DNA of 64,000 nucleotides, from contig JAMYGW020000006.1 in the NCBI GenBank assembly GCA_025617375.2, positions 253,001 to 317,000 on the forward strand, written 5' to 3'. Positions 1 to 64,000 of this stretch are shown in pieces. Every line of letters starts with the position of its first letter. Within the stretch, counting starts at the first letter, position 1. The DNA comes from Acarospora socialis (taxonomy: Eukaryota > Ascomycota > Lecanoromycetes > Acarosporales > Acarosporaceae). The notes under the pieces were generated by a model. It was not told the DNA's origin and did no database searches. It worked only from the letters and a program-made list of their open reading frames with translations. The position numbers were made by a program, and so were the translations under genes.

Positions 1-91
1 CATACAAAGGAGCTCAAATGTCACACTGAAGAGCTTGAATGAATCAATTCTTGTCTTGAATGACACAGCAAAGAACTTGAACACATTGATT
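1..91 (+). other. Hypermutated sequence with a coiled-coil-like reading frame, cut by the first retroelement
   Basis: This short piece precedes the left LTR of the first element. Frame 1 reads as repeated blocks of the type H-T/S-K/E-E-L-E/K, which look like coiled-coil heptads, interrupted by two TGA codons. TGA in place of an arginine CGA would be a C to T change before G, the context seen across the AT-rich blocks. The pre-insertion sequence would continue after 11959. Too little remains to say whether this was a host gene or an older repeat. Confidence 0.3.
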
Positions 92-410
92 TGTTACATC
101 CTAAACCTGAGATGCCTCAAGTATGCTAGGACTAGAGGTTTGTGCTTGTTGATATAACAATTTGTATGATACAGTTGAATAAATCAGTAGATAGTAACTC
201 TATTACTAGATGAGAATTTGAACACAATCATTTTCATAAGAAAAACAATTCTACTATATAGAATAAACTCAATTCTCAAAGAATTGACTCAACATTCTCA
301 GTGTTGCACACAACAGTCTGAATGTTGACTTAATGTCTAACTCATTGTTTGATCTCAGAACTGCACAGTCTGTATACAGTTCTCATATCAACTGCAGTAT
401 GATCATAATA
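92..410 (-). repeat. 3' LTR of the 92-11954 chromovirus
   Basis: Starts TGTTAC and ends in a mutated form of ATAACA. It is the same length as its partner at 11636-11954, and the visible differences are transitions. TGATT precedes it. A purine-rich minus-strand tract directly inside it (rich in GAAGAA) is a reasonable polypurine tract. Confidence 0.92.
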
Positions 411-445
411 TCATTTTCTTCTTCTAGACACTAGTTCTCTGAGTT

Positions 446-486
446 TATATAAGTGAGAGTGTAAAGTTGTTTCATCATCAGTCATG
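446..486 (+). promoter_or_regulatory. TATA box and ATG of an antisense unit, first chromovirus
   Basis: TATATAAG at 446-453 is followed by an ATG at 484. The box lies just inside the 3' LTR and points opposite to gag-pol. The same arrangement recurs in the other four chromovirus copies at about the same distance from the LTR. Conservation of both box and ATG in differently mutated copies suggests a promoter for an antisense transcript. Confidence 0.5.
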
Positions 487-700
487 TCTCAAAAACTGTT
501 CATCAGTCATGAGTTTGACAATCATCTTTGAGCTGTCAAAGAGATTCTCTTCTACAGACACTCTCTCACTATTTCTTGCATGCACTGTTACACTCATAGT
601 CTTTTCTGTATCACAATGAATTCTAATACACACATTAAGTGTGTTGAGTGTACTCATCATGATTGTTTCTGTGTTGATCTGATGTGAAAATCACTGAATT
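484..700 (+). other. Antisense cysteine-rich frame with Zn2Cys6-like spacing, fossil
   Basis: Between 577 and 672 on the plus strand, antisense to the element's own genes, one frame shows cysteines spaced C-x2-C-x6-C-x10-C-x2-C-x6-C. This falls inside the consensus of fungal Zn2Cys6 (Gal4-type) clusters, C-x2-C-x6-C-x(5-12)-C-x2-C-x(6-8)-C. It lies downstream of the TATA box and ATG described separately. The frame as a whole is broken. A metal-binding or DNA-binding role is inferred from spacing only. Confidence 0.5.
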
Positions 701-3058
701 ATGTTTGTAATCAGCTAAAGTTCAAAATTCTGAAAACAGAAAAAGAGTAAACTTGTCTGTTTGTCAAACTCTTCTGATTATAAAAAACTTTGTGTTAAAC
801 TTATGACTGTGTAAAATAGAAGATTCTCTGTTTGCTGAAAGAGATAAATGATAATAATAATGATGATGAAAAAAATTCTCAGTCTGAGACTCTTTCTCAA
901 CTGTTTAATGTAATGCTGATCAACTTCTGACAGTTTAATTCTTTATTTTCTTCTCAAAATGTTGAAGTGTTCTTGTGCAGTTCTTGAGATTTTTCTTGAA
1001 TTTTCATGTATTTTCTGAGATATTGTATTCTTTTCATTTGATGAGATAATAAACTTTCTCTTTAATCATTCTTCTTTTTAGAATGTTCTCAATCTCATAT
1101 TCTTCATTGAATTCAACAGATGTTTCAGTAATCTGAAGTGATATGAACTGATTGCAATGTTGAAGTATGAATGCATGAAATACAGAATGTATTCTCATTT
1201 TCTTGAGTAAGTCAAGTTCATAACTTAGTTTCTTAATATTTTGTTTAATTTTGAATGATTCAATGCTCTTGTTATCTAACTTCTTGCTTTTTTTCTTGAT
1301 GTGTATGTTGTTCATTCTTAAGTATATCTTTTCTCTCTCTTTAAATGATTCTGCTGTTGTTATTCATTCTGTTTGTTGTTTAATCTGTGTTGTTAAGTTT
1401 TGATGCAGTTTCTTTAGTTCATTGATATCTAATATTACTTGTTGACTTTGTGATTCATGTTCTCATGAATCTCATCATATCTTTGAATTGTAATTATAAT
1501 TCACATAGAAAGATATTTTTCTCATGATTTTGTTTCTTATGTTGTTGTACATGAACTGTGTCATAGATAACAGTTGTATTCAGTTGTTCTGATTTTTGTT
1601 GACATAGTGTTTCAAGTATGTTTTCACTGTTTAATTCATTCATTTACTTTGTTTGTTCATCTGTAAGTGATACACTGTCAACATTTTGTGCTTTATTTCA
1701 AGTTCTGCTGTGAGTGTTTCTCAAAACTTATTTATAAACAGTTTGTCTCTGTCAGTGATAAACTCTTTTAATAATTCATGATTACTAAAAAATTCTTGCA
1801 GTATGATGTAAATTAATACTGATGTCATTGCAGTCTTTTTAAATGAAATGAACATGATGTACTTAGTTAATCTATTCACTATGATTAATATGCTGTCAAA
1901 TCTCACTTTTCATGTTGAGTTCTTTAATGATGATAGCTTTATAATGAAGTTCATAGTAACTGATTTTCATGATGCATCTGATGCATTTAGTTGTGTTATT
2001 TCATTATACTGCTTATCTCAACTAATCTTGTTTCTTCAGCATAAATTGCACATAGTAATCATTCTGATGATTCAGTTTCTAAAATTATTAATGTTGTGTT
2101 TTCTTTGTACAAGATCTTTTGTGCATTTGACTTTCAGATATTCTTTGATTTTGTTATGATAACACATCTTAATGAGTTCTTTATTTAACAAGAAAGTGTT
2201 TTTCATCTTGTATATTGTTAATAGTTCTTTCATGAGAATTTTCTTATTGTCTTTGCTTAAAATTTCAGCATAAATTCATTTCACTCTTTCATGATCAAAT
2301 CATCTGCTCAAGATATCTGCTTCATTATTTTTATTATTCTGTTTGTAATGAATCTGAAATTCAAAGTCTGCTAATAACTCAGTTCAGTGAATCTGTCTGT
2401 GATTCAGCTACTTAATTATTGTGAAGTTTCTTAAATTCTTATGATCTGTATAGATCTGAATTAACTTTTCTGTTCTTACAAAATAAAATCTTCATTCTTG
2501 CAGTGCTTTCACTATTGCAAGAAGTTTCTTGTCATAAATTTCATATTTTTTCTCAAATTCTGACAGTTTTCTAAATTGAAATGTTATGAGTTTCTGTTGT
2601 TCATCTTCAATCTAATATAGATATGTGTTGACTGCAAAGTCTGATGCATTGATTTTCAATACTTTTTTGCTTGTTGCATTTGATATGACAAGATGAGTCA
2701 TTTCACTGAGACTTTTCTTCAATGCATTGAATGCTTATTCTTGTTTCTCATCTCAATATCATCTCTCATTCTTCTGCATCAACTGTGTGAGAGATTCTGC
2801 TATTCTCAAATAGTTTAATATGAATTTTCAATAATAATTCATTAGTTCTAGAAAGATCTGTACTTTTCTGATTCTGATTAATGTTGATCAGTGTTTGATT
2901 GCTGCAGTCTTTTTTAAATCTTTTTTGATGCATCTCAGTCAAATCACATAGTTTAGAAACCTGACTTTCTGAGTCTTGAACTTGCTTTTGAATTCTTTCA
3001 TGTACAAGACTTTTTTCTTGAGCTTGTTCAATATCTTGTGCACATGCTTGCAGTACTT

Positions 3059-3387
3059 TGTAATGTTCTAATCTGAGCTTTCTCAAGTATGTAGAGCTAA
3101 GAATTTGTGCTTATTAATATAACAGCTGATCTGAAATGATTCTGATCTTTAACTTTTAGATAGTTACTTAAGTTGAACATGATCAATTTTATGAGAAAAT
3201 CAATTTTACTATATAGAATCAGCATGTCTTGCATGTTCAGCATACTCTTGTGCTTCTTGTTCTGATAGTGTTCTCAGTACTATTGCACACTTTGTTAAGT
3301 TTCATGTTTGTCATCTCATGCTTCTGTATACATTTCTCTGACAGTATATTTAGAACTGTTCATACTTCTTGTGATATGAATATAACA
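3059..3387 (-). repeat. 3' LTR of the nested 3059-8772 copy
   Basis: Begins TGTAATGTTC and ends TATAACA. The first half resembles the LTRs of the other chromovirus copies, and the second half is particular to this subfamily. Preceded by TACTT. Confidence 0.9.
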
Positions 3388-3424
3388 TCATTTTTCTCTT
3401 CTCAGACATTTAATTTCTAGTGTC

Positions 3425-3472
3425 TATTTAAGCAAAAGTATATATTTTAGTTGCTGTCTGTCATTTAGAATG
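3425..3472 (+). promoter_or_regulatory. TATA-like box and ATG of the antisense unit, nested copy
   Basis: TATTTAAG at 3425-3432 takes the place of TATATAAG in the relatives, with an ATG at 3470. It lies just inside the 3' LTR on the plus strand. Confidence 0.45.
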
Positions 3473-3664
3473 CTTGATAAATCTAAAAACTGTCTTGTGC
3501 TTGCAAAAATCATCACTCAGTGTGATGCTGTTTCTTCTCTTACTTGTGAGTGTTGTTGTCATTGTGACATTCTCTGTGTTCAAATGACAGATATTATGAA
3601 ATGCACTGAGTATACTCATCATGACTGTTCTTATGTTTCAGTATCTCTTGAGTTGCTGAACTGA
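3470..3664 (+). other. Antisense cysteine-rich reading frame in the nested chromovirus (64 codons open)
   Basis: An open plus-strand stretch, antisense to gag-pol, begins at the ATG that follows the TATA-like box. It encodes a cysteine-rich segment with C26, C29, C36, C45 and C53 (C-x2-C-x6-C-x8-C spacing at the start), matching the corresponding frame of the 92-11954 element and of the 44161-50233 element. An acidic, helical-looking plus-strand stretch follows. I do not recognise an established domain name. The spacing suggests a zinc-binding cluster of Zn2Cys6 type. As part of a fossil element it is probably not functional here. Confidence 0.55.
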
Positions 3665-6600
3665 GTTTATGAGAAGCTTGAGTTTTAGCTTGATGAAATT
3701 GAGACTGAGCACATCACTCAACTTAAGATTCTTCAATGTCTGAACTTCAAAATCTTGTATTTTCATACAACAATAAAGCAGAATAAGTCTTGAATCTTTT
3801 GAAAGATTCAGTGTGTTGTCTGTTCTCAGATATATTTTTTTTTCTTTTTTGAATAATCTTGTCTTTGTTGTTTGTTCTGTCTGTTGTTTGATTCATTTTG
3901 TTAAATCTTGATGCAGTTTCTTTATCTAAACAACATTCAGAATCACTTTTTGACTTTATGATCTGTATATTTGTGAATTTCATCATATCTTTAAGTTGTA
4001 ATCATAGTTCACATAGAAAGATGTTTCTTCTGTGATCTTGTTTTTTGTGTTGTTGTATGTAAACTGTGTTGTTGACAACAATTGTATTCAGTCATCTTGA
4101 CTCTTGTTGACATAGTGTCTCAAGTATGTTTTTACTGTCTGATTCATTCATTTGTTTTGTCTATCTGTCTGTAAATGATATGTTATTAACATTTTGTATT
4201 TTATTCTGAGTTCTGCTGTAAGTGTTTTTCAGAACTTGCTCATAAACAGCTTGTCTCTGTTAATGATAAACTTCTTTAATAGTTCATGATTGTTAATTAA
4301 TTTTTGCAGTATGATGTATATCAATACTGATGCTGTTGCAGTTTCTCTGAATGAAATAAATATTGTATACTTAATCAATCTGTTCACTATAATTAATATG
4401 TTGTTGAATTTTACTTTTCATGCTGAATTTTTTGATAGTGATAACTTTGTAATGAAGTTCATGATAACTGACTTTCATAATGCATTTAATGTGTTTAGTT
4501 ATGTTACTTCATCATATTATCTATCTTAATTGATTTTATTTCTTCAGCATGAATTGCACACAGCAATCATTCTGATAATTTGATTTCTAAAATTGTTAAT
4601 ATTGTGTTTTCTTTGCATTAAATTCTCAGTGCACTTGATTTCTAGATGTTCATCAGCTCTGCTGTAGTGACATATTTTAATAAGTTTTTTATTTGTCAAG
4701 AAAGCTTGCTTCATCTTGTATATTGCTGCTAAGTTCTTTGTAAGAACTTCTTTGTCATCTTTGCTCAGAATTTTGACATGTATTATCTGTACATCTTCAT
4801 GATCAGATTGTTTATTCAAGATATCTGCTTCATCATTCTCATTATTATTTTTGTAATGAATTTAAAATTCATAATCTATCAACTGCTCTGTTCAACAAAT
4901 CTGTTGTTGATTGAGTTGTTTTGTTATTGTAAAGTTTCTCAAATTCTTGTGATCTGTATAGATCTGAATTGACTTACTCATTTTTGTGAGATAAGATCTT
5001 CAGTTTTGTAGTGTCTTCACTATTGCAAGAAGTTTTTTGTTGTGAATCTCATATTTTTTCTTGAATTCTGATAGTTTTCTAGATCAGTACACTATGAATT
5101 TTTGTTGCTCATTCTCAATCTGATATAGACATGCATTTACTGTGAAATTTAAAGCATTGATTTTCAGTGTCTTCTTACATACTGAATTGAGTATTCTCAG
5201 ATGTGCTGTTTCACTAAAACTTTTCTTTAATATGTGAAATGCATTCTTCTGTTCTTTATTTCAATGTTAATTTTTACTTTTGTGTGTTAAACACATTAAC
5301 AGTTTTGCAATTCTTGCATAATTCAGTACAAACTTTCAATAATAGTTCATTAATTTTAGAAAGATCTGTACTTTCTTGATTCATTTTAATGTTAATCAGT
5401 TTTTGACTGCTTCTGTCTTTTTTAAATTCTTCTTAATTTGTTTAGATTGAATTACATAGTTTAGAAACTCAACTTTCTTAATTTCAAATCTGCTTTTTGA
5501 CTTTTTCACATACAGAGCTCTTTCATTAAGCTTTATCAATATCTTTTGCATATACTCACAGTACTTTTCAAGATTTTCTGAGTATATCAGAATATTATTT
5601 AGATATGTGATTACAAAATCATTGAGATATTCTCTCAACATATCATTGATTAGTCTTTAAAAAATGACTAAAGCATTCTTTAATTCAAACAGCATAACAA
5701 TGTATTCATAATGTCTGTATCTTGTTCAGAATGCTGTTTTTCATTCTTTATCTTTTTTCATTCTAACTTGATAATAAACATTCTTAAGATCTAAGCTTGT
5801 GAATTATTTAGTCTTGTTTAGTTAATCTTGCAATTCTTTTATCAAAGATAGAGAATAACTGTCTCAATGAGTTATCTTATTGAGTTGTCTGTAATTAACA
5901 CATAATTGTTTTTTGTCATTTTTCTTTGACATAAACAGAATTGAGTATTCTGTCAATGATCTTAATGATTTTATGAATTCTCTCTTTAGATTCTTGTCAA
6001 GATAAGTTTTAACTTTCTTGAGTTGATTCTTGCTCATTGAGTACAATGACATTTACTTAGATTGTTTTCTGTTCAATAGTGATATTTTATGATCTTATAA
6101 CTTATACTCTGATAAGCTCATTTCTGATTGTTTAAGAATTTTGTATGTGTTCTTGATTACACATATTTCTTTTATAACTCAGTTGATTTTCAGATTTCTT
6201 TTGTGCAATCAGAACATTTCTAGTACTGCATTATATTCAATTGATTTTATAACATTGAATATTATTTCTTGTGAGTTTTCAAGAATTAAGACTTTCACAC
6301 AGATCTTCTCATCAATTCTTTTGATGACTTCATTTATTATTTGTATGTTAAATGAACAGTGTGCTCATCATGTCTCTAATTCTAATATATTGACTGTTTT
6401 TTAATTTATAATGTTACTGTCTGCTTCAGAATTCATTAATGTGTTGATATGATGTCTGTTGATTGTGATCTTGATTTATATTCAATAATCATTGTTTTGT
6501 CTTTGAGATGCTGCTAGCTTCTTATTTTCTAGTTTTGTTGAGAGAGTTCTTTGTTTTTTGACTCACTTAATCATTGAGCTTGTCTTCAAAGTTCTTAAAA

Positions 6601-8443
6601 TCACTTTGATTCTCTTTTAATCATAAGATTCACATATTTTAGACTGTACTGCTCAATGTATCTTTTCAGATGTAGTCAGAGTTTATACTGATTGTACTTC
6701 ATCTGCAACTGACTCTTAAAGACTTTTATTCTTTGCAGAAATTCAGTTAATATATACTCTTCACTGAAGATTCATCTGTTTCTGTTTTGTGTGATGTATT
6801 TTTTAAGTAAGTGTATCTCAATCTTGTGACTCTTTGTCTTTCAAAAAAGAAATTTTGACAATGTTGCATTGTCACTGTTAAGACATTCATCTTTAACAGC
6901 TATTATCAGCTCATCTAGCTGATCATATGTCTTTTGTTCTTTCACATTCTTGTGTTGTGCTTTTCATTTTCAAACTTGCACTTCTTGCTCAAGTTCTTGC
7001 TTCTTAAACTGAAGCTTTTTGTCTTTCAATGCTCAGCATTGATTCTCAAAGTGCTGATATGCTGTCTTCAGTCTTATATTAACTTTTTATTTGTTGATTT
7101 CTTTCTGATTTGTGTTCAAATTCAGTACTTGTTAAATATTATCACTGTAGTCTTCTTTTATCTGAGTTTTTTGAGTATCAGTTTCTTCAATCTTGACATT
7201 AAGAACATTTTTCTTAATATGTTCTTTTGCAAGAGTAGCTAATTCTTTTTCATAAATTGATCAATCTATTGTGTCATGTTTATCTCTGATGTCTTTATTG
7301 TACAGTTTCTGAGAATATCATTTGACTTTGTCTTTTGTGTTTATGTGTACTCTACACATATCATCATAGCAGATTGTTCAGCTGAGAGTGTCATGCACTA
7401 TGCATGTATTTTTTTTAACTGTTACTGCAATATTTTTTCTTTTCATCTGAGATCTGTTACACTCTCAGACAAGATGTTCAGGTTTTTTGCAGTTGTAATA
7501 CATTTATATTTTGTTTTGTGATGTTATCTGAGACTTAGTGAATCACTTTGACTGACATTCATGCTTCACTCATCTAATCTTTTATAACTTCTAACAACAC
7601 TTCTTAATCACATTGAAATTCATAAAATCTGTTCTTCTACATCTTATTGATGAAATATATTACTTAACTCATGATTAAGAGCTTTCTTCTTGATCTTTTA
7701 TCATAAATAACATTCAATATTCTTTTTGTTTCATCTGTTGTTCTCATTAACAACTATTAATATTAATACTCAGATTAATCATTCTCTGAAGATTGTCTGA
7801 TTGTTTTGTTCAGATTATTTTGTTTTTGATGAACTTTTTTAATTCACAATAGTACTGATAAATGAGTACTTCATCATTTCATCTAATAAGTGTTGTTAAT
7901 CACTGAAACTCTGTGATGTATACTGCTGCTGATTCACTTTGTTGTAAAATATGAACTTATTTTTCTGCTGCTCTTTCTTCATTAATTATTCTAAAGACTT
8001 TTCTTAATTCTTTCTTAAATTATACATAATCATTAAACATAAACTTCATGTCTGCATTACATTTCTTGTACTTCTTTTTTAGAAACTTATGCAGCTTAAA
8101 ATCAATCTAATTGAAAACTGCATTCACAAGATAGATCATTGCAAACAATATTTTCTCTTAATTGATCTGAAACTTTAATTGATTGAATTCAATATATAGA
8201 TTGAGCTTTATCACAAAGACTTACAGTTTTTCTTATTTCTCATCAAAGATATTCAGTATCTGTATCTTAGATGCACTCAGCAGTAGTTGTATTGCATGAA
8301 CTGATATCATCACTGATTGTGTCATCATTCTATCTGAAGTAAATGATAGAGATGAGTTTGTTTAAACTTATCTCAAAAACAAGATTGAGATGTTCTTCTG
8401 TGTGTCAGACATCATACTTATTATATTGTAAGAATATTCAAAA

Positions 8444-8772
8444 TATAATGTTCTAATCTAAGCTTTCTCAGATATGTAAAACTAAAAGTTTATACTTATT
8501 AATATAATAACTGATCTGAAACAGTTCTGATCTTTAACTTTTAGATAGTTATTTAAGTTGAACATGATTGATTTCATGAGAAAATCAATTTTACTATATA
8601 GAATCAGTATATCTTGCATACTCAGCACACTCTTGTGTCTCTTATCTCAATAGTGTTCTCAGTACTATTGCATGTTTTGTTAAGTCTTATACTTGTCATT
8701 TCATGCTTCTATATACATTTTTCTGACAGTATATCTAGAACTGCTCATATCTCTTGTGATATAATTATAACA
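8444..8772 (-). repeat. 5' LTR of the nested 3059-8772 copy
   Basis: Begins TATAATGTTC and ends ATAACA. Same length as its partner, and followed by TGCTT, the altered target duplication. The RT sequence of the outer element resumes immediately after it. Confidence 0.9.
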
Positions 8773-11635
8773 TGCTTCTCAAGACTTTCTGAGTATATCA
8801 GAATATTATTGAGATATGTGATCACAAAATTATTGAGATATTCTCATAATATGTTGTTGATCAATCTCTGAAAGGTGACTGGGATATTTTTGAGCTTAAA
8901 TGACATGATGATGTATTTGTAATGTTTATATCTTGTTTAAAATGTCATTTTTCATTCTTCACTCTTTTTCATTCTTATTCAGTAGTAAGTGTTCTTTAGA
9001 TCTAAGTTGATGAATCACTTAGTCTTGTTTAATCAGTCTTGCAGTTCTTCTATCAATAATAAGAGATAATTGTTTTATCAGATTATGTTGTTAAGCTGTT
9101 TATAATTAACACATAATTGTTTTTTGTCATTCTTTTTTGATATGAATAGAATTGAGTATTCTGTCAATGACTTTAATGATTTTATGAATTCTCTCTTGAG
9201 ATTTTCATCAAGATAAGTCTGTATTTTCTTGAGTTGATCTTTGCTCATTAAGTATAATGACATTTACTTAAATTGTTTTTTCTTCAATAACAGTATCTCA
9301 TGATGTTATAACTTATGTTCTGATAAGTACATCTCTGATTGCTTTGAAATCTCATATGTATGTCTTAGTTTGCATACTTCTTTGTTTATTCAGTCAATTT
9401 TTGAATTTCAGTTTCTCAAGTACAGCATATCTAGTATGACATTGTACTTCATTGACTTCATAACATTTAACATCATTTTCTGACATCTCTCATTGATGTT
9501 TGCTTGTACATGTATCTTCTTATCAATGTATTCATAGCTTCTGTTGATCATATGTACTTGTGCTGAATAAAGTGTTCATATTGATCAAAGTTTCAAACTT
9601 CATACTGTTGCTTCTAAAATATAGTTATTTGTTGTTTTTGAATTAATTAAAGCTCTCATCATTCTCAACAGACAATCATTTTATTCAATGTTTATCTCAA
9701 TCATTATCTTATTATTTCTGTATTCTTAAGACATTAAAAGCTTCTTGTTCTTTAGTCTTGTTGAGAAAACTTGCAGTTTTTTGATTTCACTGCTTCTTCT
9801 GCTCTTCTTTATAGCTCTTTGAATTATGTTGACTCTTGATTATCTAATAGATGTACATACTCTGTGCTGTCTTTTTTGACTCATCTTTCAAAATGTAATT
9901 GTGATTCATACTGATCATATTTCATCTGCAATTGTGTCTTCAAAGTTCTCACTCTTTGCAGAAATTCTAATAAGATATATTCTTCTGTTCAGATTCATCA
10001 TTCATGATTAATAGTGATGTATTTTTCTGATAGTCAAATTTTTATCTTATAACTCTTAATTCTTCATATTAGCTCTCTGAGCATGATTTGATCACAAGAC
10101 TTCATTGCTTGAATATTCTTCAATAATTTCTCAATCTGTTGACTTCAATCTCTCTTGATCTGTAGAGCTTTTTTTTGTCTGATCTCATGTCAAAGTTCTT
10201 TTATTCTTGCTTGTATCTTAAAGAGTTCAAATTGCTTTTGAACTATTGCTGTGTCTTGATTCTGTGAGAATTTGAGTTCTTGTCTGATTATTATGACTTT
10301 GACTTGTTCTTTTATTTTTGTGTTTTCACACATTGTCTCTCACTCTCTTTGATCTCTGTCTACATTGTCTTTGTTGCTGTCAAATTTAAATTGAATAAAG
10401 ATAAAATCTTCTTTGAGTGTTTTTGATTCAGTATCAATCTCAGAGTAATTAATCTTCTGAGTTTCTTAATTATCTGTTTCTTTAATGTTGACATTAAAAA
10501 TATATAATTTCTTCTTCACAGTGTTGTCTGATCTAGATCATTCTGTAATATTGTAAGTTTTTTGTCTTTGATGTGACTTCTTTGAATAATGTTTGATCTC
10601 ATTCTTGATGCTTATGTGTACTCAACACATGTCATTGTAACAAGCTGTTCAGCTAAAATTGTCATGCACTATCTTCTTAGTTGTGATCACAGCTTCTTTT
10701 CTTTCTCTTTGAGATTTTTGACAATTTCTTGTGATGTGTTCAATTCTATTGCAATTGTAGCACTTGCAGATTTCAGTCTTGTTCATGAACTTTCTTTTCA
10801 TGAATCTATCATTTTCTTCTCATAATGCTTCTTTGAATCTCTGTGTTGAGAGTCTTTCTCTATTAATTATATTGAGATTCATTGAATCTGAGTATTGTAT
10901 CTGTGACAATCTTCTATACACATCTCTTTGAGTATATCTGAATATATATTTTTTGAATTGAAATTTCTTTCTTTCTTGTTGTCTTTCTCACACATAACTA
11001 TCAATATTAATTGCAAAATCAATGATATCTTACAATTCATTGAATCTATCAGATCTGACAATCTCATCTTTAATAAATTCTTTGAGTTCTCAATAGAATG
11101 CAAAGTTCAAAGTATTGTCTTTTCATTCTGTCAGTGCTGCTGCTCATTGAAACTTCACTGCATTTTACACTGTCAATTCATTTTGTTACAAGATACAGAT
11201 GCATCATTCTGCTGCTTTTTTCTCATTAATGATTTTAAAGATTCTTCTTATCTCTTCTTTAAACTTAGAATAGCTGTTAAACATAAACTCAGTGTCTTCT
11301 TGTTTTTTCTTGAACATCTTATCAATGAATTTTCTCATGAATGAATCAATTCAATCAAATACTGTGTTTTTAAGATAGAATGGTGTAAACAGAATCTTAT
11401 CTGTGTCACTGAAAAACTTTTGTACATTGAAGCTGATGTACAAGTTCAGTTGAGCTAGAAATGATTGAAGCTTTTTACACTCTCTGATGAAGTCATCAGA
11501 TATTTTGATCTTAGATGTATTGATAGTTATACTCACTTGTTGAGTAACTTCAATCTGACTTGCTACAAGTGATACAGTGAAGATGTTCTTCTGTGTATCA
11601 GACATCATCATATTATATCATAAGAATGTTCAAAG

Positions 11636-11954
11636 TGTTACATTCTAAATCTGAGATGTCTTGAGTATGCTAGGGCTAGAGGTTTGTGCTTGTTGATATA
11701 ATGATTTGTATGATATGATTGAATAAATCAGTAGATAGTAATTTTATTGCTAGATGAGAATTTGAACATGATTGTTTTCATAAAAGAAACAATTCTACTA
11801 TATAGAATGGGCTTGATTTTCAAAGAATTGACTCAACATTCTCAGTGTTGCACATGACAGTCTGAGTGTCAACTTGACATTTAGCTCATCATTTGGTTTC
11901 AGGGCTGTGTGGTCCGCATGCAGCTCTCATATCAACTGTGGTATGGTCATAACA
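11636..11954 (-). repeat. 5' LTR of the 92-11954 chromovirus, with a less mutated right edge
   Basis: Begins TGTTACATTC and ends ATAACA, followed by TGATT. From about 11893 to 11954 it keeps GG, CC and CG dinucleotides that its partner has lost, so it preserves near-ancestral sequence. The edge nearest unique DNA has evidently mutated least. Confidence 0.92.
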
Positions 11955-11959
11955 TGATT

Positions 11960-12714
11960 CTTGTTTGAAGAGTCTTGACAGCTGCACATTGATGATATAT
12001 TTACTATAGAATTATTGACTGTAGAACTTAGCTAATTGATTAATAGTCAGATCAATCTTATTAAGTTTACAAGTGAATTCTCTGCTGATGGAAAGTTGAG
12101 TTCTAGATTGATAGAAGATGTGATATTCAGCACTGAGCAAATGTACATCTTAAAATGATAGCACAAGTCTTCAATTGTCAACAGAATGCTCTGAAATCTT
12201 CATTTGACTTGTAAAGTGTGCAACGGAAGTCCTCTGTTGTAAGGTCTTACTCTATGAAGTAAAGTTCAAAGAACCCAACTTCGAGATTTAACTTTAGCAC
12301 AGCTTCAGTAAAGGACATGGGTTGACTGACACCGATGACTTATTTGATTCTTAGATTCGCAGTTGCTCAGCGCTGCCACAGCTTGTACCTCCACCCTCTC
12401 AAAGTATGCACAAAGTCGGCTCTTAAGGACACTAGGACTATATGTGTTACTAACACATGTCAGTGTAAAATCTCGCAGCCTCCAGGAACGTGCATCGCGC
12501 AAAGGGCGTACTGGGCCGCGAAGCTGTCGTGGAGTTCCCCAGGCAGATCAGTGGACCATCTCAGGATGTCCAGTCTTACGCAAACAGACCGAAGCACAGC
12601 AAGAAGCACAGCAAGGTCCGTTCACATCTCCTCCCTTGATCTAGCCACCTGTGAGAGCCTCCATCAATGCGATCAAGCACTCATCCTGACCACAGGAATC
12701 GGGCCTACACCACA
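11960..12714. other. Transition zone from AT-rich block to gene island, no gene recognised
   Basis: Up to about 12230 the sequence almost lacks CC, GG and CG and looks like the tail of the mutated block. From there on the composition is ordinary. Several overlapping open frames between 12305 and 12823 have no recognisable domain and conflict with one another. The last part is presumably the promoter and leader of the gene at 12715. Confidence 0.5.
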
Positions 12715-13128
12715 ATGCCGGACCACAACAAAGGGGAGCCAAGCGCAGCTGAGGAGGAGCAAGCGCGCTCTCACACACACAGCGGGACCGACCGCAAAGC
12801 AGGGAATATCGACCCAAACATAGACTACGATAAGTATCCTGACTACGAAGTCTTAGAAATCAAGGATCTCCCGAAAGTGGATGACAACGACACACCCCAA
12901 GGTAATATGTCAGACATCTATCGCCCTGAAGGAGACTTTGGACTAGCAAGGCCTTGGCTCCGTCCAGTCTACAACATTGACGCCGTGGAACCGGATTATT
13001 CGGAGGAGATAGCGGCCTGGGAGCGCCAGAAAGAAGAAACGGGCGAGAGCATCTACATACCGCCTGGCAAAATTATAGATGATTTGAAATGGGGTCGTCC
13101 GCTAGATAAGGACGCTAAGCAGAAGTGA
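12715..13128 (+). CDS. Small acidic hypothetical protein (137 aa)
   Basis: I do not recognise this protein. The reading frame is open from further upstream (12667), but the ATG at 12715 has the better context (CACAATGCC). The N-terminal half is polar and probably disordered, rich in E, K, H and S. The C-terminal half has more order-like features, with repeated D-Y/P-D-Y and E-x-P motifs and several tryptophans (A-A-W-E, L-K-W-G, P-W-L-R-P). It has no signal peptide, membrane segment or intron. Composition is like the neighbouring real genes and unlike the repeat block. It is the first gene after the left retroelement block. A real gene is likely; the function is unknown. Confidence 0.55.
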   Translation: MPDHNKGEPSAAEEEQARSHTHSGTDRKAGNIDPNIDYDKYPDYEVLEIKDLPKVDDNDTPQGNMSDIYRPEGDFGLARPWLRPVYNIDAVEPDYSEEIAAWERQKEETGESIYIPPGKIIDDLKWGRPLDKDAKQK

Positions 13129-14261
13129 CATGGTGTGCCTTTCCTTTTGTGGGTTATTGGCAGGCAGATTGCTTGGTGAAACCGGCAGCTTTCGACCTAG
13201 TATTGAAATCTGGCGAAGAAGAAGCTCGTCAAACTCGGGATCTTAGATGCTCTGCTTAAACACTCCAGCGTCTAGATCAGGGACCTACTCGTCGATCAGA
13301 TAAGCAAGACGGCGCGGGTTGTCAGCCATGAGATTGCGGGTGCAACCGTGGTACCAGGTAGTCAGAATGAAGAGTGTTTCGAAGCCTTGAAAACCGGCGA
13401 GAATGGCACATCTTTTCAAGCTTCGAGCTTTGGATCACCCAACCGCTATATTTAAGGCGATGCAATGGACAATGCAGGTCAGACATGTCGACGGATTGCC
13501 CCTGGTCGAGGTAGATAGCAGTTGTGGAGAGATCGATCCAGGTCGATAATGGGTATTAGCGTTTATCATGACCTGGATCCCATTCTTTACCTTGTCTCCT
13601 TGAGTCGCCCCTATGAATCCTTGCAAACTCGTGCGGTACAGAGGTGATCGAAGGATGAGGTCTGCCTCCCAGATCTGGTTCATGAGAGCCAAAACACCAC
13701 GCGTCGATAGCACATATTCCTATATCATGAGATGAAGCTCTGCTGGCAAGGCAGAAAACTGAGGGAACCCACTGTTGCTTTTCATCTGTGAGACGGCTTC
13801 TGAGCTATCAGGTTTGTATTGTGTTTTTGATGACCTGCATTCTTTTTGATGGCCAAAAGGGGTTGCAGAGTCAACGGCGGCCTCTCACTTCCCAAGCTAC
13901 CTTCACACTCTGCTGTCCTCTTTCTCAGACCACAAGAACAGCTAATCTTTGCATACAATTACAATCACCGAACTAGTGAAGTTATTCTTAGCCGGAGCTT
14001 GATCTTTGCCTTCAAAGGAGCCTCCGGGTGAGGCAATCAGTCACACCTCAGGTTGAGGCTTAGCTTCAGTGGTTTGAAATTTACAGTGTCTTTGGATGAG
14101 GATGGCCTATTACCTGCGCAGTATGAGTCAGATCTGTTAGCTATCTCGGCTCATCATTCACCAATTGCAGCACGAAGCGCATAAGAGAGCAGTGAGCCCA
14201 TGCAATAATTCGCAATCATCCCATCAATTTTCACATATCTGCATTAAGCTTCTCAGCCACC
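13129..14261. other. Spacer with a possible broken minus-strand gene
   Basis: Apart from the possible minus-strand remnant at 13290-13713, this 1.1-kb stretch holds no recognisable gene. Plus-strand open frames at 13788-14031 overlap each other and have no domain. The last 200 bp form the likely promoter of the gene at 14262. Confidence 0.5.
13290..13713 (-). pseudogene. Possible remnant of an unknown protein gene
   Basis: Two minus-strand stretches look protein-like. At 13713-13435 is an open frame of 92 codons containing I-W-E-A-D, G-A-T-Q-G-D and similar blocks. Below it, in another frame ending near 13290, is a stretch with G-F-E-T-L-F-I-L-T-T-W-Y-H and an L-I-D-E end. They could be neighbouring exons of one gene, or remains of a decayed gene. 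No convincing start, splice set or known domain was found. Low confidence. Confidence 0.25.
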
Positions 14262-14978
14262 ATGGCTACAAATCGTGCTGAACTGGAAGCCGCTGCTTCA
14301 GATGTCATTCAGATCCTAAAGACTGTGCCTGATTTTGCTTCTTGTCGTGTAGCAGTGATCGGTGGCCTTGCACTTTGGAAGTTCATGCCACAAGGCCGTA
14401 CTACTGAGGTACCTCAGGTGGTGACAACTCAATTGCCCAGTAGTCTACTAACCTTCGAACAGGATGTCGACTTTATCATCAATGTTGATACCGCTCCAAA
14501 CACTGTGAAAGCCAAGCTATTGAGCCTTCCCGGTACCAATTTCACCGAGCGAGCACAGTTCTTCTATTACAAGGCTCCGAGTGGCAAGCTCATTCAGATC
14601 GATATCACTCCAGCTTGGCAGGTCAGTATTTATCTGAGATAAAACTACCTACACACAATGAGCTGATCTCTGCACTTAAAGTCTCCGTATTTCCCATCAG
14701 CCGCCAGTGTGGTTAGCACCATCCCCAAGGGTTCCGTTCCTTACATCACACCTGCCGATCTCATCCTCTTCAAGATCAACTCTTGTGGCTTGCGTGCCGA
14801 GCCGTTGAAGAAGCGCCGCGACGGCATAGATGCATTCGTTCTCTTGGAGGAAGTGACTAGGTCGGGACCTCTGAATTTGACTCAGGAGCAACAGTCGAAG
14901 GTTCAACCAGGACTTGAGGATGTCATTACTATATCTGGCAAAGATAAGCAGTGGTGGAAGCAACGTCTCGGTCTCTGA
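14262..14978 (+). CDS. Nucleotidyltransferase-fold-like protein (about 218 aa, one intron)
   Basis: Two exons, 14262-14621 and 14682-14978, are joined in frame across a 60-bp GT..AG intron. The start ATG has a strong context (CACCATGGC). The N-terminal region has a helical lead, then V-I-G-G-L-A-L (G34, G35), R-T-T at 46-48, and Q-D-V-D-F-I-I with D68 and D70. A GG turn followed by an arginine and a D-x-D strand is the layout of the minimal nucleotidyltransferase superfamily (AbiEii/MNT-like folds). The gap between GG and D-x-D is longer than usual because of a polar insert at 50-65. The second half has helices rich in K and R ending K-Q-W-W-K-Q-R. Substrate and role are unknown. The next gene downstream has comparable features, suggesting a small local cluster. 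Confidence 0.7.
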
Positions 14979-15397
14979 TCATTGCTACACCATGACTGGT
15001 GCCTGAGGCGGAGTGGGGTGCTGATGGCCGGGTTGGTCTCGCAATGTAAAGCACTACCATTTGACTCTAGATCAGCCAAAAGGACTGTCACATAAACTGA
15101 CATTCAATTCTGAGACCAGCGTGGACATGGTCTACTCCTTACATGAACTTTAAGTGATAGATTTCCTTGCCATCATCTATCTTTAGTGGCTGCGCTTAGT
15201 AAAGTTCGCTACAGTACATCGCGATCCGGCTAGTATGACGTCAATTGATAACACTTTTGACCGCCGTGTTTACCTTACTTGTCTCATAGTCAAGGTAATC
15301 GAAAGAACACACGCTCAAGCCAACATTTTTAAACGCTTAACTTCATGGAACGACTGTGCTCTTTCCGCCATTGTACACATGCTAGATCTTACCCGGG
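14979..15397. other. Intergenic spacer between the two nucleotidyltransferase-like genes
   Basis: About 420 bp of ordinary composition. Short open frames here have no domain. It must contain the 3' end of the upstream gene and the promoter of the downstream one, both on the plus strand. Confidence 0.5.
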
Positions 15398-16344
15398 ATG
15401 ATGGCAGAATTCACTCTCGACACCAAAGTTGTTGATGAAAGACTAGTAGCTTCGATATCGCGTCTCTTGACCAGCAAGAGGATACCTTGCGTGCTATGGG
15501 GAAACTACCTTCTTACGGTCTACGGGGTACCATCTATTGTTGACGTACGTTCACCGCTGCTCTTATTCTTGAGGCATTAGCTGACATCACCTAGTCAATA
15601 GACTTTGTCGTGCCAGACAAATTGATCACTGCGGCAGTGGAAGCCATCCAACATGCTGGGCTGACAGTTTGCACCGAGTTGAAGACGTGTGGCAAAGTCC
15701 GCGAGTTTCGGCCATCCCCTGCCCCGGCTGCTCATTTTCACATTGACGAGGAGACCACTCTATCATTCTACGAGAAATCAACGACACTATGGTTTCTTCC
15801 CTCTTTAGATCTCTCTTCTAGCTCAGATGGTACTGAAGATATCATCCTGGCATCCGACTCTCGCCTTCTACCGCCAAGACCGGGTCGCGGACACGGTGCG
15901 TTCCAGCCGGACTGTTTCCCTGTGTGCGTGCCGAGTGCGCATCGTCTCTTGGAAGCTTACATACGCCTCATTGCAAGAACGCATGGACACAGGCACGAGT
16001 ACTTCTTTATGGCCATGGTGACCTACATCTGGGAGTATGTGGATGGAGATGGACTGCTCGATTGGGCGAGTCTAGAGAAACGGTGTCTGGTGTTCTATGA
16101 GGGATTCAAGAGCTTTGAAAGACCGCTTGCTACGCTACTTGAAGAGCTTGAGGCTAGTTTCGCCGAGATCGAGAATGAGCCACTGGTGCCAATTCCTCAG
16201 ACGGAATGTGAGGTCGACGAAGCGGAGGTCACTGTGTCGGAAGAAGAAGGGCCGGAGAAGGAAACAGAGGTCGTAGAGGTGGAGGTTACACTAGTAGGAG
16301 GTAGAAGGCCGGAGAAGGAAGTGGAGGTCGCAGGACCGAGATGA
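15398..16344 (+). CDS. Fungal nucleotidyltransferase-like hypothetical protein (about 298 aa, one intron)
   Basis: Exons 15398-15544 and 15595-16344 are joined in frame across a 50-bp intron with GTACGT and CTAG ends. There are two adjacent ATG codons at the start. The N-terminus reads I-P-C-V-L-W-G-N-Y-L-L-T-V-Y-G-V-P (WG at 34-35), followed by D49 and D52 in I-V-D-S-I-D-F-V-V-P-D. I recall this pattern from fungal hypothetical proteins with a nucleotidyltransferase-like fold. The classical D-x-D is not clean, because a serine takes the first acid position next to D52, so catalysis is doubtful. The middle is mixed helical, with H-R-L-L-E-A-Y and a tryptophan-rich stretch. The C-terminal 50 residues are very acidic, with an imperfect duplication of a P-E-K-E-x-E-V unit. 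It is transcribed in the same direction as the gene before it. Its 3' end lies 460 bp from the Copia insertion. Confidence 0.75.
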
Positions 16345-16807
16345 GTGCTCTGAATCAATCGGATAGAGCCCATTTGCAAAAACTAAGGTTCCAGACCTAG
16401 TAGTAGTGCATGAGGAGTAGCATAGCCAGGTTAAGCCGTGACATCTGTCAGTATCATTGAAGAGTCCACACACAAAGAATACTTTCTCGGTGAACACTTT
16501 CTCAGAGAGTACTGCTTCTCATCTGGAAAATCTATTTGAAAGGCCTGTCATTGATAGTCAATTGTGTCTTCTCATTTGAAGGCTTATTCTGAATGATCGC
16601 AGTTTGTCCCTTAAGCTACCACTACAGCCCTCAATGATATTGCTCAGAGCTTCATGATGCTGGATTCTGCGGCAGTGTAAAGGTTTTATGGCTTAAGTGT
16701 GATTATTACAACAATTGCTTCTCGGCTGACTAAAGTAAACCTATATCTCTGCATCCAATTTTCTTGTTCCACTGGAGACCTTTTGCATCAGGCAGATAAT
16801 TCATTTC
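16345..16807. other. 3' flank of the gene island before the Copia insertion
   Basis: The 460 bp hold no recognisable gene. The composition becomes slightly AT-richer towards the element but CC, GG and CG are still present. ATTTC at 16803-16807 is the left target duplication of the Copia element. Confidence 0.6.
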
Positions 16808-16982
16808 TGTTGGAATTAGGAGGCTCTTTAGAAGTTCAACCCTATCTGACCTAGTGTTGGAATCTTTCATGTCACATGATATCACTTAGTCACCACACAC
16901 AAAAGTTATCCTTTGTGTATTCTAGTCTTCTAGATAATTAAGACATCTAATATTAAGTAATAAAAATGTTTCAATTTCAACA
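16808..16982 (+). repeat. 5' LTR of the Copia element, lightly mutated
   Basis: Begins TGTTGGAATT and ends TTTCAACA. It keeps several GG and CC pairs that became GA, AA or TC in the partner LTR, giving a direct view of the mutation spectrum. Confidence 0.93.
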
Positions 16983-17925
16983 GATTATGAATTCAACTTT
17001 CTGTCTTATCTAGAATGTTTTCTTGTCTTCAATTGATCTCACTATCATTATTTCAACAACATCTTTTCTCATTTCAATAGTCTATCTGAATGCTTTCTCA
17101 AACAATTCTTTTGTCATCTCAATATTCTTGAACAATGTTTTTTTTTTTCATCTTTTCAATAGTCTACACATTTTGATGTTTATTCTGCAGAAACAATTCA
17201 CATAATCATGACTTTCTTAAACAGCACTTTCAACTTTTCTTGTCTTACTGATACTGATAACTATGTCTCATGAGCTATTAACATCAAGTTTATTGTTATG
17301 AACAAAAATTTATGAACTGTTATTTTCAGCACTTTCTTTGAATTCATCATCACATCTAAAGTAATCAATAATTTAAACTCAAAGTTCTCATCAAAATACA
17401 TCATCTGAAGTAGAGAAAACAACAAAGCATGTGTTACTATAACTCTTTCTTGTCAGAACAGTTCTAAAAATTTTATTCAAGATTTATTTGTCTATCAAAT
17501 GTGATTAAAACTGAAGAAGTTGTATAAAATTCAAGAATTTAATGTCAGATATCTCACATTCACTATGCTTCTCAGTTATCATTACAACACTTTTAAGTTC
17601 ATTGAGAACTATGTTGATCAACTTAAGATTTTGTCACAATGTTTGAAAAAAATAAATTATCTTTTCAAACTAAATTATACTCACAGTTCTTCTTAACAAT
17701 CTGAATTCTACTTTCAATGTTTTTGTTACAACTAAATGTCAATTTATTCAAGTTGTTACTTCTATCTTTGATGCTCTCATCATCAAACTTATTGATGAGA
17801 CTAAAATAAAGAATAACAAGATCTCAATAATCATGATCTTTTAGAATAAGAATTTAAACTTAACTTTTAGATTAAACTTCAAATCAATGTTGTTGTTTCT
17901 TTACACTTACTGCAAAAAGACTGAT

Positions 17926-17953
17926 TGTGAGTCTCAATATCTATCTATCACAG
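17926..17953 (-). repeat. 3' LTR of the 17926-37400 Gypsy element, first piece
   Basis: These 28 bp match the start of the intact LTR at 37166. A chromovirus was inserted after CACAG, the last five bases. Confidence 0.85.
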
Positions 17954-18305
17954 TGTAATGTTCTAACCTGAGATTTCTCAGATATGTAGAACTAAAAGTT
18001 TGTGCTTATTGATATAACAGCTGATCTGAAACAGTTCTGATCTTTAACTTTTAAATAGTTATTTAAGTTGAACATGATTTCTTTCATAAGAAAAATGATC
18101 ATGACTATATACTGAGTTCACTCACTGATCTCATTGTTGAGCTCATTAAGATGACTTATTCATGCAATTTATTGAGTTTGCTCATCAAACTCATCATCAA
18201 ACATATTGAGATATCACATAACTGTTGTCTAACATTTCTTCAGATGTATGCTCTTTCTATATATGCATCAGTTCACTTTAAGTCTCTTCTGACTTGATTA
18301 TAACA
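17954..18305 (-). repeat. 3' LTR of the 17954-24089 chromovirus
   Basis: Begins TGTAATGTTC and ends ATTATAACA. The first 150 bp follow the family pattern; the second half contains repeated CTCATCAA-like blocks shared with the 44161-50233 subfamily. Confidence 0.9.
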
Positions 18306-18342
18306 TCATTTTTTTCTTTTCAGATGTTAATTTTCTAAAATC

Positions 18343-18386
18343 TATATAAGTGAGAGTATTCTCATTGTTTGTTGTCAGCAATGATG
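18343..18386 (+). promoter_or_regulatory. TATA box and ATG of the antisense unit, 17954-24089 copy
   Basis: TATATAAG at 18343-18350 is followed by two ATG codons at 18381 and 18384. A cysteine-bearing plus-strand stretch follows near 18450-18540. It has the same position relative to the 3' LTR as in the sister copies. Confidence 0.5.
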
Positions 18387-21300
18387 CTTTTTAAAAATTT
18401 CAATCATCTAAGAATTACAAAGAAAATTCAGATCAGTGATGTGACTACTTTGTTTTCTTGTGACTATTGTGTCTGTTGTGACATTGATTGTTTTGTAATG
18501 AAATCTTGACTGAAATGTGATAAGTACACTTGTTATAATCACTTATATATCAATGTATTGTGAAAGTCTCTCAACTGAACTTGTCTTTCACTTCAAAAAG
18601 AAATAAGTAAAGCAAACAGCAAATTAACAGTCAAGCACACTGAGTTTGCTGCATTTTTCTTAAAAGTCATGCATCTTCAAAAAACACTGAATCAAATGAA
18701 CTGCTGTGCTTTGCAGAAGACTGACTGTCTTGTTGTTGAACTTAATAGTGATAATGATAAAACTGAGAATGAAAATTCTCAAACAATGTTACAACTTATT
18801 AACTTTATATTGTCATTCTTCTAAACTAATATCAACTTTTTTTTTCAAAACATTGAAATGTTTTTGTGCAGTTCTTGAGATTCTTTTTGAGTTTTTAGAT
18901 ACTCTTTGAGATATTATAATCTTTTTATTTTATGAGATAATAAACTTTTTCACTAATCATTCTCTTTTCTAAAATGTTCTCAACTTCATATTCTTTGTTG
19001 AGTTCAACAGACATTTCATTAATTTAAAGTAATATGAACTGATTGCAGTGCTGTAGCATGAATGCATGAAATACTGAATGTATTTTCATTTTCTTGAGTA
19101 AGTTTAGTTCATAACTTAATCTCTTGATGTTTCATATGATCTTGAATAATTCAATATTTTTGTTCTTCAGCTTCTTACTTCTTTCTTTAGTTTTTATATT
19201 GTTTGTTTTTAAGTATATTTTTTCTTCTTTCTCAAATGATCTTACATTTATTGTTTATTCTGTCTACTGTCTGATTTATTTTGTTAGATTTTGATGCAGT
19301 TTTTTCATTTGAGCAATATTCAAAATCACTTTTTGATTCTGTGATTCATATTCTTTGAGATCTTGTTATATCTCTGAGTTATAATTATAGTTCACATAAA
19401 AAGATGTTTCTTCTGTAATTTTGTTTCTTATATTATTGTATATAAATTGTGCTGTTAACAACAGTCATACTTAATTATCTTAACTCTTGTTGACATAGTG
19501 TTTCAAGTATGTTTTTATTGTCTGATTCATTCATTTACTCTGTTTATTTGTCTGTAAATGATATGTCATCAACATTTTGTGTTTTATTCTGAGTTCTGCT
19601 GTGAGTGTTTTTCAAAACTTGCTTGTAAACAGTTTGTCTCTGTTGATGATAAATTCTTTTAATAGCTTATGATTGTTAATTAATTTTTGTAGTATGATGT
19701 ATGTCAATATTGATGTTGTTGTGATTTTTTTGAATGAAATAAACATTGTATACTTGATTAATCTGTTCACTATGATCAATATACTGTTGAATTTCATTTT
19801 TCATGCTGAATTCTTTGACAGTGATAACTTTATAATGAAATTCATGATAACTGATTTTCATGATGTGTCTGATGTGTCTAGTTGTGTTACTTTGTTGTAT
19901 CATTTATTTTAATTAATCTTATTTCTTTGATATGAATTGCACACAGCAATCATTTTGATAATTTAATTTTAAAAATCATTAATATTGCATCTTCTTCACA
20001 CTAAATCTTCTGTGCATTTAACTTCTAAATGTTCTTCAGTTTTATTGTAATGACATATTTTAATGAGTTCTTTGTCTATTAAGAGAGCTTACTTTATCTT
20101 ATATATTGTTGTTAAATCTTTCATGAGAACTTCTTTATTGTCTTTGCTCAGAATTTCAACATATATTGTCTGTATGTTTTCATGATCAGATCATTTACTC
20201 AAGACATCTGCTTCATTATTCTCATTATTTTTTTTGTAATGAATTTGAAATTTATAATCTGTCAACTGCTCTGCTCAACAAATCTGTCATTGATTGAGTT
20301 ATTTTGTCATTACAAAGTTTCTCAGATTCTTGTGATCTATATAGATTTGAATTGATTTGCTTGTTTCTGCAAAATAAGATCTTCAGTTTTGTAGTGCTTT
20401 CACTATTGTAAGAAGTTTCTTATTATAAATCTTATATCTTTTCTTGAATTCTGACAGCTTTCTAAATCAGTATATTATGAATCTTTGCTGTTTCTTCTCA
20501 ATCTGATATAGATATGTATTCATTGTGAAGTTTAATGCATTGATTTTCAGTGTCTTTTCACATATTGAATTGAGTATTCTCAGATGTGTCATTTCACTAA
20601 AACTTTTCTTTAATACATGAAATGCATTCTTCTGCTTCTTATTTCAATGTTATTTTTCACTTTTGTGTGTTAATCATATCAGTGATTCTGCAATTCTTGT
20701 GTAATTTGATACAAATTTTCAATAATAGTTTGTCAATTCTAAAAAGACTTGTACTTTCTTAATTCATTTCAGTGTTAATCAGTTTCTAACTGCTTTTGTC
20801 TTCTTTGAATTCTTCTTGATTTGTTTAAATTGAATTACATAGTTTAGAAATTCAACTTTCTTAATTTTAAATCTGCTTTTTGATCTTTTTATGTACAGAG
20901 CTTTCTCATTGAGTCTTGTCAATATCTTTTGTACATGCTTGCAATACTTCTTTAAACTTTTCAAATATATGAGAATATCATTAAAATACATGATCACAAA
21001 GTCATCAAGATACTCTCTCAATATATCATTAATCAATCTCTAAAAGATAACTGATGCATTCTTCAATTCAAATAACATAACAGTGTATTTATAGTGTTCA
21101 TATCTTGTTCAGAATGTTGTCTTTCATTCTTTATCTTCTTTCATTTTAACTTGATAGTAGACATTCTTAAGATCTAAACTTGTAAATTACTTAGTCTTTT
21201 CTAATCAGTTCTGCAACTCTTTTATCAGCAGTAGAAAATAATTATCTTAATGAATTATCTTGTTGAGTTGTCTGTAATTGACACATAATCATTTCTTGTC

Positions 21301-23736
21301 ATTCTTCTTTGATATGAACAGAATTGAATATTTTGTCAGTGATTTTGATGATTTTATGAATTTTCTCTTAAAATTCTTGTCAAGATAAGTTCTAACTTTC
21401 TTGAGTTGATTCTCACTCATTGAGTATAATAACATTCACTTAAATTACTTTTCATTCAATAGTGATATTTCATGATCTCATGACTTATGTCTCAGTAAAT
21501 TCATCTTCAGTTGTTCAAAAATCTCATATGTGTCTTCAACTGCACATATTTCTTTTGTAACTCAATTGATTTTTGAATTCTTTTTGCACAATTAAGACAT
21601 TTTTAACATTGCATCATATTCAATTGATTTCATAACATCAAACATTATCTCTTGTGAGTTTTCAAGAATTGAGACTTTCACACAGATTTTCTCATCAATT
21701 CTTTCAATGACTTCATTTGTCATTTGTATGTTGAATGAACAGCATGCTCACTGTGTCACTAATTTTAACATATTAACTATTTGTTAACTCATAATGTTAC
21801 TGTCTGCTTCAAAATCTATTAATGTATTGATTTGATGTTTATTAATTGTAATTTTAATTCATATTTAATGATCATTGTCTTGTCTTTGAGACATCACTAG
21901 CTTCTTATTCTTTAGTCTTGTTGAGAAAACTCTTCATTTTTTGACTCACTCAATCATTCAGCTCATCTTCAAAGCTCTTAAAATTATCTGAGTTCTCTTC
22001 TGATCATAAGATTCATATATTTTAAACTATATTGCTTAATATGTCTTTCTAAATGTAGTTGAGATTTATACTGATTGTATTTCATTTGTAACTGACTTTC
22101 AAAGACTTTTACTCTTTGCAGAAATTCAGATAATATATATTCTTCACTGAAGATTCATTTATCTTTATTCTGCATGATATATTTTTCAGATAAGTATATT
22201 TCAATCTTGTGACTCTTTGTTTTTCAAACAAGAAATTTAGACAATATTGCATCATTACTGTTGAAACATTCATCTTTAACAGCTGTCATCAGCTTTTCTA
22301 GCTGATCATATATCTTTTATATTTCTTTTCTCTGAGCTCTTAAATTCTCTTTAATCTTTGTTCAGTACTTTCTTAAAAGCTCTGTCTCAGCATTGTCTGA
22401 ACTTTCTTTCATAAGTGTATTGCTGTTGAGAAATATTCATGATTTGTCAATCTGAAATTCATGATCATCAGTCTCTTTAATGTCATCTTTGAGAGTATTT
22501 TTTTCTTTCTCAGCATCAAGAACTCTTTTCTTGATAAGAATAGCTAATCTCTTTTTGTAGATTGATTGACTTGTTGTGTCATATTTGTTCTTCATGTCTT
22601 TGTGCAGTTTCTGAGAATATTATTCAGCTTTATCTTTTGCACTTATGTGTACTCTGCACATGTCATCATAACAGACTGTTCAGTTAAGAGTGTTGTGCAC
22701 TATGTGTGTATTCTTTTTGACTATCACTGCAATGTTCTTCATTCAAGATCTATTGTATTCTCAGACAAGATGTCTGAGTTTTCTGCAGTTATAATACATT
22801 CATATCTTGTTTTGCAGTGTTATCTGAGACTTAGTGAATCACTTCTGCTGACATTCATACTCTATTTATTTAATCTTTCATGACTTCTGATGATGCTTCT
22901 CAATTGTATTAAGATTTATAGAATTTGTTTCTCTATATCTTATTAATAAAACATATCACTTTGTTCATGATCAGAAACTTTCTTCTTGATCTTTTATCAT
23001 AAATGACATTTAATATTTTTTTCATTTTATCTGTTGTTCTCACTGACAACTATTGATATTGATACTCAGATCAATCATTTTCTGAAGATTATCTGATTGT
23101 TTTGCTTAGACTATTTTGTCTTTGATGAACTTTCTCAACTCACAATAGTACTGATAGATAAATGCTTCATTATTTTATCTGATAAGTGTCACTAATTACT
23201 GAAACTTTATGATGTATACTGTTGCTGATTCACTCTGTCACAAAATGTAAACTTATTTCTTTGCTGCTCTTTCTTCATTGATTACTCTGAAGACTTTCTT
23301 TAGTTTTTTTTTAAATTGTACATAATCATTAAACATAGACTCTGTGTCAGTGTTGCATTCTTTATATTTTTTTTTTAAAAACTTATGCAGTTTAAAATCA
23401 ATTCAATCAAAAGCTGCATTCATGGAATAGATCATCACAAACAATATTTTTTCTTGATCAATCTGAAACTTCAGTTGATTGAATTCAATATACAGATTGA
23501 GTTTAGTCACAAAGACTCACAACTTTTCTCATTCTTCATCAAAGATGTCAAATATCTGAATCTTTAATGCACTCATAAATAGTTGTATTATCTGAGCTGA
23601 TATCACTGATTGTGCTGCTGTTCTATTTAAAGTAAATAATAAAGATGAGTTTGTCTGAATCTGTTTCAGAAACAAAATTGAGATGTTTTTCTGTGTGTCA
23701 GACATTGTACTCATTATATTGTAAGAGTGTTCAAAG

Positions 23737-24089
23737 TATAACATTCTAATCTGAGATTTCTTGAGTATGTAGAACTAAAAGTTTGTGCTTATTGATATAA
23801 TGACTGATCTGAAATGATTCTGATCTTTAACTCTTAAATAGTTATTTAAGTTGAACATGATTTCTTTCATAAGAAAAATGATTGTGACTATATACTGAGT
23901 TTGTTCATCAGTCTCATTGTCAAGCTCATCAAGATGACTTACTCATGCAACTCATTGAGCTTGCTCATCAAGCTCACTGTCAAGCATGTCAAGATATTAT
24001 ATAATTACTGTTTAACATTTCTTCAGATGTACATCTCTTTCTGTATACACATCAGTTCACTTTAAGTTTCTTCTGACTTGATCATAACA
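23737..24089 (-). repeat. 5' LTR of the 17954-24089 chromovirus
   Basis: Begins TATAACATTC and ends CATAACA, followed by CATAG and then by the rest of the interrupted Gypsy LTR. Confidence 0.9.
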
Positions 24090-24094
24090 CATAG

Positions 24095-24302
24095 ATAGAT
24101 TACTAGAATAGATTTATGACAGTGTGAAATATAATGATATACAAGCTATTTGATGATAGAGCAACACAATATATCTTTATTAATGTTAAAACTAATTTCT
24201 GAAGAGTCTTATATGTAGAGAAGTCTCATATTTATAAACTCTTGCTTAATTACACTTACTAAGACATAGTGCTGTAACTGCACTTCATTATTTATTCTGA
24301 CA
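24095..24302 (-). repeat. 3' LTR of the 17926-37400 Gypsy element, second piece
   Basis: Continues the match to the right LTR (37194-37400) directly after the chromovirus, ending ATTCTGACA. Joining at the duplication gives the full LTR length. Confidence 0.88.
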
Positions 24303-24468
24303 ATTATCTTTCTCTTTTAAAGACTGATTTTTCAGCATCATTATGACATTATATTGTCATTAAGAGTTTGTTTCATTCTGAGAATCTCACTAAATTAAAT
24401 TGAAATGCTGCTTAGCATTTCTCATTATGTTCTGTTTAATCTAAAAGAAATTTTCTCATCATACTCAA

Positions 24469-25388
24469 TTGAGTCTGACAATGTTATTCACAGAAAAGAA
24501 ACAACAAAATGCTTCTTCTCTTCTTTTTTCTTTTTTTTTTCTTCATCTTTTCTTCATACACATCAACAATAAGCTTTACATTAACATTATCATGATGCAT
24601 CTCTTTCATTCAGATATCTTATCACTTGTGCTATGCAAGTCACATTCTTGTCATTATCACTTCACAATTGCTTCACTTTCATTTCTGTTACATTGCACAT
24701 CTAAGAATCATGTCATCAGTAGATTTCTTGAGTGTTTTTGCAAAATATATTAATTTCTTCTTAAAAAAACAACATCAAGAAATCTGATAACAGTCAGAAG
24801 AAACATAATTGATTTTTGAAGAAAGAGCTGAAGAAATGCTTAATATATGATGATGAAAAGTGAACTTTCAAGAAGATTATTGTCAGAAATAAAACATCAG
24901 ATTCTATCTTCAATGAAAAAAATAATTTAAGTAAACTCATTGTTAAAAAGATGAAGCAGAAGCATCATATTATTGTTAAGACAATGTTATTTATGTATGT
25001 TGTCATATTTAAGTCAGTCAATAATGTCATCAATATTAAACTTAAGTTCTTTTTAATTTTTAACAACACTTCATTCTTCATGAATTATCACTGTGTTGCA
25101 ACAGCATCAAGTGTTCATGATATCTTCAATATATTTACATCAACACTGAACTACTTTCATCACAAAACTGATATTTCAACATTACTTTTAACTCACTTCA
25201 CTGATTCATCATCAACACAGAGTCATTTCTGCTGTCTTCACTGCAGCAAGAAAATTGTTGTTGATTTCAACTATATTTGCAATGTTAAGTTGAATGTTCA
25301 CTGCAGCTATTGCATCAAAGAACATAAGTTTTGCAACAGCATAGATTCAGTTTCTATACTACATCACTATTTTATTGATTTCTTTTAG
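24469..25388 (+). other. Antisense reading frames in the 17926-37400 Gypsy element, cysteine-rich end, fossil
   Basis: Between the 3' LTR and the integrase, on the strand opposite to gag-pol, two open stretches occur: 24469-24753 (94 codons) and 24951-25388 (145 codons). The second ends with cysteines spaced C-x2-C-x11-C-x7-C-x2-C-x6-C, similar in layout to the antisense cysteine frame of the chromovirus copies though not the same sequence. For hypermutated DNA a 145-codon open stretch is long. I do not recognise the protein. It may be an accessory gene of the element, or a captured host gene. Confidence 0.45.
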
Positions 25389-27832
25389 ATTTCAGTTAAG
25401 TTCTTTTTTTGCATCAATTGTCTCTTTGTCATCATTGATGCACTAAAAAAAAAGAAAGTTGCTGATTCTGCACTCATTAAGCATTAAAAAGACTATTTTA
25501 TCACTGTTATGACTCATCAGTGCATTGTTGATCACAAAGATCTTAAGAAAAAATTCATTTCATAGATAAAGATTAATCTTTTTTAACTGATCAAATCTCA
25601 TCATCAAACACATCTTTTCAGAAACATGTTAAACTTCTTTCAGATCATGATATGTTTTTGTTTTATTTTTATTTTGACTGCACACTATTAACACACTTTA
25701 GCACAATCTGTCATCTCTAGTTCATGATTCAGTCATGACATTTGAGAAAAATGAGAAGATCAAAGAGAAAAAGAAAAATAAGTTGACTTTCAATCATTAG
25801 ACTGTCATTTTACTTACACATAACTGACACTTTATTTCTTTTCTTCTGATGTACTCTTAAATCTTGAATTATTTACAAACATAATGACTTCATTTTTTCT
25901 GTGTCTTTATGACACTTTTAATAATATCAGTCAGCATTACACAGATCATCTGAGTTGACTATAATTATTTTTTGTCTTTTTTTTTCACTCTGATGTCATA
26001 CTTCTATCATAGCTCTTGTGCATCTGTTATGTTTTGTTTTAAAATTTATTGATTATACTCAATAAAGTAGTTCTTTCATCTAATTTTATATCACAACTTG
26101 TCTTTTCATTGTTATTTCTCTAGAATTTCTTCAATCTCATACTTCTCACTCTCATTGATGAGTTTGAAAGATAAAAGCATCAACATTATTTCTTTATCTT
26201 TGCATTGATTGTACAGCTCTAGATAGAAAACATGAAAAATATTGTGAATTCAGTAGATAAAAGATAGATGTAGATGATATACTTACTTTTTGACAAGATT
26301 CACAATGCAAAAGAGTTCTGCAAACTTATGTGAAAGTTTTTTATGAGATTGTTTCTGACTTAAATTCTTTGTTGACAATAAGACAAGATCATTCTTATTA
26401 TAAGTCTTTGATTTGTGCTTTTGATTATAAGTCTTGACTTATGATATCACAACACTTTCTCATTGTTTTAATAGCTCTTCTCTAATAGCATGTAGCTTTT
26501 TTACTTTATTCTTGACTGTGAATATCTTTTTTTTTCAGATGTTGTTCTCAATACTGTAATGAATAAAGACATTATAATCTGTAAGCACATAGTAAAGATT
26601 ACATTTGAGTGTTGCTTGCTTTGCATTTATATATGCAATTTCACAAAAGATAATAGTTTGATTCAGTTATCTTGTTCATTGTTGCAATAGTAGTGAAGAT
26701 AATGTTCTAAAATTTAATTTTAATGCTTAATTTGTTCATCTGTCTGTGAATGAAAGATAGTGCTAAATTAATGTTTAATCTTTGTCTAATAGCATATTTC
26801 TGATCAGTAACTGCTTGTAAAGATAGAATCTCTATTTGAAACAATTTCTTTGAGTATTTCATAATGACATATTATTTCTTCAAAGAAGACATCAACTAAT
26901 TGTATAGCAATAAGAATTTTACTTATAGATATATATCTGATCATCTTAGTATAACAATTGATCACAACAAAAATTACATCATAAATACTGATACTGTGCT
27001 TGTTCAACAGTAATTTAGTGATTATATTCATAATTATTTCTTCTTAAAAGTCATTTAAATGTGATAGTGACTGCATTTCATCATATAGATGATGTCTTGA
27101 CATCTTTATTCTTTGACATATATCACATGAAAAAACATACTTCTTTGTATTCTTAGTCAATTCTGATCAGTAATACTTGCATAACATTAATTTTAATGTC
27201 TGCTCAATATCAAAGTGTTTTATCAGTTCATCATCATAATGATGCTTTAGTAGCTCTATTTTGACTGATGTCTCAGATGATATATATAACTGCTCATTAT
27301 AGTGAAGTAATTCAGTTGAATTAAATGCTCATCTCAGACTTTCAATATGACAACAATATTTTTCTTTTGTCTCACTGACTTTTCATGCTCATACAAGTGT
27401 GTCTGTTTCTTGTAGAGAATGTATTAACAATAGAAAGAATTTATTACTGTCATTATATACTGTTTTGTGACTAGTCAATTTCTGAACTAATACATGTGAA
27501 ACAAGTTATCTATAATCAACAGTTTCAGCAGCAGAATTAAGTGCACTTATTATGCTACATTTTTATACAGTCAGTAATTCTTTGCTGTCTGACTCTTTCA
27601 GTATATGTTAACTGAGTTGAAGTTCTTTAAGTTTCATGTCATTTCACTCTTTACTAGCATGACAAACTGTCTTAAAACAACTGATAATCACTAAGAACTT
27701 AGATATAGTTGCAGACATAGCTGCTAACTTTTTTTGTAATATCAGCAATAACTTATCAAGACTTTCACTAATAGCTTTGACATAATCTGAGTGTCTTAAT
27801 GACATATTAATGAGATTTGTCTTGCTTAATCT

Positions 27833-28193
27833 TGTAATATTCTAATCTAAGATTTCTCAGATATGTAGAACTAAGAGTTTGTGCTTGTTGATATAATAAC
27901 TGATCTGAAATGATTCTGAACTTTAACTCTTAAATAGTTACTTAAGTTGAACATAATCATTTTCATAAAAAAAACAACTCTACTATATAGAATGTGCTTG
28001 AAGTCTCTGCATTGAGCACTCTTGATGTCTTGATGTTTTGATGTTGAGAAGTTGAGTTTTCAACTTGTTTACTCATCATCAAGCTGTTGCACTGTCATGT
28101 AACTGCTGTCTAACAGTTTTCTCTGTATATACTTCAGATGAACTTCTGATCACAGACTCATGAGTTTTTTTCTTTTTAAACATGATTATAACA
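27833..28193 (-). repeat. 3' LTR of the 27833-34012 chromovirus
   Basis: Begins TGTAATATTC and ends ATTATAACA. Its differences from the partner LTR are almost all transitions, falling at CpA and CpT because CpC and CpG are already gone from both. Confidence 0.92.
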
Positions 28194-28230
28194 TCATTTT
28201 CTTCTTCTCAGATGCTAATTCTCTAGAGTC

Positions 28231-28274
28231 TATATAAGTGAGAGTATTCACATTGTTTGTTGTCAGCAACAATG
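28231..28274 (+). promoter_or_regulatory. TATA box and ATG of the antisense unit, 27833-34012 copy
   Basis: TATATAAG at 28231-28238 is followed by an ATG at 28272, in the arrangement shared by the other copies. The plus-strand sequence behind it resembles that of the sister copies. Confidence 0.5.
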
Positions 28275-31200
28275 CTTTCTAAAAATTTCAATTGTCTAAG
28301 AATCACAAAGAAAATTTAACTCAGTAATAATTTCATCACATTTTCTTGTGAATTCTGTACTGCTCACAGTATTAATTACTTTGTTATGACTGATGAAAGA
28401 TTGAAATATAATAAATATACTTATCATGATCATCTGTGTATTGCAGTTTCATGAAAGTCTCTCAACAGAACTTGTCTTTTTCTCTGAAAGAAAATAAGTG
28501 ATGTGAATATGACTTTCAATATTTTTGCTGTCAAAATGATGTGTTTTCAAAAGACTTTAAATCAAATAAATCATTATGCTGTGCAGAAAATTGACTGTCT
28601 TGTTGCTGAACTTAATAGTGATAATGATGAAACTGAGAATGAAGATTCTCAAACAATGTTGTAACTTGTTAACTTGATGTTGTCATTCTTCTGAACTAAT
28701 ATTGATTTTTTTTCTCAAAATATTGAAGTGTTTTCACACAGTTCTTAAGATTCTCTCTTGATTTTCAGATATTTTCTGAGATATTATAATTTTTTCATTT
28801 TATGAGATAGTGAACTTTCTCATTAATCATTCTCTTTTTTAGAATGTTCTCAACTTCATATTTTTCATTGAATTTAACAAACATTTCATCAGTCTGAAGT
28901 GATATGAACTGATTGCAATGCTGTAGCATGAATGCATAAAATATTGAGTGTATTCTCATTTTTTTAAATAAATCTAACTTGTAACTTAATTTCTTGATGT
29001 TCTGTATAATCTTGAATGATTTAATGCTTTTGTTTCTCAGCTTCTTGCTTTTTTCTTTTGTTTGTATGTTGTTTATTTTTAAATATATCTTTTCTCTCTT
29101 TTCAAATAATTTTGTCTTTATTATTTGTTTCATCTACTGTTCAATCTGTTTTGTCAAATCTTGATGCAGTTTCTTTATCTGAGCAATATTTAAGATCACT
29201 TTCTAATTTTGTGATCTGTGTCTTTTAGAATCTTGTTATATTTCTGAATTGTAGTTATAGTTCACATAGAAAGATGTTTCTTTTGTGATTTTGTTTTTTG
29301 TGTTGTTGTATGCAAACTGTACTGTTGACAATAGTCATACTTAGTTATTCTGATTTTTGTTGACATAGTGTCTTAAATATATCTTCATTATTTAATTCAT
29401 TCACTTGCTTTGTTCATCTGTCTGTAAATAATATGTTGTTAACATTTTGTGTTTTATTTTGAGTTCTGCTGTGAGCATTTTTCAAAACTTGCTTGTAAAC
29501 AGCTTGTCTCTGTTGATGATAAACTTCTTTAATAGTTCATGATTGTTAATTAATTTTTGCAGTATAATGTATGTCAATACTGATGCTGTTGTGATTTTTC
29601 TGAATAAAATGAATATTGTGTACTTGATTAATTTATTCATTATGATCAATATATTGTTGAATTTCATTTCTCATGTTGAATTCTTTGATAATAATAGCTT
29701 CATAATGAAGTTCATGATAACTGACTTTCATGATGCATCTGATGTGTTTAGTTGTGTTACTTTGTCATATTGTTTATCTTAATTAATCTTGTTTCTTTGA
29801 CATGAATTGCACACAGCAATTATCTTGATGATTTGATTTTTAAGATTGTTAATATTGCATTTTCTCTGCACTAAATCTTTAATGCATTTAACTTTTAGAT
29901 ATCTCTCAATTCTGCTGTAGTAACACATCTTTATGAGTTTTTTATCTGTTAAAAAAGTTTGTTTTATCTTATACATTGCTGTTAAGTTCTTTGTGAGAAT
30001 TTCTTTATTGTCTTTGCTTAAAATTTCAGTGTGTATCATCTGTACATCTTTGTGATTGAGTTGTCTATTTAAAACATTTATTTCATCATTCTTATTATTC
30101 TTCTTGTAATAAATCTGAAATTCATAATCTGTCAACTGTTCTGCTCAATGAATCTGTTGTTGATTGAGTTGCTTTGTTATTGTAAAGTTTCTCAGATTCT
30201 TGTGATCTGTATAGATCTGAATTGATTTATTTATTTTTGTGAGATAAGATCTTCAATCTTGTAATGCTTTCACTATTGCAAGAAGTTTCTTGTCATGAAT
30301 CTCATATTTTTTCTTGAGTTCTGATAACTTTCTAAATTGATATATTATGAGTTTTTGTTGTTCTTTCTTGATCTGATATAAATATGTTTTTATTGTAAAA
30401 TTTAAAACATCAGTTTTCAGTGTCTTCTTACATACTGAATTTGATATTCTCAGATATGCTGTTCTGCTAAGATTTCTCTTTAATGTGTGAAATACATTCT
30501 TTTGCTCTTGATTTCAATGTTATTTTCTATTTTTGCATGTTAAATGCATCATTGATTCTGCAATTCTTGCATAGTTTGATATGAATTTTCAATAATAATT
30601 TGTTAATTCTAGAAAGATCTGTACTTTCTTAATTTATTTTGATGTTAATCAGTTTCTGACTGCTTCTGTCTTCTTTGAATTCTTCTTGATTTGTTTAGAT
30701 TGAATTACATAGTTTAAAAATTTAACTTTTTTGATCTTGAATCTGCTTTTTGACTTTTTCATGTACAAGACTTTCTTGTTGAGCTTTACTAGTATTTTGC
30801 ACACATACTTTCAATATTCTTTAAGATCTTCTGAATATATCAGAATATTATTAAGATATGTGATCACAAAATCATTGAGATATTCTTTTAATATGTCATT
30901 GATCAATCTCTAAAAGATGACTGATGCATTTTTTAATTCAAATGACATGATGATGTATTTGTAGTGTCTGTATCTTGTTTAAAATGCTGTCTTTCATTTT
31001 TCATCTTCTTTCATTCTAATTTGATAGTAGATGTTTTTAAGATTTAAGCTCATAAATCACTTAGTCTTGCTCAACTGATTTTGCAATTCTTCTATCAGTG
31101 ATAAAAAATAATTATCTTGATGAATTATTTTGTTGAGTTGTCTGTAATCAACACATAATTGTTTTTTGCTGTTCTTCTTTGACATAAACAGAATCAGATA

Positions 31201-33651
31201 TTCTGTTGATGATTTTGATGATTTTATGAATTTTTTTTTAAAATTCTTGTCAAGATAAGTTTTAACTTTCTTGAGTTGATTCTTGCTCATTGAATATAAT
31301 GACATTCACTTAGATTGTTTTCTGTTCAATAACAATATCTTATAATCTCATGATTTATATTTTGATAAGCTCATTTCTGATTGTTCAAAAATCTTGTATG
31401 TGTCTTTGATTGCACATATCTTTTTTATAACTCAATTAATTCTTAAATTTCTTCTGCACAATCAGAACATCTTTAGCACTGTGTTGTATTTGATTGATTT
31501 CATAACATTTAATGTTATTTCTTGTGAGTTTTCAAAAATTGAGACTTTCACATAAATTTTCTCATCAATTCTTTTGATGACTCTGTTTATCATTTGTATG
31601 TTGAATGAACAGCACATTTATTGTGTCTTCAATTTTAATATGTTGACTGTCTTTCAACTTATGATATTACTGTCTGCTTCAAAATTCATCAATGTGTTAA
31701 TCTGATGTTCATTGATCATAATTTTGATTTATATTTGATGATCATTGTTTTGTCTTTGAAACACTGCTAACTTCTTGTTCTCTAATTTTGTTGAGAAAGC
31801 TTTTTGTTTTTTGATTCACTCAATCATTTAACTTGTCTTCAAAGTTCTTGAAATCATCTGAGTTCTTTTTCAATCATAAAATTCATATACTCTAAACTGT
31901 ATCACTCAATGTGTCTTTCTGAATGTAATTGAGATTCATACTGATTGTACTTTATCTGCAATTGACTCTCAATGACTTTTATTCTTTGCAGAAATTCAGA
32001 TAACATATACTCTTCACTGAAGATTCATCTGTCTTCATTCTGCATGATATATTCTTCAGATAAGTATATCTTGATCTTGTGACTCTTGATTTTTCATACA
32101 AGAGATTCTGATATTAATTCTCTCATAACTGTTTATATATCTCTCATTAGATCATCAAATTCTTTGTATATCTTTACTTTCTGATTTCAAGTCTCTTGCT
32201 TTTTCTTTCACATCATATTGTAATTTAATGTCATTTCTTTCTGAGCACTTAAATCTCTTTTAATCTTTATTTGATATTTCTTTGAGAACTCTGTCTCAGC
32301 ATTGTTCAAACTTTCTTCTGTAAGTGTATCATTATTAAAAAATATTTAAGATTTGTCAATCTGAAATTCATGATCATCAGTCTCTTCAATGTCATCTTTG
32401 AGAACATTATTTTCTTTCTCAACATCAAGATCTCTTTTCTTGATAAAAATAGTTAATTCTTTCTTGTAAATTGATCAATTCATTGTATTGTATTTGTTCT
32501 TTACATCTTTGTGTGATTTCTGAAGATATCATCTAACTTTATCTTTTGTGTTCATGTGTACTCTGCACATATTGTTGTAACAGACTGTTCAGCTGAGAAT
32601 GTTATGCACTATGTGTGTATTCTTTTTGACTGTCACTACAACATTTTTTCTTTTTATTCAAAATCTGTTGCATTCTTGAACATGATGTTCAGATTTTCTG
32701 TAGTTGTAATACATTTGTGTTTCATTTCACAGTGTTATCTAAGACTTAGTGAATCACTCTGACTGACATTCATGCTTTATTTATCTAGTTTTTCATGACT
32801 TCTGATGATGCTTCTTGATTGTATTGAGATTTATAGAGTCTGTCTCTCTATATTTTATTGATAAAACATATTGTTTTGTTTACAGTCAGAAGCTTTCTTC
32901 TTGATCTTTTATCATAGATAACATTTAATATTTTTTTTGTTTCATCTGTTGTTTTTATTGACAACTATTGATGTTGATACTCAGATTAATCATTTTCTGA
33001 AGATTGTCTGATTGTTTTACTCAAGTTATTTTGTCTTTAATGAACTTTCTCAATTCACAATAGTACTGATAAATGAGTACTTCATTATTTCATCTGATAA
33101 GTACTGCTAACTGCTGAAACTCTGTGATGTACATTGTCACTAATTCACTCTGTTGCAAGATGTAAACTTGTTTCTTTACTGCTCTTTTCTCATTGATTAT
33201 TCTGAAGACTTTCTTTAATTCTTTTTTAAACTGTGTGTAGTCATTGAACATAAACTTTATGTCTGTGTTGCATTTCTTGTACTTCTTTTCTAGAAATTCA
33301 TGCAGCTTGAGATTAATTCAATTGAAGACTGCATTCATGAGATAGATCATCACAAATAGTGTTTTTTCTTGATTGATTTGAAACTTTAATTGATTAAATT
33401 CAATGTATAGATCAAACTTAATCACAAAGACTCACAGCTTTTCTCATTCTTCATCAAAGATATTGAATATCTGAATCTTTGATGCACTCATAAATAACTG
33501 TATTATTTGAGTTAACATTGCTAATTGTGTCACTGTTCTATCTGAAGTAAATAATAAAGATAAATTTGTCTGAGTCTGCTTCAGAAACAAGATTGAGATG
33601 TTTTTCTGTGTGTTAGACATTGTACTCATTATATTGTAAGAATGTTCAAAG

Positions 33652-34012
33652 TGTAACATTCTAATCTGAGATTTCTCAGATATGTAGAACTAAGAATTTG
33701 TGCTTGTTAATATAACAGCTGATCTGAAATAATTCTGAACTTTAACTTTTAGATAGTTATTTAAGTTGAACACAATCATTTTCATAAGAAAAATGACTCT
33801 ACTATATAGAATGTGCTTGAAGTCTCTGCATTGAGCATTCTTGATGTCTTGATGTCTTAATGTTGAGAAATTGAGTTCTTGACTCATTTGCTCATCATCA
33901 AGCTGTTATGCTGTCATGTAACTGCTGTTTAGTAGTTTTCTCTGTATACACTTTGAGTGAACTTCTGATCACAGACTCATGAGTTTTTTTCTCTTTAGAC
34001 ATGATCATAACA
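33652..34012 (-). repeat. 5' LTR of the 27833-34012 chromovirus
   Basis: Begins TGTAACATTC and ends CATAACA. Followed by AATCT and then the resumed RT region of the interrupted Gypsy element. Confidence 0.92.
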
Positions 34013-37000
34013 AATCTATGCAAAATAACAAAGTTAAAGACAGCAAACTTCACTGCTTATTGTGTCTGTCTTTTATTTAATGTTTTAATGTTCATAAATT
34101 CACATAGATTATTATGATTCATTAAAATCTTCACAGATTGTGCACTATCTTCAAGATAGTGATGTCACTGCTTAAATACTTTCACAATAGCTAGAAGTTC
34201 AAGATCATGCATCTCATAACTATTCTTCATTAAAGACAGCTTCTATGATCAGTAAGTGACTGAGTGTCATTTTTTAAACATTTACAACTAAGTATAAATT
34301 TCTGTCACAGCATGTTCAGAAGCATCAGTCTTTATTTGATTTTTGAATTTGAAGTCAAAGTGAATAAAAACAAACACAGATATAAAAGCATCTTTAAACT
34401 TGCAGAATGTCTTTGCTGCATCTTTAAATTATTTAAATGATTCTGACTTCTTCTCATTTTTACTGTCTTTCAACAGATTTGTAAGTAAACTCATAATTCA
34501 CAAGTAAATTTTTATAAATCATCTATAGAAGTTGACAAACTCTAAGAAGACTTGCATCTCTTGAAAAATTTTGAGTACTGATCAATTCACAATGATTTTT
34601 ACTCTTTGTGAATTCATCATTACACTGATGATCAATACTATAAATTTCAAGAATTTTATGATGTTCATAGAGAAAACACACTTCTTCAAGTTCACAAAGA
34701 ACTTAAAGTGCTGAAGTCACTTCAGTATGTTACATATATGATGCTTGTGCTTCTCTTTTGATTGCAAGTATATGAGAATATTATTTAAATACATTACACA
34801 AATAAAATTCATATGTTTCACAAGCACACAATTAATATAGACTTAAAAAGTAACAGATACATTGACAAGTTCAAATAATATAATTAAATACTTAAAGTGA
34901 TCATAATGTGTGTGAAATACTGTCTTTCACTTATTGTTCATCTTTATGCAAATGCAATGATAGATATCTTTAAAATTCAGCTTAATGAAAATCTTTGCAT
35001 CACTTAGCTGATTCAGAATTTCACTTATTAAAGATAAAGAATGATGATTTTTCACAGTAATTTGATTTAATTTCTGATAGTCAACACATAATCACAAGTC
35101 ATCATTCTTCTTTGAAACAAACAACATCAAAACATCAGTTGAACTGACAAAATATCTGATTCAACTCTTCACTAAAACATCATTCAGATAGTTCTGCAAA
35201 ACTTGAAGCTTTTTGTTTGATAAATTATATAGAGATTTATGTGAAGAATTTTCATCATTAATATCAATGACATGATCATACTTCTCATAAAAGACAAGAC
35301 ATTCTGCTTCAGTCTCTAAGAAAACATCTATATACTCAGAATACATTTGAGATATAAAAGATGTGATGATTATGTTTTGAAGATGTATTGTTTGTGTCTT
35401 AAATATGACTTGAAGAAGTGCACAGATTACTGAGTCTTTAATAGTTTCTTCAAACTCTTCTGAGTCTTTCAGTGTAAAAGTAAAAATTTTAATGTTGAAG
35501 TGTCAGATCTGCAATTCACAATTAATGTAAATTTGTTTTTTTTCTAAAGCAGATAGTCTCATTATAAACTTGAGTTCATCTTTCTTCAATGCATAAAAGA
35601 TGTGCTCACAGTCATGCTTTTTGTTTCAACTATTTTTTAAATGATACTTCACAAGATAAACATCATAACAGTATACTGAGTGATCATTCATGAATAGAAA
35701 GTTTGATACTTCTGCATCAAGCTTCATTATCTTGTTTGCAACAGTGAAACACTGACTTATTACATTCAATTCAGCAGCACTATTCAAAAGAAAAAGAACT
35801 GAAACTTAATCTTTTCTTACAGCAATAATTTCTTTGATCACAATACTAGATCTAATCTTTACTTTCATTTCTTGTTGCATTTTCATAAAGACTTCAATGA
35901 GACATTTTCTTTTTTTGACTGAGCTGCTGAAAAAATGCAGATATTGTTAGAATTATTTACTGACTTAATGCAATCATTAGCATAATAACTCTTTTCTTGA
36001 CAACAGTAACATATTACATTCAACTTCACTTTTAAGCAAGCACTAAATGAATCTGACTTGACATCAACATTATTATGTCATTTCAATTATATTAGTTCTG
36101 AAGTTCTTTGATTATTAGAAGAAGATATTCAGCTTGAAGTATTCTCTGTATAAAAATTATTGCTTGATTTTCTTACAGTTATAATGTTAAATTCACAAAG
36201 ATTATTCTTCAACTGCACTGCTAAAGCTACTAAATTATCTTGCTTGTTTGAGAAATCTTAATAGTTCAATAAAGTCTTTCTGATTTCTGATCATAACTTT
36301 GTAAAAAAGTGCATCATTAACTGTTTCTCATTATAAAGTGACAGCTGTACTTCAAGAGTGCTAAAATATGCTGTAAAAATATACACACTTTGATTTGACT
36401 TTTGTATGATCTTAATGTACACTTGCACAGTATGTAACTGACAATTTACTGAGTTTTTGACAAGATTGAGAAGATAATTGATAAAGTATTTTCAAGAAAT
36501 TGTTTCAAGAGAAACTGTTTCTTAATATCAGTATCATGCATTTCATGATTTATTCATTAAAAATTGCATCACATATAGAATTCTTGTCTTATCATTAACA
36601 AAATTCTCAGACATCAAGCAAAACATTATCTCAGCACTTTATATAAAGTTAAGATGCTTCTGTATAAATTTTTCAGCATAAATATTTAGATGTTTAAAAC
36701 AAATATTTCTCTTAATCATTACTGCACTGAGATAATTCTCTGCAAATTGTTTACTAGAGATTCTGAATGAGACTTGCTCTGATATTAAAGAACTATCATT
36801 TATTTTTATATTAAGTGAGTCATCAACAGATGTCTCATCAACATCTCAACATTACAGCACTTGAACTTTTCTCTGAATAAATACAAGATAATATTTTTTC
36901 AAAAACAAGTTTCTTTTCTTTTCTGTTCACTTTAACTCAGCATTTAAATTCTTAAGTATTAATGTGAAGCAATCAGTTTCATGTTGCACTGTCTGTGACA

Positions 37001-37165
37001 GATCTATTAAAGATGAATTTATTACAAGTGAATTATTCAAATCTGTGTGATCTCAAGATCAATTTGATGAATTCAGTGTATCATCACTGTTTTGATGTCA
37101 TCAGCTTCATATTTGCATATTATTATACAACAAACTGTCAATCATAACAGTAAAGAAATTAAAAT

Positions 37166-37400
37166 TGTGAGTCTCAATATCTATTTATTACAGATAGATT
37201 ACTAAATAGATTTATGACAGTGTGAAATATGATGATACACAAGTTATTTGATGATAGAGCAACACAATATATCTTTATTGATGTCAAAACTAATTTCTGA
37301 AGAGTTTTATGTGTGAAGAAGTCTTATATTTATAGATTCTTGCTTAGCTACACTTACTAAGATGTAACACTGTAACTGCACTTTATTATTTACTCTGACA
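37166..37400 (-). repeat. 5' LTR of the 17926-37400 Gypsy element
   Basis: Begins TGTGAGTCTC and ends CTCTGACA, followed by CTGAT. This uninterrupted copy defines the LTR that is split on the left. Confidence 0.9.
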
Positions 37401-40400
37401 CTGATCATGAAAAGTATAACTGTTTTTTTAAATACTTTCATAAGAAGAAGAAATTCAATACAGCTAAGTTTGTTAAGCAAAAGAGCAAGAACAAAGACAA
37501 AATAACTAAGTTATTCACTTTATTCAAATCTAATGATAACAATACTACAACTCTTAACTTTATGACTCACATTAACAAGCTTCATTCTGATACTCATATC
37601 ATCAAACTTTGTTTTGAAGTTCATGTTTTTAAGCTTCATTCTGAAGTTTACAATGTTGTTGAGCTTTATTCTCATGCTCTTGTCATTGAGTCTTACACTG
37701 TAAATATATAAACAGTTAATACAGCAATCTCTGATCACTTGTGCTCAACATGTGAGTTTTTTATCACTTTTAAATTTATCAATAGATCTCTTCTTACAGC
37801 TAATGAAGCAGCTAAGATTATAGAAAAAAATCAAGTTTCTTTATGTTTAGTCTGTTCTGATGAAGATATATAAGAAATTATTCTCAATAATATTATGTAC
37901 TTTTTTACTATCTCTGCAAATCTCATTTTCAGTATTTGTATGTGAGTTAGAGACATCATGTTCAACATAAAAAATTGCATTTTACATTATAACAACAGAA
38001 TTATCAGATATGCATCTGAAGTTGATGATTTATTTTGATTATAACTCAATGATACATCTCAGTCTCATGTCTTTGTGACTAATAGAAAGTTTAAGATATC
38101 TTTTAAAACATGACACTGTTGACTAGATCACTTAGATTATGTCAATATTGAGCAATTAATTTAAATCATTGATAATATTGATTTTAAGAATCTTTCTAAA
38201 CATCAAGACATCTGTAAGTTATGCATTAAGATTAGACAGATATGTCATTTTTACAATGCTTTTATTGAGTAAGTAACTCAATCATTAAATCTTGTTCATT
38301 CAGATGTTATTGAATCTATTACACTTACTATTTATGACAATTCAAAGTGATTTGTTATCTTCATTAATGACTTTATTAGATTTATGTGAATGTTTCTCAT
38401 GAAGTTCAAGATCAAAACAATCAAGCATATTAAGAACTTTGTCACTTTAATGAAGACAGATTGTTCTAACTATTCTTTAAAATATTTTTGCACTAATTTT
38501 AAGTGTGAATATTTTGTTCTGAAGAACTGATTTGTCATTAATGATATTACATGAAAATTTACTACATTTTACTCATCTAAAGAAAATGACACTTTTAAAT
38601 GACTGAATTGCACTATTTACAAGTTCATTAAAACTATGCTCAAAAACTCTGATCTGAAGTTTTATCTCTGATTAAAAGTTATTTGAACTGTGATCTATTT
38701 AAAGAATTAATCTTTTACTTATGCACTCAATACAATACTTTATGAAGCATGAACAGACAATGTTTCTGATCTCTTAAGTCTTTATGTCTTCAGTATTACT
38801 GTTTAAGCACATATTTTTAAGAAATGATGTCAGTAAGAAGTCAAATTTGATGATTACAGTCTCAAATATCATTATTTAGACATGAATAATAGCTCTATTT
38901 ATCATGTTTGAAACTTAGAATTAGAATGTGTTCTCATTACTCATAACTGTTTTGTGAAAGAAAATATTGATGTTTATGAAAACATAATTAATTTAGAGAT
39001 CTACAGCAAGAAAAAGACATTTAATATTGTTGATCTTTCTTTCAATTTCTCATTCTTGTTCACATCTTTATTATTACAATCTTCTTTTTTTTCAGAGAGA
39101 GTTTTCAAATCAGTTACATCACTGTTATGATCTTTGTTGTTACAGTGTTTTTAAGATCTTTGAGACATCAATTTAAATGATTCTTGTTCATTGAACACAT
39201 CTTGATTTAGTATGTTTGACATAAAAAATTAAGATTTGACATCATTCATACAGTATTCAGCTGTTAAAACTCACTCATCTTTCTTACTGATGTCATTTAA
39301 TGTTATAGTTGATTATTCTTCTTTTCATTTTGAATTCTCATCTTTGTTCTCTTTATCTCAGAATTCTCAACTTTCTGACTTCTTTGATGACTTTGATGCA
39401 CACTTTTTGTATGTATATGTTGTGATTTCTTTGAGTGATATTGTTGAATCATTTATCTATAAATAAGTTATTAAGTTGTCACTGTGCAAGAAGTGAAAGC
39501 AAGTGATTAAGAACAAAATACATTCTTTAAAGAAAAACAATACATAAAAAATGATTTCTGTGTCATTAGATCAGCATGTTCTTCAAAAATGCTGAATGTA
39601 TAAGATCAAGTGTGATGCTCATGATTAAATTAGTCACTATAAGACTTGCTGAATAGTCAAGAACTATGAACAGTAATTTGATATTGATTATAATCAAATC
39701 TTTGTGTCTATTGTCAAGTCACAAATCTACAAAGCTCTCTTTGTCTTAATCATTCATTTTGATCTAGAGATTAAGCAAATAAATGTAACAACTACATTTC
39801 TTTATGATTTTATTGATCAGATCATCTATATGAAGCTTTTTTATGAATATGAGCTTTTTAACATGATTGTCTTGCTCAATAAGATCTTATATGATTTAAA
39901 ACAGACATTTTATTTTTAATATAAGACTCTATGTGATCATCTTATCTTGTTTAATTTCTGTTGTCTCAATTCTGATTATAGTGTTTTCTTTTGAATCAAT
40001 AACAGTGTTATTATTACTGTTTATGTCAACAATTTTCTTCTTATAGAAGAGAATAAATCAGTTATTCAAGATGTCAAAGTACATCTTATTAACATCTTTA
40101 AGATGTCAGATCTCAGTTCTGTGTTCTATTATTTAAATATAAAGATTGAGTATAACTGTTCTGAATGCACTATTTGTCTTATTCAGACAGCTTACATTAA
40201 TAAGATTTTTGAGACATTTTAACAGTTGCAGACAGTTTCTGTTGACATATTTATGAATTTTGATGCAGTATTCATGAAGAAGTTCATTACTTAGATTGAC
40301 ATCATCACTATTTAATGCTATCAAAAGACAATAAAATCACTAATGTACATAATGTTACAGATGTGTTCTGACATCATCTTTATTATCTTTATCATCAGTC

Positions 40401-41551
40401 AGTTTAATCAGAACTTAAATGTTTCACATTACAATGTTGTTAAGTAAGTCTTCAAATATCTCACTAACACTATAAACTTAAATGTCATTTATGACATCAT
40501 CAATGCAGATCTCATTGACTATATTAATACTGATTGAAACAGATGTCATAATACTCAGAAGTTCACTGACACTTATTTTTTTCTTCTCTTCAGAAATTCT
40601 ATTAATTGATGTTTTAAATGTCAACAGATTGTTATTTTGTTGTTCATTAAGTTTGAATACATGATCAAAATGCAAGCAACAAAGAAAGTCATATGACTTC
40701 ATTATTTTTTTATGAAAATTGATTTTCTTAATGACAGTAATTCTATCATCATTTGTGCTGACAATCATGATGCTATGAATCTAACTTGAAATTCTGAGTT
40801 TTATGTTCACATTAAGCACATTGATATTCAGTATCACTTTGTTTATAAAATTGTCAATTGTAATCTCATCAATCTTAAGTTTGTCTCTATATCTGAATAA
40901 GCAGTTAACAGACTCATTAAGTCTTTACTTATCATTAAGTTTTGTTGCTTTCTTAGTCAGCTAGATCTTCTAGCTGCAACAGCTTTATAAATCAAATCAA
41001 TAAAACATCAATTAATTGTGATCTGAGTAATTAACTTACTTACTTATGAAGTATGACAGATCATAGTCTACATCATAATAATTAAGTTAATTTTTTAAAT
41101 TGTTAACTGATTTTTTGATTGCACATTCAAGTCTTAATCTCATCATTACTTTCTTTGTTGACTAGAACTTATGTTGACAACATTATAAATTGAATTGATA
41201 AAGTATTTATTAGTGATGATCAGAATAATTGACTTAATAAACTCATAAAGTATAACAGATCATAGTTTACATCACAAAATTGTTAAGTCAGTTCTTTCTG
41301 ATTATTCACTCTTTTTATTGTGCATTTGAGTTTTGATCTCATTGTTGCTTCATTTTTTGCATCTTTGTTACATCTTTTCTTTTCATCTTGTTCTCACTTT
41401 CTCATCTCACTGTTGTCTCAATCTTTTTTATGATTTCTTTATCATCTTGCTGTTAAGTCTATTTCTTGATAAAATTGAAGAATCTATACTGACTAATGAA
41501 TGAGTATCTAGATCATCTAAAATGTCTAGATCAGTTAGATTTAAAAGAAAG

Positions 41552-41726
41552 TGTTGAAATTAAAAGACTCTTTAGAAGTTCAATTCTATTCAGTTTAGTG
41601 TTGAAATCTTCTGTGTCACATGATATTGCTTAGTCATCATGCACAAAAGTTATTCTTTGTGTATTTTAGTCTTCTAGATAATTAAGACATCTAATATCAA
41701 GCAATAAAAATGTTTCAATTTCAACA
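41552..41726 (+). repeat. 3' LTR of the Copia element
   Basis: Begins TGTTGAAATT and ends TTTCAACA. It is followed by ATTTC and then directly by the stop codon of the broken LURP-one-like gene. Confidence 0.93.
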
Positions 41727-41731
41727 ATTTC

Positions 41732-42433
41732 TTAGTTGATCCAGTGTCCCACCTTGACTGAATGATATTGGCCATGATAATGACAATGACTGCAATCTAT
41801 AGTACTCATCAGCATGATATATGTTCCCAAGGTCCCTCCTTCCTTGTTGACCATGATAAGTGGATAACTCATCAATGTCATATTCATCCCCCCTGCCACA
41901 TCGACCTTATACTTTGGCTTGAACAACCAATTTGCCCCTTTCCCTTCATCGAACACCCTCCTCACAGATGCTACTTTACTCTCCTCACAACTGATATGTG
42001 TTACCAGACTCTGATAATCCTGCCTGCGCACTTCCAGTTTAATCTCTTGCCCCTCACCGTCCGATGCCACGTTGTTGAACGTGCAGTCCAGCTTCACCTT
42101 TCCCAATGATCATCGTGGGCGCACTGCCATGATCATATGCCCATCACCCAGTAATTTCAAGCACCACACCTTGGACATGGAGAACCAGAAGCTGCGCAGG
42201 CTGAACAAAGGTAGGCCTGATGCGTCTTTGAATTCCTTGTGCGCACTGTTGGATCATATCTTTCCGTCGCAGGAGAGGATGACGGCACCGTCGGAGTTCT
42301 TGGCGGTGAAGTCGCCGTTCGACCAGCTGCGGTCTTGCTTCACGTGCAAGGTTGTCTGTTGAGGGGTGATGCAGTCACTGCGGATGGCGAGGGGTTGTTT
42401 CAAGGTGGTGAGGTTGGAGCGGGGGATTGCCAT
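41732..42433 (-). pseudogene. LURP-one-related (Tubby C-like) gene with two premature stops
   Basis: A single minus-strand frame of 234 codons runs from an ATG at 42433 to TAA at 41734-41732, interrupted by two TGA codons (plus-strand positions 42254-42256 and 42110-42112). The N-terminal third has T-L-H-V-K-Q-D-R-S-W-S-N-G-D-F and N-S-D-G-A-V-I-L-S-C-D-G-K, and the middle has F-K-D-A-S-G-L-P-L-F, the usual order of blocks in fungal LURP-one-related proteins, a Tubby-like beta-barrel family. Length fits the family (about 200-230 residues). The last 45 residues diverge from the usual hydrophobic helix. The second stop fits TGG to TGA (C to T before C on the other strand) and the first fits CGA to TGA (before G), the same contexts as in the nearby retroelements. 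The stop codon abuts the Copia target duplication. Confidence 0.8.
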
Positions 42434-42726
42434 AATCAGCTGTTATGTGAGGAAGTGAGAGCAAGCTTGATGGAAGCAGTTGATGGTGCAGAAGGTGAGC
42501 AATGAATCAACGTTCCCGACAGTTTCTTCAGCTTTGCTTGGAGGACAATATCAAAGAAGTGTAGGTGAAACCTGTAAAATATCTAAGGTCATGAGCTGTG
42601 ACGTCTCTTTCAACACCTCAGTGCACCGTTGGAGATGGAACATGGCGGTCAGCCTGGGCATACTTCTAGTTATCAACATGGGGATGCATAAGGTACATCT
42701 CAGATAGTGAATAAATGTGTTGAAGA
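42434..42726. other. Spacer between the LURP-one-like remnant and the SEC11-like gene
   Basis: About 290 bp. It should hold the promoter of the former and the 3' end of the latter. A minus-strand frame at 42745-42551 contains P-R-L-T-A-M-F-H-L-Q-R, which could be a decayed C-terminal exon of the signal peptidase gene, since such proteins usually extend about 20 residues past the G-W-T-T-I block. No other signal is seen. Confidence 0.35.
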
Positions 42727-43276
42727 CTATATTATTGTGGTCCATCCGAGAAACGGTGCATAGCCAACAACAACACCGACAATCTCCTCACGGTCAACCA
42801 AGATTTGTCCGACCGGATAGAGCAATGTGTCGTCTACCTCGTTATTGTCGCCCTGGGTCAAACCTTTTGCCTGCAGAAGAAGATCGTTAGCATGGTTGCT
42901 ATTTTGCCGCCAAGAGGTTATTTGTGTACCTGTATATGCCATTGCGCCCGCTCTCCTCTACCTCTGAGTGTGTCATAATTGCGCGATGGACCATTGGAGT
43001 CGGTCTGCCAGGGAACCAGCAAAGAGGAATGTCTCCGACCTTGATGATCGGTTCTCGATTCCAAAGAAAGATGATGTCCCCGCGTTGGAATGCAGGCGCC
43101 ATGGACTCGGAAACTACAACCATAATGGGCTGCGAACAATTGGCAAGAATTGAAAGCATCTTCCACACCATGAAGGTGGTCGAGAGTACCAAGAAGATAG
43201 GTAGCATCTTGGATGCTAGTGTCCGTGTAAACAAAGTTAGATTGTTATGAGAGTCATGGCTCTTAAGCATTGTCAT
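42727..43276 (-). CDS. SEC11-like signal peptidase (S26B family), possibly degraded
   Basis: The product would be the catalytic subunit type of the ER signal peptidase complex, which removes signal peptides. The start is probably the M-T-M-L-K ATG at 43276; a longer open frame upstream runs into the MITE. One membrane segment at about 24-45 is followed by [15 protein letters not shown] with the expected catalytic serine (S58; the usual block is S-G-S-M-E-P), then P-M-V-H-R with the histidine at 97. A second exon holds [10 protein letters not shown] with the conserved aspartates. An in-frame model uses a GT at 42961 and the AG before 42870 (91-bp intron). A closer GT at 42929 would break the frame. 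The predicted 152 residues are short of the usual 165-180, and the C-terminus after G-W-T-T-I-I is missing or in a further exon. It may be a second, non-essential copy. Confidence 0.65.
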
Positions 43277-43344
43277 TGTGACCTTGATGAATGCTCCTAA
43301 GACAATGAAGATGCTACAAAGCAAGCTGATAGAGTGGGAAGGCC

Positions 43345-43714
43345 CCTGATAACACGTAAACCCTAAACTATATACATAGAGTTTGGGTAGTTTTTCCAGG
43401 CTTTCATGCCTAAACTCACACCGAAACTGAATATTCAAACCAGCAAGACCTCTCAACCTCCAAATCAGTGGAGAGAGTTCACGGAAGACAGCAAGGGCAG
43501 CTAGGACATGGGGATGTGAAGGAAGAACTCAACCAAGTGTAGAACTTAGTCGACATGCACGCATTGTGGAGTCATGGATTCAGGCATGGATTTAGGCGTG
43601 AGTCCAGACATGAATTTAGGCATGATAGCCTGGAAGTACTACCCAATTGGGGGTGTCTACGACTAGTAAATGAGGGTCTATGTATATAGTTTAGGGGTCT
43701 ACGTTTATCACAGG
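43345..43714. mobile_element. Fold-back MITE with long inverted ends and an internal 12-bp minisatellite
   Basis: The left end (CCTGATAACACGTAAACCC) and the reverse complement of the right end (CCTGTGATAAACGTAGACCC) match, and both continue through CTAAACTATATACATAGA. After a gap in the left arm the match resumes (TGGGTAG, then TTCCAGGCT and CATGCCTAAA), giving inverted arms of roughly 75-105 bp. Near 43572-43627 a 12-bp unit of the type CATGGATTTAGG repeats about four times. No coding capacity and no clear target duplication. It lies directly upstream of the SEC11-like start. It is not hypermutated. The superfamily is not assigned. Confidence 0.7.
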
Positions 43715-44160
43715 CTTGGTAGGAATACTATCTTATTTACTTCCTCCTGTTTTCGGCACCTTGCTTCTGTACTGTACGGAGTAACTTACAGTGCCGGAAA
43801 AAACTCTGTGCCGTTTGGAAACTCGCAAAAACCACACTTGTTGAAATGCTCAGTTTTTCTTAAAAACACACAAATACTGCAACTACTCCACAACCACAGC
43901 TTATACAGACAATCTGAGTATGTAAAATGATGAATTATATATATATCTAATAGAAATTCAATTTTCATATGTATCTTTAAGCAATTACATGAGTGATTAT
44001 TCAAAACAGTGTGTTTTAAGTGTTTCTGTTGTGAAATAACAGCATTTTTGCACTGTTTTTAACATATAACTCAACAACAACTATTTACTACAATAATCTA
44101 AGACTACAGTATTAAAATATATATAAATCTCTATTATCTTTGAGAATTCTGAGTCAATTG

Positions 44161-44501
44161 TGTTACATTTCAACTGAGATTTCTTGATTATAGGACTAGA
44201 GGTTTGTGCTTGTTGATATAAAGATGTGAAAGATGTTGATAGTTAAATCAGTAGCTTTAAATTGAGTAACTAAATGAGTTGAACACAGTTGATTTCATAA
44301 AAAAATTAATTCTACTATATAGTGAGTTCACTTGCTGATCTCACTGTCAAGCTTGTTGAGACAGTTCACTCATGCAATTCATTGAGCTTGCTTATCAAAC
44401 TTCTCATCAAACATATCAAAATGTCACATGACTGCTGTTCAGCAGTCTTTCTTTTATGCTCTTTTTGCATAATCTCATGCATTTATTTCTTAATTGTAAC
44501 A
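44161..44501 (-). repeat. 3' LTR of the 44161-50233 chromovirus
   Basis: Begins TGTTACATTT and ends TTGTAACA, preceded by AATTG. Same length as its partner. Confidence 0.92.
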
Positions 44502-44539
44502 TCATTTCTTCTTTTCTGAGACACTAGTTCTTTAGAATC

Positions 44540-44583
44540 TATATAAGCAAGAATTTTCACATTGTTCACTGTCAGTAATGATG
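44540..44583 (+). promoter_or_regulatory. TATA box and ATG of the antisense unit, 44161-50233 copy
   Basis: TATATAAG at 44540-44547 is followed by ATG codons at 44578 and 44581. Behind it, near 44650-44740, a plus-strand stretch shows the C-x2-C-x6-C-x8-C-x2-C spacing seen in the other copies. Confidence 0.5.
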
Positions 44584-47500
44584 CTTTCTAAAAATTCAAA
44601 CTGCTTAAGAATTGCAAAGAAAATTCAACTTGATGATGCATTCATCTCATTTTCTTGCAACTATTGTGTCAGTCATGACATTAACTGTTTTGTAATGAAA
44701 TCTTGATCAAAGTGTGACAAATGCATTCATCATAATCATTCATATATCAATGTATCTTGAAAGTCTCTCAACAGAACTCACATTTTGCTCTGAAAGCAGA
44801 TTAACAAAGTAAATGATGAACTGACAGTTAAGCACACTGAACTTACTGTTTTTTTCTTCAAAATCATACATCTTCAGAAAATTCTGAATCAAACAGATTG
44901 TTATGTTGCACAGAAAACTGACTGTCTTGTTGCTGAACTTAATAATGATAATGATGAAACTGATGATGAAAATTCTTTCATTGAGCATTACATACAGCAA
45001 CTCATCAATTCAATGTCTTTATTCTTCTGAAAATCTATTCTTAACTTTTTTCAAAGTGTTGAAGTGTTCTCACACAGTTCTTGAGATTTCTCTTGAGTTC
45101 TTAGATATTTTCTAAGTCATTATATTCTCTTCATTTAACAAGATAATGAACTTTCTCATTAATGAATTTCTTATCTAGAATTAACTGTACTTCATATTCT
45201 TCATTAACTTCAACAGATGTTTTGCTGATCTGAAGTGATATGAACTGATTGTAATGTTGCAACATGAATGCATGAAATACTGAGTGTATTCTCATTTCTT
45301 TAAATAAGTCAAGTTCATAACTTATCTTTCTGATATCTCTTATAATTCTGAAAGATTCTATGCTCTTATAATTTAATTTCTTACTTCTTCATCACATATG
45401 AATGTTATTCATTCTTAAATAGACTTTCTCTTCAATTTAAAATGATCTTGCTGTTGTAACTTGTTCTGTTTGTTGTTTAATTCATACTGTCAGATCTCAG
45501 TGTAGTTTCTTTAACTGTGCAATGTTCATTATTGTCTTTTGACTCTGTGATTCATGCTTTTTAAAATCTCACTATATCTTTGAGTTATAGTCATAGTTCA
45601 CATAGAAAAACATCTCTTTCATGATCTTGTTCTTCACATTGTTGTATACAAACTATGCTGTTAACAACAGCTGTACTCAGTCATTCTGATTTCTATTGAT
45701 ATAGTGTTTTAAATATGTTTTGACTGTTTAATTCATTCATTTGTTCTGTTTATCTGTTTGTGAATAATATGCTGTCAACATTTTATATTTTATTCTAAGT
45801 TCTGCTGTGAACATTTCTCAGAACTTGTTCATAAATAGTTTGTCTCTGTTAATGATAAATTCTTTTGATAGTTCATAATTGTTAATTAATTCTTGCAGTA
45901 TAATATACATCAATACTGATGCTGTCACAGTTTCTTTAAATGAAATAAACATTGTGTACTTGATCAATCTGTTCACTATAGTCAATATATTGTTGAATTT
46001 TATTTTTTATGTCAAATTCTTAAACAGTGATAACTTCATAATGAAGTCTATAATAACTGACTTTCATGATGCATCTGATACATTCAGTTATGTTACTTTA
46101 TTATATTGTTTGTCTCTCTGAATTCTGTTTTTTCAATATGAATTGTATTTAGTGATTATCTTGATGATTTAATTTCTAATATTGTCAATATTGCATTTTC
46201 TCTGTACAAGATTCTCTGTATACTTAACTTTTAGATGTTTTTCAGTTTTGCTGTGATGACACATTTCAATGAGTTCTTTATTCATCAAGAAAACTTGCTT
46301 TATCTTATACATTACTGCTAAGTTCTTTGTTAAAACTCTCTGATCATCTTTGCTCAGAATATTGACATAAATTCACTTTATTTCTTCATAATCAAATTGT
46401 CTGTTCAAGATATCTGCTTTATTATTCTCATTATTTTTCTTATAATGAATTCAGAATTCAAAGTCTGTTAATAACTCTGTTCAGCAAATCTGTCTATGAT
46501 TTAACTGTTTGATCATTGCAAAGTTTCTTAAGTTCTTGTGATCTGTATAGATCTAAATTGACTTGCTTATTTTTGTAAAATAAAATCTTTACTTTTGCAG
46601 TGCTTTCACTATTGCAAGAAGTTCTTTATCATAAATCTCATATTTTTTCTTGAATTTCAATAACTTTCTAGATTGAAACACTATGAATCTTTGTTGATCA
46701 TCTTTGATCTGATACAAACATGTGTTTACTGTGAGATTTGAAGTGTCAGTTTTCAGTACTTTTTTATATACTGAATTGAGTATTCTCAAATGTGCTGTTT
46801 CATTAAAACTTTTCTTTAATATGTAAAATGCATCTTCTTGATCTTGTTCTCAATGTTATTTTTCATTCTTGTGTATCAAACACATTAGCAGTTCAGCAAT
46901 TCTCATATATTCTGATACAAACTTTCAATAATAGTTTGTTAAGTCTAGAAAAACTTGTACTTTCTTGTTCTGTTTTGATGTTAATCAGTTTTTGACTGCT
47001 TGCATTTTTCTTGAATTCTTCTCAATCTGTTCAGATTAAATTACATAATTTAGAAACTCAATTTTCTTGATTTTAAATCTACTCTTTGACTTTTTCACAT
47101 ACAGAGCTTTCTCATTGAGTCACATTAATATTTTACATATATGTTTGCAATATTTCTCAAGCTCTTCTGAATATATCAGAATATTATTGAGATACATGAT
47201 TACAAATCTATCAAAATATTCTCATAAAATGTCATTAATCAGTCTTTAAAAGATGACTGAAGTATTTTTGAGTTTAAATGACATAACTGTGTACTCATAG
47301 TGTTCATATCTTGTTTAAAACATCATTTTTCATTCTTTGTTCTTCTTCATTCTTACTCAGTAATAAGTCTTCTTAAGATTTAAACTTGTGAATTACTTAG
47401 TTTTGCTTAATCAGTCTTGCAACTCTTTTATCAACAATAGAGAATAATTATCTCAATAAATTATCTCATTGAGTTGTCTATAATCAACACATAGTCATTT

Positions 47501-49892
47501 TTTGTCATTCTTTTTCAGTACAAACAGAATTAAATATTCTGCTGATAACTTTGATGATTTTATGAATTCTCTTTTAAGATTTTCATCAAGATAAGTTCTC
47601 ACTTTCTTGAGTTGATTCTCACTCATTGAGTATAGTGACATTCACTTAAATTGTTTTTTGTTCAATAGCAGTATCTCATAATGTCATAATTTATGTTCAA
47701 ATAAACTCATTTCTGATTGCTTCAGAATCTCATATGCATTCTTAACTGTATATATTTCTTTAATAACTCAATTAATCTTAGAGTTCTTTCTGTGCAATCA
47801 CAATATTTTTAGTATTGCATTATACTCAATTAACTTTGTAATGTTGAACATTATCTTCTGTGAGTTTTCAAGAATCAAGACTTTTATACAGATTTTCTCT
47901 CTTATTTTCTCAATGATTTCATTTATCATTTATATGTTAAATGAACAGCACACTCATCATGTCTCTAATTTCAACATATTGACTATTTTGCAGTTCATAA
48001 TGTTACTATTCACTTCAAAGTTCATCAATGCATTGATCTGATGTTCATTAATCTCAATCATGATTTATATTCTGTAATCATTGTTTTTCTTTTGAGACAC
48101 TGTTAGCTTCTTGATCTTTAGTTTCATTGAGAAAGCTTTTCATTTTTTGACTTGTCTGATCATTCAGTTCATCTTTAAAGTTCTTGAAATTATTTAGACT
48201 CTTTTTTAATCATAAAATTCACATACTTTAAACTGTACTGATCAATGTGTTTTTCTGAGTGTAATTGAAGTTCATACTGATTATATTTCATTTGCAACTG
48301 ATTCTCATAGACTCTTACTCTTTGCAAGAATTCAAATGATATATACTCTTTGCTGAAAATTCATCTTTTATTTTTTAGCATGACATATTCTTCAGATAAG
48401 CATATCTTGATCTTGTGACTCTTTGTTTTTTACACAAGAAATTCAGATATCAGTTCATTCTGAATAATTGTTTATATATTTCTTATCAGACTGTTAATTT
48501 CTTTGTATGTTTCTTCTTTGCTTTCTTTCTTGCATTGCACTTTCTGTTTTCAAACTTTTATCTTTTGTTCAAGTTTGTGTTTCTTAAACAGAAGCTTTTC
48601 TTTCTTATATTCTTGACATAGATTCTTGAGATGCTGATATGTTGTCTTCAGTTTTATGTTGACTTTTCATTTGTTGACTTCTTTCTGATTCACATTCAAA
48701 TTCAGTGCTTGTCAGATGCTATCACTGTAGTTTTTTTCTATTTGAATTTCTTGAGTATCAATCTCTTCAATCTCAGTGTTAAGATCTTCTTTCTTGAAAA
48801 GAATAACTAATTCTTTCTCATAAATCAGTCTATTGCATTCATCTTTGTCTTTTTTCTTAAACTTCTGAGAATATCATTCAACTTTATCTTTATTATTCAT
48901 ATACACACAGCATAGATTATCATAACAAGTCATTCAGCTAAATTGATCATGCATTATTTTCTTGATCACAATAGCAGCTTTTTTTCTTTCTTTTTGAGAT
49001 TGATTGCAATTAACTGCAATATGTTCAGATTTTCTGCAGTTATAACACTTTTGCATTTTGCAGTTACTCAGAAGTTTTTCTCTTAAAAATCTTTCTTTCT
49101 TTTCATGTGATGTTTTTTCTGATCATTGTATTGAAGATTGATCTCACTTTATTATGTTGAGATTCATAGAGTTTAAGTATGTTTCTCTCAGATTTTCTCT
49201 ATTGACTTGTTCTGATCATTCTTGAAGTCAATAGTTTTTTTTTTTCATTTATCTTTTTCATTGATGACTATCTATCATGATTATCTTGTTAATTAACTTC
49301 TGAAGATTGTCTGATCTCTTATTTTATGTGATTTTATTTTTGATAGATTTTTTCAAGTCTCAATAGTAAGTTGATGCTAACTGATTCAGATCTCATTGCA
49401 TAAGCATTACAATTTACTGAAACTCTGTCACATATTTTGCTGCAAATTCTTCTTGTTATAATGTGTAAATTTTTTATTTCATTACACATTTTTCATTTAC
49501 TACTCTGAAGATCTTTCTCAGCTTATTTTTGAACTACATTCAGTTTCTGATACATGAGATGTTTTATTCTTTCTTGATATGACTTTTAATCATGAACTTG
49601 TTGAACTGTGATTTAATTCAATCAAATGTTATATTCTTCAGATAGAATGTTGCAAACAAGACTTTGTTAATGTTGTTGTTAAACTTTTTCTGATTGAAGT
49701 TGACATACAGATTAAGTTAAACAAAAAACTGTCTCAAATTACATTGTTCTTCAGTGAAATTTTTCAGTGTCTTGATTTTAGAAACTTCTGTGTTCACACT
49801 GATCATCTTGATCAGTTCAGTGATTGTCAACAATTTTAATTCTGAAATTGTATCTTTCACAGACATCTTTTATATTGTAAGAGTGTTCAAAG

Positions 49893-50233
49893 TGTTACAT
49901 TTCAACTGAGATTTCTCAGTTATAGAACTAGAGATTTGTGCTTGTTGATATAAAGATGTAAAAGATGTTGATAGTTAAATCAGTAGCTTTAAATTGAGTA
50001 ATTAAATGAGTTAAACATGATCAATTTCATAAGAGAATTGATTCTATTATATAATGAGTCTGCTTGTTGATCTTGTTGTTAAGTTCATTGAGACAGCTCA
50101 TTTATGCAATTCATCAAGCTTGCTCATCAAGCTCATCATCAAGCATGTCAAGATGTCATGTGACTGTCACTCAGCAGTCTTTCTTTTATGCTCTTTCTGC
50201 ATAATCTTGTGCATCTATTTCTTGGTTGTAACA
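49893..50233 (-). repeat. 5' LTR of the 44161-50233 chromovirus
   Basis: Begins TGTTACATTT and ends TTGTAACA. It keeps one GG near its right edge. Followed by AATTG and the right half of the Tc1/mariner-type element. Confidence 0.92.
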
Positions 50234-50568
50234 AATTGATGCATAAATGCTGTTGTTATTGCAATATTCAATGATTTTTACATACAATTTACAGCAAAAT
50301 CAACAAAAACTGATGTTTTGTTGCTGTTTCATTGCTAAAACATACTGTTTTTGATAACTACTCATGCAATTGCTTAAAGATATATATGAAAATTGAACAT
50401 TTAATAGATTTATATATAATTCATCATTCTATATACTCAGAATGTCTTTATCAGCTGTGGTTGTGAAGTACTTGCAGTATTTGTGTGTTTTAAGAAATTT
50501 GAGCTTTCAAAAAAAAGAGTGGTTTTCACACGCGTTCTGAACGGAACAGAGTTTTTTCCGGCACTGTA

Positions 50569-50695
50569 GTTCTGGTTTTATCGATAAGCTCGAAAGTTCT
50601 AGCAAGGAAGCTTATTAGCTCGCTCCGTCTTGCTCCTCCTACGCCTTCAACTGTGCGCCTTATATCTGAACAGACTTGTCAGATTGATAGTAGCC
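50569..50695 (+). promoter_or_regulatory. 5' flank of the CHORD gene
   Basis: Only 127 bp separate the right end of the Tc1/mariner-type element from the ATG of the CHORD gene, so the transposon complex lies in or directly beside its promoter. No clear TATA box was seen. Confidence 0.4.
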
Positions 50696-51737
50696 ATGGC
50701 AAACAAGTGCATCCACAAAGGCTGCGGCAAAGTCTTTTCTGATCCTGAAGAGGAATGCGTGTACCACCCTGGACCGCCCATATTCCACGAAGGGCAAAAA
50801 GGTGGGTTACTAGCTATAGTTACCACTCGTCTTTACTATGACCCTATACTAACATATCAGATGGTCGACAGGCTGGAAATGCTGCAAACCCCGAGTCCTA
50901 ACCTTCGACGAATTTTTGTCCATTCCACCCTGCACAACAGGCAAACACTCCACAGTCGACGACACCCCAGCTCCAGAACCAAGTCCAACACAGAACCAAC
51001 CTGCAGAGGCACCCGTACCCGCACCGAAACCCACCTCCACCACCAATGGCGCCGCCCAAGCACCTTCAGCACCGAAACCCCGCCCTCAACAGCCATCCCA
51101 ACCTCCCGCCCCATCACCCGCACCCCCCGAATCCGAGTCCGATGATCCCGACCTAGAAATCCCCGCCGGGATCACATGCCGTCGACGTGGCTGCAACGCC
51201 ACCTACGCCCCCAGTACACCCCGCACAGACGAGCGATGCGTGCACCACCCGGGTCAAGCGCTCTTCCACGAGGGCAGCAAAGGCTGGACATGCTGCAAGC
51301 GGCGGGTGCTAGAGTTCGACGAGTTCATGAAGATCGAAGGGTGCAAGACAAAACCGCGACATCGATTCGGGCGCAAAGAGGGAAAGAATGAAGGCGGTGG
51401 GGAGGAGGTGGTGGAGAGCGTGCGGCATGATTTCTATCAGACGTCGACGTCGGTCATTGCGGGGTTGTATCTGAAGAAGATCGATAAGGAGAAGGCGAGG
51501 GTGGAGTTTGAGGGGCAGAGTGTGAGGTTGGATCTGCTGACGGCGGAGAGGAAGAGGTATAAGGAAGTTGTGCCGCTGTTCGCGCCTATCGATGTGGAGA
51601 AATCGAGTTTTAAGGTCATGGGCACGAAGCTGGAGTTGACATTGGCTAAGGCTGATGGGAGCAGTTGGCCGGTTTTGAGGAGTGATGAGAGGGTGACGGG
51701 GGAGATTATACAGGTAGGGAAGCCGGGCAGAGCATAG
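50696..51737 (+). CDS. CHORD and CS domain protein (RAR1/CHP1 type co-chaperone), about 323 aa
   Basis: Exons 50696-50801 and 50872-51737 join in frame across a 70-bp intron with a CTAAC-like branch point. The start has context AGCCATGGC. The first CHORD domain (about 1-60) has C5, C10, C21, H24, H31, C39, C40 and C55, a zinc-binding pattern. A proline-rich linker (about 62-125) follows, then a second CHORD (about 137-200) with the matching C-x4-C, C-x2-H and C-C pattern, and a C-terminal CS (p23-like) domain (about 215-310) with V-R-H-D-F-Y-Q and V-x-V-x-x-F-blocks. Proteins with this layout act as Hsp90 co-chaperones together with SGT1. Length is normal. It starts 130 bp from the transposon block and is intact and unmutated. 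Confidence 0.93.
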
Positions 51738-51914
51738 CGATGTGATACGGTCATATAGCACACCGAGATTAGAGCAGCCGCAAGCCAGTGTGTGTATCAT
51801 TTGAGAGCTAATAGCTGGGCAACCATCATAGAATTCGGACAAACCATCACTGATATTCGCTAGAATGCTGGCTCATTCATAACTCCAATAATGTTCCGCA
51901 CGCGAATACTCCTT

Positions 51915-53183
51915 CTATTCCATACCCTCCATCAGCTCCACTCGATCAAGCACCATGCCCCTTCTCCCTATAAACTCGCGCAGTTCCTCCCACTCCTTGC
52001 CCTCCTCTTCTCCTCTCCTCCAAGGTTCCTTGAAGCCCCACGCACCAGCCACCTTATCGAGCGCCGCCCTCTCCTCCTCCCTCAACCACCGCTCCCTCAA
52101 CGGCATCCCAGTCGCCCACGTCACACGATCCATCTGATCGTTGGCCGTCGTCACAGCGACGACCCCAATTGTCGCCGTAAAACCGAGATACGCCAGTATA
52201 CCGGCAAAGGCAACGTTCGTAGCCATTGCGGTATCCATACTTTCCTGATAAACTGACAGCTGAGACGCGAGCGTATAGACTGCCACCGGGGCCAGGGCAA
52301 ATCCTGTCAGAGGAGGGACGGCTTTGCGGATGATCTTGGAGCGGTAAAAGGCGGGTGTGCAAACGGTGGTGTCGATGATGGCGAGAGCGAGGGAGAGGTC
52401 CTTCTTTTCGATGGCTGCTGTTAGGGCGATGTCTGCGAGAGACGTAGGGATGGCGGAGGAAGCTTTATTAGGATTCGGGGTCTTGTATTGAGCTGGCGGA
52501 GTGTTGGGTCTGGGAATCGGTTTGCGGGCGTAAAGCATAAAGGCTTCTGGGAGGGTCTCGGGGTGGTCAAGGAGAGTTTGGATGGAGACGTAGGTATTCA
52601 GGATGGCGGGACTGATGAAGACACCGGGATGTTTCAGGATGTCGTGGGCGAGTTTGGAAGTCTCCTCTGTTGCAATACGTCGGTAGTGGGAAGGGATGTG
52701 TTGCGGGGGCAGGGCTTCGGAAACAGCTCGTTGTGACGTATTTCCGTCTAGAGAGAGAAGCGCAGAGACAGGTGTAGTTCCATCTTTAGCTTCTGGAGCA
52801 GGAGTTCCTACCAAAGCTCTAGCGATAGTCTGTAGAGCTTGGAGGGCGCGAAGGGAGTCTTCTTCCGAGACTGTTGTTTCGGTTCTCGAACTCAGCGTAG
52901 CATGAACCTGTTGCCGGAGGGCATGCAGTTGCCGCTTCATCACATCTTCCGTCACGATAGAACTGCTGTCTGATACCCATCGTCGTGTATGAAGATTGAG
53001 CCGTTCTAGAGATACCCCGTGTCCACGCCGTGGTGTGAGGTGCTGTTGCGGCGGCCGCGGGTGGGTTACGGTTCCTACTCGCAGACTGTAGGGTCTGGCA
53101 AAATGACGTCTAGGACTTCTCTCTACCGATATGAAATCGCATAGTTGACATATGTTGCCGGCCCGGTATCCGAGACGCTTCAT
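51915..53183 (-). CDS. Mitochondrial inner-membrane protein, unknown function (422 aa)
   Basis: I do not know an established name. The frame is open from 53201, but the first true ATG is at 53183 with context ACCATGAAG. The N-terminus (M-K-R-L-G-Y-R-A-G-N) is rich in arginine and lacks acids up to about residue 58 apart from D16 and E21, which suggests a mitochondrial targeting sequence. Two membrane segments lie at about 289-310 and 321-347. A conserved-looking soluble tail follows with L-R-E-E-E-R-A-A-L-D-K, A-W-G-F-K-E-P-W and a final M-V-L-D-R-V-E-L-M-E-G block. There is no intron. It is convergent with the CHORD gene (178 bp between stops) and divergent from the verprolin gene, with about 295 bp between starts. 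Confidence 0.75.
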   Translation of the reverse strand: MKRLGYRAGNICQLCDFISVERSPRRHFARPYSLRVGTVTHPRPPQQHLTPRRGHGVSLERLNLHTRRWVSDSSSIVTEDVMKRQLHALRQQVHATLSSRTETTVSEEDSLRALQALQTIARALVGTPAPEAKDGTTPVSALLSLDGNTSQRAVSEALPPQHIPSHYRRIATEETSKLAHDILKHPGVFISPAILNTYVSIQTLLDHPETLPEAFMLYARKPIPRPNTPPAQYKTPNPNKASSAIPTSLADIALTAAIEKKDLSLALAIIDTTVCTPAFYRSKIIRKAVPPLTGFALAPVAVYTLASQLSVYQESMDTAMATNVAFAGILAYLGFTATIGVVAVTTANDQMDRVTWATGMPLRERWLREEERAALDKVAGAWGFKEPWRRGEEEGKEWEELREFIGRRGMVLDRVELMEGME

Positions 53184-53477
53184 GGTTGCAAGGTCGCCCA
53201 ATTGGCGTAGGTACGAAGGCAGTTACCACAAGCTACAGATGGTGGAGAGTGTTGTGGCTCAGCTCAGCTCTACTTACGCGTGCGCACCGCCACAAGTTAA
53301 CTTCACCGCACGGTTGCCTCATGCTATGCACTTTCCTGCATACATGCCAGTTCCCTTACGAACTTTCGATAACTTCTGATCTATCAGTCGCATTTTGGGC
53401 TATTGTAAATGATGTGTTGCTTCAGACGTTGAAGTCATACGAAGTAATTGAGAGGACTTTCCAGGACATACATCAAC
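53184..53477. promoter_or_regulatory. Shared upstream region of two divergent genes
   Basis: About 295 bp separate the start of the mitochondrial protein gene (minus) from the start of the verprolin gene (plus). The region probably holds both promoters. No TATA box or known operator could be assigned. Confidence 0.4.
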
Positions 53478-55087
53478 ATGCCTCAACCTCCACCTCCTCC
53501 TCCACCGCCGCCGCCGATGCCTGGATTCGGAGGAGGAGCGCCACCCCCTCCTCCACCACCTCCCGGTGGACTTTCAAAAGGCAATGCAGCCCTGCCCGTA
53601 CGGCCGCCTCCCGCTGCCAGTAAAGACCGAGTAAGTCTACCAAATGAATTCTGTGGAGCTCCAGCTTCACCTCTCGCTTGCGGAGCTCCAAGTTGGGTTT
53701 CTTCTAGCAATATTGAAGCGGACATTAATGAACTCTGGATCAGGGTGCGCTTCTCACCGATATCACAAAAGGCGCTCGGCTTAAGAAAGCCGTAACAAAC
53801 GATCGGTCTGCGCCTATTATAGGGAAGGAATCTGGGGGTTCTGCAGCTCCATCAATAGGAGGGGCACCACCTATACCAGCGTTTGGGAAGCCGCCTGGAG
53901 GACTCGCACCGCCAGTACCTCAAAACAATGGAGCCAGTCGTGCAAGAAGTAACAGTGATACTGGGGGGAGCAGTGCGGGCGGAGAGAGCGGAGGAATGGC
54001 TACAGCTCCGCAGCTAGGGGGCATTTTTGCTGGAGGGATGCCCAAACTGAAGAAACGAGGTGGTGGGATTGATACAGGCGCAAGTCGAGACTCGTCATAT
54101 ATATCTGACCCAGAGACAACCCGAAGCTCTGCCCCGCGATTACCGCCAACTTCAGCCCCCAAGCCACCGACAGCTCCGAAACTTCCTGCTCTTCGACCTG
54201 TACCAAAGTCGGTCGAGTCCTCACCGCCCTATCCAACAAATCCTCTGGTTTCAAATCTACGAAAGCCTCCACCAAAACCCGCACCGAGACCGGGATCTGC
54301 ATTTTCGATTCGCTCAGCGCAATCCTCACCTGACGTAACTCCACCACGTGCCCCTCCACCTCCACCAGGAGGCTCGAAACCGCCTCCACCGCCTGTATCG
54401 TCTCGCAAACCTTCAACAGCAGCTCCAGCTCCTCCGCCACCACCTGCACCTCCTCCTCCACCATCATCAGCATCGGCACCGCCTGCTCCACCACCGCTTC
54501 CACCAACTGCTTCGAGAATACCATCCAAACGATCCACGCCCCCACCTCCACCTATGTCCTTGCCATCTTCGAACGGGCCCTCTACCCCTTCGTTAGCCAT
54601 GCAAGCAGCCAGAAACGCCTTCGGTAGCGGACAGACATCCCCCGCCGCCCCTCCCCCTCCACCACCACCATCCACGCCACCTTCTCCTCCAAAGTTCACC
54701 GCTCCTCCCGCACCATCCGCTCCACCACCACGACCCTCATTACCACCTTCCGCTCCCACAGCTCCGGTCGCGCCTCCTCCTCCTCCTTCAGCTCCTCCGT
54801 TAACTAGGCCGCAAACGCTGCAAACCATACCACCGAGCAAATTAGCTCTTGATCCGAGCACGTACACACTAACGAATGGCGGTGGACGACCGCAAAGCAC
54901 CAGCCCAGGTCGAGGTAATAGCCCCCTGGGTAACGGTGGCGGCAGGATGTTTCGGATCGACGACGCGAGGTGGAAGTTCCAGGATGAGAGTCAGCTTCCA
55001 AAACCGCGGGAATTTGTGGGTGGACCGAAGAGGTATAGGGCTGGGAGGGGGAGCAGTGTGCCTTTGGATCTCAGCCAGTTTAGGTGA
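53478..55087 (+). CDS. VRP1: Verprolin / WIP-family actin regulator, about 498 aa
   Basis: Exons 53478-53630 and 53744-55087 join in frame across a 113-bp intron with GTAAGT and CAG ends. Start context is CAACATGCC. The N-terminus is a polyproline tract with P-P-P-P-P-P-M-P-G-F-G-G-G. Exon 2 opens with an actin-binding WH2 motif, G-A-L-L-T-D-I-T-K-G-A-R-L-K-K (52-66). A long proline-rich, low-complexity middle with many A-P-P-P-P-P runs (profilin and SH3 ligands) follows. The C-terminus carries the WASP-binding pattern W-K-F near 450, then L-P-K-P-R-E-F and a K-R-Y-R motif. This is the layout of yeast Vrp1 and animal WIP, which work with WASP/Las17 in actin patch assembly and endocytosis. Long open frames on the opposite strand are shadows of its codon bias. 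Confidence 0.9.
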
Positions 55088-55874
55088 TGATGACAAGGTC
55101 CCGACATCACCGGTAGTAGTTGAATGGCTTATGGCTGGGTAGTGGGCGTCGGGAGACAGGCGTCTAATTACGGTGAGAAGAGCGCATGCTGTGGGGATGT
55201 TATTCTTTCTTTGTTCTAGCACGGCTGGCTAGGGTGTCAAGCAGGTAGAAGTGAAAACATTCTTGAAGGCTATCAATGCACGGGTTTTAAACGCGCATAT
55301 GGCTCCATAGGGAAATTTTCACATGACCACATAACCCTCAGCCTTAAGTGGAAATACAATCACAAAGAAGCTGTTGATAGTAACCAGGATATGCCATAAC
55401 ATAGCTCAGCATAGCATAGCATTTGTTATCGCCCAACGACCTGTAAGGGAACCCATCGAATCTAGACTCGTTGCTCGTCTCTATGTCTCTTGGAGGTAAA
55501 ACACCTCAAATTGAGATAACGGAATCACGACGGGAAGAAAGCTGCGGCAATTCGTCTCGCTGGTGATGCATTCCATCCAAACACTATGCGGCGTCACGCC
55601 CAGATTCGCTGAATGTATATCTGATTCCGCCTCTTGTCTCCCACATACGACCATAGACTGTGGACCATTGGGCATCCCGTCCGCTCTGCCATACACAAGC
55701 CACAGATCGGCCGATTAGTAGTTGGGTCGGTGACGACCATCGAATACCGGCTGTTGTATGTTTTTGACTTCTTTTTGTCCTAAGAAATAATGACTCGGAA
55801 GCAGTGAGGTTGTTGAGGGATCTAGAAAATGATGGTGACTACAAAGGAGGAAGCCGAGATTGTAACGACCTCGT
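55088..55874. other. Intergenic spacer between two convergent genes
   Basis: About 790 bp with no recognised gene. A 71-codon minus-strand frame at 55696-55481 has no domain and could be part of the neighbouring gene's 3' end, but this is not supported. A short TAGCATAGCA-type run lies near 55402-55422. Confidence 0.45.
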
Positions 55875-57236
55875 TCAGATAATGGAACGCCCTACTGCGA
55901 GCACACTTGTGCCGTGGTGGAGATCTCTTGAACCGAAGGTCGAAAACGATGCAACACTGCATGATCTCAAGCTGGTCGGGTTGGTTGATATATCAAGGAG
56001 CCGCGAGGCCTCGTTATCTCGCATGGACATCTCCGGGTTCTGGGTAGATTCAGAGGTCCGCTTTCGACGCAGTTTTAGCCGCAGGAATAGCTGCTTTCCG
56101 ATACGTGTTGGAGAGGAGACTTTGGGCCGCTGGTCTGTCAAGGTCTTGGTAGATCCTGCATCGTCTTCTTCCTTCTCCTTGTTATACGTATCTAGCGAAA
56201 GTACGGGCGCGTCTTGCTGAGCGGCTGGCTCGGCGTGCATGGGGTGGCTTACACTGATACGATTCTCGGCTGGCTCAGCGTGCATTGAGTGGCTTGTACC
56301 AATCCAATTCTCGGGCCGGAAGGACAGATCGGCCTTGGTACGCACAGGTTGTAGATCCCATTCGGGCGAGAGAGCCTTGCTGCACAACCGTCTGAATTGA
56401 AGAAGGAAATCGATGTCGTACTTGAACGATCCGCGACATGATTGGATGATGTGCTTCGTAGCCGGTGGGGTTATACGTAGAGCGTCATAGTTGACCTCGC
56501 CAAGATGACGTAGATACTTGTGGTACTGTGCTGTCACATCCCGTGGATTGGGTATCCGTGACAGAAGACTGAATGCTTCGAACTGGAATTCGACCTGGTC
56601 ACTCCAGAGCGGTCCATCACCCTGCCACCCGGCTATGAATGCAGGTCTCTCAACATGGCAGCTGGATTTCGCATAAAGGTGCCGCGAGTCATGCACGCGT
56701 CTGGCCTCATCCTTGGGGAGCCTCCCATCTAGCGGCGAATCGCACCAAAGACAGATTCGCCGGCTCGCTTCGTCATCTTCCAAGCTATTTCCACACCCTT
56801 GGCCACAGCATTTGTTCAGTCGAACGGCAGAGTCGTCTTTCTGAGCAGTCTTGCATCGCAGACACAGCCACCCATCATCTGCCGTACAGTAGCAGAAGTT
56901 TCCCGCCTGAGCGAAGGCGGTGTATGGCGTCCTCTTCGCGCAGGGGTCGTCCATACGAGCCCCGGCGTGACGGTTTCCGGAAAGCCAGCATTTGCCGCAG
57001 AAGCGACGTCGTCGGTTCTGGAAATTGTTCTCCTGCTTCCCGAAGGAAGCTTTGATGATGCATCCCTCGCACACCGGCTTGGAGCACATTCTGCAACCTC
57101 GAGCGTTTGCGCCTTTGGTGTGCTGAGGTTCCGAGCATAGTAGCTGGCTTGTTGGCTGTGGGTTCAGCCATGCATCGCTTTCAGCCAGTACTTTAGGCCC
57201 TGATACGGCTACGCTCGCCGGACTGTCGAGAGCCAT
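55875..57236 (-). CDS. Cysteine-rich fungal protein, unknown function (453 aa)
   Basis: One exon with ATG at 57236 (context AAGCCATGG). The first 170 residues contain a dense series of paired cysteines (48/51, 56/59, 80/83, 115/117, 125/128, 143/144/148, 162/165), typical of a multi-zinc fold, with R-R-R-R at 75-78. The middle (about 185-300) looks globular, with W-S-D-Q-V-E-F-Q-F-E-A-F-S-L-L. The C-terminal third is disordered and basic, with R-L-K-L-R-R-K-R near 390. A tandem 15-residue duplication (S-M-H-A-E-P-A type) comes from a 45-bp DNA repeat. I recall similar uncharacterised proteins in filamentous ascomycetes but no named family. A zinc-binding or protein-interaction role is inferred. 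Confidence 0.7.
   Translation of the reverse strand: MALDSPASVAVSGPKVLAESDAWLNPQPTSQLLCSEPQHTKGANARGCRMCSKPVCEGCIIKASFGKQENNFQNRRRRFCGKCWLSGNRHAGARMDDPCAKRTPYTAFAQAGNFCYCTADDGWLCLRCKTAQKDDSAVRLNKCCGQGCGNSLEDDEASRRICLWCDSPLDGRLPKDEARRVHDSRHLYAKSSCHVERPAFIAGWQGDGPLWSDQVEFQFEAFSLLSRIPNPRDVTAQYHKYLRHLGEVNYDALRITPPATKHIIQSCRGSFKYDIDFLLQFRRLCSKALSPEWDLQPVRTKADLSFRPENWIGTSHSMHAEPAENRISVSHPMHAEPAAQQDAPVLSLDTYNKEKEEDDAGSTKTLTDQRPKVSSPTRIGKQLFLRLKLRRKRTSESTQNPEMSMRDNEASRLLDISTNPTSLRSCSVASFSTFGSRDLHHGTSVLAVGRSII
56222..56311 (-). repeat. 45-bp tandem duplication inside the cysteine-rich gene
   Basis: Two copies of a 45-bp unit starting CGGCTGGCTC (56222-56266 and 56267-56311), about 80% identical, keep the reading frame and give two 15-residue repeats. 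Confidence 0.8.
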
Positions 57237-57891
57237 GGCTTGTAGGAGTGTACACTAGATAGACCTGTAGCCTGAACCCAAGTGAAAGCTGGGGGAAGGG
57301 CTGCTGCTAGTAGTTCGGACAATAAAACTTTGAGAGAACAGAACACACTGATGACTGAAATGCAAGATCTTAGTGAAAGAGATGGGAGAAAGATCGCGGA
57401 GGTTGCCCGAATATGGACTTGGTTGTCTTACTCCAACTGCTATTGGAACGGGTACACTGCAGCCTTATACAGGGATTCAAGTCCACCACGGGATATAGGA
57501 CGATCGATCAGGCGGCTCTTAACCTATCAAAGATCTCATTCTCTGCGGCATTGTATTCATTGATCTGATCTGGCTGTCAAACAAAAGAGATATGCTGGGA
57601 ACAGTACTTACTTCTTCAATTTACACAGTTGCATTGTATGGCAGTAGAGAGCCTGAGGCACATCTCAAAGCAGGGTAACCGGGACGGGGATAGTTCAGAG
57701 CAGCCGTTCGGAAGCTGCCGCCGCTAGCACAGCATCTGACAAGAGCCTCGTCGTGGATATTTGTTTATGCCTGAACTTTCACCACGCTCAAGTCCAGTCA
57801 TGCTCCCATACTTCCTGTGACCTTTGCGCAATACTACGCGTCTCAAGCTTTACAGATCGACCACGCGCATTGTGTCGCATCCTTCAGCGTC
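57237..57891. promoter_or_regulatory. Divergent upstream region of the cysteine-rich gene and LSM8
   Basis: About 650 bp between two divergent starts. Small open frames (for example 57282-57563) have no domain. Both promoters should be here, but no specific element could be assigned. Confidence 0.45.
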
Positions 57892-58271
57892 ATGTCACTG
57901 CAGCCGTACGTCAACAGTAAGCTATCCAATCCCTCTTCCTCTCCCGAAGGACTAGTCTGCCCTCGACTCTCACGCTGCTAACTCGCACAACGTTGGAAGA
58001 GAAGGTCCTCGTCCTTACTGCCGACGGTCGCACCTTGACAGGCACCTTATTGTCTTGTGACCAATTGACCAATCTCGTCCTCAACCAAACCATCGAACGC
58101 GTCATACGGCCTCCAGACGATCCAGAGCCAAGTGCCGAAGTCAGCCATGGCTTGTACCTGATACGAGGGGAGAATGTTACGTTGTGCGGCTTGGTCAATG
58201 AGGAGCTGGACGCCAGTATTGACTGGGAGCAAGTTCGGGGAAGTGTGATTAGAGGGATAAAGCACTCATAA
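57892..58271 (+). CDS. LSM8: U6 snRNA-associated Sm-like protein LSm8 (98 aa)
   Basis: A 25-bp first exon (57892-57916) encodes M-S-L-Q-P-Y-V-N and one base of the next codon. An 83-bp intron with a CTAAC branch point (57917-57999) follows, then exon 2 at 58000-58271. The joined start M-S-L-Q-P-Y-V-N-K-K-V-L-V-L-T-A-D-G-R matches the family. The Sm1 motif is D-G-R-T-L-T-G-T-L with N-L-V-L, and Sm2 is Y-L-I-R-G-E-N-V-T-L-C-G. LSm8 caps the nuclear Lsm2-8 ring that binds the U6 3' end and supports splicing and nuclear RNA decay. Length is normal. The tiny first exon would be missed by an ORF-based call. Confidence 0.95.
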
Positions 58272-59550
58272 TAGCTCGCGGAAGCTCGGCGTACCCAGAC
58301 CTAGCGGGGCCAAAGGAGCTAGAGTGGTTCAGATTTTGGATATGCAGGAGGAACTCGAAGGCTGCACTTAAGCTCATAAAGCCATTCTCTGCGGCTACGA
58401 AGCTATTGGTCTGAGAAAGAGACGTCAATGTTTTCTGGCGTACGAGCGCATAAGTTTTCCAAGAGTATGTCACTCACCCAGTCTGCAGCTGAAGAACTGT
58501 GAAAATAACACGCTGTTACTGCATTGCAGAGTGTGACTCAAGATCTACGTCTCGAGCATACCATGCAAGTTAAGATGGCAAACAGTTTGTGCTCGGGCCG
58601 AGCCGGAGATGTGGATATAAGCAGTTGAATTTGACTCTTCAATCTTTCCGTCAATTGCTTGCGCCATGTCATAGTTTGATCTTGGATTACAGTTGCCGTC
58701 AGCGGCATCATAAAAATGACACGTATGCAGCCTTGCCCAAGGTTGATCTAAGCGTTACGTTATCTCAAGCGTTCAAAATAAATACTGCCCTCCTATATGT
58801 ACTGCTCTTTAGGAGTTCCAGCGCCCAGTGGTCGCATCAGTTCTATTCACAAGGGCCGCCTATATATATAACATATATATGTATAGTGTATGCCGATGTG
58901 CTTTCACTTCGGCCGAACTAGCTCTTTACTTGGAGGCGTCAGTGCTGGTCAGCCACGACCTGTCACGGGCTTCAGTTACGTGCTGTTGTGTGACTTGGTA
59001 GGCAGAACCCGAGCGCTTTACTGTCTAGTGAAGGGCACGGCCCTCCGCTGATGCAGTGTACCTGCTGTGAATGGGTACCTCGGCTTTGGGGGTTTGGCTT
59101 TGGTGGTTAACAAGGCAGACAGTGCTCGGCGCTCGCCGCAACCGGCGAGTCTCGTATGAGCCAGACCTGAGTCTGGCCAGAGTCAAATCCTTCGTGGCAA
59201 CAACCGGTTGCGCTTGCGGTTCTGGAAGTCTCTTCACCGAGTGACGGGCAAGGTCAGCGCACTGCTGAACCATTCATTATGCTCTTCACTGCTGGGATTC
59301 ATTGGCCTCAGCTGTCAATATCGACGGCTTCAGTTACCAACTCGGCATTCACATTGTCTCCAGCGGTCTTGGCATCGACCTTAAAACCACCGATTCCACC
59401 TTTAGTTTTTACTTCTGCATCCTTCAGATCTTCAAATAAAGCTTCTCAAATCTGATCCACTTCCCGTGCCGCGTCGCTACAGTTTCGGAAGCCAACGATA
59501 ACACTGAAAGAACACCAATACCGGTTCAGACGTCCATCAACGAGCTCGAA
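58272..59550. other. Intergenic region with no recognised gene
   Basis: About 1.28 kb. It contains an unsupported open frame (58589-58921), a short TA-rich run at about 58860-58885, and a small perfect inverted pair (CCAGACC / GAGTCTGG type) near 59161-59178. It ends in the likely promoter of the gene at 59551. Nothing here resembles a tRNA or a transposon. Confidence 0.5.
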
Positions 59551-60819
59551 ATGTCTAACCCAACCGCCGCTAGGTGGTTCGCCCCAAGAAACCAGTTTTT
59601 CAATAACCAGATAGACTACGCATTTCCCGGTAGAGACAGCGCAGCCATCAAGCGGGAGCTGCGTAGCTGGGACGTTAGACTTTCTGACGACCTCCCTTGG
59701 ACATACTACGGGTATGTGCGCCGATCTGATAGCCTCCCCTGCTACAGCCCCGCTACTCAAGGAGCGCTTGTGTTTGCAGATGTTGTGGGAACCAAGGAAC
59801 ACAAGGAGTCGGTGAAGAACTTTCAAGCCGACAACGAACTTTCGAAGGATAAGCTGGAGCTCGTTAAGCAGCAGGAGCGCACAATCCGAGAGAAGTTGGC
59901 CAAATTTTACAGACTAAACCCGCTATATAATCTCGACATGCTAGACGAAGACGGCGGAAACGGATTATCCGATAAAGAACACGCAAGAGTGAAACACAGC
60001 ATCAGAAACGACGGTGCCTACTTCTACCCCGAGATTGTCGGCTTCGTGCTCAGCCGCCAAACTTCAGAAGAGAAAATGGCCATACTCAGACTTTACAGTG
60101 GAGAAGGGCGGTCCAAGCATCCCCGCCACACACTCATGATCATCGAAATGTTCGATGACGCCAAAGCCACTCGTTGCGGTGAAAGTTCGGGCTATGTCAT
60201 AGCCTATGACTTCCTCGCCGACATGATCACAATCAAACAATGGTTATCTTCACCGGACCATCATCCGCTGGAAGACCCCTGGTTCGAACTTAGAGACGAC
60301 GGGGTTTCCTGTATGGGTCACCCAAGCGAGCTACTCCATCAAATCGTGTCTCGTGAAGGTCTGGTCAAAGAACACCCCAACTACGGCTTTGCTTTACTTA
60401 CGCGGTTCATGGCCGGCCGTTGGTTGTCATGTTATTTCGAGCAACTAGGCTTGAGCTCGACAGCGGCGCCGGACGGCTCTCACTACGTTCATGCTCAGTT
60501 GAAGAAAGCTTTATCTAGCTATGCTGCGGAGCTAGACAAACTCGATGTTCCAGGTGTTGACATGGATGGCGAAGGGAGAAAGAAAGCTACCAACTATAGG
60601 AAACCTCGCAGCGGCACACAAGAGGTGTATGGAGAGATGATCGACTATCTCGAAAGCCGGGAGGTTGATCTGGCGGAGATCGCAGTCGAGGAGCGGAATG
60701 CAGGCAAATCGATGGCAGCGGAGAACTTGGCGAAGTTCTACGATGGGGTTTCAAGGGCTGCGAGGGCTTTGTTGGTCGAGCCTGATGTTGACTTTTCCTT
60801 TGAGTCTAGGGTCTGGTAG
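59551..60819 (+). CDS. Intronless hypothetical protein (422 aa)
   Basis: I do not recognise this protein. The ATG at 59551 has context GAAATGTCT, and in-frame composition is uniform to the stop. The N-terminal region has aromatic blocks (A-R-W-F-A-P-R-N-Q-F-F and W-T-Y-Y-G-Y-V-R-R). A charged helical segment (about 95-125) is followed by a mixed globular middle with I-V-G-F-V-L-S-R and H-T-L-M-I-I-E-M-F. The C-terminal third is helical and acidic, with a patch of K-K-A-T-N-Y-R-K-P-R-S. There is no signal peptide or membrane segment. Long antisense frames are shadows. Real gene with good confidence; function unknown. Confidence 0.8.
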   Translation: MSNPTAARWFAPRNQFFNNQIDYAFPGRDSAAIKRELRSWDVRLSDDLPWTYYGYVRRSDSLPCYSPATQGALVFADVVGTKEHKESVKNFQADNELSKDKLELVKQQERTIREKLAKFYRLNPLYNLDMLDEDGGNGLSDKEHARVKHSIRNDGAYFYPEIVGFVLSRQTSEEKMAILRLYSGEGRSKHPRHTLMIIEMFDDAKATRCGESSGYVIAYDFLADMITIKQWLSSPDHHPLEDPWFELRDDGVSCMGHPSELLHQIVSREGLVKEHPNYGFALLTRFMAGRWLSCYFEQLGLSSTAAPDGSHYVHAQLKKALSSYAAELDKLDVPGVDMDGEGRKKATNYRKPRSGTQEVYGEMIDYLESREVDLAEIAVEERNAGKSMAAENLAKFYDGVSRAARALLVEPDVDFSFESRVW

Positions 60820-61086
60820 ACTGTGTGTCTGCTGTCGAGCGAGTTCTTCCTTGCAGTTTCCTTATGCCTTTGCGTTCTTTTAGGTAGTGCTCACAAATTG
60901 TCAGCCAGAATAGTACTACAACCATAACAAGAGACTGTCAAGCAAATGCTACTGTAGTTCTGCAAAGGTGGAGAGTCAAGAAGACGACTTCAGGGTGCAA
61001 TCGCTAATGCTGGAGAATTAGACATACTAAAGCTAAATCCAATCACACAAAATCGGTATCAGGCCCCAGGAGAGGACGTCCCAACC
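60820..61086. other. Spacer between convergent genes
   Basis: About 270 bp of 3' flanking sequence. No structure seen beyond ordinary non-coding DNA. Confidence 0.5.
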
Positions 61087-61816
61087 CTACTGCACAGCCA
61101 CGATCTTCTTCCAAACCATCCCCAAGCGCTGGAAATATGAAAACAGAGACCCCTTAGGCACAGCACCCAAATACAGCGCCTGCCAATCCGCAGCGAAGGA
61201 CCCTACCACCCACCCAATCAGCTTCACCCGTCACTCTTTCCAAACAATGCAAACAACGAAAGAACTCACCTTCCACAGGCCCCAACTCCGCAAACCCCAA
61301 CGCCTCCAACAGATACGGCGCCAGCAACACCATGATCCCAAACACCACCACCGCAACAACAGCTGCGGTCCAGAGCGGATGCTCCCTCGCAAACTCTCCG
61401 ACAGCATCGACGGCGTCGCTGGCTTTCTGAAATGCGTCGGCCATGGCGCCGCTGAGGCGGGTGCTGCCTTCTTTGACGAGGGTTTCGAGCTCGTGGAAGA
61501 CGGCCTTGGCGAGGGATGCGTACCATGTATCCCAGGAAGTGGTGGAGGGACGGTTGGCGTGGATGATCGAGCGGATGGAGGCGTCGAGGGTGGGGCCTGG
61601 CTTGGGGGCTGAGAGGAGGGTGGTTATGATCTCGCAGGCGGCTGCTTGTGGGTTTTGGGGGCTGGAAGACTGGACGGTGATGGGTTGGGTAAACGGGGTT
61701 TTCTTCTCAGTTATAGGTGCGTAGCCGTGAGACCTTGAGATGGTGAATTCGTTGACGGTTGGCTTGCGGGGTGCTGCGCAGGGAATGCACGACAGGAGGC
61801 TGTTGAGCAGGTCCAT
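61087..61816 (-). CDS. ISG12/IFI6-like fungal membrane protein (220 aa)
   Basis: Exons 61816-61270 and 61202-61087 join in frame across a 67-bp intron. The total of 663 bp is exactly 221 codons, and the stop is TAG. The N-terminal 90 residues are polar with cysteines at 10 and 13. A helical region (about 95-145) is followed by a membrane segment (about 147-171, A-A-V-V-A-V-V-V-F-G-I-M-V-L-L) and the block L-E-A-L-G-F-A-E-L-G-P-V-E-G, which continues across the splice into S-F-A-A-D-W-Q and ends with G-S-L-F-S-Y-F-Q-R-L-G-M. This pattern is characteristic of the interferon-induced 6/27 (ISG12) family found widely in fungi, where the role is unknown. The second exon would be missed by a simple ORF call. 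Confidence 0.85.
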
Positions 61817-62177
61817 GTTGGATTTGGGAGTGACGGTTTATGAGGCTGGTAAGATCGGTTTGAGGAACGAAGGGTTAAAAATACTGGGAAACTGAACTGT
61901 GCTGAGACAAGGGACAAATGTCTTAGATAGCGGGTACTTCTTTATTCACTGCCTTCATGTCATGCTAAGCTTATGATGTTATAGTTGGGAGACCATGTGA
62001 TTTGCATATTCAGTTTGTGTTAGAACGGAGGAGTGTCCGGAGCAGCATCCCCTACCGCTTACATAACCCCTCAACACCGGCGCCCATCGAAACCACATAA
62101 ATTGTCCAGGGTTCTTCGAGTTTTGCATCAATTTGTATTGCACAATGCTGTAGGTCTTTCTACAGTATATCAGTAAG
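61817..62177. promoter_or_regulatory. Divergent promoter region
   Basis: About 360 bp between the starts of the ISG12-like gene (minus) and the nucleoside hydrolase gene (plus). No specific motif could be assigned. Confidence 0.45.
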
Positions 62178-63923
62178 ATGGCTTCTCGCAACTGGGTCAT
62201 CATCGATACGGACCCTGTAAGTTCCTATCTCCTAGCTATGCTTTTCCAAAAACGGGCGACAGTCAAGGCTAACCGATCTAGGGCGTGGACGACACCCTTG
62301 CCCTACTCCTCGCCCTGGCCGCCAAACCGGAAGAGATAGAAATCCTATTGATATCCGTTACATTTGGGAATGTTGAGGTTCAAAAGTAGATGACAATTTT
62401 CCCCAACTCAACGGATAGACCTATTCGTCAGTTGACACGCCACACAGCTGCCTGCGAAATTTGGTGTCCATGTTCCACGTCATTGAGAAAGAGCTGGAAT
62501 GGCGGCGAGAGCGTGGTCAGCCGGAAGGCTTCGAAACGATGAAGCGGTTCAAGCCGATTGTGGCGATTGGCGCCGAGCAGCCGTTGGAGGATCAGCGCAT
62601 GATGGCGGACTACTTCCGTACGGTTGCTCTGCCGATATCCTATGCTGCGCCTCAACTAACGCACTCTTCTCCCTATAGACGGCACCGATGGTCTAGGCGG
62701 CATTCATTCCAGCGTATGTTTCACACCCAGACCCAGTCCCCTCAGGCACTTCACCCTCTAACCCACTTCCTCCGCCGGCACAGCACCCACACCTGCACCC
62801 GTCCGAAACCTGGCAGCACCTTTTCGACCCACCGCCCACAAGCAGCCTCCTAACCTCCACCGCGCCCCTCGCACCTACCGAGCTTTCGACCTCCTCGCCG
62901 CTCTACACCCCTTCGCACGCCCCCTCGCACGACGAGATCCTCCGCCTCCTCCGCACCAACCCCGCGGACACCATCACCATCATCGCCATCGGCCCTCTCA
63001 CCAACCTCGCCCTCGCCGCCGCCTCCGAGCCCGAAACGTTCCTGGGCGCCAAAGAAGTCGTCGTCATGGGCGGCGCCCTCGCCGTCCCGGGCAACATCAC
63101 CCCCGTCGCCGAATTCAACACCTACGCCGACGCCATCGCCACCGCCCGCGTCTTCGCCCTGACGTCTCCGCGGCCTGCATCTACCCTCCCGCCCCCTGCG
63201 CCTGCGCCCTCCTCCTCATCACCATCGACCTCACCATCGACAACAGCCACCCCGGACCCCACCCCGCTCTACCCCCGCACCCTCTCCCGCCGCCTCCGCC
63301 TCTCCCTCTTCCCGCTCGACATCACGACGCCCCACCTCCTGCGCCGCTCCACCTTCCGGACGACCATCGCCCCGCTGCTGAGCGCCGGCTCGCCGCTCGC
63401 CGAGTGGGTCGACGCCTTCCTGTCGAGCACGTTCCGCAAGATCTCGACGCTGCAGCCGCCGGTGCCGAACTCGTTGGCCGCGACGGCGACGGAGGAGCGC
63501 GAGCGCGAAGGGAGCGGGGAGGTGGCGCTCAACTTGCACGATCCACTGTGCGTGTGGTATTTGTTGACGCATCCGGAGAGGCGGAAGGAGTTGCAGGAGG
63601 AGGGAGACGGGAGGCAGAGGTGGGGGTTTGCGGACGGGGCGCCGGAGGATATCAGGGTTGAGACGGCGGGGCAGTGGACGCGCGGGATGTGTGTGGTTGA
63701 TCGGAGGGATCGGTTGAAGATGGGCGAGGAGGGTGAGGATGGGGATGGGGAATGGGGAGATAAGGAAGAGGATGGTGAAGAAGGGGACCGGGAGGTGATT
63801 GGCGATGCGGGCCGCTGGTTGGATGTCGGTCGGGGGAATCGGATCTGGAGGGCCGTGAAGAGCCCAGAACCGCCCGGCATGGAGGGCTTCGGGAAGGTGT
63901 TGCTGGAGAGGATTTTTGGGTAG
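62178..63923 (+). CDS. Inosine-uridine preferring nucleoside hydrolase family protein (about 495 aa, four introns)
   Basis: Five exons (62178-62216, 62282-62385, 62448-62617, 62679-62713, 62784-63923) join in frame across introns of 61-70 bp with GT..AG ends; one has a CTAAC branch point. The family's calcium and ribose site D-T-D-P-G-V-D-D spans the first splice (residues 10-17). H-G-T-D-G-L-G-G follows in exon 4. Then come I-I-A-I-G-P-L-T-N-L-A-L-A, V-V-M-G-G-A and, near the C-terminus, N-L-H-D-P-L-C-V-W. Such enzymes hydrolyse ribonucleosides to base and ribose, serving purine and pyrimidine salvage. The protein is longer than bacterial members (about 310) because of a serine/proline-rich insert (near 63165-63285) and an acidic, low-complexity segment near 63700-63800. 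No signal peptide was seen. Confidence 0.9.
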
Positions 63924-64000
63924 GTTGCGATGGGCTAGACGGAGTTGGACAGGGCATGGCGGAGGGAGGGTTGAGTGATGGCGGAGGAAGGGAGACGGTA
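63924..64000. other. 3' flank at the window end
   Basis: 77 bp after the nucleoside hydrolase stop, with no visible feature. Confidence 0.5.

What the first reader, a model, noticed from the sequence alone, without database searches (positions are those of the whole stretch)
446..700. Antisense Zn2Cys6-like gene with its own TATA box inside a chromodomain Gypsy family
Seen in sequence: all five chromovirus copies carry a TATATAAG (or TATTTAAG) box just inside the 3' LTR on the strand opposite to gag-pol (446, 3425, 18343, 28231, 44540), with an ATG 31-42 bp after the start of the box. Downstream of it the first copy shows C-x2-C-x6-C-x10-C-x2-C-x6-C. Copies at 3470 and about 44650 show C-x2-C-x6-C-x8-C with further matching residues. 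Known: fungal Zn2Cys6 clusters have C-x2-C-x6-C-x(5-12)-C-x2-C-x(6-8)-C. Inference: the family carried an antisense accessory gene for a small zinc-cluster protein, possibly a regulator of the element or of the host. I know of no described chromovirus with such a gene, but could not search.
Basis: partly seen in the sequence, partly recalled or inferred. Interest (0 to 1): 0.85.

Follow-up and report, generated by a model that had tools for sequence, protein, structure and literature searches.

The report
Antisense zinc-cluster gene in fungal retrotransposons
A family of fungal jumping genes carries a real, long-conserved extra gene on its opposite strand for a small zinc-cluster-like protein that probably controls the element, a more detailed version of a type of antisense gene already reported in other retrotransposons.

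Summary
Each of the five window elements carries, just inside the 3' LTR and antisense to gag-pol, a TATA box and the broken remains of one gene. A profile built only from public-database proteins finds these five places and no other in the window (domain E 6e-38 to 5e-16, cut-off 0.01). The window copies are full of C-to-T changes, but a little-mutated relative in the same genome has the frame open for 167 codons, with C-x2-C-x6-C-x10-C-x2-C-x6-C. Transversion-variable columns cluster at the third antisense codon position (30/23/65, p=2.6e-6) but not upstream (41/37/33). All 20 chromodomain loci sampled of 150 carry at least part of the gene, in one register against the chromodomain. 346 database relatives include named Dothideomycetes. 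The gene's divergence follows its LTR (r=0.81) far more than the adjoining pol (r=0.26, nothing left given the LTR), which favours an LTR-directed regulator. Not new in kind: plant aORFs and Botrytis brtn are antisense genes at the same place. New here: zinc-cluster identity, promoter position, dual-coding overlap, LTR coupling. Function is inferred.

The parts
92..415 (-). E0: 3' LTR of the outer element (partner 11636-11959)
   Evidence: self-comparison, 83.0% identical pair
446..453 (+). E0: TATATAAG box of the antisense gene
484..987 (+). E0: broken antisense zinc-cluster gene (ATG 484; profile match 499-984 with 8 stops inside; frame ends at TGA 985-987)
   Evidence: domain E 2.1e-32; coordinates
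577..672 (+). E0: six-cysteine motif C-x2-C-x6-C-x10-C-x2-C-x6-C
947..1099 (-). E0: chromodomain at the end of pol, overlapping the end of the antisense gene
   Evidence: PF00385 match G000:C6:253947-254099:-, window = C6:253001-317000
3061..3388 (-). E1: 3' LTR of the nested element (partner 8446-8773)
   Evidence: 86.0% identical pair
3425..3432 (+). E1: TATTTAAG box
3470..3820 (+). E1: truncated, broken antisense gene (profile positions 5-122 of 169, 4 stops)
   Evidence: domain E 5.4e-16, match 3467-3820; ATG 3470
17948..18305 (-). E2: 3' LTR (partner 23731-24089)
   Evidence: 85.0% identical pair
18343..18350 (+). E2: TATATAAG box
18381..18878 (+). E2: broken antisense gene (4 stops inside the match)
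   Evidence: domain E 5.4e-30, match 18387-18872
27833..28193 (-). E3: 3' LTR (partner 33652-34012)
   Evidence: 89.5% identical pair
28231..28238 (+). E3: TATATAAG box
28272..28748 (+). E3: broken antisense gene (5 stops inside the match)
   Evidence: domain E 2e-25, match 28266-28745
28708..28860 (-). E3: chromodomain at the end of pol, overlapping the antisense gene
   Evidence: PF00385 match G000:C6:281708-281860:-
44160..44501 (-). E4: 3' LTR (partner 49892-50233)
   Evidence: 84.5% identical pair
44540..44547 (+). E4: TATATAAG box
44578..45084 (+). E4: broken antisense gene (4 stops inside the match)
   Evidence: domain E 5.8e-38, match 44578-45081

Best explanation
The chromodomain Gypsy elements of this fungus carry a third gene on the opposite strand, between the end of pol and the 3' LTR. 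SHOWN: the gene is real, shared by several element subfamilies and was under codon-level selection; it sits in fixed register overlapping the last codons of the pol chromodomain; it starts at an ATG mostly 38-48 nt behind a TATA box just inside the LTR; its relatives keep six cysteines in Zn2Cys6-like spacing. SUPPORTED BY PREDICTION: a small zinc cluster followed by a helix of about 55 residues (likely a coiled-coil dimer) and an acidic stretch. INFERRED: the protein is made from its own antisense promoter, enters the nucleus, dimerises and acts on its own LTR DNA as a regulator of the element's transcription. Activator or repressor is open; the acidic stretch leans to activator. The best hint for an LTR target is that the gene's divergence follows its LTR and hardly the abutting pol. 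In the window each of the five copies is dead, with stops from C-to-T hypermutation at CpG and CpC.
For: A profile of 11 public-database proteins, without this genome's own, finds five places in six frames of the window at domain E<=0.01, the five antisense genes, and matches 66 of 66 own-genome copies, no reverse-strand frame (61 of the 66 were found by similarity to the gene or its region, and most were oriented by it). Selected and oriented by chromodomain instead: 20 of 20 loci have it, in one frame, with 35-38 nt overlap when extrapolated to the model end; L112 and L114 match only in the later part (profile 89-168 and 59-166). Transversion-variable columns by antisense codon position, 59 copies in three groups: gene 30/23/65 (p=2.6e-6), upstream 41/37/33 (p=0.65), pol 9/25/8 with the peak at pol's own third position (p=0.0015); transitions, the product of the hypermutation, are not counted. 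Six cysteines in 174 of 180 relatives that cover the motif. Foldseek for P0001: 19 of 22 PDB matches are named Zn2Cys6 domains (HAP1, LEU3, GAL4, PUT3, PPR1, Pho7, AlcR), 2 more are kinetochore chains (Cep3, by recall), 1 a mitochondrial ribosome chain. For P0195, Pho7 and Leu3 fill the top four of 10. Helix 66-120 and 63-118. Mean charge +3.5 in the helix, -5.1 in the next 22 profile positions. Antisense~LTR Mantel r=0.81; antisense~pol r=0.26 alone, -0.02 given the LTR (24 representatives).
Confidence: 0.52

Rival explanations
1. The antisense gene encodes the same zinc-cluster/coiled-coil protein, but it works on RNA, capsid or the integration complex (nuclear import, packaging, integration site choice with the chromodomain), not on LTR transcription.
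For: Basic residues lie in the Cys5-Cys6 loop and not where GAL4-type DNA contacts sit; for some plant antisense ORF proteins nuclear location is reported and a part in the retrotransposition process is suggested (review, passages); fixed overlap with the chromodomain.
Against: Gag in the contig 14 copy has a CCHC knuckle of its own (read), and the gene follows LTR rather than pol in its divergence.
Confidence: 0.22
2. The protein counters host silencing (RIP-like mutation, heterochromatin or RNAi), an anti-defence accessory gene.
For: The host mutates these repeats to CpG 0.00 of expectation; the antisense gene diverges faster than the adjoining pol (mean RY distance 0.21 against 0.04, 21 representatives), as arms-race genes do.
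Against: LTRs diverge about as fast, so speed alone says little; most copies fetched here are mutated anyway.
Confidence: 0.1
3. Antisense RNA, not protein, is the functional product (dsRNA control of the element).
For: The antisense promoter-like box is conserved; the review offers this for plant elements (passage).
Against: Third-position clustering of transversions and six near-invariant cysteines show selection on the protein.
Confidence: 0.08
4. A captured host zinc-cluster gene that rides along without function for the element.
For: Zn2Cys6 proteins are abundant in fungi (recalled).
Against: At least part of it in 20 of 20 sampled loci, in fixed register, and codon selection in the pooled copies.
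Confidence: 0.04
5. Artefact: hypermutation of Arg codons and AT-rich sequence produced a chance cysteine pattern and chance TATA boxes.
For: Arg-to-Cys changes do occur in hypermutated copies; TATA-like words are common here.
Against: The motif is in a little-mutated copy and in 174 of 180 relatives.
Confidence: 0.01

Closest known systems
brtn of Boty-like retrotransposons, Botrytis cinerea (Zhao et al. 2011, Virology 417:248; not read, only title and later mentions seen)
   Same: Additional gene antisense to gag-pol in a fungal Gypsy element whose gag-pol has a CHROMO domain (passage); placed between pol and 3' LTR by the review (passage).
   Different: The brtn sequence is not held here, so homology is untested; the word zinc does not occur in the two papers searched for it (PMC8365987, PMC7264820).
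Antisense aORFs of plant LTR retrotransposons (Grande gene23, RIRE2, Retand, PvRetro13; review PMC7264820, passages)
   Same: Antisense ORF between pol and 3' LTR, own upstream promoter in Grande, shared between related families.
   Different: The review says no clear similarity to other proteins was described for the proteins of these ORFs; here a Zn2Cys6-like protein in fungi.
Fungal Zn2Cys6 (GAL4-type) transcription factors, PF00172
   Same: Six cysteines C-x2-C-x6-C-x(n)-C-x2-C-x6-C with n = 7-15 in the 174 of 211 public proteins that show it; coiled-coil-like helix behind; nearest PDB folds.
   Different: Below the Pfam cut-off where scores were printed; loop Cys2-Cys3 not basic; n = 18 in 28 of 66 own-genome copies; whole protein about 165 aa; encoded by a retrotransposon here.
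HTLV-1 HBZ (recalled; the review mentions the HTLV antisense promoter)
   Same: Works-like comparison: a small coiled-coil regulator made antisense from the 3' LTR side.
   Different: Unrelated protein (bZIP), animal retrovirus.

Membership tests
Zn2Cys6 (PF00172) | Six cysteines in C-x2-C-x6-C-x(5-12)-C-x2-C-x(6-8)-C spacing | tested here: met
   All six in 174 of 180 relatives covering the motif; middle loop 7-12 in 171 of the 174 proteins with the full pattern, 14-15 in three. Exception: 28 of 66 own-genome copies (group A type, e.g. L039) have 18, and 17 of 66 lack the full pattern.
Zn2Cys6 (PF00172) | Score over Pfam's cut-off of 21 bits | tested here: not met
   L022 11.1, P0001 17.4; of the 10 five match at 13.9-18.2 and five show no Zn_clus row at E<=0.1. 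In one search, 30 of 58 rows match at E<=1; the best (E 2.2e-4) has no printed score and might pass.
Zn2Cys6 (PF00172) | Basic residues in the Cys2-Cys3 loop (recalled as the DNA-contacting part) | tested here: not met
   Mean net charge 0.06, K/R at most 21% at any position; instead +1.6 in the Cys5-Cys6 loop (180 relatives).
Zn2Cys6 (PF00172) | Zinc-cluster fold | tested here: inconclusive
Zn2Cys6 (PF00172) | Binds zinc and DNA | not testable with these tools
   needs purified protein
Antisense aORF between pol and 3' LTR (aORF-3R) | Position between pol and 3' LTR, antisense to gag-pol | tested here: met
Antisense aORF between pol and 3' LTR (aORF-3R) | Present in most copies of the family | tested here: met
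   20 of 20 chromodomain loci sampled from 150 listed, two of them partial; 151 matches genome-wide at E<=1 from 150 scored of 304 candidates.
Antisense aORF between pol and 3' LTR (aORF-3R) | Own antisense transcript | not testable with these tools
   no RNA data; TATA box conserved
brtn (Boty) | Sequence homology to BRTN | not testable with these tools
   BRTN sequence not held; no Botrytis name among the 120 listed of 346, most of which carry no name
Chromovirus (Ty3/Gypsy) | Chromodomain at the end of pol behind integrase | tested here: met
   PF00385 65.1 bits, rve 38.1, RT_RNaseH 117.1 on open pieces of the contig 14 copy

The most novel reading that the evidence does not exclude
The elements carry a detachable control module: an LTR plus its own antisense-encoded, LTR-specific zinc-cluster regulator, which is handed between pol lineages as a unit. 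The 3' end of the regulator is written on the back of the chromodomain codons, so neither gene can change freely there. It would be a self-encoded transcription factor of a fungal retrotransposon, with relatives well beyond this genome.
Probability: 0.35. Interest if true: 0.82.

Novelty: new variant of a known kind. Interest (0 to 1): 0.62.

Why it matters
Antisense accessory genes of LTR retrotransposons have been known in plants and in Botrytis, with no clear similarity to other proteins and no known function for the antisense ones between pol and 3' LTR according to the review (passages). Here one is tied to a definite domain type, shows codon-level selection through the mutational wreckage, a conserved promoter position, dual coding with the chromodomain and coupling to the LTR. 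That makes the function question testable: which DNA does it bind, and does it recognise its own LTR? It may also explain part of the anonymous fungal proteins of about 165 residues (named hypothetical or Zn(2)-C6 in databases) as retrotransposon genes.

Tried and rejected
Chance or hypermutation artefact: rejected. Relatives with DNA context in viral contigs (2 stretches matched a pattern, none confirmed) and prokaryote genome contigs (12 matched, none confirmed): nothing. PDB by sequence: only weak matches (E>=0.27), mostly helical proteins, with PPR1 at E 9. NCBIfam: only weak matches. LTR inverted repeats in 17 stretches (L024 the same element as L023, L002 in the wrong orientation): a GC-rich palindrome in the contig 14 LTR (arm 19, 0 of 40 shuffles as good), a weaker one in L034 (arm 13, 0 of 40), none shared by the rest. 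Integrase-core loci as a contrast: of 10, 7 carry the gene and 3 do not: L009 (68% GC), L011 (Copia-like by eye, no family search), L012 (by eye a fragment of a related pol). Rows dropped: L002 was taken in the wrong orientation and its columns are ignored; one search uses L005 instead. In some searches the own-genome protein was entered without its first 20 residues (147 of 167 aa), my slip; the profile used from then on contains no own-genome row. A3 holds one protein (P0074) twice. The 21 and 24 representatives and the 17 were picked by hand from the subfamilies. Papers: the listings of searches (open-licence PMC library) showed none on a zinc-cluster antisense gene in fungal Gypsy elements; Zhao et al. 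2011 did not come up in that library. Seen as passages only: PMC8365987, PMC7264820, PMC4227169, PMC5987419, PMC3248453, PMC9409882, PMC2621366, PMC4039746.

Full report
What is in the window. Positions 1 to about 50,600 are mostly 26-31% GC repeats around GC-richer islands (12-18 kb, 42-44 kb); the last 13 kb is GC-rich gene space. In 1-11,000 CpG is at 0.00 and CpC at 0.02 of expectation, while CpA and CpT are not depleted: C-to-T hypermutation at CpG and CpC, a RIP-like signature. [quoted passage not shown] the species was not established. Five LTR elements lie here: E0 (92-11959) with E1 (3061-8773) nested in it, E2 (17948-24089), E3 (27833-34012) and E4 (44160-50233). Chromodomain matches on the minus strand in E0 and E3 agree with pol on the minus strand, so the LTR at the low coordinate is the 3' LTR.

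Checking the observation. The full Zn2Cys6-like pattern occurs once in six frames (E0, 577), the shorter one in E0, E1, E2 and E4 plus one other place at 11627. Hypermutation makes this kind of reading risky: it turns Arg CGY codons into Cys TGY. The question was therefore moved to little-mutated relatives.

A little-mutated relative in the same genome. The genome is held (31.1 Mb, 38 contigs; the window is C6:253001-317000). A search with the E0 region found a copy on contig 14 with CpG at 0.46-1.22 of expectation in 500-base steps and LTRs 99.06% identical over 319 bases. Its antisense frame is open for 167 codons from an ATG 38 nt behind TATATAAG, and contains SCMHCHTHSLSCIAMDSDTHTKCAECTRRGRPCVGL. 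Between this copy and E0 no transversion was counted over the gene without its last 51 nt, so E0's stops in that stretch come from transitions. The pol of that copy is itself interrupted by stops; its open pieces give RNase H, integrase zinc-binding, integrase core, SH3 and chromodomain matches. The two frames, stops included, share 53 nt (L022 2015-2067): the last codons of both genes use the same DNA.

Relatives elsewhere. The protein has 60 relatives in the protein collection, a profile 125 and a wider profile 346 at E<=0.1, 120 listed, among them proteins of Cercospora kikuchii, Periconia macrospinosa (named Zn(2)-C6 fungal-type by UniRef) and Sporormia fimetaria, all Dothideomycetes. All 211 proteins in hand align to the profile; 180 cover the motif and 174 of these have all six cysteines. 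The middle loop is 7-15 residues in the 174 proteins with the full pattern, but 18 in 28 of the 66 own-genome copies. Some relatives look hypermutated themselves, for instance a group of 222-aa proteins with Arg-to-Cys/His and Ser-to-Phe differences. Several relatives only 42-54% identical to the contig 14 protein keep a tail like SPPQNVEASSRSS (P0041, P0049, P0051, P0052, P0059), which in the contig 14 copy is the back side of the end of the chromodomain; this suggests, without proving it, that they too overlap a pol. By a rough pattern 35 of 211 have such a tail, and none of the 67 of the group that includes Periconia and Sporormia does, so for that group a place in a retrotransposon is not shown.

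Selection and generality. A profile made from 11 public-database proteins finds the five window copies and nothing else in six frames at domain E<=0.01, and 66 of 66 own-genome copies with no reverse-strand frame. That set is biased: 61 of the 66 came from searches with the gene or its region, and most were oriented by it. To remove this, about every seventh row of the 150 chromodomain matches was fetched and oriented by the chromodomain: 20 of 20 carry at least part of the gene, in one reading register, with 35-38 nt overlap with the chromodomain match when extrapolated to the model end; two matches are partial (L112, L114), and some of the 20 places had also been seen in the earlier set. Counting only purine/pyrimidine-variable columns, which the hypermutation cannot create, 59 copies in three groups give 30/23/65 at antisense positions 1/2/3 (p=2.6e-6), 41/37/33 upstream of the gene (p=0.65), and 9/25/8 in pol, where the peak is pol's own third position (p=0.0015). 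By group: A p=2.6e-6, C p=0.035, B p=0.29. A TATA-like box is aligned in 17 of 17 representatives, four with a variant.

A link to the LTR. Between subfamilies the gene and the LTR differ strongly while the adjoining pol hardly differs, even at third positions (for example L023 with L029: LTR 0.22, gene third positions 0.34, pol third positions 0.06). E2 is close to E4 in LTR and gene but closer to L029 in pol, the mark of exchange. Over 24 representatives gene distance follows LTR distance (r=0.81); with the abutting 420 nt of pol r is 0.26 (p=0.001), and given the LTR -0.02 (p=0.61). One comparison goes the other way (L023 with L031: pol closest, gene somewhat closer, LTR most distant). A protein that must fit its own LTR would give the main pattern; a crossover hot spot at the gene/pol border could too.

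Comparison with what is known. Antisense genes between pol and the 3' LTR are known in plants and, as brtn, in Botrytis Boty elements (PMC7264820, PMC8365987, PMC4227169, passages; Zhao et al. 2011 itself not read). So the kind is known, and a chromodomain fungal element with an antisense gene is in print. The zinc-cluster identity, the TATA box, the dual coding with the chromodomain, the genome-wide regularity and the LTR coupling did not show up in the listings of the searches made. Whether brtn belongs to the same family could not be tested.

Verdict. My odds: existence of the gene about 0.97, Zn2Cys6-like dimer about 0.8, LTR-acting regulator about 0.5.

Noticed in passing
window 1-11000 (the composition table shows similarly low GC in most of 1-50600): CpG at 0.00 and CpC at 0.02 of expectation with CpA and CpT spared: near-complete C-to-T hypermutation at CpG and CpC, a RIP-like context also reported for Coccidioides repeats (PMC9409882, passage).
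   Followed up: partly
L023 735-773 (contig 14 element LTR): GC-rich palindrome with 19-base arms in the LTR, better than each of 40 shuffles; not seen in most other LTRs tested. Possible binding site or hairpin.
   Followed up: partly
L029, L034, L005, L031, E1-E4 compared with L023: LTR plus antisense gene and pol have different histories: exchange between element subfamilies.
   Followed up: partly
L046 (G000:C14:524986-526560): What looks like an old relic of another subfamily of the antisense gene, 50% GC and not hypermutated, matching in two frames.
   Followed up: no
L039 and the other group A copies: The middle loop of the cysteine motif is 18 residues in 28 of 66 own-genome copies, longer than in any of the 174 public proteins with the full pattern.
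   Followed up: no
window 43787-44018 and 50336-50568: An 84% identical inverted repeat pair on either side of E4, perhaps an older repeat beside which E4 landed.
   Followed up: no
window 50853-51737 (+): CHORD domain (two stretches) and a CS domain: a CHORD-containing host gene directly beside the repeat block.
   Followed up: no
L009 (G000:C30:15338-15613): Integrase-core match on a 68% GC stretch, richer in GC than the other loci; perhaps a contaminant.
   Followed up: no
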